Shown piece after piece: positions 1-64,000 of a stretch of 64,000 nt of DNA (position 1 is its first letter; each line of letters starts with the position of its first letter). The notes beneath the pieces are model-generated. The model saw nothing but the letters and a program-made list of their open reading frames with translations, had not been told where the DNA came from and did not search any database. This DNA comes from Diaphorobacter sp. HDW4A (GTDB taxonomy: Bacteria; Pseudomonadota; Gammaproteobacteria; Burkholderiales; Burkholderiaceae_C). Made by a program: the position numbers and the translations under genes. The stretch covers positions 4,030,001-4,094,000 of the forward strand of contig NZ_CP049910.1 of assembly GCF_011305995.1 (NCBI RefSeq). Reading direction: 5' to 3'.

Positions 1-1254
1 AACACCAGCGGCGGTGGCCTCGGATCGGGCGCGCTGTCTGGCACGGGCAGCTCGCAGAACAATGCAACTCAAGGCTCCACGGGCGGTCAGATTCAAGCAG
101 ATCCATCAACGAACTCGCTGATCATCACCGCGCCCGAACCGCAGTACCGCCAGATCCGCGCCGTGATCGACAAACTCGACGGCCGCCGCGCACAGGTGCT
201 GATTGAGAGCCTGATTGTGGAAGTCAGCGCGAACAAGGTGGCCGAATTCGGCATCCAGTGGCAGGGCATCATGGGCAAGTACGGCAGCACGCTGGGCCTG
301 CTCGGCATGAACTCCAGCCAGTCGGGCACCAATATCCTCGATCTGGCGCTGGCCGCTGCAAGTGGCAACACGTCCACCATCACCTCAGCTCTGTCCAACA
401 AGCCTGCGGGCGGCACCATCGCCATCGCGCCGCGCATCAATGGCAATTATTACCTCGGCGTGCTGGCCAACTTCCTCGAGAACACGGGCGATGCCAACGT
501 GCTCTCCACCCCCAACCTGCTCACGCTCGACAATGAAGAGGCGCAGATCATCATCGGCGAGAACGTGCCGTTCGTGACCGGCTCCTATGCCAACTCCACT
601 GGCAGCTCCACGGTGAACCCGTTCACCACCGTCGAACGCAAGGACGTGGGCCTGATGCTGCGCGTGCGCCCGCAAATCAGCGAAAACGGTACCGTCAAGC
701 TCACGCTCTACCAGGAAGTCTCCAAGGTCAACAGCACCACGGCATCCAATGCCAACGGCCCCACTACCAGCAAACGAGCCATTGAGTCGGCCGTGCTGGT
801 GCAGGACGGCAATATTGTCGTGCTGGGCGGTCTGATGGAGGACAGCTACGCGCTCGGTCAAGACAAAGTGCCGCTGATGGGCGACCTGCCACTGGTCGGC
901 GGCCTGTTCCGCAACGAACAGCGCGCGCGCAAGAAGACCAATCTGATGGTGTTCCTGCGCCCCATCGTGATCCGTGATGATGCCACCAGCGACGCGCTGG
1001 TGCAGGACCGCTACGAAGCCATTCGCGCGCTGCAGATGAACACCCAGCCCGCCGACAGCACCATCATGCGTGCCGTCAATCAGGCGCCGGTGCTGCCGCC
1101 GCTGAACACACAAACCGCTCCAACAAAGAACTCCGACGCGCCGAAGAAGCAGGTGCCCGGCTCGTTGTTCCCGGTGGAGGTGAACCGCAACAAGTCCACT
1201 TCGCAGCAACCTGCGGACTCGACGGTGCAGGATCCCAACTTCACGCCGCAGTAA
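1..1254 (+). CDS. gspD: Type II secretion secretin GspD, C-terminal part
   Basis: This is the outer-membrane secretin that forms the exit channel of the type II secretion system. The reading frame is open from the first base, so the N-terminus and signal peptide lie outside the window. The first ~60 codons are a Gly/Ser-rich linker and the end of an N domain (NSLIITAPEPQYRQI). The secretin core follows, with the typical VLSTPNLLTLDNEEAQI and a late VPLMGDLPLVGGLF stretch before the C-terminal beta-barrel lip. The last ~80 residues are Pro/Thr-rich and low in complexity. gspE follows 75 bp downstream on the same strand, supporting a gsp operon. The family call is firm; only the missing 5' end limits it. 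Confidence 0.95.
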   Translation, partial: NTSGGGLGSGALSGTGSSQNNATQGSTGGQIQADPSTNSLIITAPEPQYRQIRAVIDKLDGRRAQVLIESLIVEVSANKVAEFGIQWQGIMGKYGSTLGLLGMNSSQSGTNILDLALAAASGNTSTITSALSNKPAGGTIAIAPRINGNYYLGVLANFLENTGDANVLSTPNLLTLDNEEAQIIIGENVPFVTGSYANSTGSSTVNPFTTVERKDVGLMLRVRPQISENGTVKLTLYQEVSKVNSTTASNANGPTTSKRAIESAVLVQDGNIVVLGGLMEDSYALGQDKVPLMGDLPLVGGLFRNEQRARKKTNLMVFLRPIVIRDDATSDALVQDRYEAIRALQMNTQPADSTIMRAVNQAPVLPPLNTQTAPTKNSDAPKKQVPGSLFPVEVNRNKSTSQQPADSTVQDPNFTPQ

Positions 1255-1329
1255 GCCGCCGAACGCGCCTTACGCAGCCCTCATCCATCCATCGATTCAA
1301 CGCCAGACCGACCGTCAGCCACACCGCCC

Positions 1330-2691
1330 ATGCGCCATCCCCTGCCATACACCTTCGCACGCTCGAACCAGTTGCTGCTGGAGGACGATGGCCACCAACT
1401 GGTGCTGTGGCACGGCATGGCGCCCGACATGGGCGCGATGTCCGAGGTGCTGCGCAAGCACGCCGTGCAGCAGCTCATGCCGCTGGACAACGGTGCGCTC
1501 GCCCAGCGCATCAGCTCGGCGTATTCGCAGTCGGATTCCAGCGCGGCAATGGTGGTGAGCGAGGTCGAGTCCGACGCCGATCTCTCGCGCATGATGCAGG
1601 AGTTGCCTGCGGTGGAGGACTTGCTGGAATCGGCCGGTGACGCGCCCATCATCCGCATGCTCAACGCGCTGCTCACGCAGTCCGTGCGCGACGGCGCGAG
1701 CGACATCCACATCGAGCCCTACGAGCGCCATTCCAGCGTGCGCTTTCGCGTGGACGGCACGCTGCGCGAGGTGGTTCAGCCCAACCGCGCGTTGCACGCC
1801 GCGCTGATCTCGCGCCTGAAGATCATGGCCGATCTCGATATCTCGGAGAAACGCCTGCCGCAGGACGGCCGCATCTCGCTGCGCCTTGGCACCCGCGCCA
1901 TCGACGTGCGCGTCTCCACCCTGCCCAACGCCCATGGAGAGCGCGCTGTGTTGCGTCTGCTGGACAAGAGCGAGAACAAGCTCAGCCTCGAATCAGTCGG
2001 CATGCAGGGCCCCGTGCTCACGCAGTTCGAGCGACTGATCTCGCAGCCACACGGCATCATCCTCGTGACCGGGCCGACCGGTTCGGGAAAGACCACCACG
2101 CTGTACGCAGCGCTCGCCCGTCTCGACGCAACGAGCAGCAACATCATGACGGTGGAAGACCCCATCGAATACGAGCTCGCGGGCGTCGGACAAACACAGA
2201 TCAACAGCAAGATCGACCTCACCTTCGCCAAGGCCCTGCGCGCCATCCTGCGCCAGGATCCGGATGTGATCATGATTGGTGAAATCCGCGACTTCGAAAC
2301 CGCGCAGATCGCAATTCAGGCCTCACTCACCGGTCACTTGGTCCTTGCCACGCTGCACACCAACGATTCGGCCAGCGCCGTCACGCGTCTGACCGACATG
2401 GGCGTGGAACCATTCCTGCTGTCGAGCTCGCTGCTAGGCGTGCTCGCACAGCGGTTGGTGCGCAAGCTCGATCCGAACGAGGCATCAGGCTACCGGGGCC
2501 GCACCGGAATCTTTGAATTGCTGGAGGTGGACGACCAGATCCGTGCACAGATCCACGGTCAGGTCAGCGAATCGGAGATCCGCGATCAAGCGCTGGCCAG
2601 CGGCATGACGCTGATGCGCACTGATGGCGAGCGTCTGGTGGCTGCCGGAGTCACCAGCGCCGAAGAAGTATTGCGCGTCACGCGCGACTGA
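1330..2691 (+). CDS. gspE: Type II secretion ATPase GspE, lacking the usual zinc module
   Basis: Cytoplasmic hexameric ATPase that powers pseudopilus assembly in type II secretion. The 453-residue product has Walker [11 protein letters not shown] at residues ~248-257, an Asp box plus Walker [13 protein letters not shown] at ~310, and a His box [13 protein letters not shown]. GspE proteins normally carry a four-cysteine zinc loop of roughly 35-45 residues between the LVRKL and GYRGRTGI stretches. Here these are joined by only DPNEAS and no Cys pair is present, so the protein is short for the family. The frame is intact around the junction, so this looks like a natural variant rather than a frameshift. 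It lies directly downstream of gspD. Confidence 0.94.
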
Positions 2692-2720
2692 TCATTCGGA
2701 CACTGCGCAACGCAATCGCC

Positions 2721-3281
2721 TCAGGTATTGGCCGGAAACGCCGACTTCCTGCCTGATCGCCCCTCTGCCGCAGGATTGCGCACCAGCCCGCGCTTGAGTT
2801 CCTTGAGCAGCAAAACCATCTGGCGCGAGGCATGCTCGCACTGCCTGAACGTGCGCTCCGCAAGCACCGCGTCGCCCTGCTCGATCAGTGTGATCAACTC
2901 GGCGGCCTTCAGATGGAAATAGCGATTGCGCACCAGCAGCATGTCGTATGTCGGCAGATGGCCAAGCGCCTTGCGCCCCGCATCATGCAACCACGCCCCC
3001 AACTCCGAGCTGCGATCATCGCGGATCACATCGGGACGCAGTTGCTCGTCGATCTGACCTTCAAAGGCCTGCCATAGCCAAGGCAACCAGCGCTCATGGC
3101 TCACGATCAATGCTTCGATGTCAAACTCGACGGACAGGCGACTGACTTCATCGCCAAAAGCCACCAGTTCGCTGGCTTGCAACGCGGGCACGGTCGACCA
3201 GTCTTCAGCGCGCTCAGGCTTTCGACGCGCCTTGGCAGAAGACGCCCCTCCCGGTGCAAACAAACGTTTGAGTATTTCCAT
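2721..3281 (-). CDS. CZB-like four-helix protein with eroded zinc ligands
   Basis: A 186-residue cytoplasmic protein. The middle (SHERWLPWLWQAFEGQ ... ELGAWLHDAG ... RYFHLKAAEL) resembles the chemoreceptor zinc-binding (CZB) domain of chemoreceptors and some diguanylate cyclases. Of the classical three His and one Cys ligands, the first and last His appear present. The Cys of the CxxGxW motif reads Ser/Glu, and the first His of HxxxH-like helix three is not conserved. No catalytic GGDEF or methyl-accepting domain is fused. The start at 3281 was chosen because GGGAG sits about 7 bases upstream; an earlier in-frame start adds 28 unlikely residues. The gene interrupts gspDE and gspF on the opposite strand. 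The domain call is tentative. Confidence 0.6.
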   Translation of the reverse strand: MEILKRLFAPGGASSAKARRKPERAEDWSTVPALQASELVAFGDEVSRLSVEFDIEALIVSHERWLPWLWQAFEGQIDEQLRPDVIRDDRSSELGAWLHDAGRKALGHLPTYDMLLVRNRYFHLKAAELITLIEQGDAVLAERTFRQCEHASRQMVLLLKELKRGLVRNPAAEGRSGRKSAFPANT

Positions 3282-3613
3282 GTCGCTCCCTCTCTGGGTT
3301 GGATTGCATGGCACAAAGCGTCTGGCATATCTTTCAGACCGGTCGCCGCACTTCAACCATACCAAATATCAATTGAATTTTCAATATTTTAAATTAAAAA
3401 CTATCAACCTGCTAATAAAGATGGGATATCGGAATCCCCTTAGATGAATCAAGGTTGATCTGCGCGAGTCTAGATAGTTAAAAAATGTTTGCACATACCC
3501 TATTTCAGGTAATTTAGGTGTTGCCATAGATTGATTAACATTGATTCACATTTTGTCCAGTATCAATTGTCCGCACTGAGGCGCAGTTTTTGGCCTCCAC
3601 ACACAATGGGGCG
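3282..3613. other. AT-rich divergent intergenic region
   Basis: About 330 bases between the CZB-like gene (leftward) and the oxidoreductase gene (rightward). The centre (about 3355-3550) is strongly AT-rich compared with the flanking coding DNA and carries several short ATTGA/TCAAT inverted motifs. It must hold the promoters of both genes, but I see no convincing consensus promoter or RNA gene. Confidence 0.5.
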
Positions 3614-4615
3614 ATGCGTACCACCCCCATGCCCTCCCTCTCCATGCTCGATCTGGTTGCCGTCCGCGAAGGCGGCACCGTTGCCGATGCGCTCGCCATC
3701 GCGGTGCGCACCGCACAACGCGCAGAGCAGCTCGGCTTCAAGCGCTACTGGCTGGCCGAACACCACAACATGCCCGGCATCGCCAGTTCGTCCACGGCCG
3801 TGCTCATTGGTCACATCGCGGGCCAGACGAGTTCCATCCGTGTGGGCTCGGGCGGCATCATGTTGCCCAATCACGCGCCACTGGTCGTGGCCGAAGCGTT
3901 CGGTACGCTTGCCGAGCTCTACCCCGGGCGGATAGAGCTGGGCCTTGGCCGCGCGCCAGGTACGGACGGCCCGACGATGCGCGCACTGCGCCGCGATCGC
4001 GTCGAGACTGAAGAGGACTTCCCGCGCGACGTCGCCGAGTTGCAGCGCCTGCTCGGTCCTGTCCAGCCAGGCCAGCGCATCGTGGCCGTGCCGGGGGCGG
4101 ACACCAATGTGCCAATCTGGCTGCTCGGCTCCAGCATGTTCTCCGCCCAACTCGCCGCTGAAAAGGGGCTGCCCTACGCCTTCGCCTCGCATTTCGCACC
4201 GCGCTTCCTGATGCCTGCCATCGAGATCTACCGCGCCAGTTTCAAGCCATCGGCCACGCTCGCCAAGCCCTATGTGGTCATCGGCGTGCCGGTGATCGCC
4301 GCCCCCACCGACGACGAGGCCGAATACCTCGCCAGCAGCACCTTCCAGCGCGTGCTCGGCATCCTCACCAACCAGCGTGGCCTGCTCAAGGCGCCTGTCG
4401 ACAACTATCTGCAGCAGCTCGGCCCGCGCGAGCGTGAAGCGATTGCCGACTTCCTCGCCATCGGCGTCATCGGAGGGCCCGAGACCGTCAAGGCGGGCTT
4501 CGAGAAACTCGCCGAGGTCACCGAAGCCGACGAGTTCATGCTGGTGAGCGACGTCCACGATCCCGCGCTGCGCCTGCGCTCGCTGGAGATCGCCGCGCAG
4601 GCCATGCAGGGCTGA
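3614..4615 (+). CDS. Luciferase-like flavin-dependent oxidoreductase, YhbW-type
   Basis: LLM-class (bacterial luciferase fold) flavin-dependent oxidoreductase of about 333 residues, predicted to be cytoplasmic and to use FMN; the substrate is unknown. It reads through the E. coli YhbW pattern: [11 protein letters not shown] near the N-terminus, [46 protein letters not shown] and PVWLLGSS-like [13 protein letters not shown]. The start is uncertain. ATG 3614 fits the family N-terminus best, but an in-frame TTG at 3590 has GAGG about 9 bases upstream and would add eight residues. The gene sits between gspE and gspF with no obvious link to secretion. Confidence 0.88.
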
Positions 4616-4743
4616 GAAGGCACCTCTCCTTCATCCGGACATCGCAACGCCTCGGCAACCGGCTACCATCAGGGCATTGGCGCCGTGTTCCTCTCAGCGT
4701 TCTCGTTGAACTGGCACGGCGCAGCCGAACCTGAAAACCACGC

Positions 4744-5973
4744 ATGCCCGCCTTTTCCTTTGAAGCACTGGACGCCGCAGGCCAGACCCGCAAAGGCACG
4801 ATCGACGCCGACAGCCCCAAGGCCGCCCGCAGCCTGCTGCGCGCGCAGGCCCTCGTGCCACTGGCCGTGGAAGCACTCGCCTCGAACACCGCCGCCGGAC
4901 AGGCCCCGTCGCTCAGCCAGCGCCTGCTCACGCGGCCAGTGTTCAACTCCACGCAGCTCGCCATCTGGACACGCCAGCTCGCCGGGTTGATCGTCTCTGG
5001 ACTGCCGCTCGAGCGCGCGCTCAGCGCGCTCTCCGAAGAAGCCGACACCGAGCGCCAGCACCATCTCGTTGCTGCCCTGCGTGCCGAAGTGAATGCCGGA
5101 TCGACCTTCGCCAAAGCGCTGTCGCAGCATCCGCGCGAGTTCTCCGACATCTTCTGCGCGGTGATCGGTGCAGGCGAGCAAAGCGGCCATCTCGGCGAGG
5201 TGCTCGACAAGCTGGCCGACGATCTGGAACAGCGCCAGGCCCTGCGCGCCAAGCTCATCGGCGCTTCGCTCTATCCGGCCATCGTGACCTGTGTGGCCAT
5301 CGTCATCGTGCTGTTCCTCGTCGGCTATGTGGTGCCGCAGGTGGCCAACGTGTTCGCCGGAAGCAAGCGCGCGCTGCCGATGCTCACCGTCGCCATGCTC
5401 ACGCTCAGCGATGTGGTGCGCAACTACGGCTGGCTAATGCTCGGCGTGGTGATCCTCTTTGCGATCTTCATGCGCACTGCGCTGTCGCGTCCCGCATTTC
5501 GCGCCACCTTCGATGCCTGGTGGCTGAACCTGCCCATCGTCGGCAAGCTCGCACGCGGCTACAACGCCGCGCGCTTCGCCGGCACGCTGGCGATGCTCGC
5601 GGGCGCAGGCGTGCCGATTCTCAAGGCCCTGCAGGCCGCCGCCGAAACCTTGAACAACCGTGCCATGCGCGCCGATGCGCTCGACGCGCTGGTGCTGGTG
5701 CGCGAAGGCGCACCACTGGCCTCGGCCATCTCACAGAAAAAGCGTTTTCCGGGCCTCGTCTCGATGTTCGCCCGCCTTGGCGAACAGACCGGTCAGCTGC
5801 CGCTGATGCTGCAACGCGCGGCCAATCAACTGTCTACCGAAGTGCAGCGCCGCGCCATGCAGCTCGCCACGATTCTCGAGCCGCTGCTGATCGTTGCCAT
5901 GGGCCTGATCGTCATGCTGATCGTGCTGGCCGTGCTCATGCCGATCATCCAGCTCAACCAATTCGTCAAGTAA
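4744..5973 (+). CDS. gspF: Type II secretion inner-membrane protein GspF
   Basis: Polytopic inner-membrane platform protein of the type II secretion system, 409 residues, the usual family length. Two T2SSF domains flank three hydrophobic segments (about residues 175-195, 220-240 and 375-400). Typical stretches are FSFEALDAAGQTRKGTI at the N-terminus, FSDIFCAVIGAGEQSGHL in the first domain and FPGLVSMFARLGEQTGQL in the second. It is separated from gspDE by two unrelated genes, and no pseudopilin gene (gspG and onward) follows in this window. The remaining gsp genes must be elsewhere or upstream. Confidence 0.95.
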   Translation: MPAFSFEALDAAGQTRKGTIDADSPKAARSLLRAQALVPLAVEALASNTAAGQAPSLSQRLLTRPVFNSTQLAIWTRQLAGLIVSGLPLERALSALSEEADTERQHHLVAALRAEVNAGSTFAKALSQHPREFSDIFCAVIGAGEQSGHLGEVLDKLADDLEQRQALRAKLIGASLYPAIVTCVAIVIVLFLVGYVVPQVANVFAGSKRALPMLTVAMLTLSDVVRNYGWLMLGVVILFAIFMRTALSRPAFRATFDAWWLNLPIVGKLARGYNAARFAGTLAMLAGAGVPILKALQAAAETLNNRAMRADALDALVLVREGAPLASAISQKKRFPGLVSMFARLGEQTGQLPLMLQRAANQLSTEVQRRAMQLATILEPLLIVAMGLIVMLIVLAVLMPIIQLNQFVK

Positions 5974-5994
5974 CTCCAACCACAAGACAAAGCC

Positions 5995-6897
5995 ATGCCC
6001 GTCACGCTGGATGATCAACTGGTGGTCGCGATTTCCTCGCGCGCCCTGTTCGATTTCGAAGAAGAGAACCGTCTGTTCGACGCCGAGAATCCGCAGGCCT
6101 ACATGCAATTGCAGCTGGACAGGCTGGACACGCCAGCGCGTCCGGGTGTGGCGTTTTCGTTGATCAGAAAGCTGCTGGCCTTCAACGCCGACGGCAAACA
6201 GCGCGTCGAGGTGGTGATGCTCTCACGCAATGATCCGGTGAGCGGAATGCGAGTGTTCAATTCCACGCAGGCTGCAAACATTCCATTGCAACGCGGCGTA
6301 TTCACCCAAGGTGGTGCGCCGTTTCGCTATCTTCGGCCCTTGGGCGCGCACCTGTTCCTGTCAGCCAACGACAAAGACGTGAAAGAAGCCTTGCAATTGG
6401 GCTATCCCGCCGCGCACGTGTTTACCGACTCGAAACGCGCAAGTGATTCGAACCCCAACGAGGTTCGAATTGCATTCGACGGTGACGCGGTCCTGTTCTC
6501 TGATGAAGCAGAGTTGGTCTATCAACGTGAAGGTCTCGCGGCGTTCCAACGTCATGAATCAGACAACGTAGGAAGACCACTTCCAGAAGGACCTTTCAAA
6601 CCTTTGCTGGTTGCGCTCCATCGGTTGCAACAGGCTGGAAGCGCGAACATGCGCATCCGCACCGCATTGGTAACAGCGCGCAGTGCTCCTGCCCACAAGC
6701 GCGCGATTCGCACACTGATGGAATGGAACATCCAGGTAGACGAAGCCATGTTCCTCGGCGGCCTCGAAAAAGGCCCGTTCCTGCGCGAATTCGAGCCAGA
6801 CTTCTTCTTCGACGACCAGACCGGCCACGTCGAATCGGCCGCACGCCATGTGCCCGCAGGCCATGTGAGCAGCGGCATATCCAATTCAAATCCCTGA
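5995..6897 (+). CDS. Cytosolic 5'-nucleotidase (cN-I family)
   Basis: 300-residue cytoplasmic enzyme of the 5'-nucleotidase family related to vertebrate cN-I, which removes the 5' phosphate from nucleoside monophosphates. Diagnostic stretches are VVAISSRALFDFEEENRLF near the N-terminus, VVMLSRNDP (which aligns with the first conserved block of the family) and the acidic FDGDAVLFSDEAE block around residue 160. The C-terminal part has FLGGLEKGPFLREFEPDFFFDD, which is also typical. The gene begins 21 bases after gspF and is probably co-transcribed with it, although the function is unrelated to secretion. Confidence 0.87.
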   Translation: MPVTLDDQLVVAISSRALFDFEEENRLFDAENPQAYMQLQLDRLDTPARPGVAFSLIRKLLAFNADGKQRVEVVMLSRNDPVSGMRVFNSTQAANIPLQRGVFTQGGAPFRYLRPLGAHLFLSANDKDVKEALQLGYPAAHVFTDSKRASDSNPNEVRIAFDGDAVLFSDEAELVYQREGLAAFQRHESDNVGRPLPEGPFKPLLVALHRLQQAGSANMRIRTALVTARSAPAHKRAIRTLMEWNIQVDEAMFLGGLEKGPFLREFEPDFFFDDQTGHVESAARHVPAGHVSSGISNSNP

Positions 6898-7045
6898 TCC
6901 TCACGGCCTCGATACACCCACTTCGCAAGCAAATGGGTGCCTGGCAAAGTTGTGCAAAGCGCGAAGTGTCCGACATACATGCCGAACCGTGCATGGCAAC
7001 ATCGCTCGTTCCCCAATCGTGTTTTTCGCTCAAACTCCATCGCCC

Positions 7046-7435
7046 ATGTCCGGACTTCGCCCGCACACCCTCATTGCCGTCACATCACTCGCCGCCGCGC
7101 TGATCGCCGCACCGTGGGCCAACGCCAAGGGGCCCCAGCAAATCGCTGCTGAAGCCCCGCAGGCCCAGGCCAGCGCGCCACTCAGCAAGGGCGAGCTCAA
7201 GGCAATCCGCGAGTTCAACATGCTCGACTTCAACGGCGACGGCAAACTCAACCGCAAGGAAGTCGCCATCATCCCCAGGCTCGCGGCAGCGTTCGATGAT
7301 GCCGACACCAACAAGGACAACTTCGTGACGCTCGACGAAATCCGCGCCTACACCGTCAAATACCGCACAGCGCGCGACAAGGCCAAAGCAGAAGCCGCCG
7401 CGTCAAAAGAAGCGGCAGCAGCAAGCAAAGAATAA
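7046..7435 (+). CDS. Secreted EF-hand calcium-binding protein
   Basis: 129-residue protein starting MSGLRPHTLIAVTSL, with a Sec-type signal peptide ending near PWANA. Two consecutive EF-hand loops follow: DFNGDGKLNRKE and DTNKDNFVTLDE, each with Asp/Asn at positions 1, 3 and 5 and Glu at 12. The C-terminus is a Lys/Ala/Glu-rich helical tail. It is probably a periplasmic or secreted Ca2+-binding protein; its partner is unknown. A longer in-frame start at 6950 would hide the signal peptide and was not used. Being just downstream of gspF, it could be a secretion substrate, but nothing in the sequence proves that. Confidence 0.82.
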   Translation: MSGLRPHTLIAVTSLAAALIAAPWANAKGPQQIAAEAPQAQASAPLSKGELKAIREFNMLDFNGDGKLNRKEVAIIPRLAAAFDDADTNKDNFVTLDEIRAYTVKYRTARDKAKAEAAASKEAAAASKE

Positions 7436-7509
7436 AAACCACCCTGACCAGCAAAACCCGCCTTCAAACAATTGACCCGTCGACGCAAAAGGCGACGCCA
7501 AAGAATCAA

Positions 7510-8007
7510 TCAGAGAAAACGACCGAGCAGCTTGCGCGAGTGCTTGTCGAGGACAGATGAATCACGCACGCGAAACTGGAGCCCATCGCTCGCGGTGATG
7601 AGCAGATGGGTCCGCCCCTCAAGCTTGCGTATGTCTTCCTCCGCCTTGAGCACCAGATCGAACGGTCCCCGATCCGTCTCCACGCTCCAGGTGCTAGGCG
7701 TCGCGAACGTCGACACGCTGATCAGTTTCTGGATTGTCGGCACGAATTCACGCGCCGCCAATTCCTCCTCGATGAGCGTGCGCTGATCGGCGGAGAGCTG
7801 GTCCATACGATCAATCCAGACGATCTCGTGACCGTCGGTGCCAAACAGCGACAGTCCTTCGTTCGGGGCCGAGATCGGATAGGCGCGCACCGGCAGCACG
7901 CCGACATGCTCCTTGCCGCCAGCGGCGAGACGCAGCGTGAGGCGGCCGTGGGCGTTGCGCGAGAGTTGGAAGGCAATGTTGGCGGGTGTCTGGCTGTGCA
8001 ATGACAT
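7510..8007 (-). CDS. DUF1854 protein of the cyanophycin locus
   Basis: 165-residue soluble protein with the DUF1854 pattern: GVLPVRAYPISAPNEGLSL, HEIVWIDRMDQLSAD, RREF-like AAREFVPTIQKLISV and the late LLITASDGLQFRVRDSSVLD. Proteins of this family are found beside cyanophycin synthetase genes in Burkholderiales; the biochemical role is not known. It follows the ABC exporter gene by 27 bases on the same strand, so the two form an operon divergent from the synthetase genes. A short GTCG/CGAC hairpin follows the stop codon, but it is too weak to call a terminator. Confidence 0.85.
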   Translation of the reverse strand: MSLHSQTPANIAFQLSRNAHGRLTLRLAAGGKEHVGVLPVRAYPISAPNEGLSLFGTDGHEIVWIDRMDQLSADQRTLIEEELAAREFVPTIQKLISVSTFATPSTWSVETDRGPFDLVLKAEEDIRKLEGRTHLLITASDGLQFRVRDSSVLDKHSRKLLGRFL

Positions 8008-8034
8008 GATTTCTTTCGCTCCGGATCTCTGGCC

Positions 8035-10377
8035 TCAGGCGTGTGCAACGGGAGTGTCAGCGGGGGCCTTGGCGGCGACGCGGGATGCGGCGTCGATCAC
8101 CACACCTGCGGCTTCAGCGTCTTCCTCGGCGCGGCGGGCCTGTGCCATGTAGAGGCGCCAGTACGCGCCTTCCTTGGCCATGAGTTCGTCGTGCGGGCCG
8201 ACCTCCACGATCTCGCCGCGGTCCATCACCACCAAGCGGTCGGCCTTGCGCAACGTGGACAAGCGGTGGGCAATCGCAATCGTCGTGCGGCCTTGCACGA
8301 GGTTGTCGAGCGCCTTCTGGATTTCCTTTTCGGTCTCGGTATCCACCGCCGAAGTCGCTTCGTCAAGAATCAGAATGCGTGGATCAATCAGCAGCGCACG
8401 CGCAATCGAGATGCGCTGGCGCTCGCCGCCCGACAGCCCCTGGCCACGCTCGCCCACGAGCGAGTCATAGCCATGTGGCAGACGTAGAATGAATTCATGG
8501 GCGTGCGCGGCGCGTGCGGCAGCGACGATTTCCTCGCGTGTCGCCTCCGGCTTGCCGTAGGCGATGTTCTCGGCGATGGTGCCGAAGAACAAAAACGGCT
8601 CCTGCAGCACAAGGCCGATGTTACGGCGGAAGTCCGACACGGCGATGCGGCGCAGATCCACGCCGTCGAGCTGGATCGAGCCCTCGCTCACGTCGTAGAA
8701 ACGGCAGATCAAGTTGACCAGCGTGCTCTTGCCCGAGCCGCTGTGGCCCACCAGTCCGATCATCTCGCCGGGCTTGATCTGCAGGTTCAGGTGCTTGATG
8801 ACCGAGCGGCTGCCGTAGCGGAAGCTCACGTCTTCCATGGTCAGCGCGCCCCTCACGTTGTTCGGCAGACGCACCGGGTTCTGCGGATCTGGCACGTTGC
8901 TCACATGATCCAGAATGTCGAAAATGCGCTTGGCACCGGCCGCAGCCTTCTGCGTGACCGAAACGATGCGGCTCATCGAATCAAGACGGCTGTAGAAACG
9001 TCCGATGTAGGCAACGAAGGCGGTGAGCACACCGACGGTGATGCTGCCACCCGCCACCAGCCAGATGCCAAAGCCCCAAACGATGAGCAAGCCGATTTCA
9101 GTCAGGAAGGTAACTGTGGGAGTGAAAAGCGACCAGGTCTTGTTCACGCGGTCGTTGGCCTCCAGGTTGGCCTTGTTGGCGTCGGCGAAGCGGTCGGACT
9201 CGCGCTGCTCCTGAGCAAAAGCTTTGACCACGCGGATGCCGGGGATGGTGTCGGCCAGCACGTTGGTCACCTCAGACCAGACACGGTCGATCTTCTCGAA
9301 ACCGGTACGCAGGCGTTCACGCACCAGATGGATCATCCATGCGATGAACGGCAGCGGCACGAGTGTGACGAGGGCCAGCCAGGGATTGATCGAGAAGAGG
9401 ATCGCCGCCGTCATCATCATCATGAGCACGTCGGTCGCGAAGTCGAGCGCATTGAGCGACAGGAACAGGTTGATGCGGTCGGTCTCTGTCCCAATGCGTG
9501 CCATCAGATCACCGGTGCGCTTGCTGCCGTAGTAGTCGAGCGAGAGCTTGAGCAGATGGTCATACGTCTGGGTGCGCAACCCCGAGCCGATGCGCTCGGA
9601 CACCTTGGCCAGCACGAAGGTGCGTGCCCAGCCCAGAATCCAGGCGAGCACCGCAGAGATCAGCAGACCGCTCAGGTAGAAGACTACGGTGCCGGGGTCG
9701 ATCTTCTGGCCGTTCTGGTACGGGATCAGGATCTTGTCCATGATCGGAATCGTCAAATACGGCGCGACCAACTGTGCGCCAGTGGCAGCCAACGTCAACA
9801 GAAAGCCTAATAGCAGTTGATTTTTGTAAGGTTTTGCAAAACGCCAAAGGCGCAGCAGCACCCAAGTCGAGGTCTGCGGCGCTTGCTGGCGCGCGCAGGC
9901 CGGGCATTCCTCGCTGTCTGGCGGCAACGGCGCGTGACAGCTGGGGCACAGCGTTTCCTCTTCCTCGTCGGCGGGCAGCGACGAGCCATCGCGCAGGGCC
10001 GAGAGACGACGTTCGAGCTTGTCGAACTTCTGCATCAGCACCAGCGCCTGTGGGTGACGCGCCAGCGTGAACCGCCAGATTCCGTGGCGCTGGTTGTCGT
10101 CGTGCAGTTCGAGCGTGCCGACCCCACCATGGTCCAGGAGGCGCAGCGACATGCCGGGCTCAAGTTGCCAATCCCGCACATCTGATTTCGCATTGCGGAA
10201 AATAAGACGCTGCGATGTCAACACCAGCAGCCCCTGCTCGAACCGCAAATCGGGTGTCAGGTCAACCTCCAGGGATGCCAGCACGTTTTCATCTGTACCG
10301 AGCTGTGCTCGCACTTGCTGTCCGGCGGGGGAATTCATGACGCCGGCAGCGTCCACAGGATGGTGGTGATTTTGCAT
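8035..10377 (-). CDS. Cyanophycin-locus ABC exporter (fused permease-ATPase)
   Basis: 780-residue ABC half-exporter. Residues ~1-125 resemble a PH/GRAM-like domain (LTSQRLIFRN ... RFTLARHPQALVLM). A zinc-ribbon-like pair CPSCHAPL ... CPACARQ follows at ~140-165, then six membrane segments between ~185 and 480. The ATPase has Walker A GHSGSGKSTLVNLI, signature LSGGERQRISIARALL, Walker B ILILDEATSAVD and H-loop AIAHRLSTL. Members of this family recur next to cphA genes, but the transported substrate is unknown; export of a peptide, lipid or cyanophycin-related product is only conjecture. It shares a 236-bp divergent control region with the first synthetase gene. Confidence 0.88.
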   Translation of the reverse strand: MQNHHHPVDAAGVMNSPAGQQVRAQLGTDENVLASLEVDLTPDLRFEQGLLVLTSQRLIFRNAKSDVRDWQLEPGMSLRLLDHGGVGTLELHDDNQRHGIWRFTLARHPQALVLMQKFDKLERRLSALRDGSSLPADEEEETLCPSCHAPLPPDSEECPACARQQAPQTSTWVLLRLWRFAKPYKNQLLLGFLLTLAATGAQLVAPYLTIPIMDKILIPYQNGQKIDPGTVVFYLSGLLISAVLAWILGWARTFVLAKVSERIGSGLRTQTYDHLLKLSLDYYGSKRTGDLMARIGTETDRINLFLSLNALDFATDVLMMMMTAAILFSINPWLALVTLVPLPFIAWMIHLVRERLRTGFEKIDRVWSEVTNVLADTIPGIRVVKAFAQEQRESDRFADANKANLEANDRVNKTWSLFTPTVTFLTEIGLLIVWGFGIWLVAGGSITVGVLTAFVAYIGRFYSRLDSMSRIVSVTQKAAAGAKRIFDILDHVSNVPDPQNPVRLPNNVRGALTMEDVSFRYGSRSVIKHLNLQIKPGEMIGLVGHSGSGKSTLVNLICRFYDVSEGSIQLDGVDLRRIAVSDFRRNIGLVLQEPFLFFGTIAENIAYGKPEATREEIVAAARAAHAHEFILRLPHGYDSLVGERGQGLSGGERQRISIARALLIDPRILILDEATSAVDTETEKEIQKALDNLVQGRTTIAIAHRLSTLRKADRLVVMDRGEIVEVGPHDELMAKEGAYWRLYMAQARRAEEDAEAAGVVIDAASRVAAKAPADTPVAHA

Positions 10378-10613
10378 TTGGATTATTTTTCGGCCCTTGG
10401 CACCTTCAAAACACTGTCAGTGCCCTCATCTGAATTGTCCACGACAAGAGGGCCAGATTGGCAACACCCGTTTTTAACGCGCTGCCCCCCTCCTCGGCTG
10501 ACATCCCGTCACTCAAGTCGCAATTAACGCGCACAATGCACCTGTTGCGGCCATTTGGTGATCGACAATCCGGTTTCCACTCTGGCAATTCAAGAATTCA
10601 CTAGTTGCAATCC
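10378..10613. promoter_or_regulatory. Divergent control region of the cyanophycin cluster
   Basis: 236 bases between the leftward ABC exporter/DUF1854 unit and the rightward cphA'-cphA unit. It must contain promoters for both directions. I see no clear sigma-70 consensus and no long palindrome; the base composition is lower in GC than the genes on either side. Confidence 0.5.
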
Positions 10614-12788
10614 ATGGCGACATTCAAAGATATCCAACTCTTGCGCACGACCTATCTGCGCGGCCCCAGCGTCTGGACCTACCGACCCGTTCTGGAGGTC
10701 TGGCTCGATCTGGGAGAGTTGGAGGACTACCCGTCCAACAAGATCCCCGGTTTCAATGAGCGACTCACCGCTTGGCTGCCCGACCTGATCGAGCATACCT
10801 GTGGCGTGGGCGAGCGTGGTGGCTTTCTGCTGCGGCTGAAGGAAGGTACCTGGATGGGCCATGTGCTGGAGCACATCGTCATCGAGTTGCTGAACCTCGC
10901 CGGCATGCCCGCCGAATTCGGGCAGACGCGCGAAATCTCCCAACGCGGCGTCTACCGCATGGTGTTCCGATGCCCCGAGGAGTCGGTGGCGCGCACGGCA
11001 CTCGCTTGGGGGCACAAGCTGATCATGGCGGCGATCAACGACCTGCCGTACGATATCAAGCCCGCCGTTCAGGCCATCAAAACAGAGATCAACGACCGCT
11101 ACCTCGGTCCAAGCACCGGCAGCATCGTCGACGCCGCCGGCGAGCGCCGCATTCCCCACATCCGCCTGAACGACGGCAACCTCGTGCAGCTTGGCTATGG
11201 CGCTGCGCAGCGCCGCATCTGGACCGCCGAAAGCGACCAGACCAGCGCGATTGCCGAAGGCATCGCCCAGGACAAGGACTTCACCAAGCGCCTGCTGACC
11301 GCCTGCGGCGTGCCAGTGCCCGAAGGCCAGATCGTGAACTCGCCCGAGGAAGCCTGGGAAGTCGCGCAGGACATCGGCTTTCCCGTCACCGTCAAGCCCT
11401 CCGACGGCAACCATGCACGCGGCGTGACGCTGGACCTGAGCACCGAAGACGACATCAAAACTGCCTTCGCACTGGCTCAGCCTGAGGGCTCCGACGTGAT
11501 CGTCGAGAAATTCATCGATGGCACCGAGCACCGCTTGCTCGTGGTCGGCGGCAAGGTCGTTGCAGCCTGCCGTGGCGAAACCGTGAGCGTAGCCGGCAAC
11601 GGCAAGTCCACGCTGGCCGAGCTGGTGGCCGTGGTCAACCAAGACCCGCGCCGTGGTCCGGAACAGGAATATCCGCTCGACTGGATCAACCTGGACGCCC
11701 CCGCCGTCAAGCTGGAACTCAAACGCCAGAACGTGACGTCCGCCTCAGTGCCCGCGCAGGGCGAATCCATTCTGCTACAGCGCAACGGCAACATGGCTAT
11801 CGACTGCACCGACGAAGTGCACCCCGACGTGGCTTACTACGCCACGCTTGCGGCCAAGATCGTGGGTCTGGACATCGCGGGCATGGACATGATCCTGCAG
11901 GACGTCTCCAAGCCGATGAAGGGTCAGGGCGCGATCCTCGAAGTGAACGCCGGTCCCGGTCTGCTCATGCACCTGAAGCCCACCAGCGGCGCACCGCGCC
12001 CCGTGGGTCAGGCCATCGTCGAGCACCTGTTCCCGACGATCGAAGATGGCACCGGCGCGGGCCGCATTCCTGTGGTCGGCATTGCTGGCACGCGCGAGAA
12101 CGCGTTCATCGCGCGCCTCGTCGGCTGGCTGCTGCAGCTCTCGGGCAAGCTCACCGGCGTGGCGAGCGAACAGGGCATGTTCCTGAACAACCGCCACACC
12201 CAGAAGACCAACACCGCCAACTGGGCGGGCGCACACCGCCTGCTCACCAACCGCCTCGCCCAGGCAGCCGTGATCGAAACCACCGCGCGTTCGATCCTTG
12301 CCGAAGGTCTGGCCTATGACCGCTGCCTCGTCGGCGTGGTCACCGACATGGACGGTTTCGAGACGCTCAAGGACCATGACGTGCACGAACAGGGTCAGAT
12401 GACCCGTGTGATGCGCACACAGATCGACGTGGTGCTCGACGAAGGTGCTGGCGTGCTCAACGCCGACATCGAACAGGTGGCCGATCTTGCCCGCCTGTGC
12501 GACGGCGAGGTGCTGCTGTACTCGATGCAGGCCGACAACGCCCACATCGTCCAGCACCGCGCGGACAACGCCGAAGGCCGCGCCGTGTTCGTGCGCAACA
12601 ATCAGGTGGTACTCGCCACCGGCGCGCAGGAACGTGTACTCGGCACGCTCGATGCGCTGTCGCTGCCCGGCGGTCGCAAGCCCGACACGCCGGCCCTGCT
12701 GGCAGCCATCGCCACGGCTTGGTCGATGGACATCGCGCCCGATCTCATCGGCGCGGGCATCAAGACCTTCGAGTACAACGAGATCTAA
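10614..12788 (+). CDS. Cyanophycin synthetase paralogue CphA' with degenerate ligase site
   Basis: 724-residue paralogue of cyanophycin synthetase. It keeps the N-terminal domain and ATP-grasp part (RYLGPSTGSIVDAAGE, VKPSDGNHARGV, ILEVNAGPGLLMHL). The Mur-ligase-like part is eroded: where CphA has GTNGKTTTTR, this protein reads GTRENAFIAR (about residue 490), and the final Mur C-domain with its DYGHNPDA motif is absent. This layout resembles cyanobacterial CphA2, which joins beta-Asp-Arg dipeptides using one active site. Whether this protein does so is inference. ATG 10614 is chosen over a TTG three codons upstream. The cphA gene follows 81 bases later. Confidence 0.88.
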   Translation: MATFKDIQLLRTTYLRGPSVWTYRPVLEVWLDLGELEDYPSNKIPGFNERLTAWLPDLIEHTCGVGERGGFLLRLKEGTWMGHVLEHIVIELLNLAGMPAEFGQTREISQRGVYRMVFRCPEESVARTALAWGHKLIMAAINDLPYDIKPAVQAIKTEINDRYLGPSTGSIVDAAGERRIPHIRLNDGNLVQLGYGAAQRRIWTAESDQTSAIAEGIAQDKDFTKRLLTACGVPVPEGQIVNSPEEAWEVAQDIGFPVTVKPSDGNHARGVTLDLSTEDDIKTAFALAQPEGSDVIVEKFIDGTEHRLLVVGGKVVAACRGETVSVAGNGKSTLAELVAVVNQDPRRGPEQEYPLDWINLDAPAVKLELKRQNVTSASVPAQGESILLQRNGNMAIDCTDEVHPDVAYYATLAAKIVGLDIAGMDMILQDVSKPMKGQGAILEVNAGPGLLMHLKPTSGAPRPVGQAIVEHLFPTIEDGTGAGRIPVVGIAGTRENAFIARLVGWLLQLSGKLTGVASEQGMFLNNRHTQKTNTANWAGAHRLLTNRLAQAAVIETTARSILAEGLAYDRCLVGVVTDMDGFETLKDHDVHEQGQMTRVMRTQIDVVLDEGAGVLNADIEQVADLARLCDGEVLLYSMQADNAHIVQHRADNAEGRAVFVRNNQVVLATGAQERVLGTLDALSLPGGRKPDTPALLAAIATAWSMDIAPDLIGAGIKTFEYNEI

Positions 12789-12869
12789 GACCGATCACGT
12801 AACCTGACACCAGATGATTTCTCTGCGTTGCCGCACACGAAGCGGCAACGCGACAAAGAAAGAAGACAC

Positions 12870-15446
12870 ATGCAAGTCACCCGCGTCCGAGCCCTCCGTG
12901 GCCCGAATCTCTGGACCCGCAGCACGGCCATCGAAGCCATCGTGCACTGCGACTCCAATGAGTGCGTGTACTCCGACATCGCCGGTTTTGAAAACCGCCT
13001 GCGCGCACGCTTCCCCAAGATCGGCATCCTGCAACCCCACGGTGCAGACCAGCGCCTGTCGCTCGCCCATGTGCTCGAAGTCGCAGCGCTGTCGCTGCAG
13101 GCACAGGCGGGCTGCCCCGTCACCTTCAGCCGCACGCACTCCACGATCGAGCCCGGCACCTTCCAGGTCGTCGTCGAATACACCGAAGAAGCCGTCGGCC
13201 GCAAGGCCATGGAATATGCCGAGGCGCTGCTGCGCGCGGCGACGGACGACACCCCGTTCGACGCCGACAAGGCGATTGCCGATCTGCGTGACACCGATGA
13301 GGACGAGCGCATCGGCCCCTCGACCGGCTCCATCGTGGACGCCGCCGTCGCACGCGGCATTCCGTTCCGCCGCCTGACCTCGGGCTCGCTCGTGCAGCTC
13401 GGCTGGGGCTCCAAGGCCCGCCGCATCCAGGCCGCCGAGCTCGACATGACCAGCGCCGTGGCCGAGTCCATCGCGCAGGACAAGGACCTCACCAAGCGCC
13501 TGCTGCACGCGGCTGGCGTGCCCGTGCCGCTCGGTCGTCCCGTCAAGGACGTGGGCGACGCCTGGGTCGTTGCACAGGAAGTGGGCCTGCCCGTGGTTGT
13601 GAAGCCGCAGGACGGCAATCAGGGCAAGGGTGTGGTCGTCAACATCACCACGCGCGAAGGCCTCGAAGCCGCCTACAAGGTCGCCGAGGAGTTCGGCGAC
13701 GACGTGATGGTCGAGCGCTTTCTGCCCGGTCATGACTTCCGGCTGCTCGTAGTGGGCGGCCAACTCGTCGCTGCCGCGCGCCGCGAACCGCCGCAGGTGC
13801 TCGGCGATGGCGAACACAACATCCGCGAGCTCGTCGAGATCGTCAATCGCGACCCACGCCGCGGCTCCGGCCACGGCACAGCGCTCACCAAGATCCGCCT
13901 CGACGACATCGCCGTCGCGCGCATCGCCTCCGAAGGCCTGACGCCCGAATCCGTGCCCGCACAGGGCCAGCGCGTCGTGCTGCGCAACAACGCCAACCTG
14001 TCCACCGGCGGCAGCGCCACCGATGTGACCGACGACGTGCACCCAGAGGTCGCCGCCCGTGCCATCGAGGCCGCGCAGACCATCGGCCTGCACATCTGCG
14101 GCGTCGACGTGGTCTGCGAGACCATGCTCAAGCCGCTCGAAGAACAGAACGGCGGCATCGTCGAAGTGAACGCGGCCCCAGGCCTGCGCATGCACCTCGC
14201 CCCCTCCTTCGGCAAGCCGCGCAACGTCGGCGTGCCCATGGTCGACGAGCTGTTCGCGCCCGGTCAGGACGGCCGCATTCCGGTCGTCGCTGTCACCGGC
14301 ACCAACGGCAAGACCACCACCACCCGCGTGATCGCCCACCTGTTCACCTCGCACGGCTGGCGCACAGCGATGACCAACACCGATGGCGTCTACGTCAACG
14401 GTCGCCAGATCGACAGCGGTGACTGCTCCGGCCCCCGCAGCGCCCGCAACGCGCTCGCCCATCCCGAAACCGATGCGGCCGTGCTCGAATGCGCGCGCGG
14501 CGGCATCCTGCGCGAAGGCCTCGGCTTCGACCGCTGCCAGGTGGCCGTGGTCACCAACGTCGGCGAAGGCGACCATCTGGGTCTGAACTTCATCACCACC
14601 GCCGAAGACGTGGCCGTGCTCAAGCGCGTGATCGTGCAGAACGTCGCTCCCTCTGGGTACGCTGTGCTGAACGCCGCCGATCCGCTGGTTGCGGTCATGG
14701 CGTCGGTCTGCCCCGGCAAGGTGATCTTCTTCGCCGCCGACCGCCACCACCCCGTGATGGCCACACACCGCGCACAAGGCAACCGCGTGGTCTACGTCGA
14801 TGGCGACAACATCGTGGCCGCCGAAGGCTCGTGGCGCGAAAGCATTCCGCTGCGCGATATTCCGATCACACGCAGCGGCCTGATCACTTTCCAGGTCGAA
14901 AACGTCATGGCCTCCATTGGCGCCGCATGGGCCTCCGGCCTGCCTTGGCAGACCATCCGCCGCGGCCTGGCTGGCTTCATGAACGACAGCGACAACGCCC
15001 CTGCACGCTTCAACGTGATGGACTATCGTGGCGCCACCGTGATCGCCGACTACGGCCACAATCCCGACGCCATCCGCGCACTTGCACAAGCCGTGCAAGC
15101 CATGCCCGGCAAGCGCCGCAGCGTGGTGATCTCGGGCGCAGGCGACCGCCGCGATCAGGACATCGTCGAGCAGACCCGCATCCTCGGCCAGTACTTCGAC
15201 GACGTGATCCTCTATCAAGACGCCTGCCAGCGCGGCCGTGAAGACGGCGAAGTGCTCGGCCTGCTCAAGCAGGGCCTCGAAGGCGCGCCGCGCACCACAT
15301 ACAGCACCGAGATCCACGGCGAGTTCATCGCCATCGATCACGCGCTGGAACGCCTGCAGCCCGGCGACCTGAGCCTCGTGCTCGTCGATCAGGTGGAAGA
15401 AGCCCTCGCCCACCTGAACAAGCGCTGCGCCGAAGCCAAGGCCTGA
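12870..15446 (+). CDS. cphA: Cyanophycin synthetase CphA
   Basis: 858-residue cytoplasmic enzyme that polymerises Asp and Arg into cyanophycin, a nitrogen/carbon store, at the cost of ATP. The ATP-grasp domain shows IGPSTGSIVDAAVARGI, VKPQDGNQGKGVVV and IVEVNAAPGLRMHL. The Mur-ligase domain has an intact P-loop VTGTNGKTTTTR at about residue 475, ECARGGILREGLGFD, VVTNVGEGDHLG and the C-domain DYGHNPDAIRAL. The length matches the family. The start at 12870 gives the usual N-terminus (MQVTRVRALRGPNLW); an earlier in-frame ATG at 12828 adds 14 charged residues. No cyanophycinase gene is present nearby, so degradation must be encoded elsewhere. Confidence 0.96.
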   Translation: MQVTRVRALRGPNLWTRSTAIEAIVHCDSNECVYSDIAGFENRLRARFPKIGILQPHGADQRLSLAHVLEVAALSLQAQAGCPVTFSRTHSTIEPGTFQVVVEYTEEAVGRKAMEYAEALLRAATDDTPFDADKAIADLRDTDEDERIGPSTGSIVDAAVARGIPFRRLTSGSLVQLGWGSKARRIQAAELDMTSAVAESIAQDKDLTKRLLHAAGVPVPLGRPVKDVGDAWVVAQEVGLPVVVKPQDGNQGKGVVVNITTREGLEAAYKVAEEFGDDVMVERFLPGHDFRLLVVGGQLVAAARREPPQVLGDGEHNIRELVEIVNRDPRRGSGHGTALTKIRLDDIAVARIASEGLTPESVPAQGQRVVLRNNANLSTGGSATDVTDDVHPEVAARAIEAAQTIGLHICGVDVVCETMLKPLEEQNGGIVEVNAAPGLRMHLAPSFGKPRNVGVPMVDELFAPGQDGRIPVVAVTGTNGKTTTTRVIAHLFTSHGWRTAMTNTDGVYVNGRQIDSGDCSGPRSARNALAHPETDAAVLECARGGILREGLGFDRCQVAVVTNVGEGDHLGLNFITTAEDVAVLKRVIVQNVAPSGYAVLNAADPLVAVMASVCPGKVIFFAADRHHPVMATHRAQGNRVVYVDGDNIVAAEGSWRESIPLRDIPITRSGLITFQVENVMASIGAAWASGLPWQTIRRGLAGFMNDSDNAPARFNVMDYRGATVIADYGHNPDAIRALAQAVQAMPGKRRSVVISGAGDRRDQDIVEQTRILGQYFDDVILYQDACQRGREDGEVLGLLKQGLEGAPRTTYSTEIHGEFIAIDHALERLQPGDLSLVLVDQVEEALAHLNKRCAEAKA

Positions 15447-15490
15447 CGCGAACGCTGCTCCAAACTCTCACTGACCCGACACGACAAGCC

Positions 15491-15985
15491 ATGCGCCACC
15501 TGATCCGGAAGTCCTTCGTACCAGCACTCGCGCTGGCCTGTCTGTCGCTCTCGGCCTTCGCGGCCGACGGTGAGAAGATCGGCACGGTCGACACCGCCTT
15601 CAAGCTCATCGGCCGCGACCACGACATCATCGTCGAGGCCTACGACGACCCCGAAGTGCATGGCGTCACCTGCTACGTCTCGCGCGCCCGCATCGGCGGC
15701 GTCAAGGGCACGCTGGGCCTCGCCGAAGACCGAGCAGAAGCCTCCCTGTCCTGCCATCAGGTGAGTGCGATCTCGTTCCCGCAGCCGCTCAAGCAGCAGG
15801 ACGAAGTCTTCAGCGAACGCATGTCCATATTGTTCAAGCGCTTGCGCGTCGTGCGCATGGTGGACGCCAAGCGCAACACGCTGGTCTACCTCACCTACTC
15901 CGACAAGCTCATCGACGGCTCGCCGCAGAACTCAGTGTCCGCTGTGCCCGTCGCGCAGGGCACGGTGATTCCGGTGAGGAAGTGA
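15491..15985 (+). CDS. creA: Periplasmic CreA family protein
   Basis: 164-residue protein with a Sec signal peptide ending near AFAA. The mature part follows E. coli CreA closely: IGTVDTAFKLIGRDHDI, VEAYDDPEVHGVTCYVSRA, GTLGLAEDRAEASLSC and LRVVRMVDAKRNTLVYLTYSDK. CreA is a conserved periplasmic protein of unknown biochemical role. Two cysteines in the mature part could form a disulfide. It starts 44 bases after cphA and may be co-transcribed. Its stop codon abuts the stop of the convergent DsbA-family gene with no spacer. Confidence 0.93.
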   Translation: MRHLIRKSFVPALALACLSLSAFAADGEKIGTVDTAFKLIGRDHDIIVEAYDDPEVHGVTCYVSRARIGGVKGTLGLAEDRAEASLSCHQVSAISFPQPLKQQDEVFSERMSILFKRLRVVRMVDAKRNTLVYLTYSDKLIDGSPQNSVSAVPVAQGTVIPVRK

Positions 15986-16651
15986 TCAGGCCTGCGCAGC
16001 CAGCTTCCGCAGCACCTCCTCAAACACCTCCACCGGCTGCCCACCCTGAATCAGATGGCGATCGTTGACGATCACCGCAGGCACTGAGTTGATGCCGTGC
16101 TGATGGTAGAAAGCCTCGCGTTCGCGTACCTCGCTCGCGTATTCGTCTGAATCCAGTATTGCCTTCGCACGTGCCTCGTCGAGACCCAGCTCGCGAACGA
16201 TGCGCAGCAACACGGCGTGGTCACTGGGGTTTTCTCCGTTCGTGAAATACGCCTTGAAGAATGCATGCTTGAGCGCGCCTTGCTGTTCGGCCTGGCCTTC
16301 TTCCCCCTGCCAATGCAGCAGGCGGTGCGCGTCGAAAGTGTTGTAGATGCGGCTGCGCTGGTCCATATTGAAAGTGAAGCCAACGCCAGCGCCGCGCTCG
16401 GTGATCGCCTGCTGGTTCTTGCGCATCTGCTCGGCGGGTGCACCGTATTTGCGCTGCAGGTGCTCCATGACGTCTTCGCCCTCGGGCACCATGTCCGCGT
16501 TGAGCTCGAACGGCTGGAAGTGCAGGTCGATCTGCACCTCATCCTTCACGCGCTCGGCCGCCATCTCCAGCGCGTTCAGCCCAATGGCGCACCATGGGCA
16601 GGAGACGTCGGAGACGAAGTCGATCTTGAGCTTGGTGGGTGCGTTGGACAT
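15986..16651 (-). CDS. DsbA-family (FrnE-like) thiol oxidoreductase
   Basis: 221-residue thioredoxin-fold protein with active-site CPWC within SDVSCPWCAIGLN, the DsbA/HCCA-isomerase insert helices, and the cis-Pro region GINSVPAVIVND. It lacks a signal peptide, so it is probably cytoplasmic like FrnE, a disulfide reductase/isomerase linked to oxidative stress. The start at 16651 has GGAG about 8 bases upstream; a longer start would add eight residues. The end meets creA stop to stop. Substrates are unknown. Confidence 0.9.
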   Translation of the reverse strand: MSNAPTKLKIDFVSDVSCPWCAIGLNALEMAAERVKDEVQIDLHFQPFELNADMVPEGEDVMEHLQRKYGAPAEQMRKNQQAITERGAGVGFTFNMDQRSRIYNTFDAHRLLHWQGEEGQAEQQGALKHAFFKAYFTNGENPSDHAVLLRIVRELGLDEARAKAILDSDEYASEVREREAFYHQHGINSVPAVIVNDRHLIQGGQPVEVFEEVLRKLAAQA

Positions 16652-16747
16652 GGCAAGGACTCCGTAAGTTTTCAATGAAATGACGTGGATGCAATCTACG
16701 CCATTTCCAGTTTCCCCACGCCGTTTCCGGATGTCCTGCGCAACACG

Positions 16748-17089
16748 TCAATGGCTGATCATCCACGGCCTTTTTGACGGAAAGGTCTTGGCCCCGTTCG
16801 GCGCGGTGACCGTCGCCTTGGACTTCACTCCCGAACAACAGCCACACCCCGCAGGATGCTTGAGCCGCTGGTAGTCGCGCGAGCTGCGCGGCTCGTGGCG
16901 GGCGCGCTCGTTCACGTCCATCGCACGGCGCGTGCCGCCCTCGAGCAGGCCGAGGCGTGGCGCGCTGGCGAAGGTGCGTTCGCTCGCGGCTCCGCATTCT
17001 GGACAGGGCGCGGGCACGTTGCGTTCGGACATCGCGCGAAAGGCATCAAATCCGCCGCATGCGCTGCAGGCATATTCATAAGTGGGCAT
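16748..17089 (-). CDS. fmdB: FmdB-family zinc-ribbon protein
   Basis: 113-residue protein starting MPTYEYACSACGGFDAF, with the FmdB zinc ribbon: paired CxxC (SACG-type pair and PCPECG) in the first 40 residues. The tail is basic, with a late CGCC cluster. FmdB was first described as a putative regulator in the formamidase cluster of Methylophilus; its molecular role remains unclear. It begins 5 bases after the fmdA stop codon, so it is translationally linked to formamidase and is the last gene of the urtABCDE-fmdAB operon. Confidence 0.92.
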   Translation of the reverse strand: MPTYEYACSACGGFDAFRAMSERNVPAPCPECGAASERTFASAPRLGLLEGGTRRAMDVNERARHEPRSSRDYQRLKHPAGCGCCSGVKSKATVTAPNGAKTFPSKRPWMISH

Positions 17090-17094
17090 GGCGA

Positions 17095-18330
17095 CTACAC
17101 CTTCAGGTCGTAGGAGATCGGCATGTCGATGCTGCCGTCGAGGAACTTCGTCGGCCCGGCTGCGCTCGGATTGATGTCGAAGTCGAAGATCTGCGTGGGC
17201 AGCCACAGCGTTGCACAGGCGTTGGGCACATCGACTACGCCGCTGATGTGGCCTTGCACGGGCGCGGTGCCCAGAATCGAATAGGCCTGCGCGCCCGAAA
17301 AACCGAACTTTTTCAGATACTCGATGGCGTTGAGACAGGCCTGGCGATACGCCACGTTCACGTCGAGGTAGTACTGCTTGCCCTGCTCATCCACGCTGAT
17401 GCCTTCGAAGATCAGGTAGTCGTTGTAGGCGGGCGTGATCGGGCTGGGTTTGAAAATCGGGTTCTTGATACCGTACTTCGCCATGCCGCCTTTGATGAGG
17501 CTCACCCGCATGTGCACCCAACCGGCCATTTCGATGGCACCGCAGAAGGTGATCTCGCCGTCGCCCTGGCTGAAGTGCAGATCGCCCACCGACAGGCCCG
17601 CGCCATCGACATACACCGGGAAGAACACCTTCGATCCACGCGACAGATCCTTGATGTCACAGTTGCCACCATGCTCGCGCGGCGGCACGGTGCGCGCGCC
17701 TTCCGCTGCGGCCTTAGCGGCAGCGTCGCCCTTTAGCTTGCCCATGTGGGCAGTGGGTGAGCTTGGTGGATTCGCCAGACTCGGTACGCGTGTGGGGTCG
17801 GTCTGGATCAGGTTGTACTCGCGTTCGTTCCATGTGGCGAGCATCTTGGGGTCCGGCAGGCAGCCGATGAGGCCGGGGTGGATCAGGCCCGCGTAATTCA
17901 CACCCGGCACATGGCGCGAGCTGGTAAACATGCCGTGGAAATCCCAGATCGATTTCTGCGCGGCGGGAAAGTGGTCGGTCAGAAAACCGCCGCCGTTGTT
18001 CTTGCTGAAAAAACCATTGAAACCCCACATGCTTTCCTGCTTGGCACCGATGTCGAGCAGGTCCACCACCAGCAGATCGCCGGGTTCCGCGCCCTTCACG
18101 CCGACGGGACCCGAGAGATAGTGCACCGTGGTCAGGTCGATGTCGCGCACATCATCCGCGCTGTCGTTGTTCTTGATGAAACCGCCCGTCCAGTCATAGG
18201 TTTCGAGCACGAAGTCATCGCCGGGATTGACCCAGCAGGCCATGGGAATGTCGGGATGCCAGCGGTTGTGCACCTGTTCGTTGGAGGGGGCGGGCTGCGA
18301 AAGATCGACCTTGATGAGAGTTTCCGGCAT
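17095..18330 (-). CDS. fmdA: Formamidase FmdA (acetamidase/formamidase family)
   Basis: 411-residue cytoplasmic amidohydrolase that converts formamide to formate and ammonia and may accept other short amides. Family stretches include HNRWHPDIPMACWVNPGDDF, ETYDWTGGFIKNNDSADDV, YLSGPVGVKGAEPGDLLVVD, HGGNCDIKDLSRGSKVFFPV and LHFSQGDGEITFCGAIE. The length matches FmdA of Methylophilus. It lies 41 bases downstream of urtE and just before fmdB, so uptake and hydrolysis of the amide are encoded in one transcription unit. Confidence 0.95.
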   Translation of the reverse strand: MPETLIKVDLSQPAPSNEQVHNRWHPDIPMACWVNPGDDFVLETYDWTGGFIKNNDSADDVRDIDLTTVHYLSGPVGVKGAEPGDLLVVDLLDIGAKQESMWGFNGFFSKNNGGGFLTDHFPAAQKSIWDFHGMFTSSRHVPGVNYAGLIHPGLIGCLPDPKMLATWNEREYNLIQTDPTRVPSLANPPSSPTAHMGKLKGDAAAKAAAEGARTVPPREHGGNCDIKDLSRGSKVFFPVYVDGAGLSVGDLHFSQGDGEITFCGAIEMAGWVHMRVSLIKGGMAKYGIKNPIFKPSPITPAYNDYLIFEGISVDEQGKQYYLDVNVAYRQACLNAIEYLKKFGFSGAQAYSILGTAPVQGHISGVVDVPNACATLWLPTQIFDFDINPSAAGPTKFLDGSIDMPISYDLKV

Positions 18331-18371
18331 GTGATGACTCCTGTTGAAAAGCGGGAATGGAAGATGAAAAG

Positions 18372-19073
18372 TCAGACCGACAGATAGGCTTTGATGTGCG
18401 CCTCATTGGTGTGCTCGCGCGCCGTCTCGTGCACCAGGCGGCCGCCTTCGATCACGAACAGCCGGTCGGCCACATCCATCGCGAACGACAGCACCTGCTC
18501 CGACACCACGATGGTGATGCCGCGCATCTTGCGGATCTCGTTGAGCGCCTTGGCGATGTCCTTGATGATCGAAGGCTGGATGCCTTCCGTGGGCTCGTCG
18601 AGCAGCAACACCTTGGGATTAGTGACCAGCGCGCGCGCAATCGCGAGTTGCTGCTGCTGACCGCCCGAGAGGTTGCCGCCCTTGCGACGCTTCATGTCGA
18701 ACAGCACTGGAAACAGCGCATAGATCTCGTCAGGCACCGAGCGGTTCTTGCTGTTCTCAAGACCCGTCTTGATGTTCTCCTCCACCGTCAGCGTCGGAAA
18801 AATCATACGGCCCTGCGGCACGTAGGCGATGCCCTTGGCGACGCGGCGAAAGCTCTCGTCGCGCGTCACATCGCTCTCGCCGACATGGACCTTGCCGCTC
18901 TTGGTCGGCAGCACGCCCATCAGCGCCTTGAACAGCGTGGTCTTGCCCATTCCGTTGCGGCCCATGATGGCGATGGTCTCGTTGGGTCGGCCTTCGAACG
19001 AGATGCCGTGCAGCGCCTCGCTCTGTCCGTAGGCTACATGCAGGTCATCGACCTTCAACATTGCATTGCTCAT
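18372..19073 (-). CDS. urtE: Urea/amide ABC transporter ATPase UrtE
   Basis: 233-residue ABC ATPase of the branched-chain amino acid/urea class. It has Walker A GRNGMGKTTLFKAL, the Q-loop YVPQGRMIFPTLTVEEN, signature LSGGQQQQLAIARAL and Walker B VLLLDEPTEGIQPS, all in the UrtE form. It pairs with UrtD to energise the UrtBC membrane channel. It is the fifth gene of the operon, 15 bases after urtD. The substrate could be urea or formamide/acetamide, given the adjacent fmdA. Confidence 0.93.
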   Translation of the reverse strand: MSNAMLKVDDLHVAYGQSEALHGISFEGRPNETIAIMGRNGMGKTTLFKALMGVLPTKSGKVHVGESDVTRDESFRRVAKGIAYVPQGRMIFPTLTVEENIKTGLENSKNRSVPDEIYALFPVLFDMKRRKGGNLSGGQQQQLAIARALVTNPKVLLLDEPTEGIQPSIIKDIAKALNEIRKMRGITIVVSEQVLSFAMDVADRLFVIEGGRLVHETAREHTNEAHIKAYLSV

Positions 19074-19088
19074 GTCTTCATCCCTCCT

Positions 19089-19832
19089 TCAATGGCCCAG
19101 ATAGACGTCGATGACCTTGGGATCGGACTGCACCTTCTCCATCGACCCCTCCGCGAGAATCTTTCCCTGGTGCATTACCGTGACCTTGTGCGCAATCTGC
19201 TTGACGAACTCCATGTCGTGCTCGATCACGATCACCGAGCGGTTCTTGCAGATGCGCTTGAGCAGATCGGCGGTGAGCTCGCGCTCCTTGGCACTCATGC
19301 CCGCGATGGGCTCGTCGAGCATCAACAACTCGGGCTCCTGCATCAACAACATACCGATCTCCAGCCACTGCTTCTGGCCATGACTGAGCAGCCCTGCCTC
19401 GGTCTCCATGCGATCCGCGAGGCCGATTTCGCGCGCCACCGCCTCCACGCAGGCCAGCACTTCATCGGTGCACTGAAAGCCGAGCGCGCCCCATACCGTG
19501 CGGCCTGAGGGATACGACACCTCGAGGTTCTTGAACACCGAGAGGTTCTCGTAGATCGACGGCGTCTGGAACTTGCGGCCAATGCCCTGGCGCACGCGCT
19601 TGTATTCGGGCATGCCCGTCAGCTCCTGGTTCTGGAACTTGATGCTGCCCTTGCTCGCCTTGGTCTTTCCGCAGATCAGATCGAGCAGCGTGGTCTTGCC
19701 CGCGCCGTTCGGCCCGATGATCACGCGCAGCTCGTTACGGTCAATGTAGAGGTTCAGACTGTCGATGGCCTTGAAGCCGTCGAACGACACGGTGAGGTCT
19801 TCCACCGCGAGTGCGAAGTCGGTATTGCTCAT
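19089..19832 (-). CDS. urtD: Urea/amide ABC transporter ATPase UrtD
   Basis: 247-residue ABC ATPase. Walker A is GPNGAGKTTLLDLI, Walker B LLMLDEPIAGMSAKE, and the signature reads LSHGQKQWLEIGM, a variant characteristic of UrtD. IGRKFQTPSIYENLSVF is the Q-loop region. It is spaced 12 bases from urtC and 15 from urtE. It works with UrtE at the cytoplasmic face of the permease. Confidence 0.94.
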   Translation of the reverse strand: MSNTDFALAVEDLTVSFDGFKAIDSLNLYIDRNELRVIIGPNGAGKTTLLDLICGKTKASKGSIKFQNQELTGMPEYKRVRQGIGRKFQTPSIYENLSVFKNLEVSYPSGRTVWGALGFQCTDEVLACVEAVAREIGLADRMETEAGLLSHGQKQWLEIGMLLMQEPELLMLDEPIAGMSAKERELTADLLKRICKNRSVIVIEHDMEFVKQIAHKVTVMHQGKILAEGSMEKVQSDPKVIDVYLGH

Positions 19833-19844
19833 GGGTCTTGCTCC

Positions 19845-21029
19845 TTATGCGCCCTGACTGCTGATCTTGGAGTCGGCGCCACGCGGCGCAATCGGGTCGG
19901 GATACGCGGCCTGCGCTGCAGCCACACGTTCCTTGGTGATCTTTTTCTCCTCCTTCAATTTCTTGAAATGCGGCTTGATCTTTTCTTCCCACAAACCCGC
20001 CAGACCCATCGGAAACGCCATGGTCACGCCGATGAACAGCGCCGCCATGAGGAACAGCCACAGGTCGGGGAAGCTCTCTGAAAAAATCGTCTTACCCGCA
20101 TTCACCAGCAGCGTTCCATAGACCGCGCCGACGAGGCTCATGCGACCACCGACCGCCGCGTAAATCACCATCTCGATGGACGGAACGATGCCAACGAAAG
20201 TAGGCGACATGAAGCCCACCTGCAACGTGAACAGCGCACCACCGATACCCGAGAGCGCGGCCGCCAGGCAGAAGGTGAAGACCTTGAAGTTGGCCACGTC
20301 GTAGCCCGAGAAGCGCACGCGGTCTTCCTTGTCGCGCATGGCGAGCAGCAGCGTGCCGAGCTTGCTCGTCTGGATCCAGCGGCACAGCACGATCGATGCG
20401 ACCAACAGCGCCACGCAGACGTAGTAGAGGATGTACTTGGCGCTGTCGGTGCGGGTGTCCCAGCCGAGCAGCGTCCTCAGATCCGTCATGCCGTTCACGC
20501 CGCCGGTGTAGCCCTGTTGACCAATGATGAGCACGGTGACGATCAGCGCCACGGCCTGCGTGATGATCGCAAAATACACACCGCCCACGCGGCGCTTGAA
20601 CATCGCGAAGCTGATGAGCCAGGCCAGCGCCACGGGCACCAACACCACCGCGATCAGCGCGAGCGGCAGGCTCTTGAATGGCAACCAAAGCAGCGGCAGT
20701 TCGGTGAGCTGGTTCCAATCCATGAAGTCGGGAATGCCGGGCGTGGACTGGATCTTGGTGCTCTCGGGATCGGACGCTTCGAGCTTGAGAAACATTGCCA
20801 TCGCATAGCCGCCGAGGCCGAAGAAAACGCCCTGCCCAAGGCTCAGCACGCCGCCGTAGCCCCAGACCATCACGAGGCCAACCGCAACGAAGGCGTAGCA
20901 AAGATATTTGCCCACCATGTTGAGGCGGAAAATGTCGAGCGTGAGCGGCAGCACCACGGCCAGCAGCACGGTGAGAATCACCAGACTCGCGAGCTGGTAG
21001 CGTTGGATCAGGGCTTTGATGGAGTCCAT
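19845..21029 (-). CDS. urtC: Urea/amide ABC transporter permease UrtC
   Basis: 394-residue inner-membrane permease of the LivM/UrtC type with about ten hydrophobic segments. The motif GYGGVLSLGQGVFFGLGGYAMAM near residue 60 (only part quoted) is the UrtC hallmark, and GALFTLQVGFMSPTFVGIV occurs later. The C-terminal ~45 residues after GLWEEKIKPHFKK are charged and cytoplasmic. It lies between urtB and urtD. Confidence 0.94.
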   Translation of the reverse strand: MDSIKALIQRYQLASLVILTVLLAVVLPLTLDIFRLNMVGKYLCYAFVAVGLVMVWGYGGVLSLGQGVFFGLGGYAMAMFLKLEASDPESTKIQSTPGIPDFMDWNQLTELPLLWLPFKSLPLALIAVVLVPVALAWLISFAMFKRRVGGVYFAIITQAVALIVTVLIIGQQGYTGGVNGMTDLRTLLGWDTRTDSAKYILYYVCVALLVASIVLCRWIQTSKLGTLLLAMRDKEDRVRFSGYDVANFKVFTFCLAAALSGIGGALFTLQVGFMSPTFVGIVPSIEMVIYAAVGGRMSLVGAVYGTLLVNAGKTIFSESFPDLWLFLMAALFIGVTMAFPMGLAGLWEEKIKPHFKKLKEEKKITKERVAAAQAAYPDPIAPRGADSKISSQGA

Positions 21030-21068
21030 GTCAGTTCATCCGTTCTTATCGTGAAAATCAACGCGGGT

Positions 21069-21983
21069 TCAACGTCGCACCTTGGATGCGAACAGCCCTT
21101 GCGGACGCACCATCAGGATCAGCACGATCAGCGACAGCGTGAGCACCTTGGCCATGGAGCCGGTCATGAAGAACTCGGTGATCGACTGGGTCTGCGCAAT
21201 GCTGAAGGCCGAGACCACGGTGCCGAGCAAACTCGCCGCACCGCCGAAGGTGACCACAAGGAACGAGTCGACGATGTAGAGCTGGCCGGATGTGGGACCC
21301 GTCGAACCGATGGTCGTGAACGCCGCGCCCGCGATGCCAGCAATGCCGCAGCCGATGGCGAAGGTCAGGCGGTCGGTCTTCTTGGTGTCGATGCCGGTGG
21401 CGTTGGCCATGGTGCGGTTGCTCACCGTGGCGCGCACCCGAAGGCCCCAGCGGCTTCGGTGCAACGCAAGCAACACGCCGAGCGACACGACGATGGTCAG
21501 CGAGAGCACGAAGAGACCGTTGATCGGAATGTCGAGTCCTTCGGCGGGTGACCACGATCCCATGAGCCACTCGGGCAGCGTCGGGCTCACCTCCTTGGGA
21601 TTGATGAACGTGCGAAAGCACTGCTGCAACCCGAGGCTCACGCCCCAGGTGGCAAGCAGCGTATCGAGCGGCCGCGCGTAGAGGTGGCGGATCAGCGCCC
21701 ACTCCATGATCCAGCCCAGCATGAAGGCGAAGACGAAGGCCAGCACGATGGCGAACGGAAAGTAGTACGCCATCGATTCGGGCGACCACCGTTCGGTGAG
21801 CTGCGACATCATGTAGACGGTGTAGGCACCGATCGCCATGAACTCGCCATGCGCCATGTTGATGACGCCCATCTGCCCGAAGATGATGGCAAGGCCCAGT
21901 CCCATGAGCAGCAGCACTGCGAACAGGGACAGGCCCGCAAAGCCTTGCATCAGGCCGATGTTGAGCATGTCTGAGAAGGTCAT
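21069..21983 (-). CDS. urtB: Urea/amide ABC transporter permease UrtB
   Basis: 304-residue LivH/UrtB-type permease. The conserved GLAIIFGQMGVINMAHGEF motif lies near residue 30, with ATWGVSLGLQQCFRTFINP, RATVSNRTMANATGID and the C-terminal VRPQGLFASKVRR. About eight membrane helices are predicted. The start MTFSDMLNIGLM (21983) matches the family; an upstream in-frame start at 22058 would add 25 polar residues. The gap of 106 bases to urtA is the longest within the operon. Confidence 0.92.
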   Translation of the reverse strand: MTFSDMLNIGLMQGFAGLSLFAVLLLMGLGLAIIFGQMGVINMAHGEFMAIGAYTVYMMSQLTERWSPESMAYYFPFAIVLAFVFAFMLGWIMEWALIRHLYARPLDTLLATWGVSLGLQQCFRTFINPKEVSPTLPEWLMGSWSPAEGLDIPINGLFVLSLTIVVSLGVLLALHRSRWGLRVRATVSNRTMANATGIDTKKTDRLTFAIGCGIAGIAGAAFTTIGSTGPTSGQLYIVDSFLVVTFGGAASLLGTVVSAFSIAQTQSITEFFMTGSMAKVLTLSLIVLILMVRPQGLFASKVRR

Positions 21984-22089
21984 GTGGTGGTCTTTCTGCC
22001 TGGCTTTCGTTGTTCGGAAGATCGCGGCATCGGCGACATGCACGCGCGTCATGCGCACGGTGCTGCGATTTCCTCGTCAGTGATTCAGA

Positions 22090-23352
22090 TCACTGGTAGC
22101 CCTTGGGGAATGGATCGGGTTTGATGAGTTCTGGCGATTCGGCGACCACCTTGAATGTGCCGTTGAGTTGGCCCTGCGCGATGCGCGACTTGCTCCATAG
22201 GTGATGGTTCGGGTCGACCTTCACGTAGCCTTCGGGCGCGCTCTTGAGCTCGATGCCCGGCGATGCGGCGACCACCTTGTCCACATCGAAACTACCCGCT
22301 TTCTCGACCGCCGCCTTCCACAGCCACGGGCCGAGATAGGCCGCCTGCGTCACGTCACCGATCACGCCGTCCTTGCCGTACTTGGCCTTGAAGGCTTCGA
22401 CGAACTTCTTGTTGTTGTCGTTGTCGAGCGTCTGGAAATATTTCATCGACGAGTAGAAACCGTTGAAGTTCTCGCCGCCCACGCCGGTCATCTCGTCCTC
22501 GGTCACCGACAGGGTCAGCAGGAACTGCTTGTCGCCCGTGATGCCTGCGGCCTTGAGCTGCTTGTAGAAGGCCACGTTCGATCCGCCCACCACGGCGGCA
22601 AAAATGCAATCCGGCTTGGCGAGCTTGATCTTGTTGATCAACGAATTGAAGTTGGTGTGGCCAAGCGGGTAGTACTCCTCGCCCACCACCTTGCCGATCT
22701 TGGCGACCTGCTCGATGTGCTTGCGCGCAATCTTCATCGACGTGCGCGGCCAGATGTAGTCCGAACCGATCAGGAAGTAGGTCTTGGCCTTCTTCTCCTT
22801 AGCACCCCAGTCGAGGCCGTAGATGATCTGCTGCGTGGCCTCCTGGCCGGTGTAGATCACGTTCTTGCTCTGCTCCAGACCTTCGTAGAAAGTGGGGTAG
22901 TAGAGCAGTCCGTTTTCCTTCTCGAACACCGGCAGCACTGCCTTGCGCGAGGCGCTGGTCCAGCAGCCGAACACGGCGGCCACGCGGTCGTTGACGAGCA
23001 GCTTCTTGCTCTTTTCGGCGAAGGTCGGCCAGTCGGATGCGCCGTCTTCCTTGATCACGCGGATCTTGCGGCCAAGGATGCCGCCGGCGGCATTGATCTG
23101 GTCGATGGCGAGCTGCTCGGCCTGAATCGAACCCGTTTCCGAAATCGCCATCGTGCCACTGGCCGAGTGCAGCTGGCCGACCACCACTTCGCTGTCCGTG
23201 ACGGCGAGCTTGGTCGTGTTCACCTTGGCCGTGGGGAACTGCTGGGCCAGCACCATGCCCGACAGGCCCATGGCGGGCAAAGCGGCAGCACCCTGAATCA
23301 GGCGGCGGCGACCGATATTGATGATGTAGAAGTCGTCAGCGTGTTGAGACAT
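22090..23352 (-). CDS. urtA: Urea/amide ABC transporter substrate-binding protein UrtA
   Basis: 420-residue periplasmic binding protein of the UrtA/FmdD class and the first gene of the operon. The N-terminus has a twin-arginine-like signal (GRRRLIQGAAALPAMGLSG), suggesting Tat export. The mature part carries VVVGQLHSASGTMAISE, FAEKSKKLLVNDRVAAVFG, LYYPTFYEGLEQSKNVIYTG and GSDYIWPRTSMKIA, typical of urea/amide binders. The start at 23352 has GGAG 7 bases upstream, overlapping an alternative ATG four codons earlier. A hairpin and a perfect palindrome lie upstream in the space shared with the sensor kinase gene. Confidence 0.93.
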   Translation of the reverse strand: MSQHADDFYIINIGRRRLIQGAAALPAMGLSGMVLAQQFPTAKVNTTKLAVTDSEVVVGQLHSASGTMAISETGSIQAEQLAIDQINAAGGILGRKIRVIKEDGASDWPTFAEKSKKLLVNDRVAAVFGCWTSASRKAVLPVFEKENGLLYYPTFYEGLEQSKNVIYTGQEATQQIIYGLDWGAKEKKAKTYFLIGSDYIWPRTSMKIARKHIEQVAKIGKVVGEEYYPLGHTNFNSLINKIKLAKPDCIFAAVVGGSNVAFYKQLKAAGITGDKQFLLTLSVTEDEMTGVGGENFNGFYSSMKYFQTLDNDNNKKFVEAFKAKYGKDGVIGDVTQAAYLGPWLWKAAVEKAGSFDVDKVVAASPGIELKSAPEGYVKVDPNHHLWSKSRIAQGQLNGTFKVVAESPELIKPDPFPKGYQ

Positions 23353-23386
23353 CGAATGCTCCAAAGTAGTGAACGGATGCGCACAT

Positions 23387-23407
23387 GCGGCACCGCTTTG
23401 GTGCCGC
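23387..23407 (-). promoter_or_regulatory. Stable hairpin in urtA leader region
   Basis: Perfect inverted repeat GCGGCACC-GCTTT-GGTGCCGC, an 8-bp stem with a 5-base loop, 34-55 bases upstream of the urtA start. It has no T-tract. If transcribed, it would fold in the 5' leader; as DNA, it could be a protein-binding site. Confidence 0.5.
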
Positions 23408-23469
23408 CCCTCTCAGCCCTCTGGTGTGAGCCGGTGTTGTCACTCTAGGGATTGCCCTTGGTTTGGCGA

Positions 23470-23487
23470 ATACGTCAAATGACGTAT
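23470..23487. promoter_or_regulatory. Perfect 8-2-8 palindrome between urtA and the sensor kinase gene
   Basis: The sequence ATACGTCA-AA-TGACGTAT is a perfect dyad 117 bases upstream of urtA and 76 bases upstream of the divergent kinase gene. Its position makes it a candidate operator for the LuxR-type response regulator encoded at 26932-27834. That link is inference; only the dyad is seen directly. Confidence 0.6.
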
Positions 23488-23563
23488 GCGGCTGCGCATG
23501 CCGTGCGTGCGGGTCTGGCGCATTCCTTGCGTCGATGGCGCATCAGACCAACACCAGACAGCC

Positions 23564-26306
23564 ATGTCGCAAACGGCGAATCAGTCCATCATTCGTGTCC
23601 GGCGTGACTACAACGCCTGGGTCGCCAACGAAACGCTGGAGGACTACGCGCTGCGCTACACGCCGCGCAGCTTCCGCAAGTGGTCCGCATTCCGCGTGGG
23701 CAATGCCGCGTTCGGCGCGACCTCGTTTCTCGCGCTCGAGGCCATCGGCGCCACGCTGGCGCTGCGCTATGGCTTCGAGAACGCGCTGTGGAGCATTCTG
23801 GTGGTGGGCATCATCATCTTTCTCACCGGCCTGCCGATCTCGTACTACGCGGCTCGCTACGGCGTGGATGTGGACCTGCTCACGCGCGGCGCGGGCTTCG
23901 GCTACCTGGGCTCGACCATCACCTCGCTGATCTACGCGAGCTTCACCTTCATCTTCTTCGCGCTGGAGGCGGCCATCCTCGCGCTCGCACTCAGGCTGTA
24001 TCTCGACTGGCCGCTGCCCGCGCTCTATCTCGCCTCATCGCTGGTCATCATTCCACTCGTGATGCGCGGGGTCACGCTGATCTCGGCGCTGCAGCTGTGG
24101 ACGCAGCCGGTGTGGCTGTTGCTGTTCGCTCTGCCCTTCATCGCCATTGCGCTCAAGGCTCCGCATCTGTATGGCGAATTCGGCTCGCTGGTAGGCAGCG
24201 TCTCGGGCAGCAATGCGTTCGATCCGTTGATGTTCGGCGTCGGCACGACCATCGCTTTCTCGATGGTCGTGCAGATCGGCGAGCAGGTGGACTACCTGCG
24301 CTTTTTGCCCGAGAAAACGCCTCAGAACCGCCTGTGCTGGTGGACCACGGTGCTCGTGGCCGGGCCGGGCTGGATCGTTCCCGGCATGCTCAAGATGCTG
24401 GGCGGCGCGTTCCTCGCCTTCGTCGCGCTGCAGCACGAGATACCGACCGCGCACGCGATGGAACCCACCCACATGTACACAGTGGGCTTCTCGTATGTGT
24501 TGAGCCATCCCGCCTGGGTGATCGCCGTCACCACGCTGTTCATCGTGATCTGCCAGCTCAAAATCAATCTGACCAACGCGTATGCGGGCTCGCTCGCATG
24601 GTCCAACTTCTTCGCGCGGCTCACGCACAGCCATCCGGGGCGCGTGGTGTGGCTGGTGTTCAACGTGCTGATCGCCGTGCTGCTGATGACGCTGGGCGTC
24701 TTCGGCGCACTCGAGCATGTGCTGGGCTTCTACAGCAACATCGCGATTGCGTGGGTTGGCGCTCTGGTGGCCGACCTCGTCATCAACAAGCCGCTCGGCC
24801 TGAGCCCGCGTTCCATCGAATTCAAGCGCGCGCATCTCTACGACCTGAATCCTGTGGGACTGGTGTCTACCGTAGTCGCGGCCCTGCTTGGCGTGGCTGC
24901 GTATTCGGGTTGGATGGGCCCCACGATGGAGGCCTTCTCGTCGTTTCTTGCACTCGCCGTAGCGCTTGTGACCGCGCCGCTGATCGCGTGGATCACTAGA
25001 GGCAAGTACTACCTGGCGCGCAAGGAGCGGCCCCATTGGCAGCCGGGCGAGGCCGTGCGCTGCTCGGTCTGCGACAACAGCTTCGAATCAGAGGACATGG
25101 CCTGGTGTCCCATCTACGGCGCGCCGATCTGCTCGCTGTGCTGCACGCTCGAATCGCGCTGCCGCGATGGCTGCAAGACGGGCTCGCGCGCATCCGAACA
25201 GATCAGCGACTGGGTGCACCGCTGGCTGCCCACGCGCATCGCGCAGAAGCTCAATTTCCGCGTCGCGCACTATCTGCTTGTGGCCTCCGCGCTGGTCGCG
25301 ATGCTCGCGTCGGTCATCGGCATCATCTATACGCAAGAGATCGTCGCGGGATCGAGTCCAGCGCTGCTGATGGCACCGTTTCTCAAGGTGTTTGCGCTGC
25401 TGTCGCTGGTGGCTGTGGTGAGCGCCTGGTGGATCGTTCTGGCCAGCGAAAGCCGCGTGCTCGCGCAGGACGAATCGAACCGCCACAACCTGCTGCTCAC
25501 CGAAGAGATCGCCGCACACCGCAAGACCGATGCGGCGCTGCAAGCCGCCAAGGAATCCGCAGAGTCCGCCAATCAGGCCAAGACACGCTATGTGGCCGGC
25601 ATCACGCATGAGCTGCGCACACCGCTCAACAGCATCCTCGGCTACTCGCAGATTCTGCTCAAGGAAGATTCCACAAGCGTCAATCCGCGCAAAGCCCTTG
25701 GCACCATCTACCAAAGCGGCGAGCACATGCTGAGCCTGATAGACGGTCTGCTCGATCTCGCGCGCATCGAGGCCGGCCGTTTGCAGCTCGAACCCGCACC
25801 GATCGACCTGCCCGCATTTCTTGAAGAGATCGTCCACATGTTCCGGCCGCAGGCACAAAGCAAGGGCGTGGCGTTTGAATACACCGTTGCGGGCACGCTG
25901 CCGCCATGGACGCGCGCGGACGCCAAGCGGCTCAAGCAGATTCTCATCAACCTGCTCGGCAACGCGGTGCGCTACACCAAGCACGGCTGCGTCACGCTGC
26001 ATGTCGATGCGCGCCGCGAAGTGCTGCGCTTCGACGTGATTGACACCGGCTGCGGTGTAGCGCCGCAGGACCGCTCGCGCATCTTCATGCCATTCGAGCG
26101 CGGCACAGCTGGACGCCGTTCGGGCGAGCCGGGAACAGGCCTTGGCCTCACCATCACAGGGCTGCTCACTACGCTGATGGGCGGCGAACTCACGCTTGCA
26201 CAATCGTCGCCTGCGGGCAGCACGTTCTCGGTGCGCATGCATCTGGCGCGCATCACCGCGCCGCAGAAACCGGTGCGCCACCGCGGGCTGATGACGGGCT
26301 ACATCG
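23564..26306 (+). CDS. Sensor histidine kinase with NCS1-permease-like input domain
   Basis: Membrane sensor kinase starting MSQTANQSIIRVRRDYNAW. Residues 1-~480 form a twelve-helix NCS1 (purine/cytosine/allantoin permease-like) module, e.g. YALRYTPRSFRKWSAFRVGN and GFGYLGSTITSLIYASF. A Cys-rich knuckle (CSVCDNSF ... CSLCC ... CRDGC) lies at ~498-537, two more helices at ~565-635, HisKA with GITHELRTPLNS (His682), and the ATPase lobe NLLGNAVRYTK, DTGCGV, GTGLGLTI. The frame stays open to 26977, but beyond ~26306 it encodes an Arg-rich out-of-frame shadow of a receiver domain, so the functional part is taken to end there. It is divergent from urtA and probably senses urea, amide or purine-related nitrogen compounds; that is inference. 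Confidence 0.85.
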
Positions 26307-26948
26307 GTGCGCGGGCATTCGCTCTTGCTCGTCGACGATCAACCGTTGCAGCGCCAGATGCTCGCCGGCCTGTTGCTGCCACTGGGCTTCAAGATCCGCG
26401 AGGCAGCGAGCGGCACCGAATGCCTCGAGACGCTGCGCGATCACAAGCCGTCCGCCATCCTCATGGACATCAACATGGACGACGATCTCGACGGCTGGGA
26501 CACCGCGCGCACGCTGCGCCAGCGCGGCCATGTGGATATGCCGATTCTCATCGTCTCCGCCAACGTGTTCGAGAACCAGCCGGAACGTCTGGCGGAGTTC
26601 GGCTGTCAGGGCTTCATCGGCAAGCCGGTCATGGAAAGCGAGCTCTTGGCCGCGCTCGAGCGCGTGCTGAGCCTCGAATGGGTCGCGTCCCCGCTGCCCT
26701 TGCTGGCCACACCGCGCGGCCGAGTAGCAGATGCCTCCGATCTGCCCGACGAGGCGAAACAAGAACTGCTGCAGCTGCTGCAGATAGGTCATGCACGCGG
26801 CGCGCAGCGCGCGGCGGCACGGCTTGCGTCCGCACATCCCGAGCATGCCGCGCTGCTGCAAACCTTAAGCGACATGCTCACGCGCTTCGAGCTCGATGCC
26901 GTGCTGGCGCTGTTGAGAGACGAGAGAGACCATGCCACCGAACACTGA
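26307..26948 (+). pseudogene. Receiver domain of the hybrid kinase, frameshifted from it
   Basis: Frame encoding HSLLLVDDQPLQRQML, ILMDINMDDDLDGWD (phosphoacceptor Asp), PILIVSANV and GFIGKPVMESEL, a complete receiver domain, plus a helical tail of ~90 residues. Dropping one G from the GGG at 26313-26315 joins it to the kinase frame as GARHSLLLVDD, with no break in sense. The original gene was therefore probably one hybrid kinase of about 1130 residues, split by a +1 indel or a sequencing error. A GTG at 26307 could allow separate translation of the receiver, but no strong ribosome site precedes it. It overlaps the response regulator gene by 17 bases. Confidence 0.7.
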
Positions 26949-27834
26949 TCTTCACATGCCTCATGAAAAGGGCGTGATCCTCGTTGTCGACGATGCACCC
27001 GATACCCTCGCCCTGCTCTGCGACACGTTGGATCTGCATGGCTACACCGTGCTCGTCGCGACTGACGGGGAAAGCGCGATCCAGCGACTGGCCTATGTGA
27101 TTCCCGATGCCATCCTGCTCGACGGCGTGATGCCCGGCGCGTCGGGCTTCGAGACCTGCCGGCGCATCAAGGCCGAGCCCGCATGGGCACACATTCCGGT
27201 GATCTTCATGACGGGCCTGGCCGAAACCGAGAACATCGTCGCGGGCTTCGACAGCGGCGGCGTGGACTATGTCGTCAAGCCGGTGCGCGAGGCCGAAATC
27301 CTCGCGCGCCTGACCACGCATGCGCGCAACGCACGCATCTCGCGCATGGTGCGCGACGCGGTGGATGTGGCGGGAACGGGCTCGTTGATCGTCGATGCAC
27401 AGGGTCGCATCGCCTGGGTGTCGCCGCTCGCTCAAGGCTGGCTTGCGACACTGCCACGCAGTCATTCAGACGCTGCGTTGCCCGATGCAATTCACCATGT
27501 GCTCACCAAGGACGATGTGCTGCATGTGACCGGTGACGACGGCAGGCCGCTGTGCATCCGCAATCTGGGATGCGCGGCGCTCGGAGAGACCATGCTGCTA
27601 CTGTCGCAGACCCCGGAGCCGCAGCGCAATGACCGCCTCGCCGATGCACGGCTCACTCCGCGCGAGACCGAGGTTCTGTCGTGGCTGGCCAAGGGCAAGA
27701 CCAACCGAGACATCTCCGAGATCCTCAGCATGAGCCCGCGCACGGTGAGCAAGCACCTTGAGCACATCTTCGAGAAGCTCGGCGTGGAGACGCGATCCGC
27801 CGCCGCCGCGCTCGCAAGCGGTGCAGTGGCATGA
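26932..27834 (+). CDS. LuxR-family DNA-binding response regulator
   Basis: 300-residue response regulator. The receiver domain has VILVVDDAPDT, phosphoacceptor Asp in PDAILLDGVMPG, FMTGLAE and the conserved Lys in DYVVKPVREAE. A short PAS-like middle section (GTGSLIVDAQGRIAWVSPL) leads to a C-terminal LuxR helix-turn-helix: LTPRETEVLSWLAKGKTN ... ILSMSPRTVSKHLEHIFEKLGV. It overlaps the end of the kinase receiver region by 17 bases, so the genes are translationally coupled cognates. The likely targets are the divergent urtABCDE-fmdAB operon and itself. Confidence 0.92.
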   Translation: MPPNTDLHMPHEKGVILVVDDAPDTLALLCDTLDLHGYTVLVATDGESAIQRLAYVIPDAILLDGVMPGASGFETCRRIKAEPAWAHIPVIFMTGLAETENIVAGFDSGGVDYVVKPVREAEILARLTTHARNARISRMVRDAVDVAGTGSLIVDAQGRIAWVSPLAQGWLATLPRSHSDAALPDAIHHVLTKDDVLHVTGDDGRPLCIRNLGCAALGETMLLLSQTPEPQRNDRLADARLTPRETEVLSWLAKGKTNRDISEILSMSPRTVSKHLEHIFEKLGVETRSAAAALASGAVA

Positions 27835-27860
27835 GCAACGTGGCATGCGGCGCTGATCGC

Positions 27861-29387
27861 TCAGTCAGCCTTGACGAGCCAGTTGCGCAGCTCAGTCTTG
27901 AGCACCTTGCCGTAGCTGTTCTTGGGCAAAGCATCGACAAAGCGATAGGACTTGGGCCGCTTGAAACGTGCGATGTGATCGAGACACAGTGCATCGAGCT
28001 CGGCATCATCAGGCCGCGCACCTTCACCCGTGACGAGGAAGGCGATGACCACCTCTCCCCAGTCCGCATCGCGCTGGCCAACGACCGCCACCTCGCTGAT
28101 CTGCGGATGCAGCAGCAACACCTCTTCGACCTCACGCGGATAGATGTTGGAGCCGCCCGAGATGATCACGTCCTTGGAGCGATCACGCAGCGTGAGAAAG
28201 CCGTCGGCATCCATGCTCGCCACATCGCCCGTGTGCAGCCAGCCGTTGCGCAGCGTGCTGTGCGTGGCGGCCTCATTCGCCCAGTAGCCCGCCATCACTG
28301 CATCGCCGCGCACGATCACCTCACCCAGTTCGCCGACCGGCACTTGACGGTCATCCGTATCGACCACGCGCACCTCGACACTGGCATGCGCCTTGCCGAC
28401 TGAGGCGATGCGCTCGGCCCAGCGCGGATGCGCTGCGTCCGCGATCTGCTCACGCGCGAGTGCGGTGATGGTCATCGGGCATTCGCCCTGGCCGTAGATC
28501 TGCACGAACTTCTGGCCCATGGTGTCGAGCGCGTTGCGCAGGTCTTCCACATACATCGGACCACCTCCGTAGACGATGGTCTTGAATCCATCCACATCCG
28601 CCCTCGAGCGGCGGATGTGATCAACGAGACGGTGCACCATGGTGGGCGCAGCGAACAGGCTCAGGTGACCGATGGATGCTGCCAGCTCCACGAGTTCGGC
28701 CGGATCAAAGCCGCCCGACACGGGCACCACATGCTTTGCGCCGCGCAGCATGTGTGCGTAGTTGTAGAGGCCCGCACCGTGCGACATGGGCGCGGCGTAG
28801 ACCATGGCGTCATGCATCTGCACATCGTCCACATCGGTGAAGTAGGCCATGGTCGTGGCGAGCAGGTTGCGGTGCGTCTGCATCACGCCCTTCGGCCTGC
28901 CCGTAGTACCGGATGTGTAGAACAGCGAGGCCACGTCATCGGGACGTTTGTCCTCCATCGCAAGCGGGTTTCCGTCGTTCACTGCGGCTTGCCACGCCGC
29001 GCTGCCGAAGACCAACAGATCGTAGGCCGCCGCGCCCGCATCCAGCGCCGAATCGTGCAGCTCGGGCGACACGCAGACCACACGCGCACCGGAGTTCTCG
29101 AGCACGTAGGCCAGCTCCTTGCTGTGCAGCTTGTAGTTCACCGGCACCGAGATCGCACCGGCCCAGTGGATGGCGTGCAGCGCCTCAAGATACTGCGGGC
29201 AGTTGGCGGAAAAGATGGCAACGCGGTCACCGGACCGCACGCCGCAGCTCTCGCGCAAATGGCCTGCGATGCGCGCCACGCGGTCCGCGAGCGTGCGGTA
29301 GTCGCAGACCAGCTGCGTTCCGGCAAAAACGGCGGGGCGTTCTCTATGCGCGAGTGCCGTGCGATGGAGCAGCTGCGAGATGTTCAT
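27861..29387 (-). CDS. AMP-dependent acyl-CoA ligase
   Basis: 508-residue adenylate-forming enzyme that activates a carboxylic acid to its CoA thioester. Motifs: P-loop YTSGTTGRPKGVMQTH, A5 YGQGECPMT (QGE replaces the more common QTE), A7 GWLHTGDVASMDADG, A8 RSKDVIISGGSNIYPREVEE and catalytic Lys in PKNSYGKVLKTEL. It is cytoplasmic, with the usual family length. Its start overlaps the thiolase stop (ATGA), showing translational coupling. The substrate cannot be read from sequence; aromatic or medium-chain acids are plausible. Confidence 0.9.
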   Translation of the reverse strand: MNISQLLHRTALAHRERPAVFAGTQLVCDYRTLADRVARIAGHLRESCGVRSGDRVAIFSANCPQYLEALHAIHWAGAISVPVNYKLHSKELAYVLENSGARVVCVSPELHDSALDAGAAAYDLLVFGSAAWQAAVNDGNPLAMEDKRPDDVASLFYTSGTTGRPKGVMQTHRNLLATTMAYFTDVDDVQMHDAMVYAAPMSHGAGLYNYAHMLRGAKHVVPVSGGFDPAELVELAASIGHLSLFAAPTMVHRLVDHIRRSRADVDGFKTIVYGGGPMYVEDLRNALDTMGQKFVQIYGQGECPMTITALAREQIADAAHPRWAERIASVGKAHASVEVRVVDTDDRQVPVGELGEVIVRGDAVMAGYWANEAATHSTLRNGWLHTGDVASMDADGFLTLRDRSKDVIISGGSNIYPREVEEVLLLHPQISEVAVVGQRDADWGEVVIAFLVTGEGARPDDAELDALCLDHIARFKRPKSYRFVDALPKNSYGKVLKTELRNWLVKAD

Positions 29388-30550
29388 CGCGCGCGCTCCA
29401 GAATGCTCACGTAATTGGCGACCGCCGAACCGCCCATGTTGAACACCGCGCCGAGTTCGGGATCGCGCACCTGGATGTCGCCCGCCTCGCCCATGAGCTG
29501 CATAGCGGACAGCACATGCATGGACACACCGGTCGCGCCGATGGGGTGGCCCTTGGCCTTGAGACCCCCGGACGCGTTGACCGGCAGGCGGCCATTGCGC
29601 ATCACCGTACCGTCCTCCAGCAGTCGATGGCCCTGCCCTTCCTGCGCCAGTCCCATGGCCTCGTAGGTGAGCAGCTCGGCGATGGTGAAGCAGTCATGCA
29701 CCTCGGCGAACGAGAGGTCGTTCACGCCCACATTCGCATGCTGGAGCGACTGCTGCCATGTGCGGCGCGGGCCTTCGAATTGCACAACGTCTCGCCCCTG
29801 CATCGGCAGGTAATCGTTGACCTGGGCGCGCGAGCGAAAGCGCACGGCGCGCGGAAAGTCTGCCAGCGCGTCGTCGCTTGCGAGAATCAGCGCGGCTGCG
29901 CCGTCCGAGACCAGCGAGCAATCGGTCTTGCGCAGCGGCGCCGCGATCATCGGGTTTTTGTCAGAGACGGTGTTGCAGAACTCGAAGCCCAGATCGCGTC
30001 GCATGTGAGCCCATGGGTTGAGCGCGCCGTTCGCATGGTTCTTGGCCGCGATGCGCGCGAGCGCCGCGCTGTGGTCACCATGGCGCGCAAAGTACTGCTG
30101 TGCAATCTTGCCGAAGATGCCGGGGAAGCCGCCATCGCCCGGCTGCACCTCGCCCGAGTAGCCGCAGTCGCCCAGAATGCGCGTGACCTCCGCGCCGCTC
30201 ACCGCCGTCATCTTCTCGGCACCGACAACCAATGCAACGCGCGCACGTCCAGCCTCAATGGCGTCACACGCCGCATACACGGCGGCCGAGCCCGATGCGC
30301 AGGCGTTTTCCAGTCGCGTGGCGGGCTTCCAGCGCAGGGCCGGGTCGGCCTGCAATGCCAACGACGATGCAAAGATGTCAGGCGCAAAACCGCCGTTGAG
30401 ATTGCCGAGCCAGATGCCGTCCACCGCCTGCCCGTCGATGCCCGCATGCGCCATGGCCTCAGACGCCGACTGGGTGATCAGCTGCTGAAGCGACAGGCCG
30501 TCGAGCTTGCCAAAGGGCAGATGCGCCCAACCCACGATTGCTACACCCAT
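29384..30550 (-). CDS. SCP2-type thiolase / acetyl-CoA acetyltransferase
   Basis: 388-residue thiolase-fold enzyme. The nucleophilic Cys lies in LENACASGSAAVYAA, the catalytic His in FAEVHDCFTIAELL, and the third box is NASGGLKAKGHPIGATG, all in the SCP2-thiolase form. It probably cleaves or forms 3-ketoacyl-CoA bonds. The start at 30550 is supported by AAGGAG 7 bases upstream. The acyl-CoA ligase gene overlaps its end by four bases. SCP2 thiolases often have a DUF35/OB-fold partner, but none is encoded beside it. Confidence 0.9.
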   Translation of the reverse strand: MGVAIVGWAHLPFGKLDGLSLQQLITQSASEAMAHAGIDGQAVDGIWLGNLNGGFAPDIFASSLALQADPALRWKPATRLENACASGSAAVYAACDAIEAGRARVALVVGAEKMTAVSGAEVTRILGDCGYSGEVQPGDGGFPGIFGKIAQQYFARHGDHSAALARIAAKNHANGALNPWAHMRRDLGFEFCNTVSDKNPMIAAPLRKTDCSLVSDGAAALILASDDALADFPRAVRFRSRAQVNDYLPMQGRDVVQFEGPRRTWQQSLQHANVGVNDLSFAEVHDCFTIAELLTYEAMGLAQEGQGHRLLEDGTVMRNGRLPVNASGGLKAKGHPIGATGVSMHVLSAMQLMGEAGDIQVRDPELGAVFNMGGSAVANYVSILERAR

Positions 30551-30575
30551 GTCCGTCTCCTTGATAGGGGTTGTT

Positions 30576-30589
30576 CCATGCAATCATGG
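30576..30589. promoter_or_regulatory. Short inverted repeat upstream of the thiolase gene
   Basis: CCATG-CAAT-CATGG dyad 26 bases upstream of the thiolase start, in the 115-bp space shared with alkB. Its size and place fit a repressor operator, but it is short and could arise by chance. Confidence 0.35.
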
Positions 30590-30665
30590 TACGAAGCCGC
30601 ACAGCCAGCGTACAGTCGCGCAACTACACTAGGGTTTACGCTTAATTCTTCCACTGACGCCGTTC

Positions 30666-31316
30666 ATGACCGCCGATCTCTTCGCTGACGATCCCCATGC
30701 GCCCAAGCCCTTGCGCCTCGGCGAAGAGGCCGTGCTGCTCAGGGGCTTCGCGCTGGGCGAAGCCGATGCATTGCTCGCCGACATCGCCGCGATCACCTCT
30801 CGTGCGCCGTTTCGGCACATGATCACTCCAGGCGGCAAATCCATGTCGGTGGCGACCAGCAGTTGCGGCGATCTCGGTTGGGTGAGCGACCTGCATGGCT
30901 ATCGCTACGCAAGCGCCGACCCGCTGAGTGGCCAGCCGTGGCCAAAGATTCCCAAGCGCTGGCTCGATCTCGCAGAGCGTGCCAAGCAGGCCGCAGGCTT
31001 TGCAGCGAGCAGCGCGCCCGATGCCTGCCTCATCAACCGCTACGCGCCCGGCGCACGGCTGTCGCTGCATCAGGACCGTGACGAGCGCGACTTCGGCGTG
31101 CCCATCATTTCGGTATCGCTCGGCCTGCCCGCCGTATTTCTATGGGGTGGAAACCGGCGCGCAGATCCGTATCGCACAATGGCCTTGTCGCATGGCGACG
31201 TGCTGCTCTGGGGCGGCGTGGATCGGCTGCGTTTTCATGGTGTAAGGCCGGTGACGCAAGATGCATTGGATCGAAGGATGTATCGATTCAACATCACCAT
31301 GCGCAAGGCGGCCTGA
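30666..31316 (+). CDS. alkB: AlkB-like DNA dealkylase (2-oxoglutarate/Fe(II) oxygenase)
   Basis: 216-residue enzyme that oxidatively removes alkyl groups from 1-methyladenine and 3-methylcytosine in DNA or RNA. The iron-binding HxD is in RLSLHQDRDERDF, the distal His in LRFHGVRPV, and the 2-oxoglutarate-binding Arg in RRMYRFNITMR. Upstream PGGKSMSVATSSCGDLGWV and NRYAPGA also match AlkB, and the length equals E. coli AlkB. It is divergent from the thiolase gene. No ada gene is adjacent and no Ada-box could be recognised. Confidence 0.94.
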   Translation: MTADLFADDPHAPKPLRLGEEAVLLRGFALGEADALLADIAAITSRAPFRHMITPGGKSMSVATSSCGDLGWVSDLHGYRYASADPLSGQPWPKIPKRWLDLAERAKQAAGFAASSAPDACLINRYAPGARLSLHQDRDERDFGVPIISVSLGLPAVFLWGGNRRADPYRTMALSHGDVLLWGGVDRLRFHGVRPVTQDALDRRMYRFNITMRKAA

Positions 31317-31446
31317 CGCCAAACGCTGCCCCGACGTCTCCCCTTGCGATGTAGGGCTATGGCCGAGCGGGTTGGTCGGCTGTCGGCAACTGGCTAGGAT
31401 TTCAAGCGGTTTCCGCCCTTTTCGTTTTCCCTAAAAAAGGATCTGC

Positions 31447-31815
31447 GTGCGCGTTCTATACGTCGAAGACAATGACCAGCTCAGAGAATCCATCACCCTG
31501 CTTCTGCAGGGTGATGACCGAGAGGTAAGCCCGTGCGCGAGTGCTGAGGAAGCGCTGGAATTGGATGCACTCAAGCCCTTTGATCTGGTGATCACCGACG
31601 TCTCGCTACCCGGCATCTCCGGGCTGGAGTTGAGCGCCCGCCTGCTCGGCGCTGACGTCACGCGCTGGATAGTGCTGTGCAGCGGCTACCAGCTCGATGA
31701 GCACATCCGCGACCTGGGCGGCCCAAACATACGCGCGCTCGTCAAACCGTTTGGCATCGACGAACTGGAATCCACGGTGAAGTCGGTGCAGGACGCGCTC
31801 AGCAGCCCGCACTGA
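31447..31815 (+). CDS. Single-domain response regulator
   Basis: 122-residue stand-alone receiver domain: VLYVEDNDQLRES, phosphoacceptor Asp in FDLVITDVSLPG, SGY in VLCSGYQLDE and the conserved Lys in ALVKPFGIDELE. It has no output domain. The start is GTG at 31447 with AAGGA about 6 bases upstream. No kinase gene is adjacent, so its partner is unknown. The 130-bp upstream gap contains a short GCGG/CCGC hairpin and a T-rich stretch that may end alkB transcription. Confidence 0.86.
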   Translation: MRVLYVEDNDQLRESITLLLQGDDREVSPCASAEEALELDALKPFDLVITDVSLPGISGLELSARLLGADVTRWIVLCSGYQLDEHIRDLGGPNIRALVKPFGIDELESTVKSVQDALSSPH

Positions 31816-31936
31816 ACAACAACCCACGCGCAACATCGCCCCTTCCTGCCTACATGTAGTAAGCGGATAACACCCGCGCGTGCCCAAGCCTGTCAACAAT
31901 GCGGGGAGCCCTTCCCACATCAAACAGGAGACACAC

Positions 31937-32518
31937 ATGGCAGGCAAGAAGATTCTGATGATTTGCGGCGACTACTGCGAGGACTACGAGACCATGGTGC
32001 CCTTCCAGGCACTGCTGGCCGTGGGCCACACCGTGCACGCCGTGTGCCCAGACAAGACGGCCGGCGACAGCATCAAGACGGCAATCCACGACTTCGAGGG
32101 TGCACAGACCTACAGCGAAAAGCCTGGCCACCACTTCACGCTCAATGCGACTTTCAGCGCCGTGAAGGCAGAAGACTACGACGCACTCGTCATCCCGGGC
32201 GGTCGCGGCCCCGAATACCTGCGCACCTACCCCGCCGTGGTCGCGGCCGTGCGCCATTTCTTCGACGCCAACAAGCCGGTGGCCGCCGTCTGCCATGGCG
32301 CGCAGTTGCTCGCGGGCGCGGGGGTACTCAAGGGCCGCACCTGCTCGGCCTACCCCGCCTGCCGTGTTGAAGTGGAACTGGCCGGCGGCACTTATGCCGA
32401 CATCGCCATCGACAAGGCCCACACTGACGGCAATCTGGTCTCGGCCCCCGCCTGGCCCGCGCACCCCGACTGGATCGCGCAATTTCTTGCCCTACTCGGC
32501 ACACGCATCCAGAACTGA
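31937..32518 (+). CDS. DJ-1/PfpI family protein
   Basis: 193-residue protein of the DJ-1/PfpI superfamily. It opens [18 protein letters not shown], has [14 protein letters not shown], and the nucleophile elbow [15 protein letters not shown] with the reactive Cys. Members act as glyoxalase/deglycase, chaperone or amidase; which one applies cannot be read here. The start at 31937 has AGGAG 6 bases upstream. A strong hairpin (32551-32586) follows the stop codon. Confidence 0.9.
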
Positions 32519-32550
32519 CACTGGCAAGCTCGGCACAACGCTAGCCGGCT

Positions 32551-32586
32551 CACCCGCAAGGCCCAATTCAAGGCCTTTCGCGGGTG
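32551..32586 (+). terminator. Strong hairpin after the DJ-1/PfpI gene
   Basis: Inverted repeat CACCCGCAAGGCC ... GGCCTT(TC)GCGGGTG: 13 paired bases with a two-base bulge and an 8-base loop, starting 32 bases after the stop. No T-run follows, so it is not a classical intrinsic terminator and may instead stabilise the transcript end. Confidence 0.5.
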
Positions 32587-32663
32587 CTGTCATTCGTGTG
32601 ATGGATGAATGAATGCACAATGCGGTGGCCCTTTCACCCCCAAGAGTTCAAAGGAGACATGCT

Positions 32664-33038
32664 ATGTGCGAGGTATTCATCAGCGCGGACCCCAATCTCT
32701 ACGCCAGCCGGGCGCGCTCGGTGCGACTGCACGGCGTGGTGACCAGCATCCGCCTTGAAAACCTGTTCTGGAAGGTGCTCGAGGAAATCGCCACGCGCGA
32801 CGGGATGAGCGTGCCCCAGCTCTGCGCACGCCTGCACGACGAACTGCAGGAGGCCCACGGCAGCGTGGAAAACTTCACCTCGTTCCTGCGCGTGTGCTGT
32901 GGCCGCTACCTCGCCCTGCAACTCGCAGGCGGCATTCCGCAGGACTGCTCGATCCCGATCCGCAGCCTCAACGCGCAGCAGGTACTGGACACGGAACGTG
33001 AAACGCCTGTGACACACGCCCTGCGACGCGCTGGCTGA
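32664..33038 (+). CDS. Ribbon-helix-helix domain protein
   Basis: 124-residue protein beginning MCEVFISADPNLY. The segment SVRLHGVVTSIRLENLFWKVLEEIA has the strand-helix pattern of the RHH_4 family, with TSIRLE as the likely DNA-contacting strand, followed by a second helix around MSVPQLCARLHDEL. The C-terminal half has LRVCCGRYLA, with paired cysteines. It is probably a small DNA-binding regulator; targets are unknown. The start at 32664 has AAGGAG 8 bases upstream, better than the earlier in-frame ATG. Confidence 0.82.
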   Translation: MCEVFISADPNLYASRARSVRLHGVVTSIRLENLFWKVLEEIATRDGMSVPQLCARLHDELQEAHGSVENFTSFLRVCCGRYLALQLAGGIPQDCSIPIRSLNAQQVLDTERETPVTHALRRAG

Positions 33039-33049
33039 ACTGGCTGTCT

Positions 33050-33652
33050 TCAGCCCTTGGTCGACTCCACATCCACATCGACCGCATCACCAATCGCGTA
33101 GAAGTGCCCGCCTGCGATGTAATGCAGGCTGCGCAGCTCATCGGGAGCGTTCTCGAACAGCCAGTGCCCATCACGAAACACCCGTGAATCGGCCCACGCC
33201 CCGACGATCTCGCCGATGAACAGGTCATACGTCGACTGATTGTGCGGCTCGCTGATGAGCCTGCAGGCCATCCACGCGGAGCACCCAGCCACCAACGGCA
33301 GATCGAACCCCGGCAATTCGAGCCACTCCACGCCCGCACGTTCAAGCTTGCCCGAATCGGTCAGTGCACTGTGTGTCCCCACATGGTGCACCAGCTGGGC
33401 CTGTGCAACGGTAGGCACCTGAATCACGAACTCCCCACTCCGCTCCACCAGCGCCCGCGTGCGCGTCGCCTTGTCGATCACCACCGTGAGCTTGCCGGGC
33501 GAGAAATCCAAAGCACAAGCCCAAGCCGCCGCCATCACATTCACCTCACCCGCATGCTGCGCAGACACCAGCACCGTCGGCCCATGGTTGAGCAGACGAT
33601 AGGCCTTGGTGAGATCAACGGGAAGGACAAATGACGAGGAAACAGACGGCAT
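33050..33652 (-). CDS. Flavin reductase-like domain protein
   Basis: 200-residue protein of the flavin reductase/FMN-binding split-barrel family: GPTVLVSAQHAGEVNVMAAAW at the N-terminus, KLTVVIDKATRTRALVERSGEF (part), SALTDSGKLERAGVEW and LFIGEIVGAW. It probably reduces or binds FMN as a small oxidoreductase component; the oxygenase partner is not adjacent. The start is uncertain between GTG 33661 and ATG 33652; no clear ribosome site favours either. Confidence 0.88.
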   Translation of the reverse strand: MPSVSSSFVLPVDLTKAYRLLNHGPTVLVSAQHAGEVNVMAAAWACALDFSPGKLTVVIDKATRTRALVERSGEFVIQVPTVAQAQLVHHVGTHSALTDSGKLERAGVEWLELPGFDLPLVAGCSAWMACRLISEPHNQSTYDLFIGEIVGAWADSRVFRDGHWLFENAPDELRSLHYIAGGHFYAIGDAVDVDVESTKG

Positions 33653-33998
33653 GGGAATCACAAAAAAGAAGAAGCCAGAGATCGCAAAGTATCACCCAAG
33701 ACCAAATTACCCAACGACCCAGACGTAGCGGGCCACCGAAGCGCAAGCGAGACTCGATCAACCACCCCAATGGGAAGACAGGCCCTCAGGCCAGGCGTCG
33801 AAGCCGCAGACGGCAGGTTCATACGGCAAGGCTTCGCAACAACGCATGAGGGCCTATATTGCCGCTTCCAAACGACCCACCAACCGACGCCAACGGCTTC
33901 GTACAAACAAAAAGCCAAACAAAAATGCCCAGAGACAAAAGCCTCCGGGCATCCCTCAACCTCCGAACTCATCTGTTGATGAGCCTACGCATACCAAA
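33653..33998. other. Non-coding gap between flavin reductase and type I secretion genes
   Basis: About 345 bases with no credible gene. The part nearest the membrane-fusion gene holds an intrinsic terminator (33917-33952). The rest is A-rich, with no repeat or RNA gene that I could recognise. Confidence 0.6.
33917..33952 (-). terminator. Rho-independent terminator of the type I secretion operon
   Basis: On the minus strand, ATGCCC-(GGAG...CTCT)-GGGCAT forms a stem with an inner GAG/CTC pair and is followed by TTTTTG and TTTGGCTTTTTG. It lies about 50 bases after the stop of the membrane-fusion gene, the last gene of the leftward operon. Confidence 0.75.
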
Positions 33999-35360
33999 TC
34001 ATCTTTCTCGCAAAGCCTCTCTTCCTTTGTTGAATGGCTTGATCAGGTATTGCATGACGGTCTTGCTGCCGGTCAGAATTTCCACCGACGCAATCATCCC
34101 TGGACTGATCGGAAACACCTTCTCATCGCGCTTGAGATGATCCGCCTCAGTGCGGATGAACACCCGGTAGTAGTACTGGTCACGCTTCACATCGTCCTGG
34201 ATCGTATCGGGCGAAATCGTCACCACCTTGGCGGGCAGGCCGCCATAGATCGAGTAGTCGTACGCCGTGATCTTCACCGTCGCCGTTTGACCGGGGTGGA
34301 TGAAGGCGATGTCGCGCGGAGAAATCCGCGCCTCGACCAGCAGCTTCTCATCCAGCGGCACGATTTCCATGAGCTTGCCGTTGGGCGGAATCACGCCGCC
34401 GACCGTGGTGATCGCGATGTCCTTGACTACGCCGCGCACCGGCGAATTGAAGGTCAAACGCGTCAGCGCATCGGCGCGGCCACGGGTCACTTGACGCAGC
34501 GATTCGATTTCCGCATTCGCCTTGGCGAGATCCTCGCGCGCCTTCACCAGATACTGACTGCGTGCGTCTGCCATGCGGGTCGTGAGATCGTTGGCCTGGC
34601 GCTTGAGGCGCAGCACTTCCACATCGCTCGCAGCGCCGCGCACGACCAGCGGCTCGGTCAGGGACAGCTCCTTGCGCACCAGCATCAACGCTTCCTGCAG
34701 ACCCGCAATCGTTCCTGCAAGACCTTCGCGTCGGGAGGCGTAGAGCGCGGTTTCGGTGCGCACCAGATCGCCATCAGACCGCACGTCATCAGGAAACTTC
34801 AGCGGCGTGCCGTTCACTTCCGCATAGAGACGCGCCGAGGTCGCCTGCGATGCACGCATGCGCACGGCGCTTTCCTGCACTGTGGCCTCGCTCTTGGTAC
34901 GGTCGAGCTGCGCCAGCACCTCGCCCGCTTCGACAATATCACCCTCCTTGACCTTGAGCTCGACCAGAATACCGCCTTCGAGCGACTGGATGATCTGCTC
35001 GCGCGATGAAGGAATCACCTTGCCCGTGCCGGTCGACACTTCGGAAAGCTCGAACTCGCTGGCCCATATGGCGAACGCCGCGACCAGCAGCGCCAATATC
35101 CAGACGATCAGAAACGGTAGTGGCAACCCCACACGCTTGCTCGGCGAGTTCACCGGCAACGGGGGCATCTTGCGCATCATTGAGCCACCACCCGGACCAC
35201 CGCCCACGCGCTTGACGTTCACCGTCGTTTTCTGGGGCATCACATTCTTCGCCGTCCCCGCAGCAAGATCAGAACTTCCCAGTGCAGACTGAGAGTGGGT
35301 TTGCCCGGACAGCATGGGCTCGGGCCTTTCATTCGCGTTCATCGCGTCATGCCTTGCCAT
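33999..35360 (-). CDS. HlyD-family type I secretion membrane-fusion protein
   Basis: 453-residue periplasmic adaptor linking the inner-membrane ABC exporter to the TolC-like channel. The first ~75 residues are cytoplasmic and Gly/Pro-rich. One membrane helix lies at about 78-100 (PFLIVWILALLVAAFAIW). A lipoyl/barrel-sandwich half-motif (QSLEGGILVELKVKEGD) and a long coiled coil (~170-310) follow, then LTFNSPVRGVVKDIAITT, and the HlyD C-terminal block ISPGMIASVEILTGSKTV. It overlaps the ATPase gene by 14 bases. The adhesin gene in the same island is the obvious cargo. It corresponds to LapC in Pseudomonas. Confidence 0.93.
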   Translation of the reverse strand: MARHDAMNANERPEPMLSGQTHSQSALGSSDLAAGTAKNVMPQKTTVNVKRVGGGPGGGSMMRKMPPLPVNSPSKRVGLPLPFLIVWILALLVAAFAIWASEFELSEVSTGTGKVIPSSREQIIQSLEGGILVELKVKEGDIVEAGEVLAQLDRTKSEATVQESAVRMRASQATSARLYAEVNGTPLKFPDDVRSDGDLVRTETALYASRREGLAGTIAGLQEALMLVRKELSLTEPLVVRGAASDVEVLRLKRQANDLTTRMADARSQYLVKAREDLAKANAEIESLRQVTRGRADALTRLTFNSPVRGVVKDIAITTVGGVIPPNGKLMEIVPLDEKLLVEARISPRDIAFIHPGQTATVKITAYDYSIYGGLPAKVVTISPDTIQDDVKRDQYYYRVFIRTEADHLKRDEKVFPISPGMIASVEILTGSKTVMQYLIKPFNKGREALRER

Positions 35361-37464
35361 TTGTCAACTCTCCCAACACATGCTTTTTCGGTCCGTCCAT
35401 CACCACGCGACCGTTGTCCAGAATGATGATGCGGTCCACCCACTGCAGCACCTGCATGCGATGGGTCGCCACGATCAAGGTACGCGGGGCCAGCCACGGC
35501 GTCAGTGATTCGATCACCTGATGCTCGGTCACCTCGTCGAAATGGGCTGTGGGCTCGTCGAGCAGCAGCACCGATGGCTGGCGCACGATGGTGCGCGCCA
35601 GCAGCAACGCCTGACGCTGTCCGCCGGACAGGCCAAGGCCGCCTTCCTGGATCATCTCGTCCAGACCTTCGGGTCGTCCCTGAACCAAAGCCAGACCGCC
35701 CGACATGCGCAACGCCTCCAGAAGCTCTTGATCGGTTGCCATAGGGCGTCCGAGCACGAGGTTCTCGCGGATCGTGCCGTAGAACAGATTGAAGTTCTGC
35801 GCGAGCAGACCTACGTCACGGCGCACGTCCTGTGGATCGATGAGCGCCAGATCGAGTCCGTCGAGACTGATACTCCCTGCACTCGGCTTGTACATGCCTG
35901 CAAAAAGCTGCAGCAACGTCGACTTGCCCGCCCCCATGCGGCCAAGCACGGCGATCTTCTCGCCGGGCTGCACGCGCAGGTTGGGCAATTCCAGCGCGGG
36001 GCGCTTGGCTTCTTCGGAGTACTGAAAGCGCACGCCGGTCGTGCGGTAGTTGCCATTGACATGTGCAACATGCACACGGCGCGCGTCATCCGGAACGTCC
36101 ACCGGACGCTCCATGAGCTTGTTCAGGCCTTCACGTGCCACCTTGGCTTGTTGCCAGCGCGCAAGCAGGCTGGAAATTTGCGCCATGGGGGAGACCATGC
36201 GCGAGGACAGGATCGAGCTGCCGACCAGCGCACCGGTCGTCATGTCGCCCTTCATCACAAAATAGCAGCCGACCAGCAACACCACGGCGTAGATGACGCC
36301 TTGAATTTCTTGCGTCCAGGTCATCAGCGTATTGGTCAGAAAGCGCTGGCGCATGCCAATGTCGGCCGACACCATGTTCACATGGTTCCAGCGGTTCTGG
36401 AAACGCGGCTCGGCGCGTAGCGACTTGATGTCGTCGAGTCCTTGCACAGCCTCCACCAACATCGCGTTGCGCAGCGCCGATTCACGCATGCCGGCGTTGG
36501 CAAGGCGTGCCAGCGGCCGCTGGGCCAGCAGCCCGGGCAACAGCAGCAGCGGCAGCGCGGCCAGCGGAATCCAGACCAGTTGGCCGCCGATCAACCACAG
36601 CACGCCAAGGAACAGGAAGAAGAACGGAATGTCCGCCGCGGCGCCGATGGTTGTCGACGTCAGCAACTCGCGCACCTGATCGATCTCGCGGATCTGCGCA
36701 ATGAAGCTACCGGTCGACTTGGGCCGCGCGTCATAGCGTAGCCGCAGCGCACGGCCGAAGACCGTCTCGGAGATCTGCAGGTCGGCACGCTTGCCGAGAA
36801 TGTCGATGATGTAGGTTCGACACAGCCGCATCAGAAACTCGAACGCAATGGCCAACATAACGCCGCCGAACAGCACCCAGAGCGTGGATTCCGACTGCGA
36901 GGGCACAACGCGGTCATAGACCTGCATCGAAAACATCATTCCCGACAATGCAAGCACGTTGGCCACGAGCGAGGCCAGCACGACCTCGCCATAACGGTGC
37001 CAGTCCGCGAGCGCGATCTTCCAGAACCAGCTCGGCTTCCACGGCTTGATGTACTCGTCGACACGCGCATCGGGCACATCAGCGAGTGGGCGCAGCAGCG
37101 CGGCGCGCACGACGAGCTTCTTGAGCTCCGCGCCGTCCATGGCGGATTCGACGCCCTGCTCGCCGCTGAACGTGATGCCGACCTTGTTCTTGGCATTGAC
37201 CGTGCGGATCACGCCGACGCGGCCATCGGTGAGCTCCACCGCAATCGGCAGACGCCAAGAGTCGAGCAGCGAGTTGTCGAACCCCGAGAGCCGCAGACTC
37301 AGGCCCATCTGGCGGGCCATGATCTCAAGCAGCGTATCCAGCGACGTTCCGCTCTCCCACGCCAGCGCCACACGTGCATTTTCAGCTGACGCCCCTATGC
37401 CGTAGTGGCGACCGACCATCAGCATGGCATCGAGCCACGCCGTGTACTGTTTAGGCAATTCCAT
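35347..37464 (-). CDS. Type I secretion ABC ATPase-permease, LapB-like
   Basis: 705-residue exporter. The N-terminal ~130 residues are a C39-peptidase-like domain without a catalytic Cys, as in LapB-type exporters of RTX adhesins, so it docks rather than cleaves cargo. Six membrane helices span ~160-430. The ATPase has Walker A GRMGAGKSTLLQLF, signature LSGGQRQALLLARTI and Walker B VLLLDEPTAHFDE. It overlaps the membrane-fusion gene downstream and lies 103 bases after the TolC-like gene. Together with its neighbours it forms a complete type I secretion machine for the giant adhesin. Confidence 0.94.
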   Translation of the reverse strand: MELPKQYTAWLDAMLMVGRHYGIGASAENARVALAWESGTSLDTLLEIMARQMGLSLRLSGFDNSLLDSWRLPIAVELTDGRVGVIRTVNAKNKVGITFSGEQGVESAMDGAELKKLVVRAALLRPLADVPDARVDEYIKPWKPSWFWKIALADWHRYGEVVLASLVANVLALSGMMFSMQVYDRVVPSQSESTLWVLFGGVMLAIAFEFLMRLCRTYIIDILGKRADLQISETVFGRALRLRYDARPKSTGSFIAQIREIDQVRELLTSTTIGAAADIPFFFLFLGVLWLIGGQLVWIPLAALPLLLLPGLLAQRPLARLANAGMRESALRNAMLVEAVQGLDDIKSLRAEPRFQNRWNHVNMVSADIGMRQRFLTNTLMTWTQEIQGVIYAVVLLVGCYFVMKGDMTTGALVGSSILSSRMVSPMAQISSLLARWQQAKVAREGLNKLMERPVDVPDDARRVHVAHVNGNYRTTGVRFQYSEEAKRPALELPNLRVQPGEKIAVLGRMGAGKSTLLQLFAGMYKPSAGSISLDGLDLALIDPQDVRRDVGLLAQNFNLFYGTIRENLVLGRPMATDQELLEALRMSGGLALVQGRPEGLDEMIQEGGLGLSGGQRQALLLARTIVRQPSVLLLDEPTAHFDEVTEHQVIESLTPWLAPRTLIVATHRMQVLQWVDRIIILDNGRVVMDGPKKHVLGELTNGKA

Positions 37465-37529
37465 CTCTATTCAACTCCTGGCTACAGCCACCAACGGCAC
37501 GCGCCACGTCATGTAGTTATGAGGTTTCG

Positions 37530-37562
37530 GGGGCACGCATCCATTGCATTGGTGCGTGCCCC
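37530..37562 (-). other. Hairpin between the TolC-like and LapB-like genes
   Basis: GGGGCACGCA ... TGCGTGCCCC, a perfect 10-bp stem with a 13-base loop, 6 bases after the TolC-like stop codon on the minus strand. No T-run follows it, so it may set relative mRNA levels rather than terminate. Confidence 0.5.
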
Positions 37563-37567
37563 AAAAA

Positions 37568-39124
37568 TCACGGCAGCAGTTCCATGCCCTGGACGATCTT
37601 GTTGTTCAACCCGAAAAATTCGCGCAGGCGTCCCGTTGCAGCGAGGTACTCGAGACGGTATTGCCACAGGTCGTGCGTGAGACCCTGCGCATCGGCATCC
37701 GCCTGGTGGATCTCCTGTTCGGCGTTCAGCAGATCCAGAATCGAGCGCGTGCCCAGCTGGTACTGCTCGCGATACAGGTCGCGCACCGACAGAATGCTCT
37801 GCTTGCGATGCTCCACATCGGCCAGACGGGCCTGCCCGCCCAACGCCAGTTCCTTCCATGCGCGCGACTGATCGCCCGCCTGAAGCAGCGCGGTTTCGAT
37901 GCGCTCGCGGGTGGCGGCCTCTTCGGCGGCGGCGGCACTGATCTGCGCATCCGCCGCTCCGCCCTGATAGAGCGGAACGGACAGATTGACCTGCAGCGAG
38001 TGGTACATGCCATGTCTCTCGTAGGTATTCGGATTGATGCCCTTGACCGCTTTGTTCCCTGTGGCATCAAGCGTGATCGTCGGCCACTTCGAGGCGCGCG
38101 TGTTGACGAGCTGAGCCTTGGCGGCTTGCCGCTCCGCCTGAACGATCAGTACCTCGGGAAGCATTTGGAAGTCGGGCGTACCGCTCATCCAGAGCGTATC
38201 GTCCTGAAGGCCCGGCAACACCGACACCGTGCGCGCGCCGACCTCACCGACGAAGGTGCGTAACTTCTGTCGCCATTGCGCGAGTTCGGAAGACATCTGT
38301 CCCAGATTGGCGCGTGCACCTTGCACTCGGGCGCGCGCCTGGATCGGGTCTGCCTTGGTGCTGAGACCTGCATTCGCACGCAACTCGGCCAGTTCCAGCA
38401 CTTTCTCCACCGCGTCGACCTGCGTCTGCGCAGTATCGGTCAACGCCTGAAATCGATGCACCATCAACACCGCCTCTGCGGTGCTGCGCGATATCACATC
38501 GATCTGCTTGATGACCGTGGCCTGTTGGCGCCGGACCAGCGCCTGACTGCGGCCGACCTGGCTGTCGACCTTGCCGAAGTCGTACAGCATTTGCGACGCC
38601 GACAACGACGCCAGCAAATTACCTCCACCCGTGCTCGACGAGTTGCTGGTGCCGGTGCCCATGCCTGCACGTATCTGCGGGTAGTACCCTGCCTTGGCGT
38701 AATCCACCCCTGCCGTCTGCTGCGCAAGTGTCGCTACGGCATCCGTGATCGAAGGATGCTGCTGCACCGCCAGTTGGACCGCTCGCGCCATGGGCAAAAC
38801 GCCCGCCGGCATGCGATCCTTTGTCAAGGGCCGAGGCGCGGGAGCGTCAACTTCGGTCGCGAGACTGGAGGGCGCCAATTTCCGGTTCTCATTGGGAATG
38901 GGCGAACTCACCGCAGGAACGCTGCCCTCTGGCTCGTCTATACGCGCAAATGAATTGGGCGCACTCGCGCTCGTGTCGGCTTGTGCAAAAGCCGATGAAT
39001 ACGTGATGGGGAGCACAGGGGATAGCGCCAATATAACCCCCATAGCATTAAGCCACCTCACCTCTTGTCGTCTGAAAGGCTGAGCGCCTTTGGACTCGAT
39101 CAAATGTTTGGATCTAATTTTCAT
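37568..39124 (-). CDS. TolC-family outer-membrane channel for type I secretion
   Basis: 518-residue outer-membrane efflux protein. A long signal region (MKIRSKHLIESKG ... LSPVLPITYSSAFAQA) precedes a Ser/Pro-rich segment and two OEP repeats. Typical stretches are PMARAVQLAVQQHPSITDAV, QQTAGVDYAKAGYYPQIRAG, VSRSTAEAVLMVHR-like repeats, YREQYQLGTRSILDLLNAEQEI and HDLWQYRLEYLAATGRL. It should complete the channel with the LapB-like ATPase and HlyD-family protein. The start at 39124 gives the most plausible signal peptide, but two earlier in-frame starts exist and the ribosome site is unclear. Confidence 0.9.
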   Translation of the reverse strand: MKIRSKHLIESKGAQPFRRQEVRWLNAMGVILALSPVLPITYSSAFAQADTSASAPNSFARIDEPEGSVPAVSSPIPNENRKLAPSSLATEVDAPAPRPLTKDRMPAGVLPMARAVQLAVQQHPSITDAVATLAQQTAGVDYAKAGYYPQIRAGMGTGTSNSSSTGGGNLLASLSASQMLYDFGKVDSQVGRSQALVRRQQATVIKQIDVISRSTAEAVLMVHRFQALTDTAQTQVDAVEKVLELAELRANAGLSTKADPIQARARVQGARANLGQMSSELAQWRQKLRTFVGEVGARTVSVLPGLQDDTLWMSGTPDFQMLPEVLIVQAERQAAKAQLVNTRASKWPTITLDATGNKAVKGINPNTYERHGMYHSLQVNLSVPLYQGGAADAQISAAAAEEAATRERIETALLQAGDQSRAWKELALGGQARLADVEHRKQSILSVRDLYREQYQLGTRSILDLLNAEQEIHQADADAQGLTHDLWQYRLEYLAATGRLREFFGLNNKIVQGMELLP

Positions 39125-39624
39125 ACCCTCGGATATTTGCTTTATTAATGCATGCAAATATTCCAACATGCATTCAACACGCCTAAAATCACAAATGCGC
39201 ACCTTTCTCAAAAAAATGAAAATCAGATGCACAGCGACGATTCAAACACAACCAAAAATTATGTTCCCCAAGGCAGTATCAGGCTCTGCGATCTGACAAA
39301 TCCATAGCAATTCAATAGGCAACAGCTGGAAGCTCATGTAAATCACCTTTCACCCAAAACTGCGGGACACTCCACCACCTCCAACTCATCCACTCTGGCG
39401 CCTTGAACATATTGATGTTATTCAAAAAAATCAAGATGCCGGATAGCAAATATCAAATTTGATTAATCACCGACACTCGCATTGGTCAACAAAAATATTT
39501 TCATACGCACAAAAATGCACCTTTTGCTCAAGAACAAAAGGTGCATTTCCGCAAGCAGGTAATCAACTGAAAAATTGGAGGGGAGAGGACTGCCAGACTC
39601 GTCCGCATGTCCCCTGCCTTCTCA
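39125..39624. other. AT-rich intergenic region between adhesin and TolC-like gene
   Basis: 500 bases of AT-rich non-coding DNA. It holds the adhesin terminator (39511-39549) and must contain the promoter for the leftward type I secretion operon. No gene or repeat beyond the terminator was recognised. Confidence 0.6.
39511..39549 (-). terminator. Rho-independent terminator of the adhesin gene
   Basis: Perfect 14-bp stem: AAATGCACCTTTTG and CAAAAGGTGCATTT around an 8-base loop, followed on the minus strand by TTTTTG. It lies about 75 bases after the adhesin stop codon. Confidence 0.88.
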
Positions 39625-42600
39625 TCAAATCAGCGATATCTGATGGTTCGCCAGCAATGTCGCCAGATCGGTTTCCACACCCGTCAGCGTCGCCAGCGTA
39701 GTCGACGCATATGCCGAGCCAGAACCATCGCGGTCGATGCTGACTACGGTGTTTCCGCCCGACGCGGTCACCGACAGGTACTGCGCGATGTTGTCACCCG
39801 CGTTGATCGTGGCCACGCCGTTGATGTACTTCGCCGCGAATTCGCCGTTCACCGTCGGGGTGTAGCCCACCAGCAGCTCGCTCACATCGATGCGGTCCGC
39901 ATTTGCGGTCGCTTCCCAGGTGCCAACCTTGAAGCCATTCACCGTGTCGGCGCCGTTGCCACCTGTCGCGTTGCTCGCAGTGAGCAGCGTGTACAGCAGC
40001 GTATCGTTGCCACCCTTCGTCAGGTTGAAAGTGTCGTTGCCACCTCGGCCTTCGAACAGGTTGTCCGCAGCACTGTCGGTGAAGGTATCCGCACCCGAGG
40101 CACCCAGCAGACCCTCGATGTTCACGAACGTGTCGGAGCCGAAGCCGGAGGACTGCGCCGTGGTCACCGACAGGTCGATGGTCAGCGGCGAGTTGCCGGC
40201 CAACTCGTAGTCGACCACATCCAGGCCGCCGGTATCCGACCACGAGGTCACGCCCGACACCGTCACCGAACCGCCGCCGCCCGAGAACTTGTCGACACCC
40301 TGCGTCGCGAAGAACGTGTCGTTGTAACCCGTTCCCACGATGCCGTTGCCGATGTTCGCGTTCGCAACCGAGCTGGACGGCTCCGCCGTCAGCACATAGG
40401 CCGTTGTCGCCTCGCCCGCCGACAGTCCGCCCCAGGTCGAGTTGACGTTCTCGACCGTGTTCGAACCCACTGTGGCAACGCCACCGTAGTCCGTCGACGC
40501 GCCGTTCACATTGCCCAGCATCACCACGCTGTAGGTCTTGGACGCATCGAGACCCGTGAAGTCCACCAGAGCAGAACTGTCGTTGGTCTGATTGCCCGAC
40601 TGAGCATTGATCATCTGCGTCTGCACCACCGCGCCTGTCGCCTCGTCGACCAGTTGCACCGTGTTCCCGTAGTAGGAGTTGATGCCTGTCTTGTCGAAGA
40701 TCCGGACATGCAATGCCGTGCCTTCCGCCACCGCGTTCGTGTTGGCCACGTACTTGGTGTGACCTTGCGTGGTGAACGCAACCAGATCCTTGTCACCGTC
40801 CCAGTCGATGTCCGCAGCAATCGCACCCGTCACGGCATCGTTGTTGCTGGTGCTTGACCAAGAGCCGATGGTGTTGGAGCCACCGAGCAGGTTGGTCGTG
40901 GTGAACGACACGGTCGTGCCGGACGTCGTGTTGGTGTACAGGTTGATGGGGCCTGTATTGCCAGCCGCTGTCATGCCGCCATCGTTGCCGATACCCGGAA
41001 GTTCAATCACGTCCATCTTGCCGTCGTTGTTCCAGTCCACCGCCAACGATGCACCGCCTTGCAAGCTGTCGGTGAACGTATAGGTCCCCGCCGCTGTCGT
41101 GTTTCCAATGCCCGTTGTGGCGGTTGAGATCAAGTGGCCTGCTCCGTCGTTGAACAGAATCTGGCTCTTGTAGCTGTTAGCCGTGGAACTCGCATAGGCG
41201 CGCCCCATGAACAGATCCATGTAGCCGTCGCCGTTGTAGTCGGCCCAAGTCATCGCGACGCCATTGCCGATGTCCGGATTCACGTCACCACGCTGGAAGG
41301 CATCGTTGATGATCTGCGTGTTGGTCCATGTGCCATCGCCGAGGTTCTTCGCCACCACCAGACGGAAGTTGTTGTTCGATGTCGGTCCCGAGGACGAGGC
41401 GCCACCGATCTTCGACGTTCCATCCGTTGCGTGATAGATGAGATCTACCGCACCGTCGTTGTTCAGATCGACACCCGACAGATCCATGTCGGCGGTCGCA
41501 TTGCCTTCGTTCGTAGGCGCTGGCGAACCGTTGTCATCATCCACATAGGCGCTGTCCTTGGTCATGCCGAGGATCGTGCCATCGACGTTCAGAACGATCT
41601 GCGAGTCGTAGCCTCCGTTCGCTCCCGCATCGTTGGTCGTCTGGTCACCGTAGGCGATGTCGACCAGACCGTCACCAGTCTTGTCAAAGCCCACCACGCC
41701 ACCATACCAAGAGTTGGTGTTGGCAGTCGCGTCCGTCCCCTTGTCACCACCGACCGCTGTGGGCGCTCCCACCTGCAGCGCGGTGTAGGTCGAGCCGTTG
41801 TAGGTGAACGCTTGTTGACCGTCGTCATACTCACTGTCCACTGCGAACAGATCCATCAAACCATCGCGGTTGTAGTCGATGAACGTCGCGTTCTGGACGT
41901 AGTTTTCATCTTCGTACGCGGAGTTCTGCGCATCCGAATTGCTCACCAGGTCCGTCTTCGCGAAGCTACCCAGAGTCGTGCTGCTCGTACCGTTCGCATC
42001 CAGCATGGTCTGATTGGTATGGATACGCCACATGCCTGTTTCACTGATCGTGAAAGCTGTGGCCTTCTCGTCGATGTTGGCACCGCCCGCACCCATGGTC
42101 ACCACCGGTGTGGCGCCGACCACCAGCTCGCCGCTCGTGTTGTCCGTCGTGATCGCACTGCCATCCGTCGCACGCAGCGTTGCCGCCACGTTGTAGGTTC
42201 CAACAGCCAACGCGTTAGCGCTCGGAATCTGCACGTACCAGGTGTTATTCAGCGGATCGACCACGACATCGCCGGTCTGCGATGTGTAGGTGACGCCGTT
42301 GATGACCACCTCGACATACTCGCCCGTCTGGATCTCGAAGCCAATGTAGCCCGCGACGACCGGTGTGGTGTCCAGTGTGCTCTGCGACTCCACCACCACC
42401 GTGAGGTCCACGTTGATCGCAAGCGATGCGCTCGATCCCGCATTGCCTGCACCATCCACCACCTTGGCGGTGTAGGTGTGCGACGAGTTGTCCGCCAAGC
42501 CTGCAGGCAGGTCGAAGGTCCAGCCCGTTCCGCTGACCGTTGCCGACCCCAGCTTCGTCGTGCCTTCGTAGATGTCCACCGTTTCACCGGTAGCCAGCGC

Positions 42601-45600
42601 CGTGCTCAACACGCCCTTCAATGTCGGCGTACGGTCGTCCGTCGTGGTGCCCGTGCCGAAGTCGCCCTGGCTTGCGCCCACGTTGTCCGCGTAGAGGAGG
42701 GTCGTCGTCGTCACCGGCGCAACCGTGTCCACGCCGATGGTGAAGGCGCTCGAAAGATCACCCGCCTCCAGATCCTCGTTGACCACCTGGGCCGTGTAGT
42801 TGTACGAACCGCCGTTTGCCAGACCGCTGAGTGAGTAGGTCCAACCCAGTCCGGTCGCATCCACTGTGGCCGTGCCGATGGCGACGCCGTCCAGGAAGAC
42901 ATCCACATGCTCGTCTGCCTCCAGCGCTGCGCTCAGCGTACCGTTGAGCATAGGAGCCAGATCGTCCGTGGACGTTCCGGAACCGTAGTCGCCCATCGCG
43001 TTGCCGACGTTGTCGGTGTAGCTGACGATGGCCGCTTCCGTATCCAAGCCCATGCCGATGATGATCGGCTCGCCCATGGTGTAGACCTTGTTCGCGCTGA
43101 TGCTCGACGCATTGCCTGCCGCATCAGTGACCGTGGCTGTAGCAACCACGGTCTTATCCGCATCAAGGCTCAGGTTGGTGCCGCTCACGTCCACCGTCCA
43201 GGTCGTACCTGTGACCGTTGCGTTGTGGTTGACGTTGTTCACCGTCACTACCACGCTTGTCGATGCGGCATCCGCTGGCAGATTCGTCAGCGTGCCGGTC
43301 AGCGTCACCGCCGTTTGCACGGATTCCGCCGCACTCAGTTTGTTGTCCGCCGTCACGTCGTCCACCGTCAGGCCGACGTTCGTCACCACTGGAGCCGTCG
43401 TGTCGACTGTGTAGGTCTGCGACACGGTCTTCACCGCCTCGTTTCCTGCGGCGTCTACCACCGTGGCATCAACGTCCACCTGCGTGTCTGCGCTCAGGTT
43501 GGCCCCCGTCACGTTCACGCTCCAGGTGTTGCCCGTCACCGTCGCGACATAGTCGTTGCCGTTGACGTTCACCACCACCGACGTCGATGTAGCATCCGCT
43601 GGCACATTCGTCAGCGTACCTGTCAGGGTCACCGTGGCTTGTGCGGCTTCCGCTGCGTTCACCACGTTGTCGCCCGTGACGGCATCCACCGTCAGGCCCA
43701 TGCTCGTCACCACAGGCGCTGTCGTGTCGACCGTGTAGGTCTGCGAGGCCGTCTTGACAGCCTCATTGCCTGCGGCGTCCACCACCGTGGCTTCGACGCC
43801 CACCTGCGTGTCAGCGCTCAGGTCTGCACCTGTCACGTTCACGCTCCAGGCGTTGCCCATCACCGTCGCGACGTAGTCGTTGCCGTTCACGTTCACCACC
43901 ACCGACGTCGATGTAGCATCCGCTGGCACATTCGTCAGCATACCTGTCAGGGCCACCGTGGCTTGTGCGGCTTCCGCTGCGTTCACCAAGTTGTCGCCCG
44001 TGACGGCATTCACCGTTAGACCCATGCTGCTCACCACAGGCGCCGTGGTGTCCACGGTGTAGGTCTGCTCCACCGTCTTGGTGCCTTCGTTGCCGGCGGC
44101 GTCCGCAAGGGTTGCGGTCACTTGCAGGGTCTGGTCCGCGTCCGCTGCCAGATCTGATCCGGCGATGTTGGCGCTCCAGGTGTTGCCTGTCACGGTGGCC
44201 GTGTAGGTCGTGCCGTTCACCACCACCTGCACGGTCGTTGCGGTCACGTCCGCTGGCACGCCGGTGAGGATGCCGGTCACGGCCACCGTGGCCGCTGCCG
44301 CTTCGGCTGCGTTCACGATGTTGTCTGCCGCCACCGGATTCACGGTGAGCCCGACGTTCGTCATGTCCGGTGCCGTGGTGTCCAGCTCCACGGTGAACGG
44401 TGCGCCCGGCTCGCTTTCGTTGCCTGCTGCGTCCACGCTGGTGGTGGTGAACTCGTGTTCGCCGTCCGTGGTGAGCGCCGGTGTCGTGTACTCCCAGGTG
44501 CCGTCCGTGCCCACGGTCGCGCTGCCCACCAGGTCGCCGTCCACGTAGACGTTGACGATGTCGCCCGCCGTGCCCGTGCCACTCAATGTCGGGGTGGTGT
44601 CGTCGGTGACGTCGCCGCTGGCAAGATCGCCCTGCGGCTGGCCCACGTCGTCCACGGCCTTGCCGATGCTCGGCACGCCCGAAGCTGCCGTGTCCACTTC
44701 CAGCGTGAAGCTGGCCGTGATCGTGGCGTTGGCCGCGTTGGTGCTGCTGGCCGTGTAGGTGTGGCTGCCGTCCGCTTGCGCTGGCAGGGCCACGCTCCAG
44801 GTGCCTGCGGCATCCGCCACGGCGCTCGCCACGAGGGTCGTGCCTTCGTAGATCTCCACCGTTGCACCTGCGTTGGCCTTGCCTGCGAAGGTCGGTGTGT
44901 TGTCGTTGGTGGTGCCGCCGTCGGCAATGGCGCCCACGGTGCCTTCCACGTCGTCCGTCACGCTGTCGATGGTGAGCTCCAGCGCGCTGGTGTCCACCGT
45001 GAAGGTGAGCGCAGGGCTCTCTTCGCTGGTGTTGCCCGCTTCGTCGGTGACGGTCGTCGTGAGGCTGTGTTCGCCCTCGCCCAGTGCCGGTGCGGGGGTG
45101 AAGCTCCAGGTGCCGTCCGGCTGCACGGTGGCCGTGCCGAGCACTGCGCCGTTGTCCAGCACGGTGATGACCTCGCCTTCCTCACCCGTGCCGCTGAGCG
45201 TCGGGGTGGCGTCGTCGGTGGTGCCGCCTTCTGCGATCACGCCTTCCGTGTTCACGTTGTCGGTGGCGACCGGTGCTGCCGGGGTGGCAGGCGCCAGGGT
45301 GTCCACGACGATGTCGTAGGCGCCGGTGGCTGCGCTCTGCACGCCTGCGGCGTTGGTGCTGGTGGCCGTGAGGCTGTGGTCGCCTTCGCCCAGAGCGCTG
45401 ACTTCCACGCTCCAGTTGCCGTTGGCATCGACCACGACGCTGCCAACGGCCGTTGCGCCGTCATACACCGTCACCGTGGTGCCCACCGTGCCCGTGCCGC
45501 TGATCACCGGCGTGTTGTCGCTGGTGAGCGCGTCCTTCTGGATGTTCTCCAGCACGCCCGTGTCGTTGGCCGACACGTCGGTGATCGAAGGTGCTGCGGG

Positions 45601-48600
45601 TGCTGCACCGTCGAACACGAAGGCGATCTCGCCAGTCTCCGTGCCTGCGTTGCCCGCTGCATCGACCGGACGCAGCGTGAAGCTGTGGTCCGCACCCGTG
45701 ATCGGTGCATCTGGCGACACGCTGAACGTGCCGTCCGGGTTCACCGTGGCGCTGCCGATCACCACGCCGTTGTCCAGCAGCTCGACCACTGCCACGTCGG
45801 CGGCGGCTGTGCCGGTGTAGGTCGGTGTGCTGTCGTCCGTGCTCTCGCCCGCTTCGATGGCGGTCTGGTCTGCACCCACGTTGTCGTTCAGCACCAGGCC
45901 CGTCAGGCTGCCGTCGACCGGCGCCGTGGTGTCCACAGTGTAAGTCTGGTCCACCGTCTTGGTGCCTTCGTTGCCGGCGGCGTCCGCAAGGGTTGCGGTC
46001 ACTTGCAGGGTCTGGTCCGCGTCCGCTGCCAGATCTGATCCGGCGATGTTGGCGCTCCAGGTGTTGCCTGTCACGGTGGCCGTGTAGGTCGTGCCGTTCA
46101 CCACCACCTGCACGGTCGTTGCGGTCACGTCCGCTGGCACGCCGGTGAGGATGCCGGTCACGGCCACCGTGGCCGCTGCCGCTTCGGCTGCGTTCACGAT
46201 GTTGTCTGCCGCCACCGGATTCACGGTGAGCCCGACGTTCGTCATGTCCGGTGCCGTGGTGTCCAGCTCCACGGTGAACGGTGCGCCCGGCTCGCTTTCG
46301 TTGCCTGCTGCGTCCACGCTGGTGGTGGTGAACTCGTGTTCGCCGTCCGTGGTGAGCGCCGGTGTCGTGTACTCCCAGGTGCCGTCCGTGCCCACGGTCG
46401 CGCTGCCCACCAGGTCGCCGTCCACGTAGACGTTGACGGTGTCGCCCGCCGTGCCCGTGCCACTCAATGTCGGGGTGGTGTCGTCGGTGACGTCGCCGCT
46501 GGCAAGATCGCCCTGCGGCTGGCCCACGTCGTCCACGGCCTTGCCGATGCTCGGCACGCCCGAAGCTGCCGTGTCCACTTCCAGCGTGAAGCTGGCCGTG
46601 ATCGTGGCGTTGGCCGCGTTGGTGCTGCTGGCCGTGTAGGTGTGGCTGCCGTCCGCTTGCGCTGGCAGGGCCACGCTCCAGGTGCCTGCGGCATCCGCCA
46701 CGGCGCTCGCCACGAGGGTCGTGCCTTCGTAGATCTCCACCGTTGCACCTGCGTTGGCCTTGCCTGCGAAGGTCGGTGTGTTGTCGTTGGTGGTGCCGCC
46801 GTCGGCAATGGCGCCCACGGTGCCTTCCACGTCGTCCGTCACGCTGTCGATGGTGAGCTCCAGCGCGCTGGTGTCCACCGTGAAGGTGAGCGCAGGGCTC
46901 TCTTCGCTGGTGTTGCCCGCTTCGTCGGTGACGGTCGTCGTGAGGCTGTGTTCGCCCTCGCCCAGTGCCGGTGCGGGGGTGAAGCTCCAGGTGCCGTCCG
47001 GCTGCACGGTGGCCGTGCCGAGCACTGCGCCGTTGTCCAGCACGGTGATGACCTCGCCTTCCTCACCCGTGCCGCTGAGCGTCGGGGTGGCGTCGTCGGT
47101 GGTGCCGCCTTCTGCGATCACGCCTTCCGTGTTCACGTTGTCGGTGGCGACCGGTGCTGCCGGGGTGGCAGGCGCCAGGGTGTCCACGACGATGTCGTAG
47201 GCGCCGGTGGCTGCGCTCTGCACGCCTGCGGCGTTGGTGCTGGTGGCCGTGAGGCTGTGGTCGCCTTCGCCCAGAGCGCTGACTTCCACGCTCCAGTTGC
47301 CGTTGGCATCGACCACGACGCTGCCAACGGCCGTTGCGCCGTCATACACCGTCACCGTGGTGCCCACCGTGCCCGTGCCGCTGATCACCGGCGTGTTGTC
47401 GCTGGTGAGCGCGTCCTTCTGGATGTTCTCCAGCACGCCCGTGTCGTTGGCCGACACGTCGGTGATCGAAGGTGCTGCGGGTGCTGCACCGTCGAACACG
47501 AAGGCGATCTCGCCAGTCTCCGTGCCTGCGTTGCCCGCTGCATCGACCGGACGCAGCGTGAAGCTGTGGTCCGCACCCGTGATCGGTGCATCTGGCGACA
47601 CGCTGAACGTGCCGTCCGGGTTCACCGTGGCGCTGCCGATCACCACGCCGTTGTCCAGCAGCTCGACCACTGCCACGTCGACGGCGGCTGTGCCGGTGTA
47701 GGTCGGTGTGCTGTCGTCCGTGCTCTCGCCCGCTTCGATGGCGGTCTGGTCTGCGCCGACGTTGTCGTTCAGTACCAGGGCTGTCAGGCTGCCGTCGACC
47801 GGGGGGACAGTGTCGGACGCCTGCGATGCGCTGGCCGCTGCGGTGAGGTTGCCCGCCAGATCATGTGCTGCACCTGTTGGCACGCTCACTGTGATCGTGC
47901 CCGCATCGCCATCAAACGGTGTGATCTCGAGCGTGTAGACGCCCGGCGAGACTTGCGTGAACTGACCCGCTTCGCCGCCGCTGAAGGCGATATCGCTGGC
48001 GTCGAATCCTTCGACGTCCTCACTGAATGTGAAAGTGAAGGTGACGACACCGTTCTGGCCGACCACGCCTGCGACGTTGTCGGTGATCGTCAGCGTGGGA
48101 GCCACGCCGTCGACGGTCGCGTCCGTTTCGCCGCTGATGTTGCCAGCAGGATCGGTGGCGGTCACGGTGACGGTATCGCCATCGGTGAGGTTGCCGGGGT
48201 TCGGCACCTCAAAGCTGCCATCCGGACCGGCGATGACGGAGTCCGTCGTGCCGTCAGGATAGGTCACGGTGACGGTCGAACCCGCTTCGGCCTCGCCGGT
48301 GATCGGATCGGTCGTGCCAACAGGGTCGACCGTCGGCGATGTCGGCGCGATGCCGTCGACGGTCGCGTCCGTTTCGCCGCTGATGTTGCCTGCGGAATCG
48401 GTCGCCGTCACGGTGACGATGTCGCCGTCCGTGAGATTGCCCGGGTTCGGCAACTCGAAGCCGCCATCCGGACCTGCCACGACGGAATCCGTCGTGCCGT
48501 CGGGATAAGTCACGGTCACGGTCGAGCCTGCTTCGGCCTCGCCGGTGATCGGGTCGGTCGTGCCGACAGGGTCCACGGTTGGAGCTGTTGGAGCGATGCC

Positions 48601-51549
48601 GTCCACAGTCGCGGTGGCTTCGTCGCTGGTGTTATTAGCGGCGTCAGTGGCCGTCACGGTGATGACGTCGCCGTCCGTGAGGTTGCCCGGATTCGGGATC
48701 TCGAAGCTGCCGTCGGTACCGGCGATCACGGAGTCGGTCGTACCGTCAGGATAGGTCACGGTCACGGTCGAACCGGGTTCGGCCTCGCCGGTGATTGGAG
48801 CTGTTGCGCCCACTTCATCAATCGTGGGGGGCAGCGGCGCGGTGACGTCCACACCGCTCACGCTCGCGTTGGCCTCGTCGCTGGTGTTTCCTGCTGGGTC
48901 GGTGGCCGTCACGATGATGATGTCACCGGCATTGAGGCCGCCGGGGTTCGGCACTTCAAAGCTGCCGTCCGGACCGGCGACGACAGATTCCGTCGTGCCA
49001 TCAGGGAAGGTCACGTTCACGGTCGAGCCCGGTTCGGCTTCGCCGGTGATCGGTGCGGTCGTCGTCACTTCGTCAATGGTCGGCACACTTGGCGCCACGC
49101 CATCCACGGTTGCGTTCGTCTCGCCGCTGACATTGCCAGCAGGATCGGTCGCGGTCACGGTGATGGTTTCGCCGTCCGTCAGATTGCCGGGGTTGGGTAC
49201 TTCAAAACTGCCATCTGGGCCGGCCACGACGGATTCTGTCGTGCCATCGGGGAAGGTCACGGTCACCGTGGTGCCGGGTTCAGCTTCACCAGTGATCGGG
49301 TCGGTCGTGCCCACGGGGTCCACAGTCGGAGCCGTTGGAGCGATGCCATCCACGTTCACGGTCGTTTCACCGCTGGTGTTGCCTGCTGGGTCGGTTGCAG
49401 TCACGGTGATTTCTTCACCGTCCGTCAAGCCACCAGGATTCGGCACTTCAAAGCTGCCGTCCGGACCAGCAACAACCGTTTCTGTCGAACCGTCGGGGAA
49501 GGTCACGGTCACGGTCGAGCCGGGTTCGGCTTCGCCGGTGATCGGGTCGGTCGTGCCAACAGGGTCGACGGTCGGAGCTGTTGGAGCCACGCCATCCACG
49601 TTCACCGTGGTTTCGCCGCTGGTGTTGCCTGCGGGGTCGGTAGCAGTCACGAGGATCTCTTCGCCATCGGTGAGGCCGCCGGGGTTAGGTACTTCAAAGC
49701 TGCCATCCGGACCGGCCACGACGGATTCTGTCGTGCCATCTGGGAAGGTCACCGTCACGGTCGAGCCAGGTTCGGCCTCGCCAGTAATCGGGTCGGTCGT
49801 GCCGACGGGGTCGACCGTTGGTGCGGGAGGCGCTACGGCATCCACAGTGGCGGTGGCTTCGCCGCTGACGTTGCCCGACGGGTCGGTGGCGGTGACGGTG
49901 ATCTTGTCGCCGTCGGTGAGATCGCCCGGATTGGGGATGGTGAAGCTGCCATCCGGACCTGCGGTCACGGAGTCCTTCGAACCATCGGGATAGGTCACCG
50001 TCACGGTCGAGCCTGGCTCTGCGGTGCCGGTGATGGGGTCGGTGCCGTTCACCAGATCGACGTCGGGCACGGCCGGTGCGGTGGTGTCGACGGGTGGCTG
50101 TTCTGTGGTGCCGCCGTCAACTGTCGCGGTGGCTTCACCGCTGGTGTTACCGGAAGGGTCAGTGGCGGTGACGGTGACCTTTTCGCCGTCTTCAAGGCCG
50201 CCGGGGTTGGGCACGGTGAAGTTGCCGTCCTTGCCCGTGGTCACGGTCGCGGTCGAGCCATCGGGGAATTCCACGGTCACGGTCGAGCCTGGCTCTGCCT
50301 TGCCGGTGATCGGCTCGTCCGGAGTAACGGTGTTCACAGTGGGAACGTTGGGCGCAATCGCATCGATGGTCACGCTGGCTTCGCCGCTGGTGTTGCCGGA
50401 AGGATCGGTGGCGGTCACGGTGACCTTGTCGCCGTTGTCGAGGCCGCCGGGGTTGGGCACTTCAAAGCTGCCGTCCGGGCCGGCGGTCACAGTCGTCGTC
50501 GAGCCGTCGGGGAATTTCACGGTAACGGTCGAACCGGGCTCCGCGGTGCCGGTGAGGGGATCCTTCGCGTTGGCGGGGTCCACGGTCGGTGCGAGCGGTG
50601 CGACGGCGTCGACCGTTGCGGTGGCTTCGCCGCTGGTGTTGCCAGCCGCGTCGGTGGCGGTCACGGTGACCTTGTCGCCGTCGCCGAGACCGGGATTGGC
50701 CACCGAGAACGTGCCGTCTTCGCCAACCAGCGCAGTGGCCGTCGTGCCGTCGGGGAAGGTCACCTTCACGGTCGAGCCGGGTTCGGCGTGGCCGGTGATC
50801 GGATCATGCCCGTTGACATGGTCCACGGTCGGGGTGTCCGGCGCAATCGCGTCCACAGTCGCCATGGCAGGATCGCTCACGCCGTTGGAAGAGTCCGTCG
50901 CGACGACCGAGATGGTGTCACCATCTTTCAGGCCGGGGTTGGGAACCGAGAACTTACCGTCCGCACCAGCTGTCGTCGTCGCCGTTGTGCCGTCGGGGAA
51001 GGTCACTGTCACGGTCGAGCCTGCAGTGGCCACTCCTGTGATGGGGTCCTTGCCGTTCACCGCATCAAGGACGGGCGTTGGAAGTTTGACGGGCTGAGGC
51101 GAAGAGTCGGAGCCGCCCATGCTGGAGCCCACGGCCAGCAGCGCGGCCATACCGGCCGCCCAGGTCAGCACCAGTGGAACGGCCGCATTATCCGCCTCTG
51201 CAAGCAGCGGCTCGATCGAATAGAGATTCGAGTAGCTGTAACCGAGCGCGCCTTCACCCTCGCCGAACGAGGCGAGCCACAGGCCTTCCTGATCGTCCTC
51301 CAGCACCAGATTGCTCTGGCCGCCGTCGAGTTGGGCAAAGAAGTCATGCACCGTGATGACCTCACCGCTGTGCAGCTTGATGATCAGATCGTTGCCGGCG
51401 CGGATCATTTCCTTGACATCCGCGCGCGTGGCAGCGACTTGAACCACGGAGGCATCCGACAGACGGAATTCGGCCGGCATGTTGTACTTGGACACTGCGG
51501 ACTTCTTGGAGACAACAACAATGTCTACGTGACCTGCAGAAGACGACAT
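39625..51549 (-). CDS. Giant type I-secreted adhesin (BapA/LapA-like), 3974 residues
   Basis: Surface or biofilm adhesin with no Sec signal. Residues 1-~145 form a BapA-type prefix (LHSGEVITVHDFFAQ, a hydrophobic stretch WAAGMAALLAVGSSMGG). Residues ~155-1146 are 12 Ig-like units of 82 residues with the pattern DPITGEAEPGSTVTVTFPDG. A SEDVEGFDASDI-type Ig domain follows at ~1150-1240. Residues ~1250-2503 are two near-identical 627-residue blocks, followed by three ~108-residue units. Residues ~3220-3600 are FG-GAP-like (six DxNxDGxxD motifs such as DYNGDGYMDLF). The C-terminus (LFEGRGGNDTFNLTKGG, then a ~120-residue target domain) is an RTX-type secretion signal. GTGAG lies about 7 bases upstream of the start. 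The neighbouring type I secretion genes fit as its exporter. Confidence 0.94.
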   Translation of the reverse strand: MSSSAGHVDIVVVSKKSAVSKYNMPAEFRLSDASVVQVAATRADVKEMIRAGNDLIIKLHSGEVITVHDFFAQLDGGQSNLVLEDDQEGLWLASFGEGEGALGYSYSNLYSIEPLLAEADNAAVPLVLTWAAGMAALLAVGSSMGGSDSSPQPVKLPTPVLDAVNGKDPITGVATAGSTVTVTFPDGTTATTTAGADGKFSVPNPGLKDGDTISVVATDSSNGVSDPAMATVDAIAPDTPTVDHVNGHDPITGHAEPGSTVKVTFPDGTTATALVGEDGTFSVANPGLGDGDKVTVTATDAAGNTSGEATATVDAVAPLAPTVDPANAKDPLTGTAEPGSTVTVKFPDGSTTTVTAGPDGSFEVPNPGGLDNGDKVTVTATDPSGNTSGEASVTIDAIAPNVPTVNTVTPDEPITGKAEPGSTVTVEFPDGSTATVTTGKDGNFTVPNPGGLEDGEKVTVTATDPSGNTSGEATATVDGGTTEQPPVDTTAPAVPDVDLVNGTDPITGTAEPGSTVTVTYPDGSKDSVTAGPDGSFTIPNPGDLTDGDKITVTATDPSGNVSGEATATVDAVAPPAPTVDPVGTTDPITGEAEPGSTVTVTFPDGTTESVVAGPDGSFEVPNPGGLTDGEEILVTATDPAGNTSGETTVNVDGVAPTAPTVDPVGTTDPITGEAEPGSTVTVTFPDGSTETVVAGPDGSFEVPNPGGLTDGEEITVTATDPAGNTSGETTVNVDGIAPTAPTVDPVGTTDPITGEAEPGTTVTVTFPDGTTESVVAGPDGSFEVPNPGNLTDGETITVTATDPAGNVSGETNATVDGVAPSVPTIDEVTTTAPITGEAEPGSTVNVTFPDGTTESVVAGPDGSFEVPNPGGLNAGDIIIVTATDPAGNTSDEANASVSGVDVTAPLPPTIDEVGATAPITGEAEPGSTVTVTYPDGTTDSVIAGTDGSFEIPNPGNLTDGDVITVTATDAANNTSDEATATVDGIAPTAPTVDPVGTTDPITGEAEAGSTVTVTYPDGTTDSVVAGPDGGFELPNPGNLTDGDIVTVTATDSAGNISGETDATVDGIAPTSPTVDPVGTTDPITGEAEAGSTVTVTYPDGTTDSVIAGPDGSFEVPNPGNLTDGDTVTVTATDPAGNISGETDATVDGVAPTLTITDNVAGVVGQNGVVTFTFTFSEDVEGFDASDIAFSGGEAGQFTQVSPGVYTLEITPFDGDAGTITVSVPTGAAHDLAGNLTAAASASQASDTVPPVDGSLTALVLNDNVGADQTAIEAGESTDDSTPTYTGTAAVDVAVVELLDNGVVIGSATVNPDGTFSVSPDAPITGADHSFTLRPVDAAGNAGTETGEIAFVFDGAAPAAPSITDVSANDTGVLENIQKDALTSDNTPVISGTGTVGTTVTVYDGATAVGSVVVDANGNWSVEVSALGEGDHSLTATSTNAAGVQSAATGAYDIVVDTLAPATPAAPVATDNVNTEGVIAEGGTTDDATPTLSGTGEEGEVITVLDNGAVLGTATVQPDGTWSFTPAPALGEGEHSLTTTVTDEAGNTSEESPALTFTVDTSALELTIDSVTDDVEGTVGAIADGGTTNDNTPTFAGKANAGATVEIYEGTTLVASAVADAAGTWSVALPAQADGSHTYTASSTNAANATITASFTLEVDTAASGVPSIGKAVDDVGQPQGDLASGDVTDDTTPTLSGTGTAGDTVNVYVDGDLVGSATVGTDGTWEYTTPALTTDGEHEFTTTSVDAAGNESEPGAPFTVELDTTAPDMTNVGLTVNPVAADNIVNAAEAAAATVAVTGILTGVPADVTATTVQVVVNGTTYTATVTGNTWSANIAGSDLAADADQTLQVTATLADAAGNEGTKTVDQTYTVDTTAPVDGSLTGLVLNDNVGADQTAIEAGESTDDSTPTYTGTAAADVAVVELLDNGVVIGSATVNPDGTFSVSPDAPITGADHSFTLRPVDAAGNAGTETGEIAFVFDGAAPAAPSITDVSANDTGVLENIQKDALTSDNTPVISGTGTVGTTVTVYDGATAVGSVVVDANGNWSVEVSALGEGDHSLTATSTNAAGVQSAATGAYDIVVDTLAPATPAAPVATDNVNTEGVIAEGGTTDDATPTLSGTGEEGEVITVLDNGAVLGTATVQPDGTWSFTPAPALGEGEHSLTTTVTDEAGNTSEESPALTFTVDTSALELTIDSVTDDVEGTVGAIADGGTTNDNTPTFAGKANAGATVEIYEGTTLVASAVADAAGTWSVALPAQADGSHTYTASSTNAANATITASFTLEVDTAASGVPSIGKAVDDVGQPQGDLASGDVTDDTTPTLSGTGTAGDIVNVYVDGDLVGSATVGTDGTWEYTTPALTTDGEHEFTTTSVDAAGNESEPGAPFTVELDTTAPDMTNVGLTVNPVAADNIVNAAEAAAATVAVTGILTGVPADVTATTVQVVVNGTTYTATVTGNTWSANIAGSDLAADADQTLQVTATLADAAGNEGTKTVEQTYTVDTTAPVVSSMGLTVNAVTGDNLVNAAEAAQATVALTGMLTNVPADATSTSVVVNVNGNDYVATVMGNAWSVNVTGADLSADTQVGVEATVVDAAGNEAVKTASQTYTVDTTAPVVTSMGLTVDAVTGDNVVNAAEAAQATVTLTGTLTNVPADATSTSVVVNVNGNDYVATVTGNTWSVNVTGANLSADTQVDVDATVVDAAGNEAVKTVSQTYTVDTTAPVVTNVGLTVDDVTADNKLSAAESVQTAVTLTGTLTNLPADAASTSVVVTVNNVNHNATVTGTTWTVDVSGTNLSLDADKTVVATATVTDAAGNASSISANKVYTMGEPIIIGMGLDTEAAIVSYTDNVGNAMGDYGSGTSTDDLAPMLNGTLSAALEADEHVDVFLDGVAIGTATVDATGLGWTYSLSGLANGGSYNYTAQVVNEDLEAGDLSSAFTIGVDTVAPVTTTTLLYADNVGASQGDFGTGTTTDDRTPTLKGVLSTALATGETVDIYEGTTKLGSATVSGTGWTFDLPAGLADNSSHTYTAKVVDGAGNAGSSASLAINVDLTVVVESQSTLDTTPVVAGYIGFEIQTGEYVEVVINGVTYTSQTGDVVVDPLNNTWYVQIPSANALAVGTYNVAATLRATDGSAITTDNTSGELVVGATPVVTMGAGGANIDEKATAFTISETGMWRIHTNQTMLDANGTSSTTLGSFAKTDLVSNSDAQNSAYEDENYVQNATFIDYNRDGLMDLFAVDSEYDDGQQAFTYNGSTYTALQVGAPTAVGGDKGTDATANTNSWYGGVVGFDKTGDGLVDIAYGDQTTNDAGANGGYDSQIVLNVDGTILGMTKDSAYVDDDNGSPAPTNEGNATADMDLSGVDLNNDGAVDLIYHATDGTSKIGGASSSGPTSNNNFRLVVAKNLGDGTWTNTQIINDAFQRGDVNPDIGNGVAMTWADYNGDGYMDLFMGRAYASSTANSYKSQILFNDGAGHLISTATTGIGNTTAAGTYTFTDSLQGGASLAVDWNNDGKMDVIELPGIGNDGGMTAAGNTGPINLYTNTTSGTTVSFTTTNLLGGSNTIGSWSSTSNNDAVTGAIAADIDWDGDKDLVAFTTQGHTKYVANTNAVAEGTALHVRIFDKTGINSYYGNTVQLVDEATGAVVQTQMINAQSGNQTNDSSALVDFTGLDASKTYSVVMLGNVNGASTDYGGVATVGSNTVENVNSTWGGLSAGEATTAYVLTAEPSSSVANANIGNGIVGTGYNDTFFATQGVDKFSGGGGSVTVSGVTSWSDTGGLDVVDYELAGNSPLTIDLSVTTAQSSGFGSDTFVNIEGLLGASGADTFTDSAADNLFEGRGGNDTFNLTKGGNDTLLYTLLTASNATGGNGADTVNGFKVGTWEATANADRIDVSELLVGYTPTVNGEFAAKYINGVATINAGDNIAQYLSVTASGGNTVVSIDRDGSGSAYASTTLATLTGVETDLATLLANHQISLI
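40760..41920 (-). other. FG-GAP/VCBS-like calcium-binding block of the adhesin
   Basis: Six acidic loops of the DxNxDGxxD type occur here, including DYNRDGLMDLF, DKTGDGLVDIA, DLNNDGAVDLI, DYNGDGYMDLF and DWNNDGKMDVI. Such loops bind Ca2+ in beta-propeller FG-GAP/VCBS domains. The block lies just before the C-terminal secretion domain. Confidence 0.75.
43070..44040 (-). repeat. Three tandem ~324-bp adhesin repeats
   Basis: Three consecutive units of about 108 residues, each with GLTVxxVTxDNxxxAAE, a TSVVV strand and QTYTVDTTAP at the end. The period is 324 bp and the units are diverged, especially the last. They resemble a section of the larger 1881-bp repeat just upstream in the protein. Confidence 0.75.
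44041..45921 (-). repeat. 1881-bp tandem duplication in adhesin, copy 2 in protein order
   Basis: Encodes residues ~1877-2503. Aligned by eye with the adjacent copy at +1881, it is identical over nearly the whole length. Internal changes seen include GACGATGTC against GACGGTGTC near 44553 and GTCGGCGGC against GTCGACGGC near 45798. A few more changes lie in the last ~40 bases at each end. The unit holds several Ig-like domains with boundaries at VDTTAP and VPPVDGSLT. Confidence 0.9.
45922..47802 (-). repeat. 1881-bp tandem duplication in adhesin, copy 1 in protein order
   Basis: Encodes residues ~1250-1876 and directly abuts the other copy. It joins the preceding unique Ig domain at VPPVDGSLTALVL. 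Near identity with its neighbour, including silent positions, indicates a very recent duplication or gene conversion. Confidence 0.9.
48110..51085 (-). repeat. Array of 12 Ig-like repeats, period about 246 bp
   Basis: Twelve units each carrying a (D/E/A)P(I/L)TG...GSTV(T/K/N)V box, then PDGSFEVPNPG and VTATDPAGNTSGE. The common period is 246 bp (82 residues); two units have short insertions (GGTTEQPPVDT and SGVDVTAP). The central units are most alike and the first ones most diverged, consistent with growth by unequal exchange in the middle. Confidence 0.9.
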
Positions 51550-52433
51550 AAAAAGCTCACTTTAAAAAATTAAAAACTGGCAATCTCGCCGGACACCACG
51601 GTCCTGACGACAAACTTGGAAAATCAAGGACAGCGCCCCAGATGGGTCCGCTTGCTCAATCAATTAATAAAACCGATGGATTTTTGAGAAGAAAATTAAG
51701 AATCAAAAAATCAAACCGGGGTTAATTTCAAATATTCCCCAGCGCGAATACGCGAAGGGCCGCAGATTACCTAGCAGACGGCCAAAACACTTGACAAATC
51801 TCAAACAAAAACCCAAGCCAATGGCATCCATGCATTTGGTTAACAGACTTCCTAAGCCATTGATCACAGTTAACAAATAGTCCACTTACATCTATGAAAG
51901 GAAAGATTTCAGAATTAACCACCTGCTTCTAAAGCTGAACGCCATGCACCTCTCCAATCTTTCCTCCGCATTCGAGAAAATCAATGCAAATGATTGATTA
52001 ACAACATGGAAAATGTATCCATTCATTACCCCTCAACCATGAAGCGGATTAAATCATTTTCCAACTAGATTCATTGACCTGAATTCATGCCCGACACAAT
52101 TCTTAAAACATGCTCCTCGAATACAAGCAAGCAGCTAGTTATGCCTGTTTTCGAGAGAAATTTGCGAATTCGCTCAAGCACATGCATAATCACAGCACCC
52201 ATATTTTTCTCTGCATGAGAGAAGCGCTAACAACGACTCAATTCAAATCGCACCCAAACCTGCCTCATCATTCGCAAAGCACATCTTCAGCCTCGATGTA
52301 TTCAAATCACAGAATCAAAATAAATAGTGACCTTAGAATCCCAGCATTGAGATCGACGCTCAAATCCACATGACAAGCATGCTCATGATTCATCAATAGC
52401 TATCCCAGCAAACGTTTTCGAACGGGTGACGAC

Positions 52434-52450
52434 CTCGATTTCAAATCGAG
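52434..52450. other. Perfect dyad in the adhesin upstream region
   Basis: CTCGATTT-C-AAATCGAG, followed on the plus strand by AACATTTTT. It could be a weak rightward terminator or a protein-binding dyad. Nothing upstream of it on the plus strand is an obvious gene. Confidence 0.4.
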
Positions 52451-52726
52451 AACATTTTTCCCCAAGAAATATCAAAAGCAACAGTGCAAAAAAGAGATTA
52501 TTCGATTGAATTTGTGAGCTTTAATGCGCTTAATTTCACAATACTGAAATAATGCCAAAGCAATTCATACCGACAAAGGTCATCACCATCAAATACCAAG
52601 ATACTGGAAATAAACAAGTGCAATCAAATGACCGCAATGGCTTGCGATTCAAAATAAATCGGTGACTGATGCATTTGAGAGACAAAGAGGCAGTGATCTC
52701 CGCGCCGACAGCAGACGACCTGACGT

Positions 52727-52754
52727 CCGATCTATCTCAAAATCCATAGATCGG
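52727..52754. other. 9-bp inverted repeat in the adhesin upstream region
   Basis: CCGATCTAT and ATAGATCGG separated by 10 bases, about 250 bases after the glmS stop codon. No T-run is adjacent. It may be an operator or an RNA hairpin of unknown role. Confidence 0.4.
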
Positions 52755-52933
52755 GTAGAGATGGACGCTGGGACTCAGGAAGCACAGCCCGCAATCAGGC
52801 TGCATGCCGCAGCGGTTCTATTGGAGACAGGTGCAGGAGGAGGAGGAAACGCTTGGGACAAAGAAACGTCCACCCTCTGAGACGATTCCTGTTTCAGGCC
52901 GCAACAGTCTGCGCTGGCGGGCCATTTTTTTGC

Positions 52934-52952
52934 AAGGCGCTGAAAGCGCCTT
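52934..52952 (-). terminator. Compact hairpin after glmS
   Basis: AAGGCGCT-GAA-AGCGCCTT, an 8-bp stem with a 3-base loop, 55 bases after the glmS stop codon. On the minus strand it is followed by A residues, not T, so intrinsic termination is doubtful despite its position. Confidence 0.4.
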
Positions 52953-53006
52953 AACGCGGAACGCCCGCAGCCCCCATTTCAAGGTGCCTGCGGAACGCAC
53001 AGCGGA

Positions 53007-54917
53007 TCACTCCACCGTCACGGATTTGGCCAGGTTGCGTGGCTTGTCCACATCGGTACCGCGCGCTACTGCCGTGTGATAGGCCAGCAGTTGCAGTGGC
53101 ACCACGTGCAGGATGGGACTTAAAGCGCCATAGTGCTCGGGCATGCGAATGACGTGGATGCCCTCTTCGCTTTCGATCTGCGAGTCACCGTCTGCCAGAA
53201 CATAGAGCACACCGCCCCGCGCACGAACTTCCTGCATATTGCTCTTGAGCTTTTCGAGCAACTCGTCATGTGGCGCCACCGTGACCACAGGCATGCTGCT
53301 GGTGACCAGGGCGAGCGGGCCGTGCTTGAGTTCGCCAGCGGGATACGCCTCGGCGTGGATGTAGCTGATTTCCTTGAGCTTGAGCGCGCCTTCCAGAGCT
53401 ATTGGATAGTGGATACCGCGGCCGAGAAACAAGGCGTTTTCCATCTTCGCAAAGTCTTCGGCCCAACTGATGACTTGCGGCTCGAGTGCGAGCACTGACT
53501 GCAGGGCAACCGGCAGATGACGCATCGACGTGAGGTACTTGGCTTCCTGCTCTTCGCTCAAGCGGCCCTTGGCCTGCGCGAGCGCGAGCGTCAACAGGAA
53601 AAGACCGGCCAGTTGGGTGGTGAAGGCCTTTGTGGAAGCCACTCCGATCTCGATGCCCGCGCGCGTGATGTAGGAGAGTTCGCACTCTCGCACCATCGCG
53701 CTGGTGGCGACATTGCAAACAGTGAGCGTGTGCATCATGCCCAGACTCTGCGCATGACGTAACGCGGCCAGCGTATCTGCAGTTTCGCCCGACTGGCTGA
53801 TGGTGACAACCAGCGTCTTCGGATTGGGCACGCTGGTGCGGTAACGGTATTCGCTCGCGACTTCGACGTTGCACGGAATCTTGGCGATGGCTTCGACCCA
53901 GTATTTGGCGGAGCAGCCACTGTAGTAACTGGTGCCGCAGGCGAGGATCAGAACGGAGTCAATTTCCTTGAATACACGCCACGCGGCGGTGCGGGTGCTG
54001 CCGTCAGCATCGAGGCCGTCGAAGAGTTCGGGCACGATGCCTTGCACACCTTCCAGTGTGTCAGCAATCGCGCGCGGCTGCTCGAAGATCTCCTTTTGCA
54101 TGTAATGGCGATACGGGCCGAGTTCCGCCGCTCCGCTGTGGGCATGCACCGTGCGCACCGGGCGCTCCGCATCGGTCATGCGCTGGCCGTTGTGATCAAC
54201 AATCCAGTAACGGCCGGGTTGCAGATCCACCAGATCGCCTTCCTTCAGATAGACGATCTGATCGGTCACACCTGCCAGCGCCATGGCGTCGCTCGCGAGA
54301 AAGTTCTCGCCTTGACCCGCGCCCAGCACCAGAGGCGAGCCTGCCCGCGCGCCGACCACGCGATGCGGCTCATCCTTGTGCATGACGGCAATGGCAAACG
54401 CGCCATGTAGTTGCGCGACGGTCGCCTTCACCGCGTCGAACAGGTCGCCGTCATACAGGCTGTCGACCAGATGCGCGATGACTTCCGTATCGGTCTGGCT
54501 GGAGAACACATAGCCGCGCGCCTGCAGCATCTTGCGCAGTTCAACATAATTTTCGATGATGCCGTTGTGCACCAGCGCCACGCGACCCGCGCGTTCAGTA
54601 TCTGCGGGCGCCGCATTGGGGCCGTGGCTGAAATGCGGATGGGCGTTGTGCACCGCCGGGGCGCCGTGCGTCGCCCAGCGGGTATGGGCGATGCCGGTGG
54701 CACCTTGCAGATGTTCGGCATCCACCTGTGCCTGCAATTCGGCGACGCGCGCCGTGCTGCGGGCGCGATGCAGCCCGCCCGTGGGCTCATTGCCCATGCT
54801 GGCCTCGTGCACGGCAACGCCGCAGGAGTCATAACCGCGATATTCAAGGCGCTGCAGGCCCTGAACGAGGATGGGAACGATATTGCGGTGAGAAACCGCG
54901 CCGACGATGCCGCACAT
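53007..54917 (-). CDS. glmS: Glutamine-fructose-6-phosphate aminotransferase GlmS
   Basis: 636-residue cytoplasmic enzyme making glucosamine-6-phosphate from fructose-6-phosphate and glutamine, the entry to UDP-GlcNAc, peptidoglycan and LPS synthesis. The N-terminal Cys nucleophile follows the start Met ([12 protein letters not shown]). The glutaminase domain has [12 protein letters not shown]. Two SIS domains carry [20 protein letters not shown] and [13 protein letters not shown], and the C-terminus is NLAKSVTVE. It is divergent from an Lrp-type gene, while glmU lies 2.8 kb away on the same strand. Confidence 0.98.
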
Positions 54918-55003
54918 AGATGAAAGCTCCTTGGCAAAGGCTCAGCCCTGCACTTGACGATGGGGGTCGTGTGTTCACGAGTGACCGGGATGGTACGCAG
55001 GGA

Positions 55004-55013
55004 ATTTCGAAAT
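55004..55013. promoter_or_regulatory. Small palindrome in the glmS/Lrp control region
   Basis: ATTTCGAAAT, a perfect 10-bp dyad in the AT-rich part of the 178-bp space between divergent glmS and the Lrp-type gene. A related ATATTTCG occurs about 30 bases further on. Possible Lrp-type autoregulatory sites; not proven. Confidence 0.35.
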
Positions 55014-55095
55014 ATCAGATTCATTTTTTATTGATTTTGGAATAATATTTCGCAACAAATACACAGAGAAATTGAATTCCAAATTATTAATAAAC

Positions 55096-55587
55096 ATGGA
55101 ATTAAATAACACCATTGACGCCATTGATAGGCAGTTGCTCGATTGGCTGCAGAAAGACGCGTCCGTCAGCAATCAAATGCTGGCTGAGCGCGTCCATGTT
55201 TCGCCACCCACCTGCCTGCGTCGCGTGCGTCGCTTGCACGAGCTGGGACTGATCGAGAAACAGGTGGCGCTGCTGCAGCCCGACCGGCTTGCCGAGCTGC
55301 AAGGACACGGACTCACCGCCATCGTCGAGATCACGCTGGACCAGCAGGGCGCGGAGTTCCTGAGCGCATTCGAGGCGCGTGCAATCTGCGACGAGCAGGT
55401 GCAGCAATGCTGGCGCGTGTCGCCCGGGCCGGACTTCATTCTGGTGGTCCACGTACACGACATGCCCACCTACCACGCGCTCGCTCAGCGGCTTTTCACG
55501 CACGACGCCAACGTGCGCAACGTCAAGGCCTTCTTCGCCACGCACCGCGCCAAGTTCGACACCCGCGTACCGATCCGGCTTGAATAG
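55096..55587 (+). CDS. Lrp/AsnC-family transcriptional regulator
   Basis: 163-residue regulator. The N-terminal helix-turn-helix reads IDRQLLDWLQKDASVSNQML then ERVHVSPPTCLRRVRRLHELG. The C-terminal RAM (ligand-binding) half has VEITLDQQG, RVSPGPDFILVVHVHDMPTY and VRNVKAFFATHRAKFDT. The effector is probably an amino acid, unidentified. ATG 55096 is preferred to a TTG eight codons upstream. It diverges from glmS. Confidence 0.92.
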   Translation: MELNNTIDAIDRQLLDWLQKDASVSNQMLAERVHVSPPTCLRRVRRLHELGLIEKQVALLQPDRLAELQGHGLTAIVEITLDQQGAEFLSAFEARAICDEQVQQCWRVSPGPDFILVVHVHDMPTYHALAQRLFTHDANVRNVKAFFATHRAKFDTRVPIRLE

Positions 55588-55722
55588 ATGCAGTTTGTCA
55601 CCATCTGGAACCCAAGCAATGCCCGCCGGATTCTCTCGGCTCTTGGCATTCGCCTACTATTCACAAATACAGATCCATAAACGTCGGCCATACCCACGAG
55701 CGCCGGCCCAGGAGCGTGATGC

Positions 55723-56718
55723 ATGGAATTCAAGGACTACTACAAGATCCTCGGCGTCGACAAGAACGCCTCCGCGGACGAGATCAAGAAAGCCTACCGA
55801 AAGCTCGCCCGCAAATACCACCCGGACGTCAGCAAGGAAGCTGACGCCTCGGCGCGCATGGCCGAAGTCAACGAGGCCAACACCGTGCTGTCCGATCCCG
55901 AAAAGCGCGCTGCCTACGACAACCTCGGCAAGGAAAGCGCCTACCGCCAAGGACAGGATTTCCGCGCGCCACCAAACTGGGACGCAGGTTACGAATTCAC
56001 TGGTTCGCACGACGGCGACGGCATGGACAACGCCGCCTTCAGCGACTTCTTCGAACAGATGTTCGGTCGCACCGCACGCGCCCAACGAGGCGGTGGTAAT
56101 GGCAGCGGAAGCGCGGGTGCCTCTCAGTTTCGAGGCGGTCCGCCGCCATCGCAGCGCGGCGAAGACCACCACGCCAAGATCGAACTCGGTCTGCAGGACT
56201 CCTACACCGGTGCGGAACGCATGCTCACGCTGCGCGGGGCCAAGCTCGACGACAGCGGCCACTTGGTCAATGAAGAGCGTCAACTGCAGGTCACCATCCC
56301 CAAGGGCGTGCGCGAAGGCCAACTGATCCGCCTGCCCGGTCAAGGCAGCCCCGGCTATGGCGGAGCCCCGAACGGCGACCTGTTCCTGGAAGTGCAGTTC
56401 AAGCCCGACGCACGCTGGCGCGCTCAGGATCGCGACGTCTACCAATTGGTCAACATCGCCCCCTGGGAAGCCGAACTCGGCGGCCCCATCGAGGTGACGA
56501 CACCCAGCGGCAGCACGGTCGAGGTCAACGTCCCCGCCCACTCCAAACCCGGCCGCAAGCTGCGCCTGAAAGAACGCGGCCTGCCCTCGGCCACGCCCGG
56601 TGACCTGTACCTGGAACTGCATGTTGTACTGCCGCAAGCCAGCACCGATGACCAGCGCGCCGCCTACAGCCAGTTGGCCAAGGCCTTCCCGCAGTTCAAC
56701 CCACGCAGCGGCCAGTGA
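55723..56718 (+). CDS. cbpA: DnaJ-type co-chaperone CbpA
   Basis: 331-residue DnaJ homologue. The J-domain starts [17 protein letters not shown] and has the HPD signature in [12 protein letters not shown] Gly/Ser-rich linker (~120-145) replaces the zinc finger of DnaJ, and two C-terminal substrate-binding domains follow ([32 protein letters not shown]). It works with DnaK and can bind curved DNA. cbpM follows 28 bases later. Confidence 0.95.
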
Positions 56719-56746
56719 CGCGCAAGCAAGAAGAAGGACACTTCAC

Positions 56747-57073
56747 ATGCCCAACCCACACGACACCCCACGCGCCCTTGGCGAGCTGCTTGATGACCAC
56801 TCCTTGAGCCTAGAAGACCTCGCCCGCGCCTGCGCCAAAGCGCCAGACTGGGTGACCGAACGCGTCTCGGAAGGCCTGCTGCAGGGGCAGGAGGCTGCAG
56901 GCACCTGGCGCTTCACCAGCACCACTGTGATTCGTGCGCGCCGCATCGCCAGGCTCGAATCGACGTTCGATGCCGATCCTCAACTGGCCGCGCTCACTAC
57001 TGATCTGATGGAGGAAGTGGCGGAGCTCCGGCTGCGGATGCGGCAGATGGAGGCGGCGCTGAAAGCGCGGTGA
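56747..57073 (+). CDS. cbpM: Chaperone modulator CbpM
   Basis: 108-residue protein of the CbpM/MerR_2 type. DHSLSLEDLARACAKAPDWVTERVSEGLL is the helical module (only its outline is quoted), followed by WRFTSTTVIRARRIARLE and a C-terminal coiled coil MEEVAELRLRMRQMEAAL. CbpM binds the J-domain of CbpA and inhibits it. It is in an operon with cbpA and is followed by a terminator. Confidence 0.9.
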   Translation: MPNPHDTPRALGELLDDHSLSLEDLARACAKAPDWVTERVSEGLLQGQEAAGTWRFTSTTVIRARRIARLESTFDADPQLAALTTDLMEEVAELRLRMRQMEAALKAR

Positions 57074-57096
57074 TCAGTCCTGCGGTCACGCTCTCC

Positions 57097-57142
57097 CCGA
57101 CTCGCCCACCGCGGGGGAGGTGGGGTCGGTATTCTGTTTTTT
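57097..57142 (+). terminator. Rho-independent terminator of cbpA-cbpM
   Basis: Stem CCGAC-(TCG)-CCCAC ... GTGGG-GTCGG followed by TATTCTGTTTTTTC. It lies 24 bases after the cbpM stop codon. Confidence 0.78.
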
Positions 57143-57155
57143 CTTTCTGCTGGGG

Positions 57156-57668
57156 GGTTGAGGGCGGAGGCCGGGAGTTCCGCCCGGCGGCGGAGTAACT
57201 TTTGGGTCTTGCCCAAAAAGTCACCAAAAATACGTTTTTAATACCCGCAGCAGAACTCGCTTTGCGCTTCGCGCGCCGCTCGGACAACCGCCGCGAGTCA
57301 GAATTTTCATAGAAGGTGTGTTCGGCACGTCGCTTCGCTCGTGCCGCACATCTCGCGACTTCGCGAGATGTGGGTGCGCCGGTGTTGTGCGACTAGCCAA
57401 TCCCCGCGAGATCACCCTCGCAAAAAAGTGCAGTGGGCATTTGCGCCTCAACCCAACTCCACAAACGCCCCGGCACGAGCGCAGCGACGTGCCGCAAGTT
57501 CCTCTTAGTTAGCCTCTAGCTCGCGGCGGTTGCCCGAACGGAGCGACGCAGTCGCGAAGTGAGTTCTGCCGCGTGACCCCGAATTCAAAGTGCGTTTTTG
57601 ATTACTTTTTGCGCACAAGCAAAAAGTGATTGCCCCGCCGGGGGCAGTCCCGGCCTTCGCCCTCAACC
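57156..57668. repeat. 0.5-kb imperfect palindromic intergenic element
   Basis: The ends are inverted copies: GGTTGAGGGCGGAGGCCGGG at the left (57156) matches, with one change, the reverse complement of the right end at 57668. The match continues inward as ACTTTTxGxx...AAAAAGT hairpins, then GCAGAACTC ... CAACCGCCGCGAG, then GCACGTCGCTxCGCTCGTGCC. The centre holds a further hairpin CACATCTCGCGA-CTTCGCGAGATGTG (57346-57372). No gene fits inside. It sits between convergent cbpM and glmU. It may be a dispersed intergenic repeat or a MITE-like element; the family is not identified. Confidence 0.75.
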
Positions 57669-57698
57669 AAAGCACAAAAGCCTATAAGAAGTAAAAAA

Positions 57699-59126
57699 CT
57701 ACTTCTTAGAAGGCCGCTTCCAGTCAGCAATACTGACCTGCTTCCCCCGAGCCACGCTCAGCGCCCCAGGCACAGTACTCTTGGTAATAGTAGACCCCCC
57801 GCCAACAGTGCCCCCAGCACCAATGGTCACAGGCGCCACCAACACACAATTGCTCCCGATGTGAACATCCGCCTCAATCACAGTGCGATGCTTGTTCACC
57901 CCATCGTAGTTGGCGGTAATGCTCCCCGCCCCGTAGTTCACCCGCTCGCCAACAGTTGCATCTCCAAGATAAGCCAGATGATTGGCCTTGGCACCATCCG
58001 CCAACGTGGAGTTCTTCACCTCCACGAAATTGCCGATGTGCACCTCGCGGCCCAGTTGAGCCCCCGGGCGCAACCGCGCAAAGGGCCCGATCAATGCACC
58101 TTCGCCGACCGAAACACCGGCCTTTTCGCCATCGATGTGGGTGAACGGATGAATCACCGCGCTCGCCGCGATCGTCACGTTGCTGATATGACAGTACGCG
58201 CCGATGCGCGCGCCTTCGCCGATTTCGACCGCACCCGTGAAGATGCAGCCCACGTCGATGTCCACATCGGTCGAACAATTCAGTTGGGCGAGCACGCCGC
58301 GCGCATCGTCGCGCAGATCGAACCTCGCGGGGTCGGCCAGACGCACGCCCTGCTCCATCAGCTTGGCGGCCTGACGCAGTTGGTGCGCGCGCTCGAGCGC
58401 CGCGAGTTGCATGGGACTGTTCACACCCTCGACCTGCAGCGGATCGTCAATGCAGTGGCCGATCACCGGCACGCCATCGGCCACTGCCATCGCAACCACG
58501 TCGGTCAGGTAGAACTCTTTCTGCGCGTTGTTGTTATCGAGGTGCGCGAGCCACTGCTTCAAGTGCTTCGCAGGTGCGGCCATGATGCCGCTGTAGATCT
58601 CGTTGATCGCGCGCTGCGCGTCGCTCGCATCCTTGTGCTCGACGATGCGCTGAACCACGCCATTCGCGTCGCGCACGATGCGGCCGTAGCCGGTCGGGTC
58701 TGGCACGCGCACCGAGAGCAGCGCGAGCTTGTCACCACCGGATGCCGCGACCAGATCGGCCACGGTCTGCGCCAGCGTGAGCGGTACGTCGCCGGAAAGC
58801 ACGACGACCACGCCATCATCGTCCTGCAGCTTGGGAACCGCCTGTTGCACGGCGTGGCCGGTGCCGAGCTGCGGTTCCTGGCGCACGAACTGCATGTCCA
58901 TGGTCGTCGCAAGTGGCAGCTGGAACGCCGCGCATGCAGCCTCGACCTGATCGGCGCCATGCCCCGTCACCACCACCACGCGGCGTGGCGCGAGGCTTTG
59001 CGCCTGCGCCACCACATGCTGCAGCAGCGGCCTGCCCGCCAGACGTTGCAGAACCTTGGGAGTGCGGCTTTTCATGCGCGTGCCCTTGCCTGCGGCCATG
59101 ATGATGATGTCGAGTTGCGCTGTCAT
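57699..59126 (-). CDS. glmU: Bifunctional UDP-GlcNAc synthase GlmU
   Basis: 475-residue bifunctional enzyme: acetylation of glucosamine-1-phosphate, then uridylylation to UDP-GlcNAc. The N-terminal pyrophosphorylase has IIIMAAGKGTRMKSRTPKVL, VRQEPQLGTGHAVQQA and VVVLSGDVPL. The C-terminal left-handed beta-helix has hexapeptide repeats such as VEIGEGARIGAYCHI, and the acetyltransferase site region is VNYGAGSITANYDG. The length is normal. It is followed closely by the palindromic element, whose outer hairpins may end its transcript. Confidence 0.97.
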   Translation of the reverse strand: MTAQLDIIIMAAGKGTRMKSRTPKVLQRLAGRPLLQHVVAQAQSLAPRRVVVVTGHGADQVEAACAAFQLPLATTMDMQFVRQEPQLGTGHAVQQAVPKLQDDDGVVVVLSGDVPLTLAQTVADLVAASGGDKLALLSVRVPDPTGYGRIVRDANGVVQRIVEHKDASDAQRAINEIYSGIMAAPAKHLKQWLAHLDNNNAQKEFYLTDVVAMAVADGVPVIGHCIDDPLQVEGVNSPMQLAALERAHQLRQAAKLMEQGVRLADPARFDLRDDARGVLAQLNCSTDVDIDVGCIFTGAVEIGEGARIGAYCHISNVTIAASAVIHPFTHIDGEKAGVSVGEGALIGPFARLRPGAQLGREVHIGNFVEVKNSTLADGAKANHLAYLGDATVGERVNYGAGSITANYDGVNKHRTVIEADVHIGSNCVLVAPVTIGAGGTVGGGSTITKSTVPGALSVARGKQVSIADWKRPSKK

Positions 59127-59186
59127 GTGTGTGTTGGATGCGAGTCGGCGGCTCGCCAGAAGAGCAAAAGTTTGATTATCAGCGCA

Positions 59187-59549
59187 TCAGCCGTTCGTGA
59201 CTTCCGCCGCTCGGCGCTCCCACTGATAGCGCACCGCCTGCTCGCCTGCAGGCTCCAATACCAGGTGTTGACCGGGCGCGACATCGAGCAACTGCCCTGC
59301 GAAGAGAAACAGGTCTTCGGCCTGCGCGTTGTCCGACACCGTTTGCGTGACCCACGCCTGGCCGCTGCACGCCAGCAATCTGAGCCGCATTGGCTCGCGG
59401 CTGCGCAGGCTCACTGCATTGCCCACGCGCAGCGTGTTCATCCGAAAGAAATCCACACGCTCGACGGTCTGGGATGGCGGAGAGGGTTGATGCGTGAATT
59501 GTTGCGCATTGAGAACATGAATGGTGGTCACTTCCGACTCCTTCTGCAT
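59187..59549 (-). CDS. DUF2917 protein
   Basis: 120-residue small protein with the DUF2917 pattern: LRLLACSGQAWVTQTVSDN, DLFLFAGQLLDVAPGQHLVL and a C-terminal VRYQWERR. Function unknown; it looks like a small cupin-like beta protein. The start at 59549 avoids a long N-terminal extension that would overlap the divergent LysR gene. It shares a 77-bp control region with that LysR gene, an arrangement that suggests direct regulation. Confidence 0.75.
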   Translation of the reverse strand: MQKESEVTTIHVLNAQQFTHQPSPPSQTVERVDFFRMNTLRVGNAVSLRSREPMRLRLLACSGQAWVTQTVSDNAQAEDLFLFAGQLLDVAPGQHLVLEPAGEQAVRYQWERRAAEVTNG

Positions 59550-59626
59550 ATTGCAAATCGTTGGATATGCTGAGTATTTGACTCGCGGTGCTTTCCATCG
59601 TCCAATGAAATGAAACCCTTCGATAG

Positions 59627-60697
59627 ATGCACAATTCGCATCAATCAAACCACCCCGTGACGATGAAGCCGAGCAAACCAGCCCCGACGAACACCCCCTC
59701 GCTGCCACCCACCCCGCCACCGATTGCGCATCTGCGCACAAGGCCTGTATCGGTGGGCAACTGGCGTGCGTTTCTGGCCGTGGCGCGCCACTTGAATTTC
59801 CGCGCGGCGGCGGATGAGCTGGCGCTTACCCAATCGGCCGTCAGCAGACAAATCCAGGCGCTGGAAGAGGAAGTCGGCGTTCCGCTGTTCCTGCGCCACA
59901 CCCGCGCCGTCGAGCTGACCACCGCAGGCGGCCAACTTTTCCAGACGCTGACTCCGGCACTGGAGCGTCTGGACGCCGCCGTGCGCATGGTTCGCCAGAG
60001 CGCTGGCCGCAAGAATGTGGCGATCACCACTTGGGCGAGCTTTGCCTCGATGTGGCTGATTCCCCGGCTCGAAGATTTCCAGCGCAACTATCCCGACATC
60101 GACATCCGCATCGATGCGAGCGACAACCTCGTCGATCTGGATACCTCCGACGTTGACCTCGCCCTGCGTTCCAGCGTTCCCGGATCACAGCCTGCAGGTG
60201 CGCAGCGACTGTTCGGTGAACAGCTCTGTGTGGTGGCCAGCCCGTGGCTGCTCAAGAGCATGGAGGCCATTCGCACGCCCACCGACGTGGCGCGCTTCAC
60301 GCTCATCGAAGCGGGCGACGCGCACCGCCTGCCCTATTTCGAGTGGATCACCTGGCGGCGCTGGTTCGAGGTCTATGGCGTCTCCCGACTGCAGCCCGCT
60401 CGCTGGCTGTATTTCAACTACGCGCAGCAGATCGTACAGTCCACCCTCGCCGGTCAGGGCCTCGCGCTCGCCCGCATGCCACTGGTGGCGGACGCTCTGG
60501 CCACGGGCGATCTCGTGGAAGTGCTGCCGGGCCACCGGCTCGACTCGCCGCTGGCGTACTGGCTGATCATTGGTCCCCGTAGCGCCCACCGACCCGAAGT
60601 GCAGGCGTTCTGTGCCTGGCTTCAGTTCCAGGCCAAGGCCACGCGGGAGGCGATCAGAGAAGTGCCCGACAGCGATTTGTTAGACGACATTTCCTGA
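59627..60697 (+). CDS. LysR-family transcriptional regulator
   Basis: 356-residue regulator of the GcvA-like branch. A Pro/Thr-rich N-terminal extension (~40 residues) precedes the HTH: WRAFLAVARHLNFRAAADEL then LTQSAVSRQIQALEEEVG and PLFLRHTRAVELTTAG. The effector domain carries WASFASMWLIPRLEDF, DVDLALRSSVPG and GLALARMPLVADAL. The start may instead be ATG 59663. It is divergent from the DUF2917 gene, which is its most likely target. Confidence 0.92.
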   Translation: MHNSHQSNHPVTMKPSKPAPTNTPSLPPTPPPIAHLRTRPVSVGNWRAFLAVARHLNFRAAADELALTQSAVSRQIQALEEEVGVPLFLRHTRAVELTTAGGQLFQTLTPALERLDAAVRMVRQSAGRKNVAITTWASFASMWLIPRLEDFQRNYPDIDIRIDASDNLVDLDTSDVDLALRSSVPGSQPAGAQRLFGEQLCVVASPWLLKSMEAIRTPTDVARFTLIEAGDAHRLPYFEWITWRRWFEVYGVSRLQPARWLYFNYAQQIVQSTLAGQGLALARMPLVADALATGDLVEVLPGHRLDSPLAYWLIIGPRSAHRPEVQAFCAWLQFQAKATREAIREVPDSDLLDDIS

Positions 60698-60753
60698 ACC
60701 CAAACTCTGATCAAATGGGTTGCCACCAACCGTTCCCGCTCCCGCTCGTGATT

Positions 60754-60769
60754 CATATCAATTGATATG
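60754..60769. promoter_or_regulatory. 16-bp perfect palindrome upstream of bacteriohemerythrin
   Basis: CATATCAATTGATATG, 118 bases upstream of the hemerythrin start. Its inner half-sites run ATCAA-TTGAT, the reverse of an FNR box (TTGAT-N4-ATCAA), so it is not a classical FNR site. It is a candidate operator for an unknown dimeric regulator. Confidence 0.5.
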
Positions 60770-60887
60770 TTTGCGGCAAGTCAAGTCGGCATCAAACTTG
60801 GTCGAAATACCTCGTAACACATACACACAATTTTTAAAACTTGCTGGCATCCTGCTTTCTTTTCCCATCGTAATTTGGAGGAAGCCG

Positions 60888-61322
60888 ATGACACTGATGC
60901 CTTGGAGCGAGCAACTGGAACTTGGCATCGCCGAGATTGATACGCAGCACCGCGTCCTGGTGGATCTGGCCAATGCGTTACATGATGAAATCCACGGTGC
61001 CAGCCCACGCTGCGCCGTCATCGGGCAGATTCTCGAATCATTGGTGGATTACACGCACAACCACTTCATCATGGAAGAGGTTCTGTTCCACAAATATGGT
61101 TACGCTCAGGTAGATGCACATGAGGCCGAGCACAGCGGGTTCACTGGCAAGATCATGGATCTGCTGACCCGCTTCGAAGATGGTGACACCGTGGGGCAGG
61201 AAACGCTGGAAGTCCTCAAAGACTGGCTGACCCACCACATCTGCGTGGTGGATCGGGCCTACCTGCCATTCATGAGCGCGGCGCTTGCAAGCGAAGCAGC
61301 CGCCGAATCAGTCCCCGGCTGA
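60888..61322 (+). CDS. Bacteriohemerythrin
   Basis: 144-residue oxygen-binding protein with a di-iron four-helix bundle. All ligand motifs are visible: IDTQHRVLVDLAN, HNHFIMEEVLFHKYGY with the bridging Glu, HEAEHSGF, and WLTHHICVVDRAYLPF with the bridging Asp. It may store or carry O2 or detoxify NO. The start at 60888 is supported by GGAGGAA 6-12 bases upstream. It lies alone between LysR and tyrS. Confidence 0.93.
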   Translation: MTLMPWSEQLELGIAEIDTQHRVLVDLANALHDEIHGASPRCAVIGQILESLVDYTHNHFIMEEVLFHKYGYAQVDAHEAEHSGFTGKIMDLLTRFEDGDTVGQETLEVLKDWLTHHICVVDRAYLPFMSAALASEAAAESVPG

Positions 61323-61339
61323 ACCGGGGAGCGCAACGC

Positions 61340-62572
61340 TCAAGCCAATGTCACTCTGGCAAACTTGCGCTTGCCGACCTGCAGCACGAAGGTGCCGGCC
61401 TCGACCTTCAAGCCCTTGTCGCTGACCACCGTGCCATCGATGCGCACGCCGCCGCCGTCGATCAGGCGGTTGGCTTCGCTGCTCGATGGGGCCAGATTGG
61501 CCTGTTTGAGCAGAGCACCGATGCCCAGCGGCGCGCCCGAAAGCTGCACTTCTGGAATGTCGTCGGGAATACCGCCCTTGGAGCGGTTGATGAAGTCCTG
61601 CTCAGCTGCCTCGGCCGCTGCACCGCTGTGGAAGCGCGCGGTGATTTCCTTGGCCAGCAGCACCTTGGCGTCCTTGGGATTGCGACCGCCCTCGATCTCG
61701 AGCTTGAGCGCGGCGATTTCCGACAGGCTCATGAAGGACAGCAGCGTGTACCAGTCCCACATCAGGTCGTCCGAGATTGACAGCACCTTGGCGAACATGG
61801 TGTTGGCGTCCTCGGTGATGCCGATGTAGTTGTTCTTGGACTTGGACATCTTGTTCTCGCCATCCAGCCCCACGAGCAGCGGCATGGTGAGCACACACTG
61901 CGACTCTTGCCCATACTCCGCCTGAAGATGGCGACCCATTAGCAGATTGAATTTCTGATCCGTGCCGCCGAGTTCCAGATCGGACTTCAGCGCCACCGAG
62001 TCATAGCCCTGCAACAGTGGGTAGAGGAATTCATGCAAGCTGATCGAACTGCCGTCGGTGAAGCGCTGGTGAAAGTCATTGCGCTCCATCATGCGGGCCA
62101 CGGTGTACTTGGCCGACAGCTGGATCATGCCGCGCGCGCCGAGCTGGTCGCACCATTCGCTGTTGTAACGCAGCTCGGTCTTGCTCGGGTCGAGCACTTT
62201 GTAGGCCTGATCGCGGTAGGTTTCGGCGTTCAGCTTGATCTGCTCGGCAGTCAATGGCGGACGGGTGGTGTTGCGCCCGGATGGGTCACCAATCAGCGTA
62301 GTGAAGTCGCCGATCAGAAAGATGACGGTGTGGCCCAGATCCTGGAGCTGCCGCATCTTGTTCAAGACCACCGTATGGCCGATATGAATATCGGGCGCCG
62401 TGGGGTCCAGGCCAAGCTTGATGCGCAGTGGCTTGCCGGTCGCTTCGGAGCGTGCGAGCTTCTGGATCCAGTCCTCTTTCGGCAGGAGTTCTTCAACGCC
62501 GCGCAGAGTGATTTCGAGCGCCTGTCTGACACCGTCAGTGACCGGGTGTGATGTAACAGCTGAATGATTCAT
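61340..62572 (-). CDS. tyrS: Tyrosyl-tRNA synthetase TyrS
   Basis: 410-residue class I aminoacyl-tRNA synthetase charging tRNA-Tyr. HIGH-type motif [31 protein letters not shown], tyrosine-pocket [21 protein letters not shown] in [13 protein letters not shown] and a C-terminal S4 RNA-binding domain ([15 protein letters not shown]). The start at 62572 (MNHSAV) matches relatives; ATG 62602 is possible and a GTG at 62803 is unlikely. It is divergent from the M23 peptidase gene. Confidence 0.96.
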
Positions 62573-62747
62573 AAGGGTTTTTATGGGTGTCTGGTCAGAC
62601 ATGGTCGTTATACTTCTGCACTTCGATGCGGTGAAGGATTCTAGTAGGCTCGTCATATGACAGGTGCCCACTTCCTTGTAACTGCGCACCAGAATACTGC
62701 GATATCCCCCTGCATTCCCCTGTCTTTCAGCTGGTTTGCGCCCGGAT

Positions 62748-64000
62748 ATGCGCCAAAGCTCAGGGGTACGACTTTTGAAGCAAGGTTTAAATACCGCGTT
62801 CACGGCATTGGCCGAACGCCTTGTCCTATTAGCCCAGAATCATCCCAAGCGAATTGCGGCAGCCGTGGCTGCCGTTCTGCTGACCGGCGGCGGCGGTGCC
62901 TTTGCCGTGGCCAATCTGGGGCCGGACGCATCCGATCTGCCGATCCGCACCATCACCCACTCGGCGACTTCGCTGGCTGAAGACCAGCCGCTGTCGGCGC
63001 TGGTGGACATTCCAAGCTACTCACTCTATCGATCTGATACGACCCGCAGCAGCGACAGCGCCGAAAGCCTGCTGCAGCGCATGGGCGTGGCCGATCCGGC
63101 AGCTGCCGCCTTCCTGCGCACCAATGATCTGGTGCGCCAGAACCTGTTGGGTCGCGCCGGTCGCTCGGTCACGGCCGAAACCACCGACGATCACCGCCTC
63201 ACCTTACTGACGGCGCGCTGGGCGCCTGACGAGAGCGGCAATTTCAAGCGCCTCGTGGTCAAGAACACCGGGGACGGCAAGTTCTCCTCCAATATCGAGA
63301 CCGCTCCTCTGACCGTGGGCAGTCGCTTCGCCGGTGGCCTCATCCGCAATTCGCTCTTCGCGGCGACCGATGCATCGAACATTCCCGACGCGGTGGCCGT
63401 GCAGCTTGCCGATGTCTTCTCCAGCAACATCGACTTTCACCGCTCTCTGCGCAAGGATGACCGCTTCTCGGTCGTCTACGAAACGCTGGAAGCCGACGGC
63501 GAGCCGCTGCGCTCCGGTCGCGTGCTGAGTGCAGAGTTCCGCAACAACGGTAAGACCTACGACGCTGTCTGGTTCCAGGAAGCGGGCCGCTCCAAGGGCG
63601 CGTACTACACGCTCAACGGAGACAGCATGCAGCGTGCGTTCCTGACGTCGCCCGTCGAGTTCACCCGCATCAGCAGCGCCTTCTCGATGCGCCTGCACCC
63701 GATCCTCAAGACCTGGCGCGCCCACAACGGCACCGATCTGGCTGCCCCCACCGGCACCACCGTGCGCACGGTGAGCGACGGCGTCGTCACCTTCGCCGGT
63801 GTCCAGAACGGCTACGGCAACGTCATCTACATCAAGCACTCCGGCAATCAGGAGACGGTCTACGCCCACCTGAGCGCGATAGACGTCAAGCAAGGCCAGT
63901 CGGTCGAGCAGGGCCAGAAGATCGGCGCCGTGGGCTCCACCGGCTGGGCCACGGGTCCGCACCTGCACTACGAACTGCGCGTGAACGGCGAGCAGCGCGA
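62748..64000 (+). CDS. M23-family peptidoglycan endopeptidase, truncated by the window end
   Basis: Open to the last base, at least 417 codons. It starts [15 protein letters not shown], with a membrane anchor or signal ([20 protein letters not shown]) near residue 45. The middle section resembles the N-terminal domain of MepM/Csd3-like endopeptidases ([20 protein letters not shown]). The catalytic LytM part follows: [40 protein letters not shown] and [12 protein letters not shown], with the zinc ligands HxxxD and HxH. It probably cuts cell-wall cross-links in the periplasm. The divergent space to tyrS is 175 bases. Confidence 0.92.

Follow-up and report, generated by a model that had tools for sequence, protein, structure and literature searches.

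The operon urtABCDE-fmdA-fmdB of Diaphorobacter sp. HDW4A faces the genes of a sensor histidine kinase and a response regulator, which we read as a two-component system for urea and short amides, with a receptor of the NCS1 permease type that would switch the operon on. We give this reading a probability of about 0.6 and infer the ligand from the neighbouring genes. The computational analysis covered a window of 64,000 nt (the whole stretch of DNA; assembly GCF_011305995.1, contig NZ_CP049910.1, positions 4,030,001-4,094,000, forward strand). The operon lies on its minus strand, and the divergent plus strand carries the kinase, which has a permease-like input domain, followed by a regulator of the LuxR/NarL type.

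Organization of the locus

The features of the locus are listed in Table 1. All five TIGR models for urtA-E (TIGR03407, TIGR03409, TIGR03408, TIGR03411 and TIGR03410, respectively) exceed their curated cut-offs, the formamidase assignment of FmdA likewise passes NF045496, and FmdB comprises the FmdB zinc ribbon within the longer RPWMISH family NF053663. The regulator combines Response_reg with a GerE helix-turn-helix, as in NarL/FixJ-type proteins. A preliminary description had proposed one operon of urtABCDE, formamidase and FmdB, with a divergent kinase paired with a LuxR regulator; the gene models bear out the first proposal, and the second agrees with HisKA and HATPase_c in the kinase and Response_reg and GerE in its partner. 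The receiver frame break, the cysteine module, the operator and the sigma-54-like element were absent from that description.

Table 1. Features of the urt-fmd locus (positions in the window).
Feature	Position	Strand	Evidence or remark
fmdB, RPWMISH-domain zinc-ribbon protein	16748..17089	-	NF053663 152.6 bits (cut-off 120), TIGR02605
fmdA, formamidase	17095..18330	-	NF045496 762 bits (cut-off 500), PF03069
urtE, ABC ATPase	18372..19073	-	TIGR03410 335 bits
urtD, ABC ATPase	19089..19832	-	TIGR03411 375 bits
urtC, permease	19845..21029	-	TIGR03408 442 bits
urtB, permease	21069..22058	-	TIGR03409 399 bits, model begins at residue 37
urtA, substrate-binding protein	22090..23364	-	TIGR03407 521 bits (cut-off 493)
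Predicted operator, 7-2-7 palindrome	23471..23486	.	TACGTCA-NN-TGACGTA, between urtA and kinase
Sigma-54-like -24/-12 element upstream of kinase	23516..23531	+	GG[CT]N7TTGC
Sensor histidine kinase reading frame	23564..26977	+	from about 26330 out of frame with receiver domain
NCS1-permease-like input domain	23642..25009 (limits approximate)	+	hhalign, Foldseek, VIA-align
Eight-cysteine module	25061..25174	+	C-x2-C-x11-C-x7-C-x2-C-C-x5-C-x3-C, after input domain
HisKA and HATPase_c domains	25577..26248	+	PF00512 8.9e-19, PF02518 9.2e-24
Receiver (REC) part of hybrid kinase	26307..26948	+	PF00072 2.5e-22, frame differs from kinase's
Response regulator, Response_reg + LuxR/GerE	26932..27834	+	PF00072 1.1e-23, PF00196 5.8e-20

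Three gene starts required a choice. The start of fmdB was set at 17089, within an open reading frame extending to 17206, because NF053663 and TIGR02605 both begin at residue 40. The true start of urtB probably lies further inside its reading frame. For the kinase, the ATG at 23564 is the likelier start, since the first position of the reading frame, 23486, precedes the sigma-54-like element.

The transporter-derived membrane domain and the histidine kinase core share a single reading frame. That frame stays open without a stop to its end while the receiver domain is encoded in another, off by one base, and the window copy thus lacks the in-frame receiver after the kinase core that defines a hybrid histidine kinase. 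The window's own kinase copy may therefore be impaired, and the break counts against the urea/amide mechanism. Decay in this strain, with the break as a real lesion that leaves the sensor non-functional or constitutive, is quite possible, though it falls below an even chance. The junction is in frame in all six named relatives read there and in a congener (L260), two further copies among the 132 kinase relatives look broken (L062 stops after 410 aa, and the frame of L098 leaves the receiver), and the congeners G018 and G147 have no kinase, which is also a point against the urea/amide mechanism. However, HisKA, HATPase_c and the regulator are intact in the window, the operator is perfect, and the break could be a sequencing error. 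Moreover, the receiver is naturally missing from eight copies of the fmdA-AmiS type, which stop at 875-936 aa, and is therefore not always needed.

The input domain and the eight-cysteine module

By profile and fold comparison, the kinase input domain is derived from NCS1 permeases. The preliminary description was right to call it NCS1-like, although the domain is invisible to Pfam: it is too diverged for the NCS1 model PF02133, which gives no match at E ≤ 10. Its residues 23-497 align with a stand-alone permease (L157) at 30% identity (E = 1.4e-38), and this permease matches PF02133 at 3.6e-9; the gene encoding it adjoins a carbon-nitrogen hydrolase. Comparison with stand-alone NCS1 permeases in hhalign gave 99.9% and E = 2.6e-33 over 421 columns, and a mixed profile built from kinases and permeases matched CodB at 2.6e-9. 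Mhp1 and CodB top the fold rankings of the input domain in Foldseek and VIA-align, as expected of an NCS1/LeuT fold, and NCS1 structures outrank SLC5 structures. Searched against solved structures, the input domain (phmmer, best E 0.45) and the L157 permease alone returned chance matches only. The NCS1-type core of the kinases retains conserved family motifs, with invariant residues throughout.

The eight cysteines that follow the input domain are all kept in 131 of the 132 kinase relatives, the remaining one being truncated. The core of the module is modelled with a pLDDT of about 95 (AF2), and the module probably binds zinc. Against the PDB, the model matched zinc fingers of the RING, FYVE, PHD, LIM and C1 types with a best E of 0.1; 'RING/FYVE-like' denotes a resemblance only, because no match reached E ≤ 0.001. 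In 25150-25590, considered for a STAC linker, Pfam gave no match at E ≤ 10. A search of 200 genomes for the cysteine module gave 28 matches, spread over 26 genomes, and every match fell inside a kinase of the same family; the search scored at most 30 candidates per genome and may have missed rarer carriers.

Urease requires nickel, and this requirement, together with the invariance of the eight cysteines, could point to the module as the real sensor, of metal or redox state, with the permease domain as a mere anchor. We consider this very unlikely: the permease core shows the degree of conservation of a working domain, and the model of the module has a weak likeness to structural zinc fingers.

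Genomic linkage and predicted regulatory elements

The linkage of the kinase to urea and amide genes is close to universal. A urt, fmdA, amiE or urease gene lies within 10 kb of 126 of the 132 kinase copies, and the same neighbours occur at 76 of 80 named kinase loci, a set that overlaps with the 132. Co-occurrence with urt/fmd in relatives had been set beforehand as a test of the proposal, and the linkage held. The partner sets switch along the kinase tree, yet remain within urea and amides. Because the kinases nearly always adjoin genes for the uptake and breakdown of urea and small amides, the permease-like sensor kinase is probably a receptor that reports these compounds to the cell. Of 200 genomes from the window's family, 114 contain relatives of the kinase, as do 58 of the 398 genomes sampled across the phylum. 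Two observations count against the proposed role: the surroundings of the kinase at one cyanobacterial locus (L245) yielded no recognisable gene for urea or amides, and the window strain's own urease/urt and urt-amiE loci have neither kinase nor operator.

The preliminary description had named urea, amides or purine breakdown products as ligands. Urea and amides stand as a working idea, on account of the neighbouring genes, and purine products were dropped: no purine or pyrimidine catabolic genes occur among the conserved neighbour families identified, a count that leaves rarer families outside. Nucleobases, hydantoins and allantoin are the cargo of NCS1 homologues (compare the Pfam name of PF02133), and an input domain that senses allantoin, uracil or another product of purine or pyrimidine breakdown would fit this classical pattern. 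With urea and amide genes as the identified conserved neighbours, we regard such sensing as highly improbable.

The region between urtA and the kinase contains a palindrome whose TACG-N8-CGTA pattern occurs in 59 of 68 such intergenic regions, against 0.02 expected. With spacings of N6, N7, N9 or N10, the same half-sites were found in none of the 68. The full palindrome of the window is its sole perfect match in the entire genome of the strain. The nine intergenic regions that miss the palindrome are a point against the mechanism. At loci of the urease/second-urt type, the palindrome precedes urtA in 19 of 23 cases. Elsewhere it is rare, being found upstream of 2 of 39 urease genes, 1 of 42 urease-linked kinases and 2 of 27 members of the AmiS group (both from one locus), and these counts lend no support to regulation of urease and AmiS-group genes through it. 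Command of the urease promoter by the kinase via the same operator is likewise not supported; the window strain's own urease has no operator.

The sigma-54-like motif GG[CT]N7TTGC points toward the kinase in 32 of the 68 intergenic regions and toward urtA in two, with 4.4 expected per strand. A scan of 16600-28000 for sigma-70 promoters returned one site against 2.3 expected, an uninformative result. A sigma-54 promoter probably drives the kinase and regulator genes, which would place their transcription under conditions of nitrogen limitation. This element ties the kinase to nitrogen control and would also suit a kinase that controls the operon without binding urea or amides, by reading ammonium, the general nitrogen state or the activity of the Urt transporter; the closest transporter-like nitrogen sensor, Ks-Amt5, is described as sensing ammonium (PMC5764959). 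Such a role appears unlikely, since the NCS1-type core and its conserved family motifs are retained and the partner genes are specific to urea and amides, genes that a sensor of the general nitrogen state would have no need to track.

For the urea/amide receptor, we infer the following order of events. The NCS1-type domain would bind an extracellular ligand, either urea or a short-chain amide such as formamide or acetamide, and its conformational change would reach the histidine kinase core by way of the eight-cysteine module and two additional membrane helices. Phosphate would then pass to the LuxR/NarL-type regulator, which would bind the 7-2-7 palindrome and switch on urtABCDE-fmdA-fmdB. 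A broader reading, which we put forward tentatively and place somewhat below an even chance, is that of a widespread and so far undescribed receptor class in alpha-, beta- and gammaproteobacteria. Its members would join an NCS1-fold input to a private eight-cysteine RING/FYVE-like zinc module, directly recognise urea and short-chain amides, in which the N-C=O unit of NCS1 substrates is reduced to its minimum, and control their uptake and hydrolysis via a dedicated NarL-type palindrome.

To our knowledge, a bacterial membrane receptor for urea or short amides has yet to be named. If our reading is true, the kinase family supplies one, with a defined target site as readout, and makes the scavenging of nitrogen from urea and amides by soil and plant-associated bacteria accessible to genetics. 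In open-licence PMC papers we found no description of an NCS1-type sensor kinase of urt/fmd loci, and none joining purine-cytosine permease, sensor histidine kinase and urea, or Transp_cyt_pur and HATPase_c. The nearest printed trace of the kinase/regulator pair is in Table 4 of a paper on Dechloromonas aromatica (PMC2907700), where a 1131-residue histidine kinase and a 308-residue CheY-like receiver adjoin urtA/urease genes, uncommented in the accessible part of that paper.

Comparison with known systems

Several systems share single aspects with the urt-linked kinase. Mhp1 and CodB resemble its input domain in fold and profile; they are, however, stand-alone transporters, and the input domain has diverged beyond their Pfam model. 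AmiC-AmiR and NtrBC control amidases and urea genes, so that their targets are partly the same, but in AmiC-AmiR sensing falls to a binding protein, AmiC, and AmiR works by antitermination, unlike our kinase and regulator (PMC13209695); the urt-fmd-amiE cluster of strain Yu15 described there is without amiC/amiR. AmsSR of Acinetobacter baumannii, compared by description only, similarly has 14 predicted membrane helices, a hybrid kinase without Hpt and an adjoining NarL/LuxR regulator (PMC10112286). It differs in its described role, the regulation of central metabolism, and in having its expression induced by CCCP, and the word 'urea' is absent from the text of that paper. No Acinetobacter names appear among the 120 matches listed in our protein search.

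Ks-Amt5 likewise uses the fold of a nitrogen-compound transporter as the sensor of a histidine kinase (PMC5764959, PMC8534201). It has an Amt fold, senses ammonium and belongs to one anammox lineage, whereas the urt-linked kinase has an NCS1 fold, lies beside urea and amide genes and occurs in many lineages.

The likeness to CbrA-type kinases suggested in the preliminary description is supported, though the transporter fold differs (NCS1 against SLC5). CbrA, CrbS (MxtR) and RpuS are SLC5-STAC sensor kinases and proposed transceptors, as described in PMC13022988, PMC7918813, PMC9100948 and PMC5715377. Like the urt-linked kinase, they fuse a whole secondary-transporter domain to a histidine kinase, with a small linker domain between the two, often a receiver, and a partner regulator next door. 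They differ in having an SLC5 domain, with histidine, acetate and pyruvate as ligands, in place of an NCS1-derived domain with other proposed ligands, and STAC where the urt-linked kinase apparently has a cysteine module instead; the window kinase lacks an SLC5/SSF transporter domain of the CbrA type, SSF giving no Pfam match in its input domain at E ≤ 10. Because the cysteine module seems to sit where CbrA has STAC, the family provides a test of how transporter conformation reaches the kinase. If the proposed reading is true, sensor kinases have been built on NCS1 as well as on the SLC5 and Amt transporter folds.

Kinase relatives and their neighbouring genes

In the genome of the window's strain (6.76 Mb, 3 contigs), the urt-fmd operon lies divergent from a sensor histidine kinase with an NCS1-permease-like input domain. 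The five Urt proteins and the formamidase each score above the curated cut-off of their model.

Features of the window
Feature	Position	Strand	Remark
Cyanophycin synthetase-like gene	12828-15446	+
urtA-urtB-urtC-urtD-urtE-fmdA-fmdB	22090-23364 (urtA) down to 16748	-	tightly spaced, in that order
Perfect palindrome	23471-23486
Sigma-54-like element	23516-23531	+	GG[CT]N7TTGC match
Sensor kinase	start ~23564	+	divergent from urtA; frame open to 26977
Receiver domain of kinase	26307-26948		frame other than the kinase's
Response regulator	26932-27834	+	receiver and LuxR-type DNA-binding domain; downstream of kinase
3974-residue reading frame	39625-51549	-	single frame, long internal repeats

The cyanophycin synthetase-like gene would place nitrogen storage beside nitrogen uptake. 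The 3974-residue frame presumably resembles giant BapA/RTX-type adhesins, and between 44 and 48 kb the AT skew falls to strongly negative values.

Among 200 genomes of the window's family, 114 carry relatives of the kinase, four of these having just weak matches (none better than E 1e-10); at the phylum level 58 of 398 genomes carry them, 52 at E below 1e-100. The closest named relatives are from Comamonadaceae, e.g. Pseudacidovorax, Xenophilus and Variovorax; carriers among the best 80 of 588 confirmed include Variovorax, Pseudomonas, Stutzerimonas, Bradyrhizobium, Paraburkholderia, Methylomonas and a few cyanobacteria. No relative was found in the congeners G018 and G147. Three copies lie in cyanobacterial records (L220, L245, L248), and since the kinase cores of L245 and L248 are unlike proteobacterial ones, their sequences suggest transfer and domain exchange.

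Neighbourhoods were analyzed in 130 kinase regions holding 132 copies, part of the places found in the family and phylum scans. By a uniform criterion (marker score over 80 bits, at most 10 kb from the kinase), a urea or amide gene lies beside 126 of the 132 copies: urt with fmdA and amiE (37), urt with fmdA (28), urease (21), a second-type urt with urease (19), fmdA with AmiS (8), second-type urt (6), urt (3) and other mixtures (4). By way of chance estimate, strong UrtA-like or urease genes occur in three regions of the window's genome, which with 10 kb margins make up ~1-2% of its length. Three of the six unlinked copies are end-cut by contig or locus (the second copy of L099, L125, L156); the others, L050, L053 and L061, are uncut. 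An overlapping set of 80 named loci has urea/amide genes at 76; the remainder are two loci with short flanks (L206, L251) and two cyanobacterial ones (L245, L248), L248 having an isochorismatase-family hydrolase gene downstream of the kinase. UreC, UreB, UreA, UreG and aliphatic amidase were verified by NCBIfam and AmiS/UreI by Pfam; second-type UrtA scores higher on TIGR03407 than the window's UrtA. At another locus (L157:2949-6168), an NCS1 permease of this sub-type stands alone, next to a protein in which two stretches are of the carbon-nitrogen hydrolase kind; the permease may transport nitriles or amides.

On a tree of the 132 input domains, the urease-linked copies from betaproteobacteria group together (41 leaves, support 0.997), AmiS-linked copies form a separate clade (8 leaves, support 1.0) and second-type-urt copies a third, nested in the formamidase-linked ones (5 leaves, support 1.0); further partner changes are single cases. 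Gene partners vary across the tree while the urea/amide theme stays constant, so that urea or a short amide would be the simplest common signal of the family.

Palindromic operator and sigma-54-like element

Across 68 intergenic regions of 60-900 bp between divergent urtA and kinase genes, ATACGTCA k-mers, part of the palindrome TACGTCA-NN-TGACGTA, are enriched (44 regions vs 0.3 expected). TACG-N8-CGTA is present in 59 of the 68 (0.02 expected), and spacers of 6, 7, 9 or 10 in none. NarL-type regulators are known to use 7-2-7 inverted repeats starting with TAC, and the layout agrees with the type of the neighbouring regulator. The strain's whole genome contains one perfect palindrome and four sites with two mismatches; a backwards control pattern occurs 24 times per strand. 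At second-type-urt loci, TACG-N8-CGTA precedes urtA in 19 of 23 cases (0.05 expected) with altered inner bases. Among second-type-urt/urease loci it was found in only 2 of 39 urease and 1 of 42 kinase upstream regions, and in the AmiS group in only 2 of 27 regions, both L102. In the AmiS-linked loci L063-L068 the kinases lack a receiver, and the next gene codes for a response regulator carrying an EAL domain (seen by Pfam in the one member analyzed, L064); judging by k-mers such as TACATGA, these loci may have an operator of their own. Two further loci of the window's genome, a urease locus with divergent urt (L262) and a second urt-amiE locus with one more UrtA-like gene behind it (L263), have neither kinase nor TACG-N8-CGTA.

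The core pattern of sigma-54 promoters, GG[CT]N7TTGC, points toward the kinase in 32 of the 68 regions and toward urtA in 2 (4.4 expected per strand); spacings off by one or two bases occur in 2 to 8. The sensor is thus probably produced under nitrogen limitation and would then report urea or amides.

Cysteine module and receiver frame

After the permease domain lies a module, C-x2-C-x11-C-x7-C-x2-C-C-x5-C-x3-C, for which Pfam has no family. Its eight cysteines are kept in 131 of 132 relatives, the last being truncated ahead of it. The exact spacing recurs in 78 of the 80 named loci; L206 has all eight with one additional residue, and L195 misses the final two. A profile search of 200 genomes recovered 28 copies, spread over 26 genomes; every one lies within this kinase family. 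Modelled alone (core pLDDT ~95), the module resembles treble-clef zinc fingers (RING, FYVE, PHD, LIM, C1), with no structural match at E <= 0.001.

The window's kinase frame has no stop through the receiver region, and the receiver is encoded in another frame. The junction is in frame in all six named relatives read there and in the congener copy L260 (1141 residues, same genes on its flanks), so the window's copy departs by one base, through either a mutation or an assembly error. The L260 assembly also holds a more diverged second copy of the entire locus with a perfect palindrome (L261), which may be foreign, since completeness of the assembly is 83% and contamination 6%. Reading frames reach at least 1080 residues in 120 of 132 relatives. 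Eight of the 12 shorter ones are of the fmdA-AmiS type (875-936 residues, ending without receiver); the others are L069 (1008 residues), L156 (1026), L062 (410), which seems to be broken, and L098 (917), whose frame departs from the receiver.

Proposed signalling route and known systems

Computation shows which parts are present, their linkage and the sites; we infer every step that joins them into a signalling route. A ligand would occupy the NCS1 pocket, and the signal would pass through the cysteine module and two further helices; autophosphorylation and transfer to the NarL-type regulator would follow, and the regulator would bind the palindrome, leading to transcription of urtABCDE-fmdA-fmdB.

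PMC13209695 describes a urt-fmd-amiE cluster of Pseudomonas veronii Yu15, which grows on formamide and acetamide, as missing amiC and amiR; 'histidine kinase', 'two-component' and 'response regulator' are absent from its text. AmsSR of A. baumannii, as described in PMC10112286, is similar in outline to the window's kinase and regulator, and could be either a relative or an unrelated system. The window's kinase is not of the SLC5-STAC type, as Pfam gives no SSF match at E <= 10. According to the papers cited, a STAC domain connects an SLC5 transporter with the kinase in CbrA, CrbS and RpuS (PMC13022988, PMC7918813, PMC9100948, PMC5715377), and in Ks-Amt5 the kinase is coupled to an ammonium transporter (PMC5764959, PMC8534201). 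The window's kinase family is like both in coupling a transporter-like domain to a kinase, but differs in its transporter family and its linker.
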